Source: a virus. From it: 40,648 nt of DNA. The position numbers were made by a program, and so were the translations under genes. The notes beneath the pieces were generated by a model, which worked only from the letters and a program-made list of their open reading frames with translations, ran no database searches and was not told the DNA's origin. Each line of letters opens with the position of its first letter. The first letter of the stretch is position 1. The stretch spans positions 1 through 40,648 of the IMG/VR virus record IMGVR_UViG_3300030109_005320; one strand, 5' to 3'. Below, piece by piece: positions 1 to 40,648 of the stretch.

Positions 1-98
1 ATTAGTAGAAGTATATCCTTTTACTAGAAGTATTAGTGAGTATGAAAAAGACGTAAGAGTATGTGAAGATGATTTATTAAAACCTTTCTATCCTACAG
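1..98. repeat. Left copy of the 98-bp terminal direct repeat
   Basis: Bases 1-98 are identical to 40550-40647. The last base of the window (40648, t) differs from its counterpart at position 99 (c). The reading frame crosses the junction intact, so this is most simply the overlap left when a circular or circularly permuted genome was linearised by assembly, giving a unit length of about 40549 bp. A true short terminal repeat cannot be excluded, but it would lie inside a coding gene. Confidence 0.9.
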
Positions 99-634
99 CT
101 GAAGAATACTATCGTAAATTTTTATTCTTTTGTTGTTACATGTGCAATAAGTGGGAAGAAAATAAACATCAAGATAATTATACCTATGTCAATCTTATTG
201 ACGATCTAGAACATCTAGAAGATGAATACGATAAGATAGAAATAGATATTATTCTTAGTTCTGAATTTTGTTATTTCCAAACTAGATATTCTGATGAAAG
301 AATATTTAAGAAAGATGAACTTCATGATATTTTTCAAGAACTAATATATACACCAAAAACAAATAATAATATAAATGATGCTATATCTTCCTTACTAAAT
401 ACTTCATTTTACATAAATGAAAAGTTTTATAAGGGTGAAGAACCAGATATGGATGATATCGCGGTTGAATCATTTTATATATATGACTATACCACAACAA
501 TATATTTATATGAACAAAAACACAAAATCTCAGAAGCAATTATCAATTGCGTCAAATTACATTCTAAAAGAAACTCGACCATTACTGAAATTTCAAGGTA
601 CACCTCAAGTTTTGATTGGGGAGCAAGTGCATGA
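2..634 (+). CDS. E2-like protein, C-terminal part (gene begins at 39795 across the junction)
   Basis: This is the 3' part (211 codons including stop) of a gene that starts at 39795 and crosses the circular junction; the joined product is 462 residues. The E2-like catalytic motif is in the N-terminal part at the other end of the window. The segment here is acidic and rich in Tyr, Asp and Asn, with a cysteine pair region near 120-145 (CCYMC), and I recognise no domain in it. The frame is supported by continuity over the repeat. It ends at TGA 632-634, inside the next gene, an overlap of about 125 bases if the JAB start at 510 is right. An E2-JAB fusion produced by a +1 frameshift in the overlap is an alternative. 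Confidence 0.85.
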   Translation, partial: LVEVYPFTRSISEYEKDVRVCEDDLLKPFYPTAEEYYRKFLFFCCYMCNKWEENKHQDNYTYVNLIDDLEHLEDEYDKIEIDIILSSEFCYFQTRYSDERIFKKDELHDIFQELIYTPKTNNNINDAISSLLNTSFYINEKFYKGEEPDMDDIAVESFYIYDYTTTIYLYEQKHKISEAIINCVKLHSKRNSTITEISRYTSSFDWGASA

Positions 635-1862
635 AGTAGATCGGTATTTGTGTAACAAGTATAAAGATTTAGAATGGTGCGGGATATTGTTTTATACAGA
701 AGAAGGATACATTGATAATCCTGATGAATATAAAATACATATTCACGCTATGTACCCAATGCATGTTGGTAGTAGTGCATCAACTGAAATAGATAACTAT
801 GGAGAAGTTGAGCACTATATACAAGCAAGGCCAGAGCTAGATGATATGAGGCAAGGATTTATTCATTCACATAATAATATGGATACGTTCTTTTCGCCTA
901 CAGATAATCAGCAACTTATAAAAAGCTCTGATGAATATGATTTATTTCTATCTGTTATAACTAATACAGAGGCTGAATACATTGCTAGAGTTAGCTTTCC
1001 TGTAGACAATATTACAACAAAGAATGGCTCTTGTAATATACAAAATAAATCTGTTGGATATCTAGATTGTGATACTTTTCACGAAAGAGAATATCATATA
1101 GATGATATAATTCTAAAAAGAGTTGAGCAAATAGATAAAGAACATAAAGAAAAATTAAAAACAATAAATACAATGTCTTACAACTATGGACACTATAAAT
1201 ATTACTCAAACAATTACACTATCTGGGATAAAGGCATAGAATCATTTGAACCATCTACATTCTTTGAAGACACAGAACTAAAACAATACGGAGAAGACTT
1301 ATTAGATGATAGCTATAATCCTGATATAGTTCGTTCTATGTTTAATGATTACTTAAAACCTATAAATGAATTTGAAGTAAGCATAAAAGAAGACGAAGCT
1401 ATATGTAGATGTACAAAAGAAATACTTGTTTGCTCATTTAATTCTTTTGGCGCCGTAGGCGGAGATCAAATTAAATATTTTAGTGTACAACAATGTATAC
1501 CTAGTTTTAAAAGCATGTACAATACAAATAAGTTTCATAAAAATATGAAAACAAAAGATTTATTTGAATTAGCTAAAAAACTAGTAGAAATATATAATGG
1601 ATACTCTAAAAGAGTTGTTATCGAATCATTTGTAAATGCTTGGCAAGTAATACATGATTCTTTGTCAAAAGATAAAACATTAAGGAATAGTTTTTATAAT
1701 TTTATTTACTGTTCATTATTAATGTACATATCTATAAAATCAGATATACATTACGACCCTTATTCTGGAGTACCATATGAAGTTGTTAAGTATTATAAAC
1801 ATCATGATAGTTATATTAATATAGATTCTACTTATAAAGAGGAGGATTTTGTATGGTACTAG
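510..1862 (+). CDS. JAMM/JAB-domain isopeptidase (deubiquitinase-like)
   Basis: Predicted zinc metalloprotease that would cleave a ubiquitin-like protein from its precursor or from conjugates. Numbering from ATG 510, the N-terminal domain has E55 in E-W-C-G and the full JAMM signature H119-S-H121-x7-S129-x2-D132, so every catalytic and zinc-binding residue is present. Residues after about 170 form a C-terminal region of unknown function with a Cys cluster (CRC..., near residue 300). The start is uncertain: the domain core begins near residue 35 and no ATG lies closer, while the frame is open back to 417. The gene overlaps the E2-like gene upstream by about 125 bases and the E1 gene downstream by 10. 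A phage-tail K-type JAB is unlikely because it is not beside tail genes and sits in a module with Ubl and E1. Confidence 0.87.
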   Translation: MNKNTKSQKQLSIASNYILKETRPLLKFQGTPQVLIGEQVHEVDRYLCNKYKDLEWCGILFYTEEGYIDNPDEYKIHIHAMYPMHVGSSASTEIDNYGEVEHYIQARPELDDMRQGFIHSHNNMDTFFSPTDNQQLIKSSDEYDLFLSVITNTEAEYIARVSFPVDNITTKNGSCNIQNKSVGYLDCDTFHEREYHIDDIILKRVEQIDKEHKEKLKTINTMSYNYGHYKYYSNNYTIWDKGIESFEPSTFFEDTELKQYGEDLLDDSYNPDIVRSMFNDYLKPINEFEVSIKEDEAICRCTKEILVCSFNSFGAVGGDQIKYFSVQQCIPSFKSMYNTNKFHKNMKTKDLFELAKKLVEIYNGYSKRVVIESFVNAWQVIHDSLSKDKTLRNSFYNFIYCSLLMYISIKSDIHYDPYSGVPYEVVKYYKHHDSYINIDSTYKEEDFVWY

Positions 1863-2521
1863 AAGGCACTACAGGTAGAGCAAGATTTAGCAAAGCTGAA
1901 TGGTTTGTTAAAATGCAAAATCTAGATGTAATTGTTATTGGTGCTGGAGGCATTGGCTCTTGGTTAGGACATTTCCTAGCCAGGGCTGGTGCTAAACCAA
2001 TTATACAAGATATGGATTTGTATGACATAAATAATATTGGTGGACAACTATGCACAATGGATAGTCTACATAAAAATAAAGCAGAGTCTTTAAAAAATGT
2101 AGTAGATATTATGCTAGGACCACAAAACAATACAATGTCATACATCCCTCATGAATTTACAAATGAGCAAGTCTTGTTGCCAATAACATTTTGTTGCGTT
2201 GACAGCATGAGAGCTAGAAGAACTATATATGATAGTTGGCTATCTCTTGGTGATGATCGTGAAATATTTATTGATGGCAGAATGGGAGCTGAGGCATCTC
2301 AAGTATTTACTGCAACAAAAGATAAAGACAATTATTTAGAGAATTGGTTTCCTGATATAGAAGCAGATGTAGCGCCGTGCGCATACAAAGCAACATCTCA
2401 TATTGGTAGCATGACTGCTAGTTATATGATGAATGTTTTTACTAACTATTTATCTAATGATAACAGAGTGCCAGATAGTATAATCTATTATGGTGAAGAT
2501 TTAAATATGGAGATAAAATGA
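1853..2521 (+). CDS. ThiF/E1-like ubiquitin-activating adenylyltransferase
   Basis: Predicted to adenylate the C terminus of a ubiquitin-like protein and pass it on as a thioester. The Rossmann nucleotide-binding loop is G30-A-G-G-I-G35, followed by D-M-D-L-Y-D and N-N-I-G-G-Q (the conserved acidic and Asn/Gln patch), then C-V-D-S and a F-I-D-G-R-M-G segment, all in the order expected for ThiF/MoeB/E1 proteins. C176 in A-P-C-A-Y-K-A-T is the best candidate for the thioester cysteine. At 222 residues it is a minimal E1 with no extra domains. A strong ribosome binding site (GAGGAGG, 1841-1847) precedes ATG 1853. It overlaps the JAB gene by 10 bases and the next gene by 4, so translation is coupled. 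Confidence 0.87.
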   Translation: MVLEGTTGRARFSKAEWFVKMQNLDVIVIGAGGIGSWLGHFLARAGAKPIIQDMDLYDINNIGGQLCTMDSLHKNKAESLKNVVDIMLGPQNNTMSYIPHEFTNEQVLLPITFCCVDSMRARRTIYDSWLSLGDDREIFIDGRMGAEASQVFTATKDKDNYLENWFPDIEADVAPCAYKATSHIGSMTASYMMNVFTNYLSNDNRVPDSIIYYGEDLNMEIK

Positions 2522-3345
2522 TTGATATACAAAGTAAATCAACAAATACATATATACCGTTTAATATATCTGAACGTGAAGGATCAATATCTGATCATAA
2601 ATCTTTAAATCTATTTCCTTATAAGCTAAAAGAGTACGTGCCCTTGGGGGCACTACACTTTACTTGGGCAAAATATTCAATGTTAATTGATCAATCTATG
2701 AATTTTGGGTCGCCTTACAATGTACATATAAACAAAGAAGGTAAACCTGATTTTATATTTAAATCAAAAAGTGTTGAGCCTACAGAAGAAAACATATTAG
2801 CTTATCATTATTTATCAATGATGTTCTTTCAGAAATATAATTTCTTTCCATATACAATACATCCAAACCTTAAACCTAATGTAATAAATAATGGATTAGT
2901 TTCTACTAGAATAAGTACAAGATTTTATTGTAAAGAAAATGGAATGATTACTAATAGACCTAATGTAATTTATACTTCACATGGATATATATATAATAAC
3001 GATGGAAACTGCATAGGTTTTTTGGAAATTCCTTATAAATTATATATATTTATGTTCTATCGTTTATATTCTTTACCCGATCATACAATACATGAATTAA
3101 ATAAATCACATTATCAGTATGATGATTTACTTAAAGATATATATTACAATACAAGAGTGGTAATAGATGAGCGATATGATCTAGAAGATGGGCATAATAA
3201 TTTAATAAATTACTTGCGAGAAGAACGTCATATAGATCTAACTAGTGAAAATAAAGATGTAATAAATAAAGTAAGTAATATATTTGAATATGTTACTGAT
3301 AAAACAATAAATATAAAAACTAAAAAACAAATAATTAATGTATGA
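2518..3345 (+). CDS. PRTRC-B-like / second candidate E2-fold protein
   Basis: The 275-residue product follows the E1 gene with an ATGA overlap. No domain is obvious at first sight, but residues 155-165 read H-G-Y-I-Y-N-N-D-G-N-C, followed by I-G-F-L-E-I-P. The spacing from His to Cys is ten residues, the same as in the HPN...CL active site of E2 enzymes, and the segment resembles the conserved NV-x-x-D-G-x-V-C-x-G region of PRTRC system protein B, a family I recall being assigned to the prokaryotic E2 (UBC-like) families. The E1-B gene order also matches PRTRC loci. Function as a thioester carrier at C165 is inference; it could instead be an inactive adaptor. Confidence 0.5.
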   Translation: MIDIQSKSTNTYIPFNISEREGSISDHKSLNLFPYKLKEYVPLGALHFTWAKYSMLIDQSMNFGSPYNVHINKEGKPDFIFKSKSVEPTEENILAYHYLSMMFFQKYNFFPYTIHPNLKPNVINNGLVSTRISTRFYCKENGMITNRPNVIYTSHGYIYNNDGNCIGFLEIPYKLYIFMFYRLYSLPDHTIHELNKSHYQYDDLLKDIYYNTRVVIDERYDLEDGHNNLINYLREERHIDLTSENKDVINKVSNIFEYVTDKTINIKTKKQIINV

Positions 3346-4127
3346 ATGATATAAAATACAAAGCTATTGTATTTGATATAGATCATTCACTAACGACATT
3401 GGGGGGACCTAAAAGACAAGAAGAAGTCTTTGGTCTTCCCCCTATTTCTCATGTTGGTGGGCTCGGGTCTATAAACAAAGTATTATCTAAACTATTAGTA
3501 AAAAGATCAATAACAAAACAGCATGAATTACTTGGTGATTATGCAGTAGATGAAGTTATTGACTTTTCAGATAAACTTAGAGAAGCTGGTGTAAACATGA
3601 TGATTCTTGATACAATCACTATGTTGGGTACGCAAGAGCGTACTGAAATTATAAGAGAAAGAACAGGAGATAGCAAAAACAAACTAGAGTCATTAGACCA
3701 ACAAGGATGGGGTATATATGGAGCTAGAATGGAGAAGTTTATAAACTTTTTATCAAAGTGTAACTTCCCTGTTATTATTACTGGTCATGTAAACAGAGAG
3801 CCTGATGAGTTTGGTAGACCTATAGAGTATCCTGATATAAAGGGTAGTACCAAAACTTCTATTGGCAGATACTTTGATGTAATACTTTATTCAAAAGTAA
3901 ATAAATCTGGAGATGGTAATGCAACATATACTTGGATTACAAAAGCTGACTCTAGATATTTATTTGCAAAGAATAGAGGTAATTATTTAGAGCCAATAAT
4001 AGATCAGAATCTTTCTATTATTTTATCTAAATACAAAGAAAACGGAATAAATGCCCCAAAAATACTAATACTTGGTGATACAGGTAATGGTAAATCGTGG
4101 TCATTACAAACAATAAACAATAAATAA
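3342..4127 (+). CDS. Sak4/AAA_24-like RecA-fold ATPase, apparently circularly permuted
   Basis: Predicted recombination ATPase (single-strand annealing/RecA-like group). In order, the protein has a beta strand with D12-I-D14, a Walker B-like strand M-M-I-L-D90-T, a G-W-G-I-Y-G helix start, the sensor-like strand V-I-I-T-G-H149, a basic G-S-T-K-T segment, and only at the end a perfect Walker A, G245-D-T-G-N-G-K251-S252, nine residues before the stop. In Sak4/AAA_24 proteins the Walker A loop is at the N terminus and the other elements follow in this same order, so the first strand and P-loop appear moved to the C terminus. The start overlaps the upstream stop (ATGA), and the SSB-like gene begins 20 bases downstream, so the P-loop cannot belong to another gene. 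Confidence 0.75.
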   Translation: MNDIKYKAIVFDIDHSLTTLGGPKRQEEVFGLPPISHVGGLGSINKVLSKLLVKRSITKQHELLGDYAVDEVIDFSDKLREAGVNMMILDTITMLGTQERTEIIRERTGDSKNKLESLDQQGWGIYGARMEKFINFLSKCNFPVIITGHVNREPDEFGRPIEYPDIKGSTKTSIGRYFDVILYSKVNKSGDGNATYTWITKADSRYLFAKNRGNYLEPIIDQNLSIILSKYKENGINAPKILILGDTGNGKSWSLQTINNK

Positions 4128-4147
4128 TATAATATCTGAGGTGAAAT

Positions 4148-4801
4148 ATGTTAATTGCAGGAAACTCAAGTCCTACAAAATCAAGTAATAATTCTATTGC
4201 AGAAGGAGTGTTTGCTAAGAAAGGTGTAATTACATCTTGTGTTCAAAGAACAGGCGAAACTTTAGGAAATAAAGGTTATGTACCTGATGTTTATATTGAA
4301 TTTACAATAAACTCTGATGGGTATGATAACAAAGTATTAGTATTTGGTAATATGATAAGAGATAAACAAACTAATGCTTTTGTAAGTTTAGGATCTGCAG
4401 GTAAAGCAGACCAAACATTTCATAGAATAGGGGCATTGGATGGATTATCTGACGAACAAAAACAAATACTTACAGAACCTAGAATTGCATTTACTCCTGA
4501 TGTAATACAAGCATCAGTAGGTAAAGCGGTTTACTTTGTTTCTTATGTGTATGGCAAAAGAAATAATAGTGACAAACCAGCTTATACTAATTTTAATTAT
4601 TTAGTAGGTGCTACAGATGATAGGACTGCGGAAGATGCCTATAATGAAATATATACGGCGCTAGGATCATCTGATTATGATAACAAAAAACTAAGAGAAG
4701 GTAGAAATTATCTTGCTTATTATAAAGATAATAATCCTTTACCAAGTAAACCTACTCCAAATATTTCTTCTAGTAATAGTTCTGATGATTTATTATTTTA
4801 A
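4148..4801 (+). CDS. Single-stranded DNA-binding protein-like
   Basis: Predicted to coat single-stranded DNA during phage replication. The 217-residue protein has a beta-rich body (residues about 20-170) and a flexible Ser/Asn/Pro linker ending in S-S-D-D-L-L-F. That acidic, aromatic-terminated tip is the classic SSB tail that recruits partner proteins. The body does not show an obvious bacterial SSB signature, so it is probably a divergent phage OB-fold SSB. GAGGTGA lies 5 bases before ATG 4148. It sits between the recombination ATPase and a strong terminator, which fits the known pairing of Sak4-type ATPases with a phage SSB. Confidence 0.72.
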   Translation: MLIAGNSSPTKSSNNSIAEGVFAKKGVITSCVQRTGETLGNKGYVPDVYIEFTINSDGYDNKVLVFGNMIRDKQTNAFVSLGSAGKADQTFHRIGALDGLSDEQKQILTEPRIAFTPDVIQASVGKAVYFVSYVYGKRNNSDKPAYTNFNYLVGATDDRTAEDAYNEIYTALGSSDYDNKKLREGRNYLAYYKDNNPLPSKPTPNISSSNSSDDLLF

Positions 4802-4844
4802 GAGTACTCTAAGTTAAAGTTAATTGTTTTTGGTTAAACAAACG

Positions 4845-4879
4845 CTCCCCTTTAGTTGATTCTAGAGGGGAGTTTTAAT
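4845..4879 (+). terminator. Rho-independent terminator after the SSB gene
   Basis: An 11-bp stem (4845-4855 with 4862-4872, containing CTCCCCT/AGGGGAG and one T-G pair) closes a 6-base loop and is followed by TTTTAATTTT. It separates the Ubl/recombination operon from the primase gene, which starts 17 bases further on. Confidence 0.88.
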
Positions 4880-4896
4880 TTTCAATACAAATAAAT

Positions 4897-6693
4897 ATGA
4901 GCCAACGTTATATAGAGTTCGTAGTGGATTCTACATTTAACAGAGGGCACTTTATACCAGAAGAAAGATTAGCTGGATACGTTACTGCAAACATAAATAA
5001 AGTAATGTATATGTCTTATTATTCTTATGATAAAACAATGCTAGACCATGTAAAACAGATGAGTTCTGTTGCTGGTTTTAGAGGCACAAGACATCATCAT
5101 AAAACAATAATAGACATAGATGGCGAATCATCTGATTTAAAAACTGTAACTAATGTAGCTTATGAAATTGTAGAGTATCTTACTTTATATCATGAAGTAA
5201 AAGAAAACAATATACAAGTATGGTTTTCTGGAGGTAAAGGTTATCACATACATATGCCAAATGTATTTGGATTTGAATCTTCTGATCATTTACAAGAAGA
5301 TGTTTCCTCTACATTTAAATCATTTTTTATTAGATGGGATGGCTTTGTTGATACAGCACCTACTTCTTCTACAGGATTAATTAGAGCGCCGTATAGCTTG
5401 CATAAATCTGGTTTACATAAAGTACCTATATCTCACAAAGAACTATTTGAATTAAATAAAATGAATGATCCTACAGATGCAATAGCAAAGGTAGCGGGTG
5501 ATAATTTTATTTCTCAAAGAGTTTTATATCCATTTAGTGATGAAGATAACAACACATTAGCTGATGAAATAATTACTGGAGAAATAAAAACTAACTGGCA
5601 TCAAATGAATGACTATGATAATCCATCATCAGTTGTTACTTGTATGCAAAAATTAACATTACGAGGCCCTTTGGGGGGCCGTCGTCACAAAGATGCATTA
5701 CGACTAATAAGCTCTTGGAGAAGGCATGGTATACTTGCTTCACTATCAAGAGTTATGTTGTTAAAATGGTTAGATATACCAGATAATACAAAAGAAGCTG
5801 CTGAGTTTACTAAACTAGTAGAAAATGTTTATGATAAAGAATACAGTTATGGATGTAAAGATGAAGTTATGTCCGAGTATTGTGATTCTAAATGCATATT
5901 TTATAAGAATAAAGACTTTGTTTTAGAAGTAAATAATGCTGATACAATGTCACAAAACTTATTACAATACATAGAAAAAGTAGACTATCAAGGTATAAAT
6001 ATACTAGGCCTTTATGGAATAAATGGCATGTATAAATTTGTACCTGGAGAAGTAATGGTTGTAACAGGAGATACAGGTGCTGGTAAAAGTGCTTTTGTAC
6101 AAGATTTATTATGTAGAGTAAAACAGAAAACACTGTATTTAAATTTAGAGATGCATGAATCTCTTTTATACAGAAGATTTCTGCAAAACACTATGAATAA
6201 ATCAAAAGAAGAAATAATAGAAATGGTAAGAGAAGGTCAGTTATTAAATGATCAATTAGATTTTATTGACATACTTTCTCAATCACCAGATATATCTACA
6301 TTATCTAGGTTAGTTTCTCAGAAAGATTATCGCTTTGTAGTTGTTGATACTTCAGATGGAGTACGAGCAGAGAAAGCAGGTAATAATGAGTTTGTTAAAC
6401 TAGGACTAATAGTAGAAGCATTTAGAGAATTAGCTCAAAACAAAGATATACAAATAATATTAATACATCATTTAAAGAAAAGAGATACTCCTACTAATCC
6501 AATTGATTTAAATGATTTATCTGGAAATAGAGCTAATGTAACTAAAATGGATCATGTATTTGCACTAGAAGGGGCAGATACAGATAAACGTCTACGATCT
6601 CTAAAGAATAGAGATGAAGGACAATTAATTATAAATTTAAAATTTGATTATAATGTTTTTAGATTCCAACGAAGTTCAACAAGAATTACATAA
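4897..6693 (+). CDS. Primase-helicase: AEP primase + PriL-like Cys segment + RecA-fold helicase
   Basis: Replication enzyme predicted to synthesise primers and unwind DNA in one chain of 598 residues. The N-terminal archaeo-eukaryotic primase domain shows I-I-D73-I-D75-G-E (metal motif), S111-G-G-K-G-Y-H117-I-H (nucleotide motif) and a later T-G-L-I-R-A-P-Y-S-L-H segment. Residues 249-333 carry C249, C320, C329 and C333, with R-R-H and a hydrophobic helical stretch between, reminiscent of the Fe-S region of PriL. The C-terminal RecA-like domain has Walker A G391-D-T-G-A-G-K397-S398, a V-V-V-D-T strand, I-I-L-I-H-H-L-K-K-R and L-S-G-N-R-A as in DnaB-type helicases. No separate DNA polymerase gene is visible in the window. 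Confidence 0.88.
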   Translation: MSQRYIEFVVDSTFNRGHFIPEERLAGYVTANINKVMYMSYYSYDKTMLDHVKQMSSVAGFRGTRHHHKTIIDIDGESSDLKTVTNVAYEIVEYLTLYHEVKENNIQVWFSGGKGYHIHMPNVFGFESSDHLQEDVSSTFKSFFIRWDGFVDTAPTSSTGLIRAPYSLHKSGLHKVPISHKELFELNKMNDPTDAIAKVAGDNFISQRVLYPFSDEDNNTLADEIITGEIKTNWHQMNDYDNPSSVVTCMQKLTLRGPLGGRRHKDALRLISSWRRHGILASLSRVMLLKWLDIPDNTKEAAEFTKLVENVYDKEYSYGCKDEVMSEYCDSKCIFYKNKDFVLEVNNADTMSQNLLQYIEKVDYQGINILGLYGINGMYKFVPGEVMVVTGDTGAGKSAFVQDLLCRVKQKTLYLNLEMHESLLYRRFLQNTMNKSKEEIIEMVREGQLLNDQLDFIDILSQSPDISTLSRLVSQKDYRFVVVDTSDGVRAEKAGNNEFVKLGLIVEAFRELAQNKDIQIILIHHLKKRDTPTNPIDLNDLSGNRANVTKMDHVFALEGADTDKRLRSLKNRDEGQLIINLKFDYNVFRFQRSSTRIT

Positions 6694-7186
6694 AACAAAG
6701 GTTACCCCTTTATCAGACCTTAGTGCAGAAGAATTAAATAATTTGTTTAGTAGTGATATACAAAACAATACTATTATTTCTAGTACAGGGCAAGTTGAAG
6801 GATATTTATTTGCTATCAAAAAATTAGTAAATGATATAGATAACCTAAAAAATCTAAAGAAAAATTCTGTTGAGTTTTACAATAATAAAATAGAATCAAC
6901 AGAACGAACTATAGATATGTTAAAAAGTAGAATAAGTGAATTTATGTTATCATCAGATAATGCAAAGATACCTACGCAAGCAGGCACAGCTTATTTTACT
7001 AAAAGAACTAAAGAAGTTTATCCAGATGATAATGCTCTTATTGAATTCTCTAAACAAAATAAATTAGAGATGACAATAAAATTATCTCCTAATAAAAAGA
7101 TAATTAAGAATCATATAAAGAATGGAGGTTCAGTTCCAGAAGGATATTCTACTCATGAAGTAACAACATTAAGTATAAGGTCATGA
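6653..7186 (+). CDS. Siphovirus Gp157-like protein
   Basis: The 177-residue protein has the layout of the phage Gp157 family: an acidic N terminus, a long coiled coil (about residues 45-100) and a C-terminal part with a short beta segment around T-A-Y-F-T-K-R-T-K and the closing pattern K-L-S-P-N-K-K-I-I-K-N-H-I-K-N-G-G-S-V-P. The family is often found beside phage recombination and replication genes, and its role is not firmly known. An in-frame TTG at 6644 is also open, but ATG 6653 is preferred. It overlaps the primase-helicase by 41 bases and RusA by 4. Confidence 0.75.
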   Translation: MFLDSNEVQQELHKTKVTPLSDLSAEELNNLFSSDIQNNTIISSTGQVEGYLFAIKKLVNDIDNLKNLKKNSVEFYNNKIESTERTIDMLKSRISEFMLSSDNAKIPTQAGTAYFTKRTKEVYPDDNALIEFSKQNKLEMTIKLSPNKKIIKNHIKNGGSVPEGYSTHEVTTLSIRS

Positions 7187-7590
7187 GTTTATTTCTTAAA
7201 ATAAAAATAAATGAAAATCCTAAATCTCAACCTCGTCATAGGCATACTGCTCGTGGCAAAATAGTGAGAACATATGATCCAAAGTCTAAGGATAAAAAAG
7301 AATTAGCTAAATATATAACAGAAAATTATTCGTTTGAAAAAACAGATAAACCTTTATTGATAGTTATTCAAGCTAATTTTAAAATACCTAGTTCATTATC
7401 TGAAATAAAGAAAGGTTTTACAGTAGGTAAATATAGAGCTAAAAAACCTGACATAGATAATATAGCTAAGTATTATTTAGATGCAATGAACAATGTTGTT
7501 TACTTTGACGATGCTCAAGTAGTAGCATTGAATATTGTAAAAAAGTATTCTGATAAACCCAAAGTAGAAATATCATTGTATTTTTCATAA
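7183..7590 (+). CDS. rusA: RusA-family Holliday junction resolvase
   Basis: Endonuclease that cuts four-way DNA junctions made during recombination and replication. The 135-residue length fits RusA. The family core is clear: K88-P-D90-I-D92-N-I-A-K, L-D-A-M-N, then F-D109-D110-A-Q-V-V, which supplies the catalytic aspartates. The N terminus contains the usual N-P-K-S-Q-P-R-H-R segment. The start overlaps the Gp157-like gene by ATGA, and a terminator follows. Confidence 0.93.
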   Translation: MSLFLKIKINENPKSQPRHRHTARGKIVRTYDPKSKDKKELAKYITENYSFEKTDKPLLIVIQANFKIPSSLSEIKKGFTVGKYRAKKPDIDNIAKYYLDAMNNVVYFDDAQVVALNIVKKYSDKPKVEISLYFS

Positions 7591-7595
7591 GAATA

Positions 7596-7630
7596 AGCAT
7601 CAACTGTAATGGTTGGTGCTTTTTTTTTTA
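7596..7630 (+). terminator. Rho-independent terminator after rusA
   Basis: AGCATCAAC (7596-7604) pairs with GTTGGTGCT (7612-7620) with one wobble and a 7-base loop, followed at once by about ten T residues and a second T-rich run. It ends the replication operon before the lysis genes. Confidence 0.9.
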
Positions 7631-7670
7631 TTTTTTTTTAATTTATATTTATAAATCAATCCAAAAAATT

Positions 7671-8030
7671 ATGCCATTAAAATATTTTAATCAATCAGAT
7701 TTTGATTCATGTAATCCATCATGTGATATTAATGACGTACATAGTGATTTATTATCTATGTTAGATTCAGCTAGAGAGCTTGCTGGTGTTCCTTTTAAAA
7801 TTAATTCTGCTTATAGATCTTATACGCATGAGTTAAATCAAGGAAGAGATGGAACATCTTCTCATGTAAAAGGATTAGCTGTTGATATATCTGCAACAGA
7901 CTCTGTTAATAGATTTAAAATAACATCAGCATTAATTAAATCTGGATTTAACAGAATAGGTGTACATGATGTATTTATACATGTTGACATTGATAAAGAT
8001 AAATCAGAAAATGTTTTTTGGTTATATTAA
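7671..8030 (+). CDS. Peptidase M15-type endolysin
   Basis: Zn-dependent peptidase that would cut the peptide side chains of peptidoglycan at lysis. The 119-residue protein is a single M15 domain with the metal ligands in the expected places: S-S-H65-V-K-G-L-A-V-D72-I and I-H104-V-D, plus S-A-Y-R-S-Y upstream. No signal peptide is seen, so it would depend on the membrane proteins encoded next. It follows a terminator and has only an A-rich leader. Confidence 0.88.
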   Translation: MPLKYFNQSDFDSCNPSCDINDVHSDLLSMLDSARELAGVPFKINSAYRSYTHELNQGRDGTSSHVKGLAVDISATDSVNRFKITSALIKSGFNRIGVHDVFIHVDIDKDKSENVFWLY

Positions 8031-8045
8031 GTAAAATAAAAAATT

Positions 8046-8309
8046 ATGGATAAAGAATTAAACCAAGTAAAATTCGACATCAATAAATTAGAAGCTATGA
8101 TTGAAGTATTGGCAAAAGATGTTCAAGAAATAAAAGAGGCTTTAATAGGCAATGAGTTTGGTCAAGAAGGACTTGTTAAAAAAGTAAATCAAAATGAACA
8201 ACAAATTGCTGAGTTAATTAAATTTAAACAAAAAATTATAGCTTGGGCTACAGGGGCTGGACTTGGTTCTAGTGCATTAGTCAATGCTATTGCGGAGATG
8301 TTAAAATGA
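8046..8309 (+). CDS. Small coiled-coil membrane protein (XhlA-like, lysis)
   Basis: 87 residues: a charged, heptad-like helix over residues 1-60 and one hydrophobic segment near residues 62-86 (I-I-A-W-A-T-G-A-G-L-G). This matches the plan of XhlA-type haemolysin/holin-associated proteins, which anchor to the membrane and work with a holin. It lies between endolysin and holin, overlapping the holin start by 4 bases, so a lysis role is the best inference. Confidence 0.6.
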   Translation: MDKELNQVKFDINKLEAMIEVLAKDVQEIKEALIGNEFGQEGLVKKVNQNEQQIAELIKFKQKIIAWATGAGLGSSALVNAIAEMLK

Positions 8310-8794
8310 AAAAAAAATTACTTAATTTAGGTTTTATAGATTTACTTACTAAAAAAGCACCTAAGCTAGGTGCAAAAGCAGCCACTGTTGTTGCCAGTAT
8401 AGCAACCAATGGTAGAAGTGATAAAATACTTGAACTATTTCAAAAAGAAGTAAAATCATCTACTGAGTTATCTGATGATGATAAAGAAATTATTTTAAAT
8501 CAAATGCAACATGATTTAAATGAATTTGAAATGGAAATACAAGATGCTCAAAATGCTCGTGATGCTGAGTTTAAAAGACAAAATTCTAAAAATGCTTTTA
8601 CTCGAAATATGAATACTATACTTGCAGCTTCAATTATTGCAGGAGCTTTTGGCTTAGTTGGTATTCTTATATTTACTGATGATATAGGAGGTAACTCACA
8701 AACATTAGTAAACGTAGCATTTGGTGCAATCTTTACAGCTTTTACTACTGTAACAGGTTATTACTTTGGTAAGTCTACTTTAGATAGTGATTAA
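8306..8794 (+). CDS. Holin of the GTA/3TM type
   Basis: 162 residues. A soluble helical N-terminal region with acidic stretches is followed by two clear membrane helices (about 106-126 and 133-155) and the G-Y-Y-F-G-K-S tail that is typical of the 3TM/GTA holin family. A weakly hydrophobic segment near residues 20-36 could be the third helix. It would form the membrane lesion releasing the M15 endolysin. It is the last gene of the rightward arm, and its stop overlaps the stop of the opposite-strand phosphoesterase. Confidence 0.72.
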   Translation: MKKKLLNLGFIDLLTKKAPKLGAKAATVVASIATNGRSDKILELFQKEVKSSTELSDDDKEIILNQMQHDLNEFEMEIQDAQNARDAEFKRQNSKNAFTRNMNTILAASIIAGAFGLVGILIFTDDIGGNSQTLVNVAFGAIFTAFTTVTGYYFGKSTLDSD

Positions 8795-9678
8795 AAAAAT
8801 TCAACAGGAGTTTCTATTACTTGAGTTATAATAGATTGCTCTGCATTAGATTTTTTTAATTTAAAATCAACGAACCATCCACCAATGTCAGTAGGATTAA
8901 AATTCTTTTCTACTGCCCATCCTGACACCCCTTTATTAATACTATCTATATAACTACCAGATTGAATATATTTTACTTTATCTTTATATATTCTACCGTT
9001 GGGTGAAACCCGTATTCTAGCAGTTGATGGGTCATACCATTTTTGATGTGTATGACCACGAACTAAAATATTAGCGTCTGGATATTTCATAGCTTCAATT
9101 TGAACATCAAGCATACCTTTAGATCGTTTAGCATTACCTCCAAAACCATGATGATAATGTATTTTACATATTTGTGATGTTCTTTTGTTTTTCATTCTAA
9201 AAAATACCCATCCAGAATATCCTCCTAGCTGTATATTTACATTTGGTTCTAAATTTAATGCCCATACTATAGAGCGCAGTATATCATGATTATGAAACTT
9301 ACTTATAGTCTTTTCATGATTACCATAAGAAATAAGGGCTATATTTTGAGCGTAAGGCTTTAAAAACTCTACGGCATACTCTACTACTAAATCAAGGTAG
9401 GTACGACCTTTTTGAATAAACTGAGGGTCTAATTCTTCACGTTGCAATCTTCTGTCACCATAAGAAGCCATTACATCTAATAAATCTCCAAATATAAAGA
9501 TTAATCCATTTGCATCTTTAATTTCATCAAGATGTCTTTTAAATATATTTCTTTTACATCCTATAGAGTCAAGATGTATGTCAGAACAAAATAAAGTTGG
9601 TACTAATTCAGTAGAACGAACACCTTGATATTCAAAAAGATGTACGTTTTCATTTAGTTCTTCAATGTGAAGTTTCAT
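8791..9678 (-). CDS. Calcineurin-like metallophosphoesterase
   Basis: Predicted binuclear-metal phosphoesterase of 295 residues. All five motifs are visible in order: C-S-D33-I-H35-L-D, F-G-D-L-L-D, Y-G-N-H-E-K, H-Y-H-H-G and V-R-G-H-T-H. The substrate is unknown; phage members have been proposed to act on nucleic acid or nucleotide ends. It is the last gene of the leftward late arm, coupled by an ATGA overlap to the giant protein upstream, an unusual place for an enzyme unless it too is made late or packaged. Confidence 0.88.
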   Translation of the reverse strand: MKLHIEELNENVHLFEYQGVRSTELVPTLFCSDIHLDSIGCKRNIFKRHLDEIKDANGLIFIFGDLLDVMASYGDRRLQREELDPQFIQKGRTYLDLVVEYAVEFLKPYAQNIALISYGNHEKTISKFHNHDILRSIVWALNLEPNVNIQLGGYSGWVFFRMKNKRTSQICKIHYHHGFGGNAKRSKGMLDVQIEAMKYPDANILVRGHTHQKWYDPSTARIRVSPNGRIYKDKVKYIQSGSYIDSINKGVSGWAVEKNFNPTDIGGWFVDFKLKKSNAEQSIITQVIETPVEFF

Positions 9679-12600
9679 TTTTGAGTATAAAAATCTGTTA
9701 ATTCTTTTATTTCTTCATCAATAAAACGACTTCTTGCTTCATATAAACCTAATGATTTAAGAGTAGCACTATCTTCCATATTATTAACAAGCCTAGTTAA
9801 AGAATGAAAATGGATACCTGTTAAATATTGTGGAGCCATTGCTGGAGTATCTATAGATCTTATAATATTACGAGCAAGCATACCATAAGGCAATAAGCTT
9901 ACGACTCGATAATCAAGAGCATCTAGCATATCTTTATCACTAATCATCGCTATTGCCATTTCAATAGGTATAGTAAGTGGTGTAGCAAGAACCCGTGTAG
10001 AAGGAGGCAAGATTGCTTGTACTGGGTTAAAAGGATAAGGAAGTGTACCAAAGAAGGCTCTATCTCTTGCTTCTTCATCTCCAAAAAAGTAATCACTAAA
10101 ATCTAATAAGTAATTCCAAGGAGCAGGCACTATACTTTCAAACATACTTAAAGGCATAAGAGTAGCAAGAGCAAACATTAAAGCATCAGCTTGAGCCATC
10201 CTTACAAATCGTGCATACTCTTGAGTTCCTTCTTGAAATCCAGAACGTCTTGCTTCTGCTACAATATCTCTTCTAAATCGTACAGAGTTCCAACTCCATA
10301 ATTGAAAACGTGACCATACTCTACCTAAATTTGTTCGTGCAATAGCAGGTCTATTAGCTGCGTTATATAAAAACTGAGTACCCCAAACACCTTTTAATGC
10401 TTGCTGTATTAATATTGGATCATCCCATCTAAAAGCACCTGAGTTTACCATCATACTTTCTCTTGCTTGTATATAGTGTGCCCAGAATGATCTTGTTCTT
10501 AATCTCATTTCTACTGAACTAAGAAGCCATGCCCCAGATCCAGACACAACATCTGCCATATTGTATTTTCTAGCAATATCTAAAACCTCTTTACGATAAT
10601 TTTTTTTATCAGATTTAAGAACACCTACAATTTCTTTCATAAATGATTTTCCTTGCGCCGTAAGCTGCTTTGTAGGTCCTACCTCTGATGCGACCATAGA
10701 TTCTATTGCCCCAAACTCTATCGCTAGTTTACGAGCTTTTTCTGCGCTATCAATAGATGGGTCTACATTATCCCTTAAATATGTCCATCTACTTGCTTTT
10801 AACCAAGGTCGTAATCCTGTACTAACAGCAGTCATTGCATTACCACCTGTGTAATTATTTGTCATAGATGTAGTATTGGTAAGCAATGTTAAGAGCTGAT
10901 ACTTACCTTCTAATCTTGTAAACCATTTTAATCTTTCTTGAAATTCTAAACTTCCTTGTTCATTTTTTTCCATTACTTTATCTTCCCAACCAAATCGTTT
11001 AACTATACGATTCCATTGTTTTTGTGCATATTGATCAGATAAATAATAGTAAGGTCTTCTTTTAAAATTTAAATATGGATCTTGAAAATATTCTTTTCCA
11101 AACGATCCTGGTTTACCAGCAAAATCCTGAATATATAACTCTGCAAATTTAGCCCAAGATTCAGTAACATCACCCATAGACTTAGCTTTTCTAAAATCAC
11201 GTAAATATTTTTGAGCTAATATTACACCAAATGTTTTATGATATGCCCTATTTAATCCTTGAACATATTGGTCATATGCAGATTCTGATGTTTCCCATCC
11301 GCCAAGTAATCTATCACTTCTGCCAGCAAGATTACCAAATTTTCTTATTGTTACTTCTCCTTTTCTATTTGATTGATAATTTTTAGTAGAAAATAATGCA
11401 TCTATAAAATCAGAAGATAAACCAAGATCATCTAACTTTCCTTGAGTGTACCATCTTTTAACAGAAAGTCCATTTCCACTATCTACTTTTTCTTCTCCAA
11501 ATCTTTCTACATATTCTTGTATGGCTTCTTCGCTATGATTTACATGAGGTACATAAGATTCATAAGGAAGCTTACCTATCATTGGTCGTAAGAAAAAAGT
11601 ACCATCAGGGTTTCTTCTATAGACAGGGCCGTCAGGGCCCTCTCTTTCAACAACACCCCTATCATTCATTCTTACTTCAAATAATTTTTTATTTCTTAAT
11701 TCAACATCTGCAATATCAGCAATAAGGGTTGGTTGCCCATTTACTACGACTCTTGTATTATTTAAATACTCAAGTTCTCTAGCTATTTCAAACATATTAG
11801 ATAGACCTATATTAGCAACTCGTTCACTTTCTAATTTAGTGCCTTCAAATTGCTGTATAAGTTTGTTTATTGTATCATTTACATCCATGCTTCCGTCATC
11901 ATTTCTTGTTACAAAATTTTCACCAGAAGCAGGTCGTATAAACCCTTCGTCTATAGTTTGATTTCTTTTAGTATAAGCTCTTGATATAATACCATGATTA
12001 ACAAAACCTTTAGAAATACTACCCATTAAATCTTCACCAGTAACCATTTCTCTTTTACCAGTTTCAGGATGATCTATGTAGTATTTTTTATTTTTTAATT
12101 CATTGTATATTCCCTCTACCTCTTTATATCTAGACTCTAATAGTTCTATATTGTATTCTAAATTTTCAATATCTGTTTCATCTTTAGCAGATTGTATTCT
12201 TTTTTTATAATCATTAACAAGCTGCATTTCTTTTATTCTTAACGAAACAAGATTTAAATTAACCCTGTCAGAAAGTACGCTGTCATCATTTAAAAATCTA
12301 AATTGACCAGATTGATATTCAGAAAGTAAAGATGTTGTTGCTGATGTAGCCTCCTCTACACCACCAAGAGCCCTTCTCATTTTTTCATAAAAAGACATAA
12401 CCTCTCTAACTTCTTTATTTTTATATCCATCTACAGTTAAAACTTGAGCAATTTGTTTACTGGATATTTCAGGGTTATATCTTTTAAATAACTCTCCTAA
12501 TGTGTCTGGGAAAAAGAAATCATATAACCTACTTACATTTTTAGTAGGATCAGTTTGTAAAAGTTTTTCTAAAAATGTTTTCTTTCCTAAGTTGTTTAAG

Positions 12601-15600
12601 AACCTAGTAAATGTTACTAAGTCATCAACAGTAGACATTTTTAGCTCTTTCTTAACATATCCTTCGTATATACTATTAAAGTTTTCACCTACAGTTGAAG
12701 GGTGTTTTGATATATGAGCTTTTAAATCATCTAATAAATCTAAATTTCTTTTTCCCTCTCGTGTATTAGGATCATAGTTTACTTTGCTCTTTGTATCTGT
12801 AATTATTTTTTCTAATAAATCTTTAGCAAAACCTTCTGATATTACCTCATCGGCCACGGCTGATTGCCTGGCCTCATTCTCGTCTATAGGAGGTCTATTA
12901 GCACTTATTCTTTTAACATAATCTTGTACAGATTGTATATCACCAAAATTTTCGTTTCCTCTAGATCTATAATCTCTAAAATCTTTTTCAATAAAATCTA
13001 ATATTTCTTTTTTAACATTAGGATCTATACCTCTTATCAAGGCTTGTTCAAGAATCATACTAGACCTTGGGTCTATTAAGTCACTAGATATTTTGTCTTT
13101 TGGATTAGCCTGTATAATATTATTATATGCTGTTATCCAGTTAGCAACATTTTGATCACTAACATGGGGTAATGAAAATCCTGCAAGAGAATTATTTTTA
13201 TTTTGATATATACGTAAAACTCTATCAGGAAGTACTCTTAATAACTCATTGTATTCGCTAACAGATCTAAAATCATCTGATGATAAATAATCATATGTGT
13301 ATTTATCATATGAGCTATCATCTAAAGAAACTTGTCTAGCTTCAAAATAATTATTAGCTTTTTTGCTTGCTATAATGTATTCATATCTTGCTATTTCATC
13401 TATACTATACCTTTGTTGAGATAAACTACCAAGCATATAAGAATCGTAGTAATCTTTTTCTTCTTTAGTTTTTAATTTAGATTTATAGTTTTCTGTAAAT
13501 TTTTCTAAACCTTCTATATTTTTAACAGACTTTATACCTAGATTATTATCATTAAGTACTACATTTTGTATGTAACTAGGGTCTGTTTTATCTGTTGCCT
13601 CAAATTTATTTTTATTGTATTTAAACTTATCTACATGCTTTCTTATAGCACCTAGTTTTTGTTCAGATATACCCTTCGCTATTGCCGCTTCAAAAGTAGC
13701 TTGATTAGTTTGCATAGTAGCTAAATTTGAAACAGCTCGTTCTATTTCAAAAGCAAATTTAAATGTTCTGTTATGGTCATCTTCTCTTTTGCCAATAGCA
13801 AATATATTTTGACCAGAGGCTCTTAACGTTTGGATATATTCTTTTAAAGGATTATTAGATAATACAGATGCATAATCCTTGCTACTATGTAATCTAGAAA
13901 AATCATTTACTATTCTAAACAAAGTAGATGTGTTTACTCTGGCATATCTAAGAAATTCATTTACAGTACGTCTAGAGTTTTTATCTGTAGAACTTTTTTC
14001 TACTACAGGTTTGTAATTATCTTTTACAGCTAAAGAAAGTCTTTTTACAGCATCAGAATATGCTGTCCCTAAATCTTGCTTTCCATATTGACCATCAAAA
14101 TCTTTTAAATTATTATTAAACTCATCAAATTTTACAACAACTTTTTGTCTTGTTTCTGGGTCAAATTTTCTCCCATCTATAGTTCCATTAATTAATTTTA
14201 AACCCCTAGATGTATTTATTTTATTTAAATTAATAAATTTATCAAATTTACCAACACCAAATGCATCTGAATCATATACAACTCCATCTTCATCAATAAG
14301 GCGGTAGCTATCAATTGCCTCAAGACTAATTTTATTAGCAATAGTATTTCTATTATAAGGCAACCTTCCAGTAGCATCTACCGCAGCATTCATTGCTTGT
14401 CTTCTAAGAGAAAATAAATTTTTTAAAGAATTTTTAAATTTTAAATCTAAAGCAACTATAGTCTTTTTAAAAGTTCGTTCAGTTTCATATTGACGAGCAT
14501 TTCGAACATCATCAATAAAAGTTATAGATGCCTCTGTTGGTGTTATTTCTATAGTATTTGAACCATCAATTCCTGCATCATATAATTTTTTTGCACTTGT
14601 AGCAATAGGCCCTATAGTAGCTGATGGGCCAACCATTCTATTACCAAATGTAGTATATAAATGATTTTGCAATACAGATAATGGGTTTAAAGCATTTGAT
14701 AATGTTCCTTTTTCAGCAGCCTGTAATCCTCCTTTTGGATCTGTTACTCCACCCTGCCCATCATCATATTCATCTTTTATTTTTAATATTGCATTTTTAA
14801 TAGGAGAACCTTCGGCTCCTTTATCTAAATTTTGAAAGAAATGCATTTTATCGCCATCGTTATCGGCGCCGCCTAAATACTGCATATCAACAGTATTTAA
14901 ATGCATACCATATCCTCTTCTATTTGTAAAACCATTAAAACTTAATACTCTAGCACCAGAGGGAGAATCTTGAGGAACACGAATTACAATAAAATCAAAT
15001 ATATCTTTCATTTGATTTTTTTTCGTAGCATCAGTTTCTTTTTGATATAGATCCCAAGCCTTACCCATTTTCATTTGGGTACCATCTATCCATTCTATAT
15101 TAAAGTTTCTCATTTCTTTTGCAAGCATGTATTGACCTCTTTTAATAGGCTTTCTTAAATCATGTTGCAAAAACGAATCATTGCCAAAAGCAAATGTCAT
15201 TCCAGAGTTTTTTATCTTAGGTCTAGTTGCCCTATTAATTACATATCTTTTAAAAGCTTCATAAGCAAAACTACTAACTTGTTCTCTGTTAATAATAGAA
15301 GGCTCTAGCACACCATATTTTAATGCTACTTTTAATATCCTATCTGAAGAACTATTAAAATCAGTTATGTTTAATTCTGGAAGTATAGAATCTAAATCAT
15401 CAGCTCCTCCTTTTGTGTCTAAGGCATCTATATAATGCTCATCTTTAGGAGAAAATATTTTTGCCCATATTTTAGAATATAATGGGCCACCATAAACAAA
15501 CGTCTTATCTTTTTGAAATAATATTTTATATAGATTTGATACATTTATATCATCTACATCTAAGTCTTGTACTTCTTTTTGAGTAATAGTATTGTCTTCA

Positions 15601-18428
15601 ATTTTTTTATTTATATCAGCATTACCCTCTATAGAAGGATTAATGTGATTATCTAATAATGCTTGTCTTGCAGCTTTATCTGTCATAGATGACAATAGCT
15701 GTTTAGGTATTCTTGCATCCTCTGGCATCTTTTCATATACACCAAAGTTTACACGAACATTTTTAGGATCTATATTAAATACATTTAATCTTTGACCTTC
15801 TCTTATAACAGGGCCATTAGCAGTAAAATCTATATTATTTATTGGTCTAAGACCTCTTTGTTTTACCGCAGTATCAAAAAATAAAAAGTCAATATTATTT
15901 TGCTCCATAAACTTTTGAGCTGATCCGTCTGCTCCAAACGCTCCAAGTTTACCAACAATCATCCCATTCCCATCTCCTTCATCTCCTACGACTGTAAATT
16001 TGGCAAATCCCGACTCTTCTGGTAGTCCAGAGTCTTCTAGTATGCCTCTAAAGCTATCGTCTTTTACAAGCAAAATTCCATCAGTATGAACTTCATTAAA
16101 ATCTATTTGATTTAAATAATCTTTAGCATCCGTTCCACTAACTATAGAGCCTCTTAGCTTTCCTATACCAGGAGATAAAGTATAATTACCATCAGCAATA
16201 GGCTGCATTCTTTTATTTATATCTTCTGGAGATAATACAAAAGAGCCAGAACCATCTTTATTAGCTTTTGCCATTACTTCTAAAGGCAAGCCATTAAGCC
16301 TTTCTAAAAGTAAAATATTATTGTATTGATATTTTTGATTTATTTTGCCTGGTGCTAATTTTATTTTTAAATCTGAATCTGCTTGATTTATTGCATCTAA
16401 TTTTGATTGCAAAGAAGCAACCCAAGCATCATTAGTATCATCAAAAAACCAACCATCAGCATGATATAAAACACCAGAATCTTTTTTACCAAAAGTAAAA
16501 GGCTTTCCTATTTTTGCAGATACACTAAGATATTCTCCTGCTACAGGATTAATTAAATTGCCTCTTGTTTCAAAAAATGTTTCAAATAAATTATTTACTT
16601 TACCTCTTCCGTCATCAGAATATTTAGAAGCAATCATTCGTCTTCCAAAACTTTCAATAGTTTTTTGAAAATGACTTTTTGATTTTACTTCTGGAACTCT
16701 TCTAAGGTCTGATAACTGACCTGCTACAGGTTTAAATTTATCTATCTCTAATCTAGCGCCTCTATTATATGATATCTGATCTATATTTTGATTTTGAGAT
16801 ATTTTCTTTATTGCCTGTCTTAGTAATCTTGTAGATTCTTTTGGTGCTTTAGATATTTCTACATCAAATTTTATTTCTATTTCTTTTAATGTTCTATCTA
16901 CAGAATATTTTTTTGCAACACTTTTTTCAATATCCCTTCCTATATCTACAAACTTTTTTAATCCTGTATCATCAACTGTACCAGGTATAGCATCTTCTGC
17001 CCACATTGCAAGAGGATCTCTTAATGTAGTATTTATTTCATGGTCTTCGAATCCTTGACGTATAACTAATTCATTAGATTTATTTGTAGACTCTGTATTT
17101 CCATATTGTATTTTAAATCTTGTTTTTAATACATCTTGAAATTGTTCTTCTAATATTAAATCAGAAATACCTTTGTTTTTTATTGTTTTTCCTGCAATAG
17201 CGTATGCTTCATCTACATCAATACCCTTGTCTAATTGTTCTTCTATAACAGCCTTAGCATACTCCCTTCTAAATGCTTCTCTAGTTTGTGGGCTTTCATC
17301 TAATACGCCTCTAAAGGCATCTGCTATAATACCACTCGCATCACCACGTGCACCAAACTGAAACTGCATTTGATCTCTAACTAATTCCTGCTCTTCTTTT
17401 CTTAAATCTTTAAAACCAGGATTTAATTCTGGATCTAACATTCTATCAGTTAAGGGATATCCTGTTTCTGCTTCTGTTTGTTGTCTTGTTTTATTTATAA
17501 AATTTATTGCATTTCTTTGTGTTAATGGAGTATCAGTAATCCCAAAATATGCACCAAGTAAATAATGATATATTTGAAGTTCTATAGGATCACCAAGAGA
17601 GGCGCTTAGGCCGCCTCCATACAAACTAGATGATATAGTCCTAAGTGCTAAGTTTGCTTGTTTTGCAGAAACCCCACCTTTTGCAAGCATCTTACCAAGT
17701 TCTGTAAAATTACTTATACCTCTAAATACACCACCTTCTGCGGCCCCCATAAGGCCGCCTTTAAGCATAGCATCTATACCGCCTGACCAACTACTAATAA
17801 AACTAGCTGCACCAAATTTAACTGCAGTATCTGTAGCATCTATTATTTTATCTTGTACGCCTTCTGAAAAATATTTTAATGCTTTATTTTTATATACAGG
17901 ATGTACATAGTTTTTGTATTGTTTTAATACAGCATCTCCAATAACTAATGGAAATGATTTTCCTGCTAAAGGTTGGCTAACTATCGGGTCTAAAGTTTTA
18001 AATCCTTTTTGTAATCTTGCTGCTCCACTAGCAATCTTTCCTGTTCCTAAACCTGCAACTTTTCCAAGTATTTTAGCACTATTAACAGTTGTTAATCGTG
18101 TAAGGGTACCTGCGCCAGGTATTATACCAATAAACCCAAGTAATTGCCCACTGCTCCTTGCTATTGCTTCTGCAATATTATCTGGGTCTTCACCCATAGG
18201 AATAGTAGTAAATCCACTACCAACACCAAGGGCAAACTGACTTAGAACGCCACCTATGGATTGCGATATATTTTCTTCTGATTGTTCCTGATTTCTTGTA
18301 AACCTTCTTCCTAAAGTTTTTCCTAGATATTCAATCTGGTCTAAATCATCTTCGCTAAATGCTTTAGGATTAGCTCGGTAGAGTCTGACAAGATCAGTAT
18401 ATCTTTCGCCATACTGCTCATCATTCAT
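9675..18428 (-). CDS. Giant virion protein with an RNA polymerase-like DxDGD motif
   Basis: A 2917-residue protein taking over a fifth of the genome. Residues 1188-1196 read A-D-N-D-G-D-K-M-H, matching A-D-F-D-G-D-Q-M of the RNA polymerase beta-prime double-psi barrel (catalytic D1189, D1191, D1193; codons near 14850-14864). About 45 residues upstream is I-R-V-P-Q, like the R-x-P strand before that motif in beta-prime. A candidate partner barrel has T782-D-G-I-L-L-V-K789, F-A-K810 and I-V-G-K827-L-G. The C-terminal region (about 2350-2917) is helical with hydrophobic segments and resembles the large 'polyvalent' phage proteins. It lies downstream of two internal-protein candidates, as injected proteins do. 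AGAGGAA precedes ATG 18428. The polymerase role is inference; a degenerate barrel is possible. Confidence 0.72.
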   Translation of the reverse strand: MNDEQYGERYTDLVRLYRANPKAFSEDDLDQIEYLGKTLGRRFTRNQEQSEENISQSIGGVLSQFALGVGSGFTTIPMGEDPDNIAEAIARSSGQLLGFIGIIPGAGTLTRLTTVNSAKILGKVAGLGTGKIASGAARLQKGFKTLDPIVSQPLAGKSFPLVIGDAVLKQYKNYVHPVYKNKALKYFSEGVQDKIIDATDTAVKFGAASFISSWSGGIDAMLKGGLMGAAEGGVFRGISNFTELGKMLAKGGVSAKQANLALRTISSSLYGGGLSASLGDPIELQIYHYLLGAYFGITDTPLTQRNAINFINKTRQQTEAETGYPLTDRMLDPELNPGFKDLRKEEQELVRDQMQFQFGARGDASGIIADAFRGVLDESPQTREAFRREYAKAVIEEQLDKGIDVDEAYAIAGKTIKNKGISDLILEEQFQDVLKTRFKIQYGNTESTNKSNELVIRQGFEDHEINTTLRDPLAMWAEDAIPGTVDDTGLKKFVDIGRDIEKSVAKKYSVDRTLKEIEIKFDVEISKAPKESTRLLRQAIKKISQNQNIDQISYNRGARLEIDKFKPVAGQLSDLRRVPEVKSKSHFQKTIESFGRRMIASKYSDDGRGKVNNLFETFFETRGNLINPVAGEYLSVSAKIGKPFTFGKKDSGVLYHADGWFFDDTNDAWVASLQSKLDAINQADSDLKIKLAPGKINQKYQYNNILLLERLNGLPLEVMAKANKDGSGSFVLSPEDINKRMQPIADGNYTLSPGIGKLRGSIVSGTDAKDYLNQIDFNEVHTDGILLVKDDSFRGILEDSGLPEESGFAKFTVVGDEGDGNGMIVGKLGAFGADGSAQKFMEQNNIDFLFFDTAVKQRGLRPINNIDFTANGPVIREGQRLNVFNIDPKNVRVNFGVYEKMPEDARIPKQLLSSMTDKAARQALLDNHINPSIEGNADINKKIEDNTITQKEVQDLDVDDINVSNLYKILFQKDKTFVYGGPLYSKIWAKIFSPKDEHYIDALDTKGGADDLDSILPELNITDFNSSSDRILKVALKYGVLEPSIINREQVSSFAYEAFKRYVINRATRPKIKNSGMTFAFGNDSFLQHDLRKPIKRGQYMLAKEMRNFNIEWIDGTQMKMGKAWDLYQKETDATKKNQMKDIFDFIVIRVPQDSPSGARVLSFNGFTNRRGYGMHLNTVDMQYLGGADNDGDKMHFFQNLDKGAEGSPIKNAILKIKDEYDDGQGGVTDPKGGLQAAEKGTLSNALNPLSVLQNHLYTTFGNRMVGPSATIGPIATSAKKLYDAGIDGSNTIEITPTEASITFIDDVRNARQYETERTFKKTIVALDLKFKNSLKNLFSLRRQAMNAAVDATGRLPYNRNTIANKISLEAIDSYRLIDEDGVVYDSDAFGVGKFDKFINLNKINTSRGLKLINGTIDGRKFDPETRQKVVVKFDEFNNNLKDFDGQYGKQDLGTAYSDAVKRLSLAVKDNYKPVVEKSSTDKNSRRTVNEFLRYARVNTSTLFRIVNDFSRLHSSKDYASVLSNNPLKEYIQTLRASGQNIFAIGKREDDHNRTFKFAFEIERAVSNLATMQTNQATFEAAIAKGISEQKLGAIRKHVDKFKYNKNKFEATDKTDPSYIQNVVLNDNNLGIKSVKNIEGLEKFTENYKSKLKTKEEKDYYDSYMLGSLSQQRYSIDEIARYEYIIASKKANNYFEARQVSLDDSSYDKYTYDYLSSDDFRSVSEYNELLRVLPDRVLRIYQNKNNSLAGFSLPHVSDQNVANWITAYNNIIQANPKDKISSDLIDPRSSMILEQALIRGIDPNVKKEILDFIEKDFRDYRSRGNENFGDIQSVQDYVKRISANRPPIDENEARQSAVADEVISEGFAKDLLEKIITDTKSKVNYDPNTREGKRNLDLLDDLKAHISKHPSTVGENFNSIYEGYVKKELKMSTVDDLVTFTRFLNNLGKKTFLEKLLQTDPTKNVSRLYDFFFPDTLGELFKRYNPEISSKQIAQVLTVDGYKNKEVREVMSFYEKMRRALGGVEEATSATTSLLSEYQSGQFRFLNDDSVLSDRVNLNLVSLRIKEMQLVNDYKKRIQSAKDETDIENLEYNIELLESRYKEVEGIYNELKNKKYYIDHPETGKREMVTGEDLMGSISKGFVNHGIISRAYTKRNQTIDEGFIRPASGENFVTRNDDGSMDVNDTINKLIQQFEGTKLESERVANIGLSNMFEIARELEYLNNTRVVVNGQPTLIADIADVELRNKKLFEVRMNDRGVVEREGPDGPVYRRNPDGTFFLRPMIGKLPYESYVPHVNHSEEAIQEYVERFGEEKVDSGNGLSVKRWYTQGKLDDLGLSSDFIDALFSTKNYQSNRKGEVTIRKFGNLAGRSDRLLGGWETSESAYDQYVQGLNRAYHKTFGVILAQKYLRDFRKAKSMGDVTESWAKFAELYIQDFAGKPGSFGKEYFQDPYLNFKRRPYYYLSDQYAQKQWNRIVKRFGWEDKVMEKNEQGSLEFQERLKWFTRLEGKYQLLTLLTNTTSMTNNYTGGNAMTAVSTGLRPWLKASRWTYLRDNVDPSIDSAEKARKLAIEFGAIESMVASEVGPTKQLTAQGKSFMKEIVGVLKSDKKNYRKEVLDIARKYNMADVVSGSGAWLLSSVEMRLRTRSFWAHYIQARESMMVNSGAFRWDDPILIQQALKGVWGTQFLYNAANRPAIARTNLGRVWSRFQLWSWNSVRFRRDIVAEARRSGFQEGTQEYARFVRMAQADALMFALATLMPLSMFESIVPAPWNYLLDFSDYFFGDEEARDRAFFGTLPYPFNPVQAILPPSTRVLATPLTIPIEMAIAMISDKDMLDALDYRVVSLLPYGMLARNIIRSIDTPAMAPQYLTGIHFHSLTRLVNNMEDSATLKSLGLYEARSRFIDEEIKELTDFYTQK

Positions 18429-18429
18429 A

Positions 18430-19524
18430 TTATTCCTCTACTGGTGGTGGGTTTTGAGATTGATTCTGTAATAAAATTTGTTGTAAAAAATTTGTTGGAT
18501 TTGCTATACCTGCACTTTGTTGTATCGCCCCCGAAGCACCAAATAAAGTTTCAATAGGTGTGTTTTGAATTTGTATCCTTGCTGCTTGCTCTAACAACTC
18601 AGGATTCATTCCTGATATTTCAGCCGGTGTTCGACCAATTACTGATTGCGCAGCTTCAAATGGAAGCCCTGTTTCTTTTTCAAATACTAATTTATCTCTT
18701 AATTGACGAAGATCATTTAATCTTGATAATGATTGTAAATTAGTTTGTTGAATTGCTGCTTTTTTAGGGTCATAATCTAGTGAAAAAGGATCCATTTGCG
18801 CATCAGTATCAGGTGTTCTTATATCTGATAATAATGTGCCTTGAAGAAGATCTTTAACAAAAATTTCAGCACCTAAAAAACCTGCTGCCAAACCCTTTCC
18901 TGTTCTTGTTAAAAAACCAAATCGTTCATTTGGATCTATAAATGCAGGAGCAGTTTCCAAAGTAACTTCTTCATTGCTAAATGAGTCCATAAATGTTTCA
19001 ACAAATTCTTCTCGCAATCCTTTTTGTTGTATTTGTTGATTTACAGCTTCTTGAAGAGCTGTTACTTCGCTCCTTTGTTTTTCTAAATTAAGTCTTTGTA
19101 GCTCTTCTTGCATATACCTGGCAAACTCTTTATTGGTAGTAGTAAGAGGCAAACCATATTGATTAGCTACTTCTTCAGGTATGGGACTATCTAAATACTC
19201 TTCTTGCTCTTGTAATGTAGTAAGATTTTGGTTTACTTGTTTTGCTTCAGCTTGAGATATAGATAATTCTAAATCAGATATTTTTTCTTCATTTTCATAT
19301 AATTTTCTTCTTTGAGCCTGTTCTTCTTTACCCGTTTCTATTTGAAATTCTCTTAATGCAGCAAGGGAGTCTGCATTTGCTTTATTTGCTAAAGCATTTG
19401 CTTGCGCTATTGCTTGATCTGCCGCAAACTTATTAGCCTGTAACTGTAATTGAACCATATTAGATGCTCTATCTTGAGCAGCTCCAGATTCTCTTAAAAA
19501 TACTTCTGCAAAATTAATAGCCAT
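18430..19524 (-). CDS. Putative internal virion protein, coiled coil
   Basis: 364 residues, unrecognised family. The first about 120 residues are Ala/Gln/Lys-rich heptad-like helix (repeats such as A-N-A-L-A-N-K-A-N-A-D). A second helical zone spans about 135-170, and the C terminus is rich in Gln, Asn and Pro (Q-N-Q-S-Q-N-P-P-P-V-E-E). It stands one base from the giant protein gene and just downstream of another Gly/Ala/Gln-rich protein. In podoviruses this slot holds proteins packed in the head and ejected with the DNA; that role is inferred from position and composition. Confidence 0.6.
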   Translation of the reverse strand: MAINFAEVFLRESGAAQDRASNMVQLQLQANKFAADQAIAQANALANKANADSLAALREFQIETGKEEQAQRRKLYENEEKISDLELSISQAEAKQVNQNLTTLQEQEEYLDSPIPEEVANQYGLPLTTTNKEFARYMQEELQRLNLEKQRSEVTALQEAVNQQIQQKGLREEFVETFMDSFSNEEVTLETAPAFIDPNERFGFLTRTGKGLAAGFLGAEIFVKDLLQGTLLSDIRTPDTDAQMDPFSLDYDPKKAAIQQTNLQSLSRLNDLRQLRDKLVFEKETGLPFEAAQSVIGRTPAEISGMNPELLEQAARIQIQNTPIETLFGASGAIQQSAGIANPTNFLQQILLQNQSQNPPPVEE

Positions 19525-19526
19525 AA

Positions 19527-20246
19527 TTAACCACCCATCATATTATTATAGTTAGATACAGCTTGACTAAATGAGTCCATTAAATTTTTATTTTGTTGCT
19601 CTTGTATTGTAGAGCCATAACGTTGACCAAGTAAACCTGCACCAAGGTTAGCTATATTACTAAATATATCTACACCTGTTTGTCTTCTAAATGCTCTATC
19701 TTGTTGCATAGCGCTAAACTGTTGACCATATATGTTAGCTAACAATCCTTGATTAGCTCTTTGCTGTTGTTGAAAGGCTCTTAATGCCACATCCCCTGCT
19801 CTGTTCTGTGCTTGTTCAGCCATAAGTCCAGCCGCAGCAGTACTACCACCTGTGGCCTGTGCTAGTCTTGAAAAATCCTGAAATGATGGAGCAGCATCCA
19901 TTGCTACTTGTCTAAACTCATCTAAATTTCCTTCCTGTAACTGAGCTACTAAATCATTTAAATTAGAAGATAGTGGAGATGTCTGCCTTCTTGAAGCTCT
20001 TCTAGCCCCTATAAGACCTCCTAATAAACCAACTCCCATACCAACTACAGGATTAGCCATAAAAGCACCTACCTTTCCTAAGCCACCTAAAGCACCTATT
20101 GCTCCACCAATATTAAGTCCACCTCTTAATATTCTACCTAAACGACCTCTACGATTAGATGTATTAGTTTGATTAGTTTGATTAGTTTGAGCTAAATCTC
20201 CAGTAACAAAATCAAAAGGATTAGAATGAGGAACACCGTAATGCAT
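19527..20246 (-). CDS. Putative internal/ejection protein, Gly- and Gln-rich
   Basis: 239 residues, unrecognised. It has a short T-N-Q repeat near residue 20, an Arg-rich patch, then a long Gly/Ala hydrophobic stretch (about residues 40-82, with G-G-A-I-G-A-L-G-G-L-G) that could enter or cross a membrane, then an Ala/Gln-rich helical half (Q-Q-Q-Q-R-A-N-Q-G). The combination of a membrane-active segment and coiled coil, next to another helical protein and the giant protein, fits a component of the DNA-ejection conduit. No enzyme motif is seen. Confidence 0.58.
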   Translation of the reverse strand: MHYGVPHSNPFDFVTGDLAQTNQTNQTNTSNRRGRLGRILRGGLNIGGAIGALGGLGKVGAFMANPVVGMGVGLLGGLIGARRASRRQTSPLSSNLNDLVAQLQEGNLDEFRQVAMDAAPSFQDFSRLAQATGGSTAAAGLMAEQAQNRAGDVALRAFQQQQRANQGLLANIYGQQFSAMQQDRAFRRQTGVDIFSNIANLGAGLLGQRYGSTIQEQQNKNLMDSFSQAVSNYNNMMGG

Positions 20247-20296
20247 AATATTTTTCTTTAGTTATAATCAAATATAATACAAGTAGCAAATAAATA

Positions 20297-20560
20297 CTAC
20301 TTTCTTCTTGCTTTAACCTTTTTCCATAAATCAGCATCAGCTTTTCTGGCTCCTCCAGAGCCACTAGCAAAAGACTTAGCTCTTGCTAAACCCCAAGATG
20401 TAGGCGTTTGCCCAGGTCTAGAGCCAGATGAAAAGTAAGCTCCTTTGCCTCTTTTAACAACCTGTCTTAAAATAGAAACAGGAACATTATATTGTTTAGA
20501 GTAGTTTTTTAAAGTAGTTTCTGCACTACTTTTTCTTTTTGGTGTACTTTTTTTTGCCAC
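20297..20560 (-). CDS. Small basic phage protein (DUF5824-like)
   Basis: 87 residues, strongly basic at both ends. The core R-G-K-G-A-Y-F-S-S-G-S-R-P-G-Q-T-P-T-S-W-G followed by A-R-A-K-S-F-A and D-A-D-L-W matches a small conserved family common in marine phage contigs, which I recall as DUF5824; function unknown. The start is GTG at 20560 (complement) with AAAGGAG just upstream, which decides it. It overlaps the previous gene by 35 bases. Confidence 0.68.
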   Translation of the reverse strand: MAKKSTPKRKSSAETTLKNYSKQYNVPVSILRQVVKRGKGAYFSSGSRPGQTPTSWGLARAKSFASGSGGARKADADLWKKVKARRK

Positions 20561-20738
20561 TTTTACTCCTTTGTTTTGAAATCCTGTCCATCATAGCTTT
20601 AGTTAGTTTGCCTTTTTTATAAAGACTAGCTGTTTTTTTTATCTCCTCTTCTCTAGACTTTTTATTTTTAGCACCAGCAACATACTTTCTGGGTACGCCA
20701 CCTTTAGTCTTGGGAACTTTAGCAAATTTTCTAGCCAT
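20526..20738 (-). CDS. Small Lys-rich protein
   Basis: 70 residues, about one third Lys/Arg, ending in K-K-K-Y-T-K-K-K-K. The middle (K-T-K-G-G-V-P-R-K-Y near the start, then Y-K-K-G-K-L-T and M-D-R-I-S-K-Q-R-S) looks like a small conserved phage protein with a helical pair. A DNA-binding or DNA-condensing virion role is possible but unproven. Its ATG overlaps the upstream stop as TAATG. Confidence 0.62.
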   Translation of the reverse strand: MARKFAKVPKTKGGVPRKYVAGAKNKKSREEEIKKTASLYKKGKLTKAMMDRISKQRSKSGKKKYTKKKK

Positions 20739-20860
20739 TAGGACTTCTTTCTTTTTTTATTCTTTCTTAATTTTTTAAAATCAGCACCAGTAATTTTATT
20801 TCTAGGAGGAGCTACACGTGCTATTTTTTTTTGTTTAGAACTATACTTTTTACTAGGCAT
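20738..20860 (-). CDS. Very small basic protein (40 aa)
   Basis: 40 residues starting M-P-S-K-K-Y-S-S-K-Q and containing A-P-P-R-N-K-I-T-G-A-D-F-K-K-L-R, then a Lys/Arg tail. The P-R-N-K-I-T-G-A-D-F core looks like a recurrent conserved mini-protein of phage late operons, which makes chance unlikely. The stop overlaps the next start (TAATG), and the upstream gene ends 3 bases away, so it fills the space exactly. Function unknown. Confidence 0.65.
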   Translation of the reverse strand: MPSKKYSSKQKKIARVAPPRNKITGADFKKLRKNKKRKKS

Positions 20861-20863
20861 ACT

Positions 20864-21151
20864 TTACCATTTTGTTTTATGTGACCAATAGCGTGCGGAA
20901 AGTTTACTTGGATTAGGATCTTGAGCATTATGTCTTGCATAATAACTCTTACGTCTGGCTTTATCTTTCTTTGATTTGGGATTCTTTCCTGCCCCAGACA
21001 CACCTTGTTGCCCAAATCGTATAGTTTTTACTTTGTCGCCCACCTTAGCAACAACTACATGAGATTTAGTTGCATGACTGGGTGTTCTTTTTGGTTTGTT
21101 ATATCCAGAAACACCTGCCCTTGCTAAACGTGGGTCTTTCTTTTTAGCCAT
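20864..21151 (-). CDS. Small basic conserved phage protein
   Basis: 95 residues. It begins M-A-K-K-K-D-P-R-L and contains I-R-F-G-Q-Q-G-V-S-G, then R-R-K-S-Y-Y-A-R-H-N and A-R-Y-W-S-H-K-T-K-W at the end. The R-F-G ... A-R-H ... A-R-Y-W-S-x-K-x-W pattern recurs in small basic proteins of phages and large viruses whose function is unknown. The family form often has a Cys where this protein has A/H, so any metal site is lost here. It is part of the run of tiny basic genes. Confidence 0.65.
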   Translation of the reverse strand: MAKKKDPRLARAGVSGYNKPKRTPSHATKSHVVVAKVGDKVKTIRFGQQGVSGAGKNPKSKKDKARRKSYYARHNAQDPNPSKLSARYWSHKTKW

Positions 21152-21152
21152 C

Positions 21153-21275
21153 TTAATACTTTCGCATCATTCCTTTACCTCTTTTAGAGGTCATTCCCAT
21201 TTTTTTCTTCATGCCTTTCATAGGCTTTTTTTTCTTTTTCATTCCTGACTTCATTGATGTTTTACTATACTTCAT
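21153..21275 (-). CDS. Met/Lys-rich mini-protein (40 aa)
   Basis: 40 residues, of which more than half are Met or Lys (for example K-S-G-M-K-K-K-K-K-P-M-K-G-M), with no acidic residue. GGAG lies six bases before the ATG at 21275 (complement), inside the end of the upstream gene. It stops one base before the next gene starts. Such polycationic peptides suit binding to packaged DNA, but no family is recognised. Confidence 0.6.
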   Translation of the reverse strand: MKYSKTSMKSGMKKKKKPMKGMKKKMGMTSKRGKGMMRKY

Positions 21276-21432
21276 CTTGATCTCCTTTTTGTTTTTCTAT
21301 TTCAGCATTATAGTTATTAATTGAATTTTCATATCCTTGAACTAGATAAGTTGTTTCTTCTAAATCTCTAATTAGCTTATCTCGAAGAATTTGTAACTCT
21401 TGCAATCTATCTACTGATTGTTTTATGTCCAT
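21265..21432 (-). CDS. Short coiled-coil protein (55 aa)
   Basis: 55 residues beginning M-D-I-K-Q-S-V-D-R-L-Q-E-L and continuing as a nearly unbroken amphipathic helix, ending G-D-Q-D-E-V. It overlaps the upstream gene by 10 bases and the Met/Lys-rich gene by 11, which supports its being real. Possibly a small structural or chaperone-like coiled coil; not recognised. Confidence 0.55.
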   Translation of the reverse strand: MDIKQSVDRLQELQILRDKLIRDLEETTYLVQGYENSINNYNAEIEKQKGDQDEV

Positions 21433-21719
21433 GGAATTCCTTTCATTATTACTGGATTTGCTTTTGCATCAATCTGGCCCTGAACATTTGCTTCTATAGC
21501 ATCTTTATCAAGCGCTTCATAAACCCAACCAAGAACTATTTCCTCAGTTAAGTCTGCATAAGCTACATAATCTTCAGATGATGGGTCTGGCGTAAAGGAT
21601 TCAGAGCCATAGCATCTTCCTGTATGTACACCATCTACCTTGTTGCAATCCCAATGGGCTATAACAACACCTTTATCAGAGTCGTTAGTATATTCTAGTG
21701 TGTTTATTTTCCAATTCAT
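21423..21719 (-). CDS. Small fibre-associated protein of unknown function
   Basis: 98 residues. It begins M-N-W-K-I-N-T-L-E-Y and has a W-D-C-N-K ... G-R-C-Y-G stretch with two cysteines, followed by F-T-P-D-P and an amphipathic C terminus ending G-I-P-W-T. Short proteins with this M-x-W-x-I start follow fibre genes in many marine phages and may be fibre caps or chaperones; that is inference from position directly after the 421-residue fibre gene. Confidence 0.6.
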   Translation of the reverse strand: MNWKINTLEYTNDSDKGVVIAHWDCNKVDGVHTGRCYGSESFTPDPSSEDYVAYADLTEEIVLGWVYEALDKDAIEANVQGQIDAKANPVIMKGIPWT

Positions 21720-21754
21720 TATTTAATTATTTTAGTGGTTCAACGATTATTTTT

Positions 21755-23020
21755 TTATTGTTCGTAAATTAATTTTTCTCCAGTTAAAGACTCAACCATC
21801 CTTGCTAGTTTTAGCATATCAACGTTAATCTTTTTACCATTCTTTTCAGAGTAATAAGACCAAGCCATCGGTTCAGAAGCACCTTCAGGAATTAGGCTGA
21901 AATTATGTGGTGATAGTGTTGTAACGTTGCCTGCCTCATCTCTTACCTTTAATTCACTAGAAGATGAAACATCTTCGGAATATAAAATTACACCATCGGT
22001 TGCGTTACCAGCTGGAGCAGTTCCATTTTTAAGTACAATATTGCCAGCACTAGAACTTGGCGTTGCAGTAGTACCTATCAATAAGTTGCCCACACTATCA
22101 ATGCGCATTGCTTCGTTTAGTGAACCACCCGACTCAAATACAATGCTTCCATATCCAGTTGTTGTGCCTTTTGCTCTTATATAAAGATGTTCAAAACCCG
22201 AAGCATCATAGTTTATTTCCCCGTATGGTGTAGCGGATGGATTTCCAAATCTAATGGCTTGATTCGCTTGCGTGCTATCCTTGATGTGTAATCTTTTTTC
22301 AGCACTATCAGTACCAATACCTACGTTCTGACTTGAATCTACAAAAAGACCAAGTGTTCCATCTGCTCTTAATCCTACACCTGAACTAGCATTTGCATTG
22401 TCAGGGTCTGCATCTATGAATATCTTTGAACTATCCCATGTTATTCTATGGTCTTGTGATGCTGAATATCCAAGTCTAATTTCTGGGTCTGAACTATTGT
22501 GAACAGTCAAGGGTGCATCAGGCGAAGAAGCACCAATACCTACATTACCACTTGAATCAATACGCATACGTTCAGTAAAACTAGAGCCAGTAGTAAAGAC
22601 AAGACCATCAGAGGTTGTAACGTTAATTGCTCCACGAACACTGCTAGCATCTTTTAACTGTAGATAAGCACCACCTGACTTAGTAAAGATAGCATTACCA
22701 CCTGAGTCAATCTTCATTCGCTCTGTGTTGTTCGTGTCTATAATAAAGTCATGATTGCTCGATGTCCCTAAATGTGCATTACTGTCCTGTGCATAAGCAA
22801 TAAATTGACAGTTATTGGTTGTGTCTTTTATGATTAATTTAGGTGAAGAGGCACTTTCTAAATGCAATGCAGAACTAGGGCTATCAGTACCAATGCCTAC
22901 TTGTGTAATGTTGTCACCATTACCATTTTCAAGACCACCTGTTGTTGGTGTTCCTGCACTCGTGCCGATTGTTACAAGATTACCAAATGCTTCTTTAAGT
23001 TGTTTATTTTTTAAATCCAT
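21755..23020 (-). CDS. Tail fibre/spike protein with short repeats
   Basis: 421 residues, beta-rich. The V-G-I-G-T-D-S/A-P and E-R-M-R-I-D-S-x-G-N units recur several times through the chain (for example T-E-R-M-K-I-D, T-E-R-M-R-I-D, E-A-M-R-I-D), as in trimeric phage fibres. The C-terminal about 50 residues (E-G-A-S-E-P-M-A-W-S-Y-Y-S-E) look like a trimerisation end with a final coiled coil. I see no S74 self-cleaving chaperone. It probably binds the host surface. It is downstream of a larger fibre gene, separated by three small genes. Confidence 0.8.
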   Translation of the reverse strand: MDLKNKQLKEAFGNLVTIGTSAGTPTTGGLENGNGDNITQVGIGTDSPSSALHLESASSPKLIIKDTTNNCQFIAYAQDSNAHLGTSSNHDFIIDTNNTERMKIDSGGNAIFTKSGGAYLQLKDASSVRGAINVTTSDGLVFTTGSSFTERMRIDSSGNVGIGASSPDAPLTVHNSSDPEIRLGYSASQDHRITWDSSKIFIDADPDNANASSGVGLRADGTLGLFVDSSQNVGIGTDSAEKRLHIKDSTQANQAIRFGNPSATPYGEINYDASGFEHLYIRAKGTTTGYGSIVFESGGSLNEAMRIDSVGNLLIGTTATPSSSAGNIVLKNGTAPAGNATDGVILYSEDVSSSSELKVRDEAGNVTTLSPHNFSLIPEGASEPMAWSYYSEKNGKKINVDMLKLARMVESLTGEKLIYEQ

Positions 23021-23022
23021 AA

Positions 23023-23148
23023 TTAGTGTGAATCAAAGTGCATTGTTGATTGATTGAATATCTGATTAGATCTAGATATAACCCCTAATAACTTACTAGT
23101 TGTAGTAATTATTTGAGATGCAAAAAAAAGAAGCCTTTTCTTTTTCAT
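23023..23148 (-). CDS. Putative small protein (41 aa)
   Basis: A 41-residue frame beginning M-K-K-K-R-L-L-F-F-A-S-Q and ending H-F-D-S-H. Its ATG overlaps the preceding stop (TAATG) and it ends two bases before the fibre gene's ATG, exactly filling the gap. A basic start followed by a short hydrophobic run could be a membrane or signal-like segment. Not recognised; it rests on gene packing alone. Confidence 0.42.
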   Translation of the reverse strand: MKKKRLLFFASQIITTTSKLLGVISRSNQIFNQSTMHFDSH

Positions 23149-23477
23149 TATATCATATCTACAAGTAAAAATTTAACAGTTCTTCCAGCGGCTTCGTTTT
23201 GAGATCCTTTTAATCGTAATAAAGTAGAGTCTTTAAAAACATCAGCAGGTAAAGAATGCTTACCCGTAGCTACTGATACACTAAATTTATTTCCAAATGT
23301 ATCATATACATCATAAAATGTACCATCAACACTTACTTGAACATCAAATGATGTGTTGGTATAAGTACCATCTAATATTAAAGAGCCTACTTCAAAATTT
23401 CTTTGTCTTTCTGCTGTAGTTACTTCAGAAGAAATAGCAGCTCCAGAAGCTATTGTTGCTGTGACTATTTTTGACAT
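23148..23477 (-). CDS. Small beta-rich virion protein
   Basis: 109 residues with alternating beta-strand pattern (V-T-A-T-I-A-S-G-A-A-I-S-S-E-V-T-T, then F-D-V-Q-V-S-V-D-G and L-R-L-K-G). Similar small beta-sandwich proteins lie in late operons and may be fibre attachment or capsid decoration proteins. No enzymatic motif. It lies between the small basic 45-residue protein and the second fibre. Confidence 0.5.
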   Translation of the reverse strand: MSKIVTATIASGAAISSEVTTAERQRNFEVGSLILDGTYTNTSFDVQVSVDGTFYDVYDTFGNKFSVSVATGKHSLPADVFKDSTLLRLKGSQNEAAGRTVKFLLVDMI

Positions 23478-23556
23478 AATTATTTTTTTGTGGTTTTAAT
23501 TTTAATTTATAAAAAAAAACATTAATAATAAAATGTAGGTTTTACGTGTATATTTT

Positions 23557-23694
23557 TTATCTTTTTTTTCTCGCAGTCATAGCTGCTCTTTTAAATTGCT
23601 TAGCAGTAGGAGCGCCTTTACTACCTGGCTTTCTCATTTTGCCACCACGTTTTCTTTTAGCGTGTATATTTGCGTATAATCCTTTTCTTGGCAT
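23557..23694 (-). CDS. Small basic conserved protein (45 aa)
   Basis: 45 residues, starting M-P-R-K-G-L-Y-A-N-I-H-A-K-R-K-R and containing K-M-R-K-P-G-S-K-G-A-P-T-A-K-Q-F-K-R. I recognise this sequence type as a highly conserved mini-protein of marine phages with unknown role; net charge is strongly positive. It starts 7 bases after the preceding fibre gene ends. The region 23478-23556 upstream of the next gene is AT-rich with no feature I can support. Confidence 0.7.
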   Translation of the reverse strand: MPRKGLYANIHAKRKRGGKMRKPGSKGAPTAKQFKRAAMTARKKR

Positions 23695-23700
23695 AATATT

Positions 23701-25485
23701 TTAAACTTTATAGGTTATTTGGAATACTAAATCATTACCATCTCCTGAAGAATTTGTATCTTGTGGACTTATGTTTAGGTATCCACCATTATTTGAATCA
23801 AAATGTATTTCTTGATAGTATAAAAAAATTCTATTATTTGAACCACCAATAATACCTAAATGCATTGGATGTTCTCCTGCCCAGTTATTGGCATAAGCAA
23901 TACTACCTGCATATGTTAAAACATCATTACCAATCACATTGTTTGCACTAAATGGTATTCCTGTAATAAACACAGAGCCAGAAGTTGAACTCCAGGCAAG
24001 CGCATCTGTTCTTATTCTACCCCATAAATGTACAGTATCCCCTATCTTTGTGTATTGACCAAATGTTACACCCGAGTCATAAGTAGAAGATACTACAGTA
24101 GCTGATGATGATCCATATACCGGTGTCCATGTCCCTTCTTCATAATCATCAAGAGTGTTTGCTGCAGCAGTATCAGATCCAAATAAGATACCAGAACCAG
24201 CCGTTAATGCACCAGTAAGAGTACCGCCTGCTAATGGTAAATAACTTGTACTATTAAAAGCATTTGAACCAAGTGTTCTATACTTAACCGTTTTAGTTCC
24301 ATCAAAAGCCCATACTAACGCACTTGTAGATGCAGTATCTTGCGCTACTGACTCTAGCTTTAACGTGCCACCCACATCAAAGCCTTGCTCAGTATCAATA
24401 GAACCATCTGTATCAATGGTCATAGCCAATGTATCATTGGTATGAAACTTCATTGCTCTAGATGTAAGAGTCTTTATGTTTAGTACATCACTTTCTCCTG
24501 TTATACTATATAAATTTGCATTTGAAGAATTTCTAAATAGTATAGACTGGTCATCATCATCAGTGCTATCTTTTAATACAAGCTGAGGGCTATCCGCACT
24601 TATTGTTAAAGAGTCCGTGAGCGTGCCGCCTGTTAATGGAAGATATCTACTATCTAAATCTACAGATGCTAAACCTGTTACATGCCCATAGGTATCTATT
24701 GTTACATCTTGTATTACTGATCCATTACTATTATCAACTGATGCTTGACTGCTAGTGTCAGAATGTGACAACGTAACGGTCCCAGAAGTACCCCCACCAG
24801 TAAGACCTGCTCCTGCTGTAACGCCTGTAATATCTCCAGTAGCACTTGTAATAAAACCAGAGTCATTGTTAAATACAGAAATATCTATTTCACCTAAAGG
24901 CTTTCTTTTGTTAGTCGTACCATCTAGTATGGCTATTTCATCTATGGCTGCCACGTCTTCCGTCATATCTACTAATCTAGATATGTTTAATGATAAAGTA
25001 GCTACACCACTTGTAGTGCCTCCACTAAGGCCCGAAGTTGTGCTAGTTACAACTTCAGTAATATCTCCAGTTGCCGCTGCAGGCGGCGTATATTCAAATT
25101 GTTTATTTGTTTGATTATATGTTAAAGCACCACCACCGCTAGCTGAATTTTGAAGAACAAGATTTCCTTTGTCAGGAACAAATTCATCAACTAAATCTTT
25201 TGAAGCCAAAGAGGTGACATGACCAAAATTATCTAAAGTAACATCTTGTATTACTGATACTCCAGTATTGTCAACAGAAGATTGACCACTAGTATTTGGA
25301 TGTGATAATGTACCTGATCCTCCCCCAGTTGCAGTAGTTATTGTAATATTTTGAGATGAGCTTGTTGATGAACCACCAAGTAAATTATTTAAATTATCAT
25401 ATATATCCGTTATAATTCTTTCTATTTCTCTTGGCGGAGTAACGGGTGGTGATAATTTAGACAAGGATTTATTATAACCTGGCAT
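23701..25485 (-). CDS. Large tail fibre/appendage protein with duplicated modules
   Basis: 594 residues. The N-terminal about 30 residues include a helix (I-I-T-D-I-Y-D-N-L-N-N-L-L) likely to attach to the nozzle. A module of about 45 residues occurs twice (around residues 58-98 and 225-280): T-L-S-H followed by S-V-D-N, S-V-I-Q-D-V-T and G-H-V-T-x-L-A-S. L-P-L-T-G-G-T-L also occurs twice. The C-terminal 150 residues are a different domain with many aromatic residues, probably the receptor-binding tip. It starts 2 bases after the nozzle gene, as fibres often do. Confidence 0.8.
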   Translation of the reverse strand: MPGYNKSLSKLSPPVTPPREIERIITDIYDNLNNLLGGSSTSSSQNITITTATGGGSGTLSHPNTSGQSSVDNTGVSVIQDVTLDNFGHVTSLASKDLVDEFVPDKGNLVLQNSASGGGALTYNQTNKQFEYTPPAAATGDITEVVTSTTSGLSGGTTSGVATLSLNISRLVDMTEDVAAIDEIAILDGTTNKRKPLGEIDISVFNNDSGFITSATGDITGVTAGAGLTGGGTSGTVTLSHSDTSSQASVDNSNGSVIQDVTIDTYGHVTGLASVDLDSRYLPLTGGTLTDSLTISADSPQLVLKDSTDDDDQSILFRNSSNANLYSITGESDVLNIKTLTSRAMKFHTNDTLAMTIDTDGSIDTEQGFDVGGTLKLESVAQDTASTSALVWAFDGTKTVKYRTLGSNAFNSTSYLPLAGGTLTGALTAGSGILFGSDTAAANTLDDYEEGTWTPVYGSSSATVVSSTYDSGVTFGQYTKIGDTVHLWGRIRTDALAWSSTSGSVFITGIPFSANNVIGNDVLTYAGSIAYANNWAGEHPMHLGIIGGSNNRIFLYYQEIHFDSNNGGYLNISPQDTNSSGDGNDLVFQITYKV

Positions 25486-25487
25486 AA

Positions 25488-27881
25488 CTATACTGGCATA
25501 GGTTTCTCTCTGTATAATACAGATATATCATCAACAGAAAAATTAACATTACCTGAACTTCTAACAGATACAGATATATTTTTTGATACACTAGATGACG
25601 CAGAAGAATCTAAAGATGAATTATTAATGGTGCCGCTAGCGCCGTCTAAAGCAAGCTGTATGTCACTAGCACTTAATCCGCTTGAATTAGACCCACTCAC
25701 AGTAACTTTTCTAAATTTTTTATTTTGGCTAACGCTGCCCATATCTAATTTTCTACTAAACCATTGAAAAACATTTCTATTTGCTCCTCTAAATAATTCA
25801 AAAACACCATTAGTATGAGTAACCAAAACACTATTAGTAGCAGAAATAAATATTGCTTTTATATTTGGTACAGTACCAGACTCTCCACTTGTTCCTTCAT
25901 TAACACTACTTCTAATAAACCAAGCCCCTGTATCTATTTTATAAATCCAAATTCTACCTTTACTAGCTGTGCCATGAACCCCATAACATAACAAGCATTT
26001 TTTATCTGCATCAAAACTTAACTTAGGATCAAAAGAGGCATTAGTTTCAATACAGGCTTTATATCCATATCTATCAAAATTACCTGTAAAAACACTATCA
26101 ACAGAAGTAACAACATCTATTGGCATAGAGATATGACGAACATTTCTGCCATCATACATGAATATTCCATTTTTATTAGCTACAAAAAGACCATACTCAG
26201 TTGATAATATAGACTGTTGTGATATAGCTCCTAAACCATTAAATGTATCCTCAATAAACAGTTGTGAAGGATTTATTCTATACATGTTAAAATCATCAAA
26301 AGCATACACCCTGCCACTGTGAGAGGCAATAGCGGTTATTGGATTTGGCATAACTAAATAATCGCTTACCCAATTAAATACTTCATAAGAAAATGGTATA
26401 CTTCTGACTATGTAATTATCCCAGTTTTCATCATCAGCAGATGAATTAAGAACTTTACCAACAAATAGCTGTGAGTTATGCTGACATGATACTGCATAAT
26501 TTAAAGCAGATGATGTCTGAAACTCATTTAAACCAGACTCAGAAGTATACAAATCTCCTAAGTATCCCCCAGCAGTTAATGTAAAACCACGACCTATAAC
26601 AGCGCCACCTATAGTCAATGTATTTGCCCCTACAAGATCATCAACGATTGAAAGTTCTTTTACAAGCCTAAATGAATTTACTTGATTTTCACCAGTACTA
26701 TCATTTTCTGGAGCATTTATATTTATATAAAACTTTATAGATGTAATTCTTTTAGATGCAGTTCTATAAGAATCATGAAAACCTTGTATAATAAAATTAT
26801 ACTCTAATGACTCATAGCTGCTAGAGCCCGTACTAATACCATACCAAAAATGACCTAATGGAACTCGTGTAATTGGAGATTCTTTATAGCCATCATATAT
26901 GTAACTAACCCCTACTGCATAATGATTATTTTCTTCAAAGTTATTTCCTGATGAATTATTAGCATTTATAACGGTGTTACCACCGCCACCAGTATTTGCT
27001 AATAAAACATATCGGCCAGTTGCTTGTGCAGCATCGCTGCCTGTAGATAACTCACCTGCCCCTACCTCAACATAATATGCAGTATTATGATTACTTACGG
27101 TAGTATTACCAAATATAGTAGGGCTACCACTTGAAGGATAGTTACTTTCAAAATCATCAGGAAATTTAACCCCTGTTATATCATTACTACTTTTACCCGA
27201 ATATGATATAGTCATTGTTCTTTTTTCGGCAGGAGTACCAATAGGAACTAATAAACTTCCCCTATCAGGCAAAGAAGCTATTAGTGAACTTCCTATTGTT
27301 AATGATGTAATTAATTGAGTTGAACCACCTACAGTTGCATATAAAGCTTGTGAACTAACAGTAGATAAATCTATTTTTATTACTAAAGGAGCTTTAATAT
27401 CTGCATCCTCTATTTGAGGGCCAGTTGGTGCACTGCCTCCAAACTGACCTTTGTTGATATTACCAATCCACTTTGGTATGTTATTAGTTGTATTACCAAG
27501 GCCTACGAAAGCTTGATTATTAACCGTTTCAATACTAGCAACATTATTATGACTGATGCTTCCCTGGAAAGTATATGCTCTGGAGCTAGAGGCATCATCA
27601 TAATCAGATATGATCCCTATCTCATTTTCAGAAAAATCTATACCAACAATATCATTAGTACCGGTTCTATTTTTGAGAACCTTAGCGACGTCAAAATCCG
27701 TGTAATTACTAAGACTAGAAAAGACTGTTGAATCTTCTTTGATTCCTTGTATAGTTCCTAAAGGAACATCGGGCTCTGTATTTAAACATATAGATGCAGC
27801 ATCATCAGGAATATCTGTTCCGTCGGCCTGACCAAACATGCCTCTTTCAAATCTGCGCAACTCTTTAATTCTTCTAGCCAC
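25488..27881 (-). CDS. Beta-propeller tail nozzle/stabilisation protein (P22 gp10-like)
   Basis: 797 residues, beta-rich. The N terminus (R-R-I-K-E-L-R-R-F-E-R-G-M) and blade-like segments such as S-H-S-G-R-V-Y-A-F-D, Y-G-L-F-V-A-N-K-N-G-I-F-M-Y-D-G and I-F-I-S-A-T-N-S-V-L-V-T-H-T-N-G recall podovirus nozzle proteins that close the portal channel and hold the fibres. Position after the adaptor and before the fibre fits. A degraded T7 gp12-like nozzle is a related possibility. A long Ser/Gly-rich C-terminal sandwich domain (about 715-797) may bind the fibre. Confidence 0.78.
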   Translation of the reverse strand: MARRIKELRRFERGMFGQADGTDIPDDAASICLNTEPDVPLGTIQGIKEDSTVFSSLSNYTDFDVAKVLKNRTGTNDIVGIDFSENEIGIISDYDDASSSRAYTFQGSISHNNVASIETVNNQAFVGLGNTTNNIPKWIGNINKGQFGGSAPTGPQIEDADIKAPLVIKIDLSTVSSQALYATVGGSTQLITSLTIGSSLIASLPDRGSLLVPIGTPAEKRTMTISYSGKSSNDITGVKFPDDFESNYPSSGSPTIFGNTTVSNHNTAYYVEVGAGELSTGSDAAQATGRYVLLANTGGGGNTVINANNSSGNNFEENNHYAVGVSYIYDGYKESPITRVPLGHFWYGISTGSSSYESLEYNFIIQGFHDSYRTASKRITSIKFYININAPENDSTGENQVNSFRLVKELSIVDDLVGANTLTIGGAVIGRGFTLTAGGYLGDLYTSESGLNEFQTSSALNYAVSCQHNSQLFVGKVLNSSADDENWDNYIVRSIPFSYEVFNWVSDYLVMPNPITAIASHSGRVYAFDDFNMYRINPSQLFIEDTFNGLGAISQQSILSTEYGLFVANKNGIFMYDGRNVRHISMPIDVVTSVDSVFTGNFDRYGYKACIETNASFDPKLSFDADKKCLLCYGVHGTASKGRIWIYKIDTGAWFIRSSVNEGTSGESGTVPNIKAIFISATNSVLVTHTNGVFELFRGANRNVFQWFSRKLDMGSVSQNKKFRKVTVSGSNSSGLSASDIQLALDGASGTINNSSLDSSASSSVSKNISVSVRSSGNVNFSVDDISVLYREKPMPV

Positions 27882-27891
27882 AGAACCCCCT

Positions 27892-28515
27892 TTATAAGTC
27901 GTATATTTTTACGTTGTACTTATCATTAGTATGGTTAGTATTTGCAAACTTTCTGCCCTCTTTAACTTGATCTCTCCATAAAGAATGATGATAAGTTCTT
28001 AAATCAGGATTTAATTTAAATGCTCTTTCACAAGCTCTATGAACTAAACATTCATGAAATCTATCTGGTATTTCTGGCTCTTGTTGAAAGTCTTGAGAGC
28101 CATTTGATGCTGTTGCAAATTTTCTTGCCGACCTTTCATATATCATATTAAAAGATTCAGATGCTTCAAATGCAACATCATTAGAGCCATTCCAAAATCC
28201 CATAAATAATTGTATAGGATTATTAGACTCTACATAGTAAAAGCCATTATCTTGTTTTAAAAAACTTGTTTGTATAGTATTTACAAGTTCTACGCCAGCC
28301 TTATCTATACTTCTAATTCTTATAACATCTGTTGGAAAAGAAGTTAATGTGGGTCTAAGAGATTTGTCAGATGTGGTAAATGTAACCCTAGACCTAAGTA
28401 TACCCGTTCTATCACAAAACTCTTTTAGAGCACTGTCTAAATATATTTCAGCTATTGATGCACTATCAAGAGGGGACTCCTCAAGAACTAGCTCTATTAA
28501 GTTCTGCGCCGTCAT
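27892..28515 (-). CDS. Head-tail adaptor protein
   Basis: 207 residues with an adaptor-like helical start (S-I-A-E-I-Y-L-D-S-A-L-K-E-F-C-D-R-T-G-I) followed by a beta segment with F-P-T-D-V-I-R-I-R and a final helical pair (H-E-C-L-V-H-R-A-C-E-R-A-F). This is the layout of gp4/gp11-type adaptors that bind the portal ring and the nozzle. It overlaps the upstream gene by 35 bases and precedes the nozzle gene by 10. Confidence 0.68.
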   Translation of the reverse strand: MTAQNLIELVLEESPLDSASIAEIYLDSALKEFCDRTGILRSRVTFTTSDKSLRPTLTSFPTDVIRIRSIDKAGVELVNTIQTSFLKQDNGFYYVESNNPIQLFMGFWNGSNDVAFEASESFNMIYERSARKFATASNGSQDFQQEPEIPDRFHECLVHRACERAFKLNPDLRTYHHSLWRDQVKEGRKFANTNHTNDKYNVKIYDL

Positions 28516-29419
28516 TTGATGCCGTTAAGAATTGTAATTTTTGTGAATATAAGTTACCAAAGTATTGTATCTGTGACAACAAATCTTGTTGATTAGCTTG
28601 AAACTCTTGTAAATTTGCTTGAAACTTTGATACTACAGATTGCAATTCAGAGTTATCTGTCTGTGTTTCTGCTTGTAGTTTGGTTTTTAAACCCTCTAAA
28701 TATTGATTGGCCTGTCCTATTTTTATTTGAGCAAGCTCAACATCTTCTTCATTTTCTATTAACTTAGATATTACAGAAAATTGTTTTTGTAAATTAAGTT
28801 GATCTGCTGAAGTTCCAATAGTTCCTTCAACTAATGTAGTATAGCTAGTTAATAGGCCGTCTAAGGTTGTTGAATAATCAAAGTTAGGAAAAGAACCAAC
28901 TGTAGTTACTGTTAATGAATTTAATCTTTTGCTTAATACTTGTTGACATGAATAAAATATTGCTAGTTCATCACAGCCTTGAGGCATATTAGAAACTGAG
29001 CTATCTCCGCTAGCTATCGTCGGAGCTTTGAAAACATATACAAGAATATCATTATTATCAGGATGGCCATGTACTTTGCCACTGTGAGTATAATATGAAG
29101 GAAAAGTCGTACTTGATTTATAAATTGATGTATTAGTTCCATTTCTTAGTTGTCTTCCAATATCAGCAGATACTTGTCTTGCAATAAAAAAATCAGGATC
29201 ACTTCCAACTAAAACATTAAATACACGACCATCTACAGCTATGCCTGAATCAGAATCACTGCCTGTAATTTGAGTAAGATAGGGTCTTGCTTTATCTGTT
29301 GGTGCTAGTTGAACATAATTATTTAAAGCCTCTTGTAGGGCTGAATCCATAACCGTAGTTTCTGCTCCAGAAGCAACAGTTCCTATATATCCTTCTATTC
29401 TTGCTTTTAATGTTGCCAT
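28481..29419 (-). CDS. Neck/connector-associated structural protein
   Basis: 312 residues. The first about 190 are mixed alpha/beta with a V-F-K-A-P motif and D-E-L-A-I-F-Y-S-C-Q; the last about 100 are a Gln-rich coiled coil (Q-A-N-L-Q-E-F-Q-A-N-Q-Q-D-L). Situated between MCP and adaptor, it is probably a minor head or neck protein; marine podoviruses often have a protein like this here. The family is not recognised. Confidence 0.55.
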   Translation of the reverse strand: MATLKARIEGYIGTVASGAETTVMDSALQEALNNYVQLAPTDKARPYLTQITGSDSDSGIAVDGRVFNVLVGSDPDFFIARQVSADIGRQLRNGTNTSIYKSSTTFPSYYTHSGKVHGHPDNNDILVYVFKAPTIASGDSSVSNMPQGCDELAIFYSCQQVLSKRLNSLTVTTVGSFPNFDYSTTLDGLLTSYTTLVEGTIGTSADQLNLQKQFSVISKLIENEEDVELAQIKIGQANQYLEGLKTKLQAETQTDNSELQSVVSKFQANLQEFQANQQDLLSQIQYFGNLYSQKLQFLTASNDGAELNRASS

Positions 29420-29420
29420 A

Positions 29421-29448
29421 GTAAAAATGGGGGGCTCTGGGCCCCCCT
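29421..29448 (-). terminator. Strong hairpin after the major capsid gene
   Basis: On the leftward strand GGGGGGC (29441-29447 as complement) and GCCCCCC (29429-29435 as complement) pair perfectly over 7 bases with a 5-base loop, followed by ATTTTTAC. It lies directly after the MCP stop and just before the next ATG. It is probably a partial terminator or mRNA-protecting hairpin that raises MCP output relative to downstream genes. Confidence 0.8.
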
Positions 29449-29453
29449 ATTTA

Positions 29454-30779
29454 TTAAGTTAGTTTGAAAACGTGATGTGTTTCTTGTAACTGCATACATA
29501 GTCCTTCATCAGAGAAGAACTCATCTTTAGTACCATCAAAACCATTATTAGTTTTAATATTAGTACTATAACGCATCTCACGATACTTTTTGAGGCTAAC
29601 CGCATCTGGATTAATCACAATAGCATAGTTTTGATAGTTATCACGCAATACTGGTGTAGGATAGATTTCCAATTCAGCATGAGGAGTAACAAGTAGGCTC
29701 ATATTGTAGCCAAACATATTTTGCTCATTATTAAAGATTTGGAATCCTGCACTATTATTATTTGTCAAAAATTTAGCAGACAAAAATGATACCCACTTTC
29801 GAGAAGCAAAAAGTTGATATCTACCTCTAGAAGGTAAATACTGACTTATTTTCTCAGTAGCTGTCATAATGTTTGTAAAATCTGCAGACGCTTCTGCAAA
29901 ACTGTGTATGTTTTGCGCATCATCAGAAGCAGTGCTGCTACCATACTTAAGGATAGTAGATATAGCACCCATAGTTTGACGAATTTTATTTCCACCAGAA
30001 TTATTTTGAATAGTTCCAAAATTATCTGATGTTCCCATTCCAGTACCACCTACACGAACACCAAAAAGCATAGCTCTTTCTTTTTGAATTTTGTGCTCGT
30101 AAGATTTTTGCACCCGTAGTCTAGCTAGCTCGTCACTATAACCTCGAAGCGCTGCTTCTCGTAGTGTACCAGTAACTTCTACAGGTGTACGCATAATTTG
30201 AGTAGAGTTAAATACTACCTCTAGCTCATCTGCAAATGCTTCAGGAGATGTTTCTCCCTCACCAATAGCATTACCAACAACCTCTAATGTAGTAGCGGCA
30301 GCAAAAGTGTCGCACTGATTATCGGTTTGTTGTGGGTTACCCTGTGCAACAAGTGTTAATACATTTCCAGTAACACTATGAACACGTGCAACTCCTAAGA
30401 AGGTCCCGTCAGAAGCGTAACCCTCTACAATGAGGCCAACTAAATGATCGCCAGCAGAGGTTCCTAGACCTTTACTAACAGTAGGATTAATAGTTGCGTT
30501 GGCTGTTGAGCCTGGATCACCTACAGATCCCCCTGCGGGGGCAGTCCAGGTGTTACCACCTCCAGTTGCAATTGTCATTTGTTGTCTAATAAATCCAGCA
30601 CGATGTTCGAACATCTTGAAGTCTGGGTCTGTAACCTTAACATAACCTAGGTTAGAAACCATAGTTATAAATGGTGTAACCTCCTGCCATAATTCTTTTG
30701 TATAAGTATCAGGCAGGTAGAAATCACGACGTTCATCAAACAACACACCGGATGATTGCGATAGGTCTTTTGCGGACAT
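29454..30779 (-). CDS. Major capsid protein (HK97-fold)
   Basis: 441 residues, the right length for a podovirus coat protein. Key segments: F-D-E-R-R-D-F-Y-L-P near the start, D-P-D-F-K-M-F-E-H-R (the E-loop style region with charged residues), then M-R-T-P-V-E-V-T-G-T-L and a long helix E-L-A-R-L-R-V-Q-K-S-Y-E-H-K-I-Q-K-E-R. The C-terminal P-domain includes Y-Q-L-F-A-S-R-K-W and N-P-D-A-V-S-L-K-K-Y. It lies after scaffold and before neck genes, with AAGGTGAT ahead of ATG 30779 and a strong hairpin behind it; the GC content is higher than its neighbours, as expected for heavy expression. Confidence 0.88.
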   Translation of the reverse strand: MSAKDLSQSSGVLFDERRDFYLPDTYTKELWQEVTPFITMVSNLGYVKVTDPDFKMFEHRAGFIRQQMTIATGGGNTWTAPAGGSVGDPGSTANATINPTVSKGLGTSAGDHLVGLIVEGYASDGTFLGVARVHSVTGNVLTLVAQGNPQQTDNQCDTFAAATTLEVVGNAIGEGETSPEAFADELEVVFNSTQIMRTPVEVTGTLREAALRGYSDELARLRVQKSYEHKIQKERAMLFGVRVGGTGMGTSDNFGTIQNNSGGNKIRQTMGAISTILKYGSSTASDDAQNIHSFAEASADFTNIMTATEKISQYLPSRGRYQLFASRKWVSFLSAKFLTNNNSAGFQIFNNEQNMFGYNMSLLVTPHAELEIYPTPVLRDNYQNYAIVINPDAVSLKKYREMRYSTNIKTNNGFDGTKDEFFSDEGLCMQLQETHHVFKLT

Positions 30780-30809
30780 TTATATCACCTTGAGTTTATT
30801 TATTTGATT

Positions 30810-31736
30810 TTATTTACGTTTGCCTCCGGCTAAATCAAACATCCCTTGAAAGAAAGCCTCTCCTTCATTTAGTTGAGGCTCTGCTTGCTGTTGAACGTTA
30901 ACATTAGATCCATTGACAGATGGAGGAATAACAGCTTGAACTCGTGAGTTTATATTTTGAGCTTGACGTTGAGCAGCAGCATTAGCTCCTTTTTGCGCCT
31001 TGAATACTTGAATAAGATCAGACATGCCATAATTAGGGTTTTGAGCCCAAGAAACAAACTCTTGAGCAGTCTTATTGTCCATGCCATGTACATACATAGC
31101 TTCTTGAACAGCAGACTGCAAAGCTTGTTGTTGTTGTTGAGCTTGAACCATTTGATTACGTTCATTGGTCTGTTTTTTTTCATTGTATGCAGAAACCTCA
31201 TCTTGATACTCAATAAGTTGCATCTGAAAGTCCTCCATTGCTTGCTTATATTTATAAGAGTCACTAGTTGGATCTCCAATAGCGTCTTCTATAGTATAAG
31301 AAGCGGGTTTTTTGGGTCGTTCAGGTCTAACGGGCTGTGCTTCATTTTGTTTATTTGAGGAACCCTTATCTAAAAGCACATCATATACTTGAGATGCTTT
31401 ATCAGGATTTTCATTTAAATATTTAAGTACAGGTTCTTGTGATTTTAAAGCATCTAGTTCTGCTTTAAATTTATCAGCTTTAGATTGCCAAAACTGCATC
31501 CTTTGAGGATCTTCCTTGGCCTCTATTTGTTCTCCCTGAACGTTGTCGATATTTCCACCTTGATCTAATTCTTTTGCAGGAACCTCTTCAGATTTTGCTA
31601 CAGACTCAGCTTTAGGTAGATTGTTTTCTGCACCATTTCCAATTGTCGATAAACCAGATTCTTGAGCGGAATTTTCGAACATTCCTAAGAATCCTTGTTT
31701 ATTTGCAGCATCAGGTGGTGTTTGTACATTTTCCAT
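30810..31736 (-). CDS. Scaffolding protein
   Basis: 308 residues, rich in Gln, Glu, Lys and Ala with low aromatic content: an extended acidic N terminus, long coiled-coil segments (about 95-115 and 170-225, with Q-Q-Q-Q-Q-A-L-Q-S-A) and a basic C-terminal tail (M-F-D-L-A-G-G-K-R-K). It lies directly between portal and capsid genes, the canonical scaffold slot. It would guide procapsid assembly and then leave. No protease domain is seen, so removal without cleavage is likely. Confidence 0.85.
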   Translation of the reverse strand: MENVQTPPDAANKQGFLGMFENSAQESGLSTIGNGAENNLPKAESVAKSEEVPAKELDQGGNIDNVQGEQIEAKEDPQRMQFWQSKADKFKAELDALKSQEPVLKYLNENPDKASQVYDVLLDKGSSNKQNEAQPVRPERPKKPASYTIEDAIGDPTSDSYKYKQAMEDFQMQLIEYQDEVSAYNEKKQTNERNQMVQAQQQQQALQSAVQEAMYVHGMDNKTAQEFVSWAQNPNYGMSDLIQVFKAQKGANAAAQRQAQNINSRVQAVIPPSVNGSNVNVQQQAEPQLNEGEAFFQGMFDLAGGKRK

Positions 31737-31760
31737 AAGAAAAAATTTTATTAGTGTTTA

Positions 31761-33941
31761 TTATTCCTCAGCTAAAACACCGGAACCCTGCATAGGATTT
31801 GGTATAGCTGTGAGTTGAGAAATTTCTTGTTGCATTTGCATTTGCTGTATACTTCTAGAGGCATCAGCTCTATTTTTAATAGCATCAAGGCCAGAAGAAA
31901 ACTTCTCTACCTCTAAGCGTTTTTTAGCATGAACCTCTTCTCTTTCAGCAGTCTGAAGATCTCCACGTAATTTTTTAACTTCAGATTGCAATACTTGAAT
32001 TTGTTGTTGAAGTTGCGAAATAAATCCTGATCTTTCAAGAACACCTTCAGCATCAACGACTTCACTTTTCTTTAATACCTCTACTTGATCTATTAGGCCA
32101 TTTCTATATAACTCCATATAATACTCCATTTGAGCAAACCTATTTGATGGAAGCATAGATCCAGATAAAACAATAACATCATATCTTCCTTGAGTAATAT
32201 CATTAAATTTAGATATTTCTCTTCCTAAATCATCATATTGCATTTGATTTAATGCAATTTCAGTTAATGAATTATTTGGTTCGACTATCCGTATAATTTT
32301 TTCTTCTTTATAAACATTTCTTGCAAGATCAATTAATACTTTTGCTAATTGATTTAAACTACATTCTACGTCATCTTTTTTGCTTTTAATACGGCGCTGA
32401 CCAAATTCATCTAACGCTATAGTTCCTTTAAAAGTTTGAGGGGCCACTGAAGAGTCACCTTGCATGATAGCGTATATACCAAACTGTCTTTCAATCATTT
32501 GGACATACATCTGAACTTGCGCAAACAATGCATTGGGGAATGATTGGGCTCCGAAGATAACTGGAGCGCCTATATCTGCATCGTACTCTATTACAGTTGA
32601 GCCAGATTTGTTTAGTTCAGATTCTATTCTTGACTTATCTTGGGCCCCTCGGGGTAGCAACACCTTTTGGTTAGTAGAGGAAGCGGCATTAGCAACAATT
32701 AAACTATTTAATTTATTTATCATTTCCTGCAAACTTCTAACCATAGAAACATCAGAAACAGGATATGGGGTTCTATTCCACATATTGTTAATAGGAATAA
32801 TAGGATAATGTTCGGTAGGAAGATATCCGCTAAATAAATGCTTGTTACCAATAGTAATACATTGGTATATTTTTATGCTCATTATTTTTCTGTGAGCAAT
32901 AGTTTTATTTTTAATTAGATCTTCTACAGTCATTACTGTAAAAAGAGAAGGTTGAGATTCCATCATCTCTCCAGTCTGGGGGTTCATTTGAGGATCTGGA
33001 GTATGTAAATAATTATTCTCGTCTAATGTTTCTAGCGTTCCTGTAGAATTTACTGTAAGTAAAAAATTTCTAACCTCGGATTCTTCTGTTATTATTGTAC
33101 CAGAAACATTAATTGCAGGATTTTTTATATATTCGTTATATTCTTCATTTGTATATTCATACTCTTCATTAGCAAATGGGTCCATAATATGATGAACTTC
33201 TACTTGCTCTCTTGAGTATCTATCAATAATTCTATATATACTTACGTTGGCATCTTCTACATCTCCTGCAAAAACTTGATTATGAAGAGGTATTCTTTCT
33301 GAATCATTGGTCCTTTCTTCGTCATGGGCCATGGCCTCCTTCATGTCAAAATCAGGATACATGTTAAGTATCTGATCTTCTGTTTTGTAAGATACTAAAA
33401 GACAATGCGCCGCATCTCTCCAAAGATAATCTTTTGCGTTTGGATCAGGATACACATCTCTTGGATCAATACTTTTTAATTTAACCTCACCTTTGCCACT
33501 ATTTTCATATGGATTAATATAGGCATATAGTATGCCCCTACCCATAATAGCGTAATCTTGTATAGCTTGTTTTAATTCAGAGTTACCATCCGATACATCC
33601 CACATATACGACATCAAGCTTGTAAATACAGAAGCCATCTTTCTATCAGAATCTTCTCTAGCCGTAGCAGAAAACTTTGGTTTATTTGCAGTAAGCATTG
33701 CTTTTAACTGCTCTGTAGCCCATGTAATAGCATTTATAACTACAGCGCCTTGACCTCTTTTTTTAAGCAGATCTATTTGGTTTTGGGTCCACTGAACCCC
33801 AGACGCAAACATTTCATTTTCATCAGCGCCTTCTTTCCATTCCATTTGAGCCGAACTATATTCTCTCCACAACTCTTCATTAAAAAGTTCTGGATGCTCT
33901 CTACTATAACCGTAGGTTCCTGACCGTTTTTCCATATGCAT
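31761..33941 (-). CDS. Portal protein (P22-like)
   Basis: 726 residues, the size of P22-type portals. Diagnostic strings include V-V-I-N-A-I-T-W-A (hinge), S-I-D-P-R-D-V-Y-P-D-P-N-A (the usual D-P-x-D-V-x-x-D-P segment), and N-N-M-W-N-R-T-P-Y-P-V-S-D-V-S-M-V-R. The C-terminal third is a long helical barrel region with heptads (Q-L-Q-Q-Q-I-Q-V-L-Q-S-E-V-K-K-L). It forms the dodecameric channel for DNA packaging and exit. ATG 33941 and 33935 are both usable. Confidence 0.92.
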   Translation of the reverse strand: MHMEKRSGTYGYSREHPELFNEELWREYSSAQMEWKEGADENEMFASGVQWTQNQIDLLKKRGQGAVVINAITWATEQLKAMLTANKPKFSATAREDSDRKMASVFTSLMSYMWDVSDGNSELKQAIQDYAIMGRGILYAYINPYENSGKGEVKLKSIDPRDVYPDPNAKDYLWRDAAHCLLVSYKTEDQILNMYPDFDMKEAMAHDEERTNDSERIPLHNQVFAGDVEDANVSIYRIIDRYSREQVEVHHIMDPFANEEYEYTNEEYNEYIKNPAINVSGTIITEESEVRNFLLTVNSTGTLETLDENNYLHTPDPQMNPQTGEMMESQPSLFTVMTVEDLIKNKTIAHRKIMSIKIYQCITIGNKHLFSGYLPTEHYPIIPINNMWNRTPYPVSDVSMVRSLQEMINKLNSLIVANAASSTNQKVLLPRGAQDKSRIESELNKSGSTVIEYDADIGAPVIFGAQSFPNALFAQVQMYVQMIERQFGIYAIMQGDSSVAPQTFKGTIALDEFGQRRIKSKKDDVECSLNQLAKVLIDLARNVYKEEKIIRIVEPNNSLTEIALNQMQYDDLGREISKFNDITQGRYDVIVLSGSMLPSNRFAQMEYYMELYRNGLIDQVEVLKKSEVVDAEGVLERSGFISQLQQQIQVLQSEVKKLRGDLQTAEREEVHAKKRLEVEKFSSGLDAIKNRADASRSIQQMQMQQEISQLTAIPNPMQGSGVLAEE

Positions 33942-33968
33942 GCTTGAAATTACAAAATTTTTTTATTA

Positions 33969-35540
33969 TTAAGCAAGAAGCCAATCGTCACTATTTGTAT
34001 TATCATCAGGATGATAAAAATCAAAATGTTTTAAATCATTTTCTATGTTTTGAGTTTCAACATAAGAAGGCTCAATTGTAGGCCCATAAGATTTTAATTG
34101 AGCATAATAAAACCCATCTAGAGTATCATCGTGGGCTGCTCTAGGATATAAAACTAATTCATCCCAAAACTCATGCATATTGTTTTTTAAGTATACTTTG
34201 TTCCTGGCAAACATAGGTTGAAGGCCTTCTAGTCTTCTAGATTTTGATGTTCTAGGATTATGTTTTATTTCAAGACCAGGTATATATCCGTCATACTCTG
34301 AGCGTAAATAATCTCTTATCATGTCTTGATATCCAACACTTTCTATTCTTGTTCTTTCTGGCCTCCATGCTTCAAACATTTCTATAATAGAATGCGTTAA
34401 TTGCATTGGTTTTACTCTTTTTCTAAAGTATTCCAAACAATAAATATTTTTATCATGATCTACACCAATAACAAATATAACACTGTAGTCACTTCTTGCA
34501 GATAATGTAGATGCTGGGTCTACCCCCATAAATACAAATATAGGAATAGACATAGGTTTTTCTAATTTTTCTTCTCCTGTAATTCCCTGATGAGTAACAT
34601 TAATCGCCCATCTACCACTATTTGTTTTTTCTACAGATCCATCCCAAAACCTTAACTGATTAGCAGAAACAAGGCTATCATTATCACCAACTACCTGACA
34701 CATGTATTCTCTATAAAAAGAAGATGACTTACCTATTTTATCCATCTCTTCTTTTAATGTCATAAGTTCTTTTACGTTCATCATTTCAGGCCATAACGAT
34801 ATAGGTTTTTGACCTTCTTTTTCTATTAATGCACTATAGTGAAGTGTTTTCCACATATTAGGCATATTTTTAAGAGTAAATACTAAACCAGATTGGTGCT
34901 GTGGTGTACCAATATTTATTATTCTACCCTTAGGATAAGTTCTTTTTATCATGGGCACTAGCGCTTGTAGAAACCATCTTCGGTTTCTGTCTATAGCAAG
35001 ATCTGTCTTGGTGTTTTCTTCATCCTCTGCATCATCAAGAACAACTAATGTGGGCCTCATAGAGTTTACATTTATACCCCGTATCTGAGTACCCATCCCT
35101 CTACAAACAATAGTAGTGCCATTTTTTAACACTATCATGTCTTCTCGCCATATTTTTGCGGCGTGCTCTCCCCAGTAACCAAATATTCGTTTAAAATTTA
35201 CACTATGCTCTAATGCATTTTTTATAGTAGATAATAAGTTTATAGAGTGAGGTCTAGACTTAGATACTAATACAACTACTTTTGGCTGTTGTTTTCTTTT
35301 ATTAGCATAATCTTCTATAAACATATGCCATAATACATACATAAAAGCCACAACCGTACTTTTTGCAAATCCTCTCGGCGCTATAATATTTAAAAATTGA
35401 TACTTTTCCCTTCTAAGATAAGCTGCAATCTCTCTATGAAACGGTGGGGATTGTACTTCAAATATTTTTGGCCGTATTGTTTTCCCAAAAAATAAAATAT
35501 CTTTTGAGAATTGATCCATTAGCTTTTCTCTAGCACTCAT
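33969..35540 (-). CDS. terL: Terminase large subunit
   Basis: 523 residues. The ATPase domain has A-P-R-G-F-A-K-S-T (Walker A-type), T-L-V-V-L-D-D-A-E-D (Walker B with catalytic acid) and G-T-P-Q-H-Q-S-G (coupling motif). The nuclease domain shows G-V-D-P-A-S-T-L-S-A-R-S-D-Y, E-S-V-G-Y-Q-D and H-D-D-T-L-D-G. It drives DNA into the procapsid and cuts concatemers. Its start overlaps the upstream small gene by one base. Confidence 0.95.
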   Translation of the reverse strand: MSAREKLMDQFSKDILFFGKTIRPKIFEVQSPPFHREIAAYLRREKYQFLNIIAPRGFAKSTVVAFMYVLWHMFIEDYANKRKQQPKVVVLVSKSRPHSINLLSTIKNALEHSVNFKRIFGYWGEHAAKIWREDMIVLKNGTTIVCRGMGTQIRGINVNSMRPTLVVLDDAEDEENTKTDLAIDRNRRWFLQALVPMIKRTYPKGRIINIGTPQHQSGLVFTLKNMPNMWKTLHYSALIEKEGQKPISLWPEMMNVKELMTLKEEMDKIGKSSSFYREYMCQVVGDNDSLVSANQLRFWDGSVEKTNSGRWAINVTHQGITGEEKLEKPMSIPIFVFMGVDPASTLSARSDYSVIFVIGVDHDKNIYCLEYFRKRVKPMQLTHSIIEMFEAWRPERTRIESVGYQDMIRDYLRSEYDGYIPGLEIKHNPRTSKSRRLEGLQPMFARNKVYLKNNMHEFWDELVLYPRAAHDDTLDGFYYAQLKSYGPTIEPSYVETQNIENDLKHFDFYHPDDNTNSDDWLLA

Positions 35541-35800
35541 TAAAAAAAGTTTGTTTGCTTAGTATCTACATCTTTCTTTTTTTCTTTTTCTGGATCGCTA
35601 TCTTTATGTAAATAAAAACTGCAACCATGAATCAGAACTACTTTAGGTATAGAATCATACCCTCTTTTTTTTAATTCTTTTCTTGCATTTGGCTCCATGC
35701 ATTGATAATCGTTTTCAAAGCGAGTATTTGACTTATAAAAGTAATGACAAATATAACAAGACTTATTATTATCAATAGTCTGTTTTAACCTCTGATTCAT
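35540..35800 (-). CDS. Small Cys-containing protein between terminase genes
   Basis: 86 residues. C-Y-I-C-H near the start, a further Cys in Y-Q-C-M-E-P and H-G-C-S-F-Y suggest a four-ligand zinc site; the C-terminal third is highly charged (D-P-E-K-E-K-K-K-D). It overlaps the preceding gene by 29 bases and touches terL. It may be a terminase accessory or DNA-binding factor; this is inferred from place and cysteines only. Confidence 0.6.
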   Translation of the reverse strand: MNQRLKQTIDNNKSCYICHYFYKSNTRFENDYQCMEPNARKELKKRGYDSIPKVVLIHGCSFYLHKDSDPEKEKKKDVDTKQTNFF

Positions 35801-36605
35801 ATGACTCCTCTTTATCTATTATATATTCAGAATCTTCTATATCATCAGGATTAATGTCTTTAGGCAATAATGCTAACAAGTCATCATCCTCTGTTGCTGA
35901 ATTTAAAGATGGTTTATTAGGAACCGTACCACCATCCATCTGTAACATCTTAGCAAAAGTATCATTTACATTTTTAGCAACACCATATTGTCTAGAAGAA
36001 AAGGCTTGCTCTAATATACTTTTATAATTTGATATAACCTCTCCCTCTGTGACCCCATGATCACTAAGTAGTTTCTTTAACTCTTCTGCAACCATCATTT
36101 TTATTTTATGATTTTTAAGTAATCGTTTAAATGTAGCCTTTGGATTGTCTTGATCAGGTCTATATATCTTTCCAATAATATTAAGATCCTTTTCTGTAGC
36201 TCTACCTTTCTGTAACATAATAGATGCATACAAACCAATAGCTTCTTTTGTTCTTTTCTTGCGTTTTTCTTTATCTGCCCAGTCTTCCTGACTATTTCCG
36301 TAATAATTTTTAGATCCTTTGTAATTATTATAGTCAATAATCTTTTTATTTGGGCTAAATTCTCTTGTATATGGAAAATATACTAAATATCTAGTACTTG
36401 GTTTTCCTTTCGGGCCGTAGGGGCCCTTAACGTCAAGCGTTTTACACCCAAATCCAGCATCATCTATGATCCATTGGTTAGATTTCCTGGAATCTTGCCA
36501 GTAAGTAAAAGAAATGCCCTGTTTTTGCATCTCTTTCACTTCATCTGGGGTATATATATTACAAGAAATATTTTTTTTTCTAAATTTCCTGTTTATTGTG
36601 TCCAA
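35772..36605 (-). CDS. Putative terminase small subunit
   Basis: 277 residues, longer than the usual 130-200 for TerS. The middle holds a helical zone with A-S-I-M-L-Q-K-G-R and a L-K-N-H-K-I-K-M-M turn that could be the DNA-binding helix pair, followed by H-G-V-T-E-G-E-V-I-S-N-Y and a helix with A-K-N-V-N-D-T-F-A-K-M-L-Q-M, the type of oligomerisation segment seen in small terminases. The first about 120 residues are a basic, Tyr-rich domain I do not recognise. The tail is acidic. Position upstream of terL supports the call. Confidence 0.62.
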   Translation of the reverse strand: MDTINRKFRKKNISCNIYTPDEVKEMQKQGISFTYWQDSRKSNQWIIDDAGFGCKTLDVKGPYGPKGKPSTRYLVYFPYTREFSPNKKIIDYNNYKGSKNYYGNSQEDWADKEKRKKRTKEAIGLYASIMLQKGRATEKDLNIIGKIYRPDQDNPKATFKRLLKNHKIKMMVAEELKKLLSDHGVTEGEVISNYKSILEQAFSSRQYGVAKNVNDTFAKMLQMDGGTVPNKPSLNSATEDDDLLALLPKDINPDDIEDSEYIIDKEESYESEVKTDY

Positions 36606-36607
36606 AA

Positions 36608-36826
36608 CTAAGTTTTTTTAGTAGTTTTTTTAGTTTTAGTTGTCTTTTTTGGTTTATTAACAATGTTTTGCAGCCCTTCATACAAAATATTAACTGCATT
36701 TAACACTTCTATTTTAGTTGCTTGTCCAATTTTATTAGTAGAAGCATACTCATAAATCTCTATCTGAGTTTTATCTATCATATCTTTAAATAGTTTTGCT
36801 ATTTCTTTTTCTAATTCTTTATTCAT
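36608..36826 (-). CDS. First gene of the late arm, small basic-tailed protein
   Basis: 72 residues: a helical acidic half followed by a Lys/Thr-rich tail (K-P-K-K-T-T-K-T-K-K-T-T-K-K-T). It resembles a small DNA-binding or histone-like tail protein. It ends 2 bases before the terminase-type gene and has no clear Shine-Dalgarno sequence. Function unknown. Confidence 0.6.
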   Translation of the reverse strand: MNKELEKEIAKLFKDMIDKTQIEIYEYASTNKIGQATKIEVLNAVNILYEGLQNIVNKPKKTTKTKKTTKKT

Positions 36827-37008
36827 AGTAAATATTTTAGGTTATGGGAGGGCGGCGCCCAAAGCAAAGCCCGACCCGCTATTGAACAAATCTAAATACA
36901 ATAAGTATTAATATCAAATAGATATAGAAAAGCCATTAGAGGTATTATTTTTCCTCTCAGTCGACAATTATTAATAATGTTGGCCTAACCTACAACCAAT
37001 AAGGTGAT

Positions 37009-37045
37009 CATAATTGTTTGGTCTGGGTAGGATTCCCCAATTATG
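37009..37045. other. Stem-loop in the divergent region
   Basis: CATAATTG (37009-37016) is the exact reverse complement of CAATTATG (37038-37045). Inside, GG and CC can extend the pairing. No T tract follows on either strand, so it is a structured RNA element or operator, not a terminator. Confidence 0.5.
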
Positions 37046-37095
37046 TCATGTTGCGAGGCCTTGATACTATGGATTCTCATCTGCTTAATTCAACT

Positions 37096-37125
37096 ATTAC
37101 CTGGCAACGTTTTCAATCGTGTCAA
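37096..37125 (-). promoter_or_regulatory. Possible leftward sigma70-like promoter
   Basis: On the leftward strand, TTGACA (37120-37125) and GGTAAT (37096-37101) are separated by 18 bases. The -35 box is perfect and the -10 box is weak. It would drive the late arm from about 260 bases upstream of the first gene. If the phage uses its own polymerase late, this would be an early or host promoter instead. Confidence 0.3.
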
Positions 37126-37140
37126 CAAAAAAGTATATGC

Positions 37141-37175
37141 AAAAAAAAAGATACCGTCAAGTCACTAACGGTATC
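37141..37175 (-). terminator. Leftward Rho-independent terminator
   Basis: GATACCGT (37150-37157) and ACGGTATC (37168-37175) form a perfect 8-bp stem with a 10-base loop. On the leftward strand it is followed by nine T residues (37141-37149 as A on the top strand). No leftward gene lies upstream, so it either ends an unannotated leftward RNA from 37176-37394 or insulates the late promoter. Confidence 0.8.
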
Positions 37176-37394
37176 AAATATAAAAACAATACAAATAGAT
37201 AGAAATAAATACTAAAACTTAAGTAAATATAAAGAAAAATACGTGTCTATGCAAAAATTGTTATCCAATGTATTTACATGATAAACTATAATACCACCAT
37301 GCTCGTCACGGTACTATAGGGTAGACTTTTAGTTGAGAAATAGTGCTACGGCCTGATTTTTTCGGGCTTCAACCTTAATCTAAGTAATAATACA

Positions 37395-37811
37395 ATGGCA
37401 AATTTAAATTCACTTTCAATAAGCATAACCACAACCAACGGCGCCCGATTGACCACAATCAATAGCAAGAAGCCAGGCGCTAGTACTTATGACCAGCACT
37501 TGGAATTCACCAAGAACCGATACCTTAACCCAGTAAAGAACGAACCATTACCCGATACTTTAGCTCAGTTTCTTCGTGACAGACACGAGGCTCAGTCAGG
37601 TTTTGTACAATGTGTAGCCGACTCAGAGGAGGAGGCGGAACAGCTTTTGGGTATGCTTAAGAGTATGCATATCACTCACGAGTTTGGTGGACAAGCTAAG
37701 ACAAAGCTATCCAGCAATGGTAGACAGTATGTAGCTCAGATTCTCATGAACCCAATTGAGGTAGAAGAGGATGCAGTTGTAATGGATAGAATAATGTCCG
37801 CTTACAAGTAA
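37395..37811 (+). CDS. First rightward gene, GC-rich outlier of unknown function
   Basis: 138 residues, unrecognised. It begins M-A-N-L-N-S-L-S-I-S-I-T-T-T-N-G and has an acidic helix D-S-E-E-E-A-E-Q-L-L-G and a beta-type end. The codon choice differs visibly from the neighbours: GC is clearly higher by eye (use of GCC, GGC, CTC), while most of the genome is AT-rich. That fits strong expression or recent acquisition. It is flanked by a hairpin in its leader and by two hairpins, the second a terminator, behind it, so it is a self-contained cassette. Confidence 0.72.
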   Translation: MANLNSLSISITTTNGARLTTINSKKPGASTYDQHLEFTKNRYLNPVKNEPLPDTLAQFLRDRHEAQSGFVQCVADSEEEAEQLLGMLKSMHITHEFGGQAKTKLSSNGRQYVAQILMNPIEVEEDAVVMDRIMSAYK

Positions 37812-37829
37812 TAGGTAAATCCATGTATA

Positions 37830-37867
37830 ATAGGGAGTACGTGCTAGATAATAGCATGTCTTCCTAT
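37830..37867 (+). other. Long imperfect hairpin in the 3' region
   Basis: A stem of about 16 pairs (37830-37846 with 37852-37867, one bulge and G-T pairs) closes a short AT loop. It sits between the stop of the 138-residue gene and the terminator. It could be a 3' stability element or a small structured RNA. Confidence 0.55.
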
Positions 37868-37883
37868 CATGGTTTTAAGAAAT

Positions 37884-37917
37884 GTCAAGTACTAATCGTA
37901 CTTGTCTTATTTTTTTT
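37884..37917 (+). terminator. Rho-independent terminator
   Basis: CAAGTAC (37886-37892) pairs with GTACTTG (37898-37904) around a 5-base loop, then TCTTATTTTTTTT follows. It ends the transcript of the preceding gene. Confidence 0.85.
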
Positions 37918-37946
37918 AGAGAAGAGATTTAAAATCAATCCGTTTC

Positions 37947-37967
37947 ATAACTAACATAATCAACGAG
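37947..37967 (+). promoter_or_regulatory. Repeated leader motif, copy 1
   Basis: ATAACT, AACATAA, then TCAACGAG, ending 4 bases before the ATG at 37972. A near copy with two small insertions is at 38516-38539. Both copies follow a hairpin and precede a gene start, suggesting a shared promoter or translation-control element. Confidence 0.5.
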
Positions 37968-37971
37968 TACA

Positions 37972-38238
37972 ATGACTAGAAAAGATATACGAATGCACAT
38001 AATAAAAAGAAGAATAAGAATGCTAGAAAGAGTTTACAGATTTCTGTTAAGCGGTCTAGCTATCTCAGTTCTATGTATCATAGTATTTACTGTGAAGCTT
38101 GCAATAACAGATCAAGGTGCACATGGTCTTGTTGTGAGCATAATTATTGGATTGTTTACTATTGGCTTAATAAAGTTTGTAGTAGATAAACAATATGAAT
38201 ATGAATGCCATGAAATAATAAACTCATACAAAAACTAA
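37972..38238 (+). CDS. Small membrane protein with two TM helices
   Basis: 88 residues. A basic N terminus (R-M-H-I-I-K-R-R-I-R) is followed by two hydrophobic helices (about residues 24-44 and 52-70) and a charged tail (D-K-Q-Y-E-Y-E-C-H-E). It probably sits in the inner membrane with both ends in the cytoplasm (positive-inside rule). As an early gene it may be a superinfection-exclusion or host-modifying protein, but there is no recognised family. Confidence 0.65.
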   Translation: MTRKDIRMHIIKRRIRMLERVYRFLLSGLAISVLCIIVFTVKLAITDQGAHGLVVSIIIGLFTIGLIKFVVDKQYEYECHEIINSYKN

Positions 38239-38250
38239 GTACAAAACATT

Positions 38251-38436
38251 ATGCCAAAAACAGAACAACATATTAACAAATATTATGATAATGAAGAGGA
38301 ACAAAGAGAGGTAATTGAAAATATACATGATCTATTTATAAAAGATTATGGAACCGCTAATGAAGTAATGTCCATACAAGAATCAATACGAATGTATATG
38401 CCTAATTTATATAATAAAATAATATTAGGGCGCTAA
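38251..38436 (+). CDS. Small acidic protein
   Basis: 61 residues: M-P-K-T-E-Q-H-I-N-K-Y-Y-D-N-E-E-E-Q-R-E then a helical end (S-I-Q-E-S-I-R-M-Y-M-P). It follows the membrane protein by 12 bases with an A-rich leader. Unrecognised; an early accessory gene. Confidence 0.5.
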   Translation: MPKTEQHINKYYDNEEEQREVIENIHDLFIKDYGTANEVMSIQESIRMYMPNLYNKIILGR

Positions 38437-38481
38437 CCGATATCGGCAAAAATAGTAAGACCGTTATTGATACCATAACCC

Positions 38482-38516
38482 AAGTACGTAGGTGTGAAAG
38501 CCTATGTACTTATTTA
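38482..38516 (+). terminator. Hairpin, possible weak terminator
   Basis: AAGTACGTAGG (38482-38492) pairs with CCTATGTACTT (38501-38511) over 11 bases with one wobble and an 8-base loop. Only a short AT run follows, so termination would be weak. It shares an AGTACGT core with the hairpin at 37830-37867. Confidence 0.5.
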
Positions 38517-38539
38517 TAACTATAACATAAATCAACGAG
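38516..38539 (+). promoter_or_regulatory. Repeated leader motif, copy 2
   Basis: ATAACT, ATAACATAAA, then TCAACGAG directly before ATG 38540. It matches copy 1 (37947-37967) apart from an AT and an A insertion. Confidence 0.5.
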
Positions 38540-38719
38540 ATGGAAGAACCAACTCTAACAAAACAACAAATAACAGATTACATACTGTATGTCCTTCATG
38601 AATCCAATAGCCCCTATGATGAAATAGAATGGCTTATATATTTTGGAGTCAATGGACAAACGCAGAGCATATGTGATCACGTAACATCATTAATTAAAAC
38701 AAAAGGAAAACATGTCTAG
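38540..38719 (+). CDS. Small acidic protein (59 aa)
   Basis: 59 residues beginning M-E-E-P-T-L-T-K-Q-Q-I-T-D-Y and containing D-E-I-E-W-L-I-Y-F-G-V. It looks like a helical regulator or small inhibitor, but no family is recognised. It overlaps the next gene by 8 bases and is preceded by the repeated leader, which supports the start. Confidence 0.55.
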   Translation: MEEPTLTKQQITDYILYVLHESNSPYDEIEWLIYFGVNGQTQSICDHVTSLIKTKGKHV

Positions 38720-39008
38720 TACTAAAACATCAACATATTATAAAAAGTTACAAGCACATTATTCAAAAGATGATGAGGTGACAGAATTAGAAAACAAAGC
38801 TGAAACTTTTAAAAGTAATATTAGAATACAATATGAAGAACTAAAGCGTTCATATAGAACTGCAAATAATTCTTTTACCGAAGCATACATGGATGGTAAT
38901 GTATCATTACTTCTTGAAATAACAGATAGAATGCATATACTAGAAGACAAAATAAATACTATTAAACGTTTAATGGAAGAGTCTTTCAGTGAAGAACTTC
39001 CTGAATAA
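38712..39008 (+). CDS. Coiled-coil protein of unknown function
   Basis: 98 residues, nearly all helix: a charged first half (D-D-E-V-T-E-L-E-N-K-A-E-T-F-K) and a second heptad run (E-I-T-D-R-M-H-I-L-E-D-K-I-N-T-I-K). The end overlaps the next gene. It could be an oligomerising partner of the Ubl module, but position is the only support. Confidence 0.55.
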   Translation: MSSTKTSTYYKKLQAHYSKDDEVTELENKAETFKSNIRIQYEELKRSYRTANNSFTEAYMDGNVSLLLEITDRMHILEDKINTIKRLMEESFSEELPE

Positions 39009-39372
39009 TATATTTTATCAAGTACTGATAAGATATTTTAGATGGATTGTAAATCATTCCTGTATCGAACTATCAGAACATAAAAAATTTAGGTTCTTAA
39101 AAGATACAAAAGGTACAGGTGATTTTACTTTGTATGTACACATTGATAAAAATGGCAAGCCTATTATACAATCAATGTTACTGCATTGTACTAAATATGA
39201 TCAACATAAAGAGATTCCTATGACATATATACACAGGTCATGGGAATACGTTATGGATGACTCAATATTGTATAGCATGAATAATTTATCTTTTGATAAA
39301 GCAATGGATAATATGAGAAAACTAAGTATAGAAACAGAAATAATAGAAATAAAAAACGAGGAAGTATTATGA
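38989..39372 (+). CDS. Protein of unknown function upstream of the Ubl gene
   Basis: 127 residues from GTG 38989, which overlaps the preceding gene by 20 bases; no nearer ATG exists. The core F-R-F-L-K-D-T-K-G-T-G-D-F-T-L-Y-V and the following beta pattern suggest a small alpha/beta fold. H-C-T-K-Y-D-Q-H holds a Cys and two His that might bind metal. Not recognised. It is coupled to the Ubl gene by an ATGA overlap, so it may take part in the same pathway. Confidence 0.55.
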   Translation: MKNFLNNIFYQVLIRYFRWIVNHSCIELSEHKKFRFLKDTKGTGDFTLYVHIDKNGKPIIQSMLLHCTKYDQHKEIPMTYIHRSWEYVMDDSILYSMNNLSFDKAMDNMRKLSIETEIIEIKNEEVL

Positions 39373-39632
39373 TAGTACACGTAAAGAACAGCAACAAAAA
39401 CCTAACAAAAACTGTAGAAGGTGACTTTACTACTTTGTCTAGTGTTCTAGAAGAGCTAGCTAAGTATAATAACTATGAAGATTTATGTCCTGAAGGATGT
39501 AACTTTACTTTTAGAAGAGGTGATAGAATTGGTGAAACAGTTAATTCTAATACTAACCTTTCTTTATCTGCGGTTAACAATGAAGTTTTTATTAAAGTAA
39601 ATCCGAGCAAGCTCAATGCAGGAATTTATTAA
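39369..39632 (+). CDS. Ubiquitin-like beta-grasp protein
   Basis: 87 residues, predicted to be the modifier of the downstream conjugation enzymes. The strand order fits a beta-grasp fold: M-I-V-H-V-K-N (b1), L-T-K-T-V-E-G (b2), T-T-L-S-S-V-L-E-E-L-A-K-Y (helix), F-T-F-R-R-G-D-R-I (b3) and E-V-F-I-K-V-N-P (b5). It is followed in order by E2-like, JAB and E1 genes. The end, L-N-A-G85-I-Y, has a Gly two residues from the terminus; removal of I-Y by the JAB protease would leave a Gly end suited to E1. GAGGAAG precedes the ATG. PRTRC protein C is the closest family I can name, but similarity is weak. Confidence 0.68.
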   Translation: MIVHVKNSNKNLTKTVEGDFTTLSSVLEELAKYNNYEDLCPEGCNFTFRRGDRIGETVNSNTNLSLSAVNNEVFIKVNPSKLNAGIY

Positions 39633-39801
39633 TCAATATGAACTCATAATATTTGATAAACTAAAGCAATTAATTAAAGGGGAGCAAAATGATTTGTTTT
39701 CAGAATCACTCCCTGATAATTTATACGACTTGTGCCTTGAAATCATTAAGAAAGAAAATGATAAAGGTAAAACAGAACATAATTATACAAAATTATGGTA
39801 A
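39616..39801 (+). CDS. Small helical protein between Ubl and E2-like genes
   Basis: 61 residues, helical (Y-E-L-I-I-F-D-K-L-K-Q-L-I-K). It overlaps the Ubl gene by 17 bases and the E2-like gene by 7, so it is co-translated with them. It may be an adaptor for the conjugation enzymes; function unknown. Confidence 0.58.
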   Translation: MQEFINQYELIIFDKLKQLIKGEQNDLFSESLPDNLYDLCLEIIKKENDKGKTEHNYTKLW

Positions 39802-40648
39802 TACAAGAAGTAGAAAGATTAGCTAAAAATATCTTTGAGAAAGATAAATGTATAGTAGACTTGTCAGTAGATTACAATGGTAACCGAAAAGCAACGCTTA
39901 TAATTCTTTATCCTTATCTATATGTAGAGAATACTGAGTATTCAAATCATAATGTTGAGATTAATAACTTTGTTTTTAAAGTTACTATGTCAATAAAACA
40001 AAATGGTGATGAAATACATCTAGATAGGTTCTTAGATAAAAGAGGTTATAATCTTAATCCTGAAGCAAATATGATTGCTAAAAACTATGTGCATTCGCAT
40101 GTAAGTAATTATTGTTCTAATGAAGTATGCTTGGGTGAAGGTTGTGCTAATGCTGCATGGTTAAAACTATCAGATCATTATTTTATGAGCACAGAATCAT
40201 ATGAAGATATATCAGATGTAGTATTTGATTTCTTTGTTAATGTAAATAAAATATTTCATATAGAAGATGATGATGGTGGTCCATGGGTTAGAATAAGCAG
40301 TTTAACTGAAACAGATGAATATGGGGTTTATGAAGATATAGAAGAAGATGATTTTATTAATGCACACGAAGAACATGGTGTAGACGAATCATTTTTAGAA
40401 AACTATATAAAGAAAAATTCTAATCCTAAATATGATTTCTGTCCAGATACTGTTGCTTTTCTTTTGGAATCTTTTGAAGTATCAAGAGATATATTGACAA
40501 GTAAAAGAAATAACATTATAGACTATATGTACTCTGAGTTTATTACTCCATTAGTAGAAGTATATCCTTTTACTAGAAGTATTAGTGAGTATGAAAAAGA
40601 CGTAAGAGTATGTGAAGATGATTTATTAAAACCTTTCTATCCTACAGT
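39795..40648 (+). CDS. E2-like protein, N-terminal part (continues at 2-634)
   Basis: First 284 codons of a 462-residue protein whose frame runs through the terminal repeat into 2-634. Residues 100-114 read H-S-H102-V-S-N-Y-C-S-N-E-V-C112-L-G. In E2 enzymes the active site is H-P-N-x7-C-L with Cys ten residues after His; here H102 to C112 has the same spacing and is also followed by Leu. The flanking strand V-F-K-V-T-M-S-I and the later helix (D-V-V-F-D-F-F-V-N-V) suit a UBC-like fold. The remainder is an acidic, Tyr-rich extension of unknown role. E2 activity is inference; the Ubl, JAB and E1 neighbours support it. Confidence 0.62.
   Translation, partial: MVIQEVERLAKNIFEKDKCIVDLSVDYNGNRKATLIILYPYLYVENTEYSNHNVEINNFVFKVTMSIKQNGDEIHLDRFLDKRGYNLNPEANMIAKNYVHSHVSNYCSNEVCLGEGCANAAWLKLSDHYFMSTESYEDISDVVFDFFVNVNKIFHIEDDDGGPWVRISSLTETDEYGVYEDIEEDDFINAHEEHGVDESFLENYIKKNSNPKYDFCPDTVAFLLESFEVSRDILTSKRNNIIDYMYSEFITPLVEVYPFTRSISEYEKDVRVCEDDLLKPFYPT
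40550..40647. repeat. Right copy of the 98-bp terminal direct repeat
   Basis: Identical to 1-98. The window's last base (40648) does not match position 99. See the left copy. Confidence 0.9.

Follow-up and report, generated by a model that had tools for sequence, protein, structure and literature searches.

The nearest complete systems to the locus described here are PRTRC, Bil, Bub and CBASS type II, and bacterial ubiquitin-like (Ubl) conjugation is known mainly as an anti-phage defence and from plasmid cassettes. Bacterial operons combining E1, E2, JAB and Ubl genes were predicted by Iyer et al. in 2006 (rows 6a–6e; PMC1779556), and trimming by a JAB protease after a Gly was predicted for the lambda tail Ubl TAPI (PMC1779556). 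Bil consists of four genes encoding a Ubl, an E2, a JAB and an E1, and its JAB enzyme processes the Ubl precursor (summarised in PMC11354881). The PRTRC set of plasmids and conjugative elements comprises the Ubl PRTRC_C, PRTRC_B/Prok-E2_D, PRTRC_A, PRTRC_ThiF, PRTRC_F, ParB and PRTRC_D.

The window analysed here is the whole of a 40,648-base virus record, IMGVR_UViG_3300030109_005320. It encodes a Ubl, an E2 candidate, a JAMM protease and an E1 in one operon, as a sequence-only reading had proposed, and the arrangement proved to be conserved across many phages with its catalytic residues kept. The parts, their order and the invariant active sites point, with a probability that we place at about 0.78, to a virus-encoded pathway of Ubl conjugation and deconjugation.

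The locus resembles PRTRC in that Ubl, E2, JAB and E1 lie in one operon in both, and the phage JAB shares the stretch HSHxxxxxFFSxTD with PRTRC_A. PRTRC_parB, PRTRC_D (ParM-like), PRTRC_B and PRTRC_F were not found in the window record, in agreement with the earlier claim that ParB- and ParM-type partners are absent, and the phage Ubl and E2-like profiles gave no match to PRTRC_C, B or F. The missing partners and the failed profile matches rule out membership of PRTRC. The Ubls also differ at their ends, since three of five PRTRC_C examples terminate exactly on GTKG, whereas the phage Ubl always has a tail past the Gly. BilABCD contains the same four kinds of gene; by its description, however, Bil is a bacterial defence whose BilA has two Ubl domains, whereas here a phage-borne, single-domain Ubl of 87 amino acids lies in a replication module. 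CBASS Cap2/Cap3, Bub and 6A-MBL share with the locus a related E1 and E2 chemistry by His/Cys. By contrast, E1 and E2 are here separate short proteins, a Ubl is present, no cyclase or MBL partner was seen, and no fused E2–E1 protein of the Cap2 type was found in the window. The operons and TAPI of the 2006 study offer the concept and the JAB trimming of a phage Ubl after Gly, but the TAPI/TAPK tail-assembly clusters have neither E1 nor E2, and operons 6a–6e are bacterial. On these differences the cassette is not a member of PRTRC or CBASS and probably not of Bil, and its JAB is closest to PRTRC_A.

The six ORFs of the cassette lie on the plus strand across the circular junction, with the positions, order and motifs that had been claimed for them. 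Comparison of the contig ends reveals a direct repeat of 98 bases (1–98 and 40,550–40,647), through which the E2-like ORF joins across 40,549/1 into a protein of 462 amino acids. In the closest relative, a 33-kb contig (L101), the E2-like protein of 463 amino acids is a single unbroken ORF, so the adjacency across the junction of the window is real. The gene overlaps reported earlier are present and amount, in order, to 4 bases (upstream gene/Ubl), 17 (Ubl/small protein), 7 (small protein/E2-like), about 125 (E2-like/JAB), 10 (JAB/ThiF), 4 (ThiF/accessory) and 4 (accessory/Sak4). The E2-like/JAB overlap (510–634, about 125 bases) is read in different frames, and overlaps of about 20–170 bases recur in most of the relatives examined. 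Curated family searches place two of the six proteins, ThiF and, weakly, JAB; family and profile searches gave no curated match for the Ubl, the E2-like protein or the last (accessory) protein. Profiles rebuilt without the window and its close relative recover the window's E2-like protein (4e-14), JAB (2e-56) and ThiF (2e-63); the remote family profile alone, built without the window, did not recover its Ubl or the protein at 2518–3345. Elsewhere in the window, one ORF of 2,917 amino acids (9675–18,428) lies beside a predicted exonuclease, with counterparts 46–48% identical in genomes G002 and G003.

The Ubl gene occupies positions 39,369–39,632 (plus strand). Its AlphaFold2 model, built from 46 family rows, shows the order β-β-α-β-β-β with a pLDDT of 74, predicting a β-grasp fold. 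A Foldseek comparison with the PDB gives a top 50 made up almost entirely of ubiquitin and its relatives (probability 1.00, TM about 0.6, E about 2e-3). The predicted fold, the gene position and the nearer relatives L101–L103 support the identity of the window's Ubl. Its Gly85 is followed by the two-residue tail IY. The aligned residue is Gly in all 104 distinct family members, usually in the context K-[IV]-[KRA]-[SA]-G, and none of the 104 ends on it: the tail has 1–5 residues in 18 members and 55–217 in 86. The short tails vary in sequence (K, F, H, Y, R, A, S, IY, NY, TSI and others), and the near relatives terminate in AGNY (L101), AGA (L102) and AGS (L103). An invariant Gly followed by a tail would be the pattern of a precursor that is trimmed to expose the Gly; the operon also encodes a JAMM protease. 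In the subgroup of the window, the small gene has its start codon across the N-A-G codons of the Ubl, and this overlap alone could keep these residues in place; no such start codon lies at the Gly region in the crAss-like members.

The long crAss-like precursors have features of their own. Those of L003–L014 share the C-terminal tip SxSEIDxMFxF, and in cr126_1 (L011:4344–5270, L011 being assigned by sequence reading) the extension apparently carries a ribosomal L7/L12 C-terminal domain (Pfam 5e-12, one member). In cr106_1 the Ubl, ending KSGKF, is split from its downstream part by an HNH gene of the homing-endonuclease type, inserted at L013:3653–4928. Next to the window's Ubl, a small helical protein of 61 amino acids (39,616–39,801, plus strand), whose ATG overlaps the NAG codons, is kept between Ubl and E2-like protein in L101, L102 and L103; it was not found in the crAss-like loci.

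The E2-like gene runs on the plus strand from 39,795 to 40,648 (residues 1–284, with His102, Cys112, Glu157 and Pro163) and, joined across the terminal repeat, from 1 to 634 (up to residue 462; in the linear record the frame is open from base 2). The protein carries H100-S-H102-x9-C112-L-G, and H102, C112, G114, E157 and P163 are each present in 107 of the 107 E2-like proteins aligned. The H102-x9-C112 motif on which the earlier assignment was based is thus present, with invariant His and Cys, but its spacing is no signature, as it ranges from 9 to 28 in the family. The AlphaFold2 model of residues 1–284 has a pLDDT above 90 over approximately residues 1–170. A helix, four strands, the HSH...Cys loop and further helices follow one another in the model, which corresponds to the element order of a UBC domain. 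TSG101-UEV is a relative of UBC domains, and it appears among the PDB matches of the model in Foldseek together with OB-fold SSBs and lipocalins, at a best probability of 0.28 or less. Structure prediction with fold search, which had been suggested as a check, has therefore supported the β-grasp of the Ubl (ubiquitin, probability 1.00) and has not confirmed the UBC fold of the E2-like protein. The E2-like protein has no Pfam E2 match, the PADLOC scan of it was negative, PDB sequence searches with E2-like alignments gave no match, and the confident matches of its model in BFVD were phage relatives only. On the modelled element order, the protein is a candidate UBC-fold E2.

The JAB/JAMM metalloprotease is encoded at 510–1862 (plus strand). 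Its ORF is open from 417, and comparison with the start in L101 indicates that the gene most likely begins at 510. The complete JAMM motif claimed for it was found in full, as E86, H150-S-H152, S160 and D163. Across 133 JABs these residues are conserved in 127/127 (E86), 128/129 (H150), 131/133 (H152) and 133/133 sequences (both S160 and D163). The window's JAB matches PF14464 (Prok-JAB) at 0.0012, under Pfam's own cut-off. PRTRC_A is the best curated family for 6 of 12 JAB members (E 9e-4; hhalign 5e-5), the window's JAB itself having no PRTRC_A match.

The last gene of the cassette (2518–3345, plus strand; 275 amino acids) had been read as a second E2 because of an H-x9-C motif. The motif exists in the window, but L101 has Ser/Asp and Cys at the aligned positions, L102 has neither residue, and the crAss-like counterparts have Gly/Asn and Leu-type residues. 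On these differences the reading as a second E2 is rejected. With no family or profile match and the same position in crAss-like phages, the product is, by sequence comparison, a conserved accessory protein.

Searches with tblastn returned 78 annotated phage records for the E1 and 74 for the JAB, all below 60% identity. Both proteins were matched in crAss001, DAC15, other Steigviridae and Flavobacterium psychrophilum phages; Xanthomonas jumbo phages and one Erwinia phage appeared in the E1 search only. In a Xanthomonas jumbo phage (L015:3241–5919) the ThiF gene adjoins a gene for an 892-residue protein containing HPHMAVPSSQESHGSLCLG, possibly another E2-bearing variant. For the E2-like, accessory and Ubl proteins, direct tblastn found nothing in the phage records, and these genes were therefore traced by synteny and profiles. 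The crAss-like order is primase, protein X, a protein of about 400 residues, 'metalloprotease', 'thiamine biosynthesis protein ThiF', a protein of about 200–270 residues and uracil-DNA glycosylase. Positional alignment shows that protein X begins with a Ubl-like domain and that the 400-residue protein has the E2-like pattern of the window, YxHSH...CxG...ESxxGGPY. A single-sequence scan of IMG/VR with ThiF found no match, and two profile scans with an alignment query yielded 160 loci. ORF searches with HMMs recovered the order Ubl, E2-like, JAB, ThiF, whether or not the last gene followed, at 125 loci from IMG/VR and phages, some of them on the same contig. Among 144 loci with more than 3.5 kb upstream of the JAB, the E2-like gene was found in 128, the Ubl in 124 and ThiF in 139.

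A third clade, of aquatic phages, keeps the same cassette order. Although the E2-like HMM fails in this clade, the motif HPH-x(5-8)-C-(L/M/F/T)-G occurs in the gene that immediately precedes the JAB, and its H, P, H, C and G never vary among the 15 sequences (L141, L142, L146, L149, L151, L153, L154, L160, L161, L164, L168, L170, L172, L178 and L179). Motifs of the HPH...C-x-G type are usual in prokaryotic E2s. When the aquatic profile is compared with that of the window family, H falls on H and C on C, though the match is weak (E 0.003). Upstream of the aquatic E2, all 13 loci that include the stretch encode a protein of 69–80 residues ending in KxxSG plus mostly one or two residues. Because this clade was not used in defining the Ubl pattern, its tailed Ubls represent an independent test, which the pattern passed.

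A JAB scan of a one-genome-per-species prokaryotic collection (about 85,000 genomes) returned two MAG contigs, one of 6.8 kb with the same cassette and one of 4.6 kb. Within the sensitivity of this one scan, the cassette thus appears to be essentially viral. In crAss-like phages its genes are so far annotated as 'thiamine biosynthesis'. The main text of Yutin 2021 (PMC7886860) does not mention ThiF, JAB or ubiquitin, and that of the crAss001 paper (PMC6235969) does not mention ThiF or ubiquitin. A literature search, with preprints and most subscription journals outside its scope, found nothing linking crAss-like phages, ThiF and ubiquitin, and no description of a phage E1 plus E2 cassette.

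The cassette adjoins replication genes at every locus examined. In the window it is followed on the plus strand by a Sak4-like AAA_24 ATPase (3342–4127; PF13479 1e-13, phrog_124 Sak4 2e-21), a probable SSB with the acidic C-terminus SSDDLLF (4148–4801), recognised by inspection with no family match, and a DnaB-like primase-helicase (4897–6693; PF13481 1e-12, phrog_19/phrog_239). The aquatic order is Ubl, E2, JAB, ThiF, AAA_24 (Sak4-type), a gene for about 210 residues and a DnaB/PriCT primase-helicase, with the gene of similar size to the SSB in the same place in L172, L154 and L141. In crAss-like loci the primase lies directly upstream of the cassette and the uracil-DNA glycosylase directly downstream. 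This gene context makes replication-linked tagging the leading, if unproven, role. The aquatic E2 proteins end in a Q-x-x-L-F-like peptide that resembles sliding-clamp-binding sequences (QVHLSF, QATLF, QGSLF, QIPLFF, QLSL) in 15 of 15 cases, compared with 11 of 91 other C-termini at the same loci and 10 of 358 internal windows. The peptide is absent from the window's E2-like protein and from most crAss-like ones (present in 5/136), and it is a lead only, the pattern having been chosen after viewing the sequences and the members being related. A fuller proposal is that the Ubl, matured by its own protease, is coupled to the phage replication fork, where a clamp-docked E2 would tag replisome proteins. 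This phage counterpart of PCNA ubiquitination would be shared by the crAss-like phages of the gut and the aquatic phages and be almost missing from cellular genomes. We offer it as a tentative possibility, well short of even odds.

The pathway might instead tag or inactivate host immune proteins, or compete with host Bil or CBASS Cap2/Cap3. This explanation is about what is tagged and does not conflict with the conjugation chemistry; we consider it unlikely. The rapid divergence of the cassette argues for it. The window and G003 share 80–84% identity in terminase, portal and head protein (TerL 84%), compared with 26% in the E2-like protein, 35% in JAB and 59% in ThiF. The dN/dS values against L101 are 0.52 (Ubl), 0.43 (E2-like), 0.48 (accessory), 0.31 (JAB) and 0.17 (E1), against 0.07 for Sak4. 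All being below 1, they indicate functional genes that evolve fast under constraint. However, the neighbouring replication genes have also diverged (about 43–71% identical to G003), so module exchange may explain part of the difference, and in three phage groups the cassette lies inside the core replication operon and not in a variable accessory region. Its fast evolution would be in keeping with a host or viral partner that changes along with it.

Under the existing 'thiamine biosynthesis' annotation the chemistry would be different: in such a sulfur-carrier pathway a ThiS/MoaD-like Ubl is charged by ThiF and matured by JAB, and sulfur is accepted by the E2-like protein, as an enzyme that makes a thio-modified nucleotide or cofactor. 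The E1 gene (1853–2521, plus strand) encodes, as claimed, a minimal ThiF-type E1, here of 222 amino acids and with the ThiF/UBA fold (PF00899 2e-14; phrog_15670 4e-35), including the predicted catalytic Cys176. The 132 distinct E1s show no variation at R11, G30, G32, D53, N61, K76, D117 or R143, and each of the 131 sequences with a letter at the Cys176 column has Cys there. Among NCBIfam models its best scores are to ThiF, with 6A-MBL also listed, and it matches PRTRC_ThiF at E 3.5e-7 (29.8 bits, cut-off 144.75); the PADLOC matches are confined to the nucleotide-binding part. The ThiF scores, the MoaD/ThiS-like appearance of the aquatic Ubls and the described JAB-processed ThiS/MoaD operons (PMC1779556) favour a sulfur carrier. 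Against it, the nearest E1s by PDB sequence are UBA5, MccB and UBA6, ahead of ThiF/MoeB (Cap2 and BubCD chains are also listed), and the E1 sequence has neither CxxC zinc pairs nor a rhodanese domain. Moreover, no thiamine or molybdopterin gene was seen near the cassette, ThiF itself being the only one among annotated crAss-like neighbours, and a His/Cys pair of the E2 type is present in the E2-like protein. Taken together, these features make a sulfur carrier improbable. A structural or regulatory replication complex with no protein conjugation, which would suit the unconfirmed UBC fold and the place in the replication module, is very improbable given that the E1, JAMM and E2-like catalytic residues are near-absolutely kept, in roughly 100 or more distinct sequences for each protein.

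The preferred reading is thus protein conjugation by a phage-encoded Ubl. The parts, their order, the invariant catalytic residues, the Gly-plus-tail design and the location in a replication module can be read directly from the DNA, and from them we infer every chemical step, a UBC-type E2-like protein and the targets. First, the Ubl precursor would be cut by the JAMM protease after the invariant Gly, removing Ile-Tyr here and a C-terminal domain of 55–217 residues in the crAss-like phages. The minimal E1 would then adenylate this Gly and hold the Ubl as a thioester on Cys176, from which it would be handed to Cys112 of the E2-like protein. The E2-like protein would attach the Ubl to targets made or recruited with the replication module, and the same JAMM protease could remove it again.

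The cassette is carried by culturable phages, namely crAss001 (Bacteroides intestinalis), DAC15 (B. thetaiotaomicron) and the Fpv phages (F. psychrophilum). If the conjugation reading is true, the annotation of these genes in cultured crAss-like phages would be corrected, viruses would use Ubl chemistry for their own cycle, and a further lineage would be added to the history of ubiquitin.
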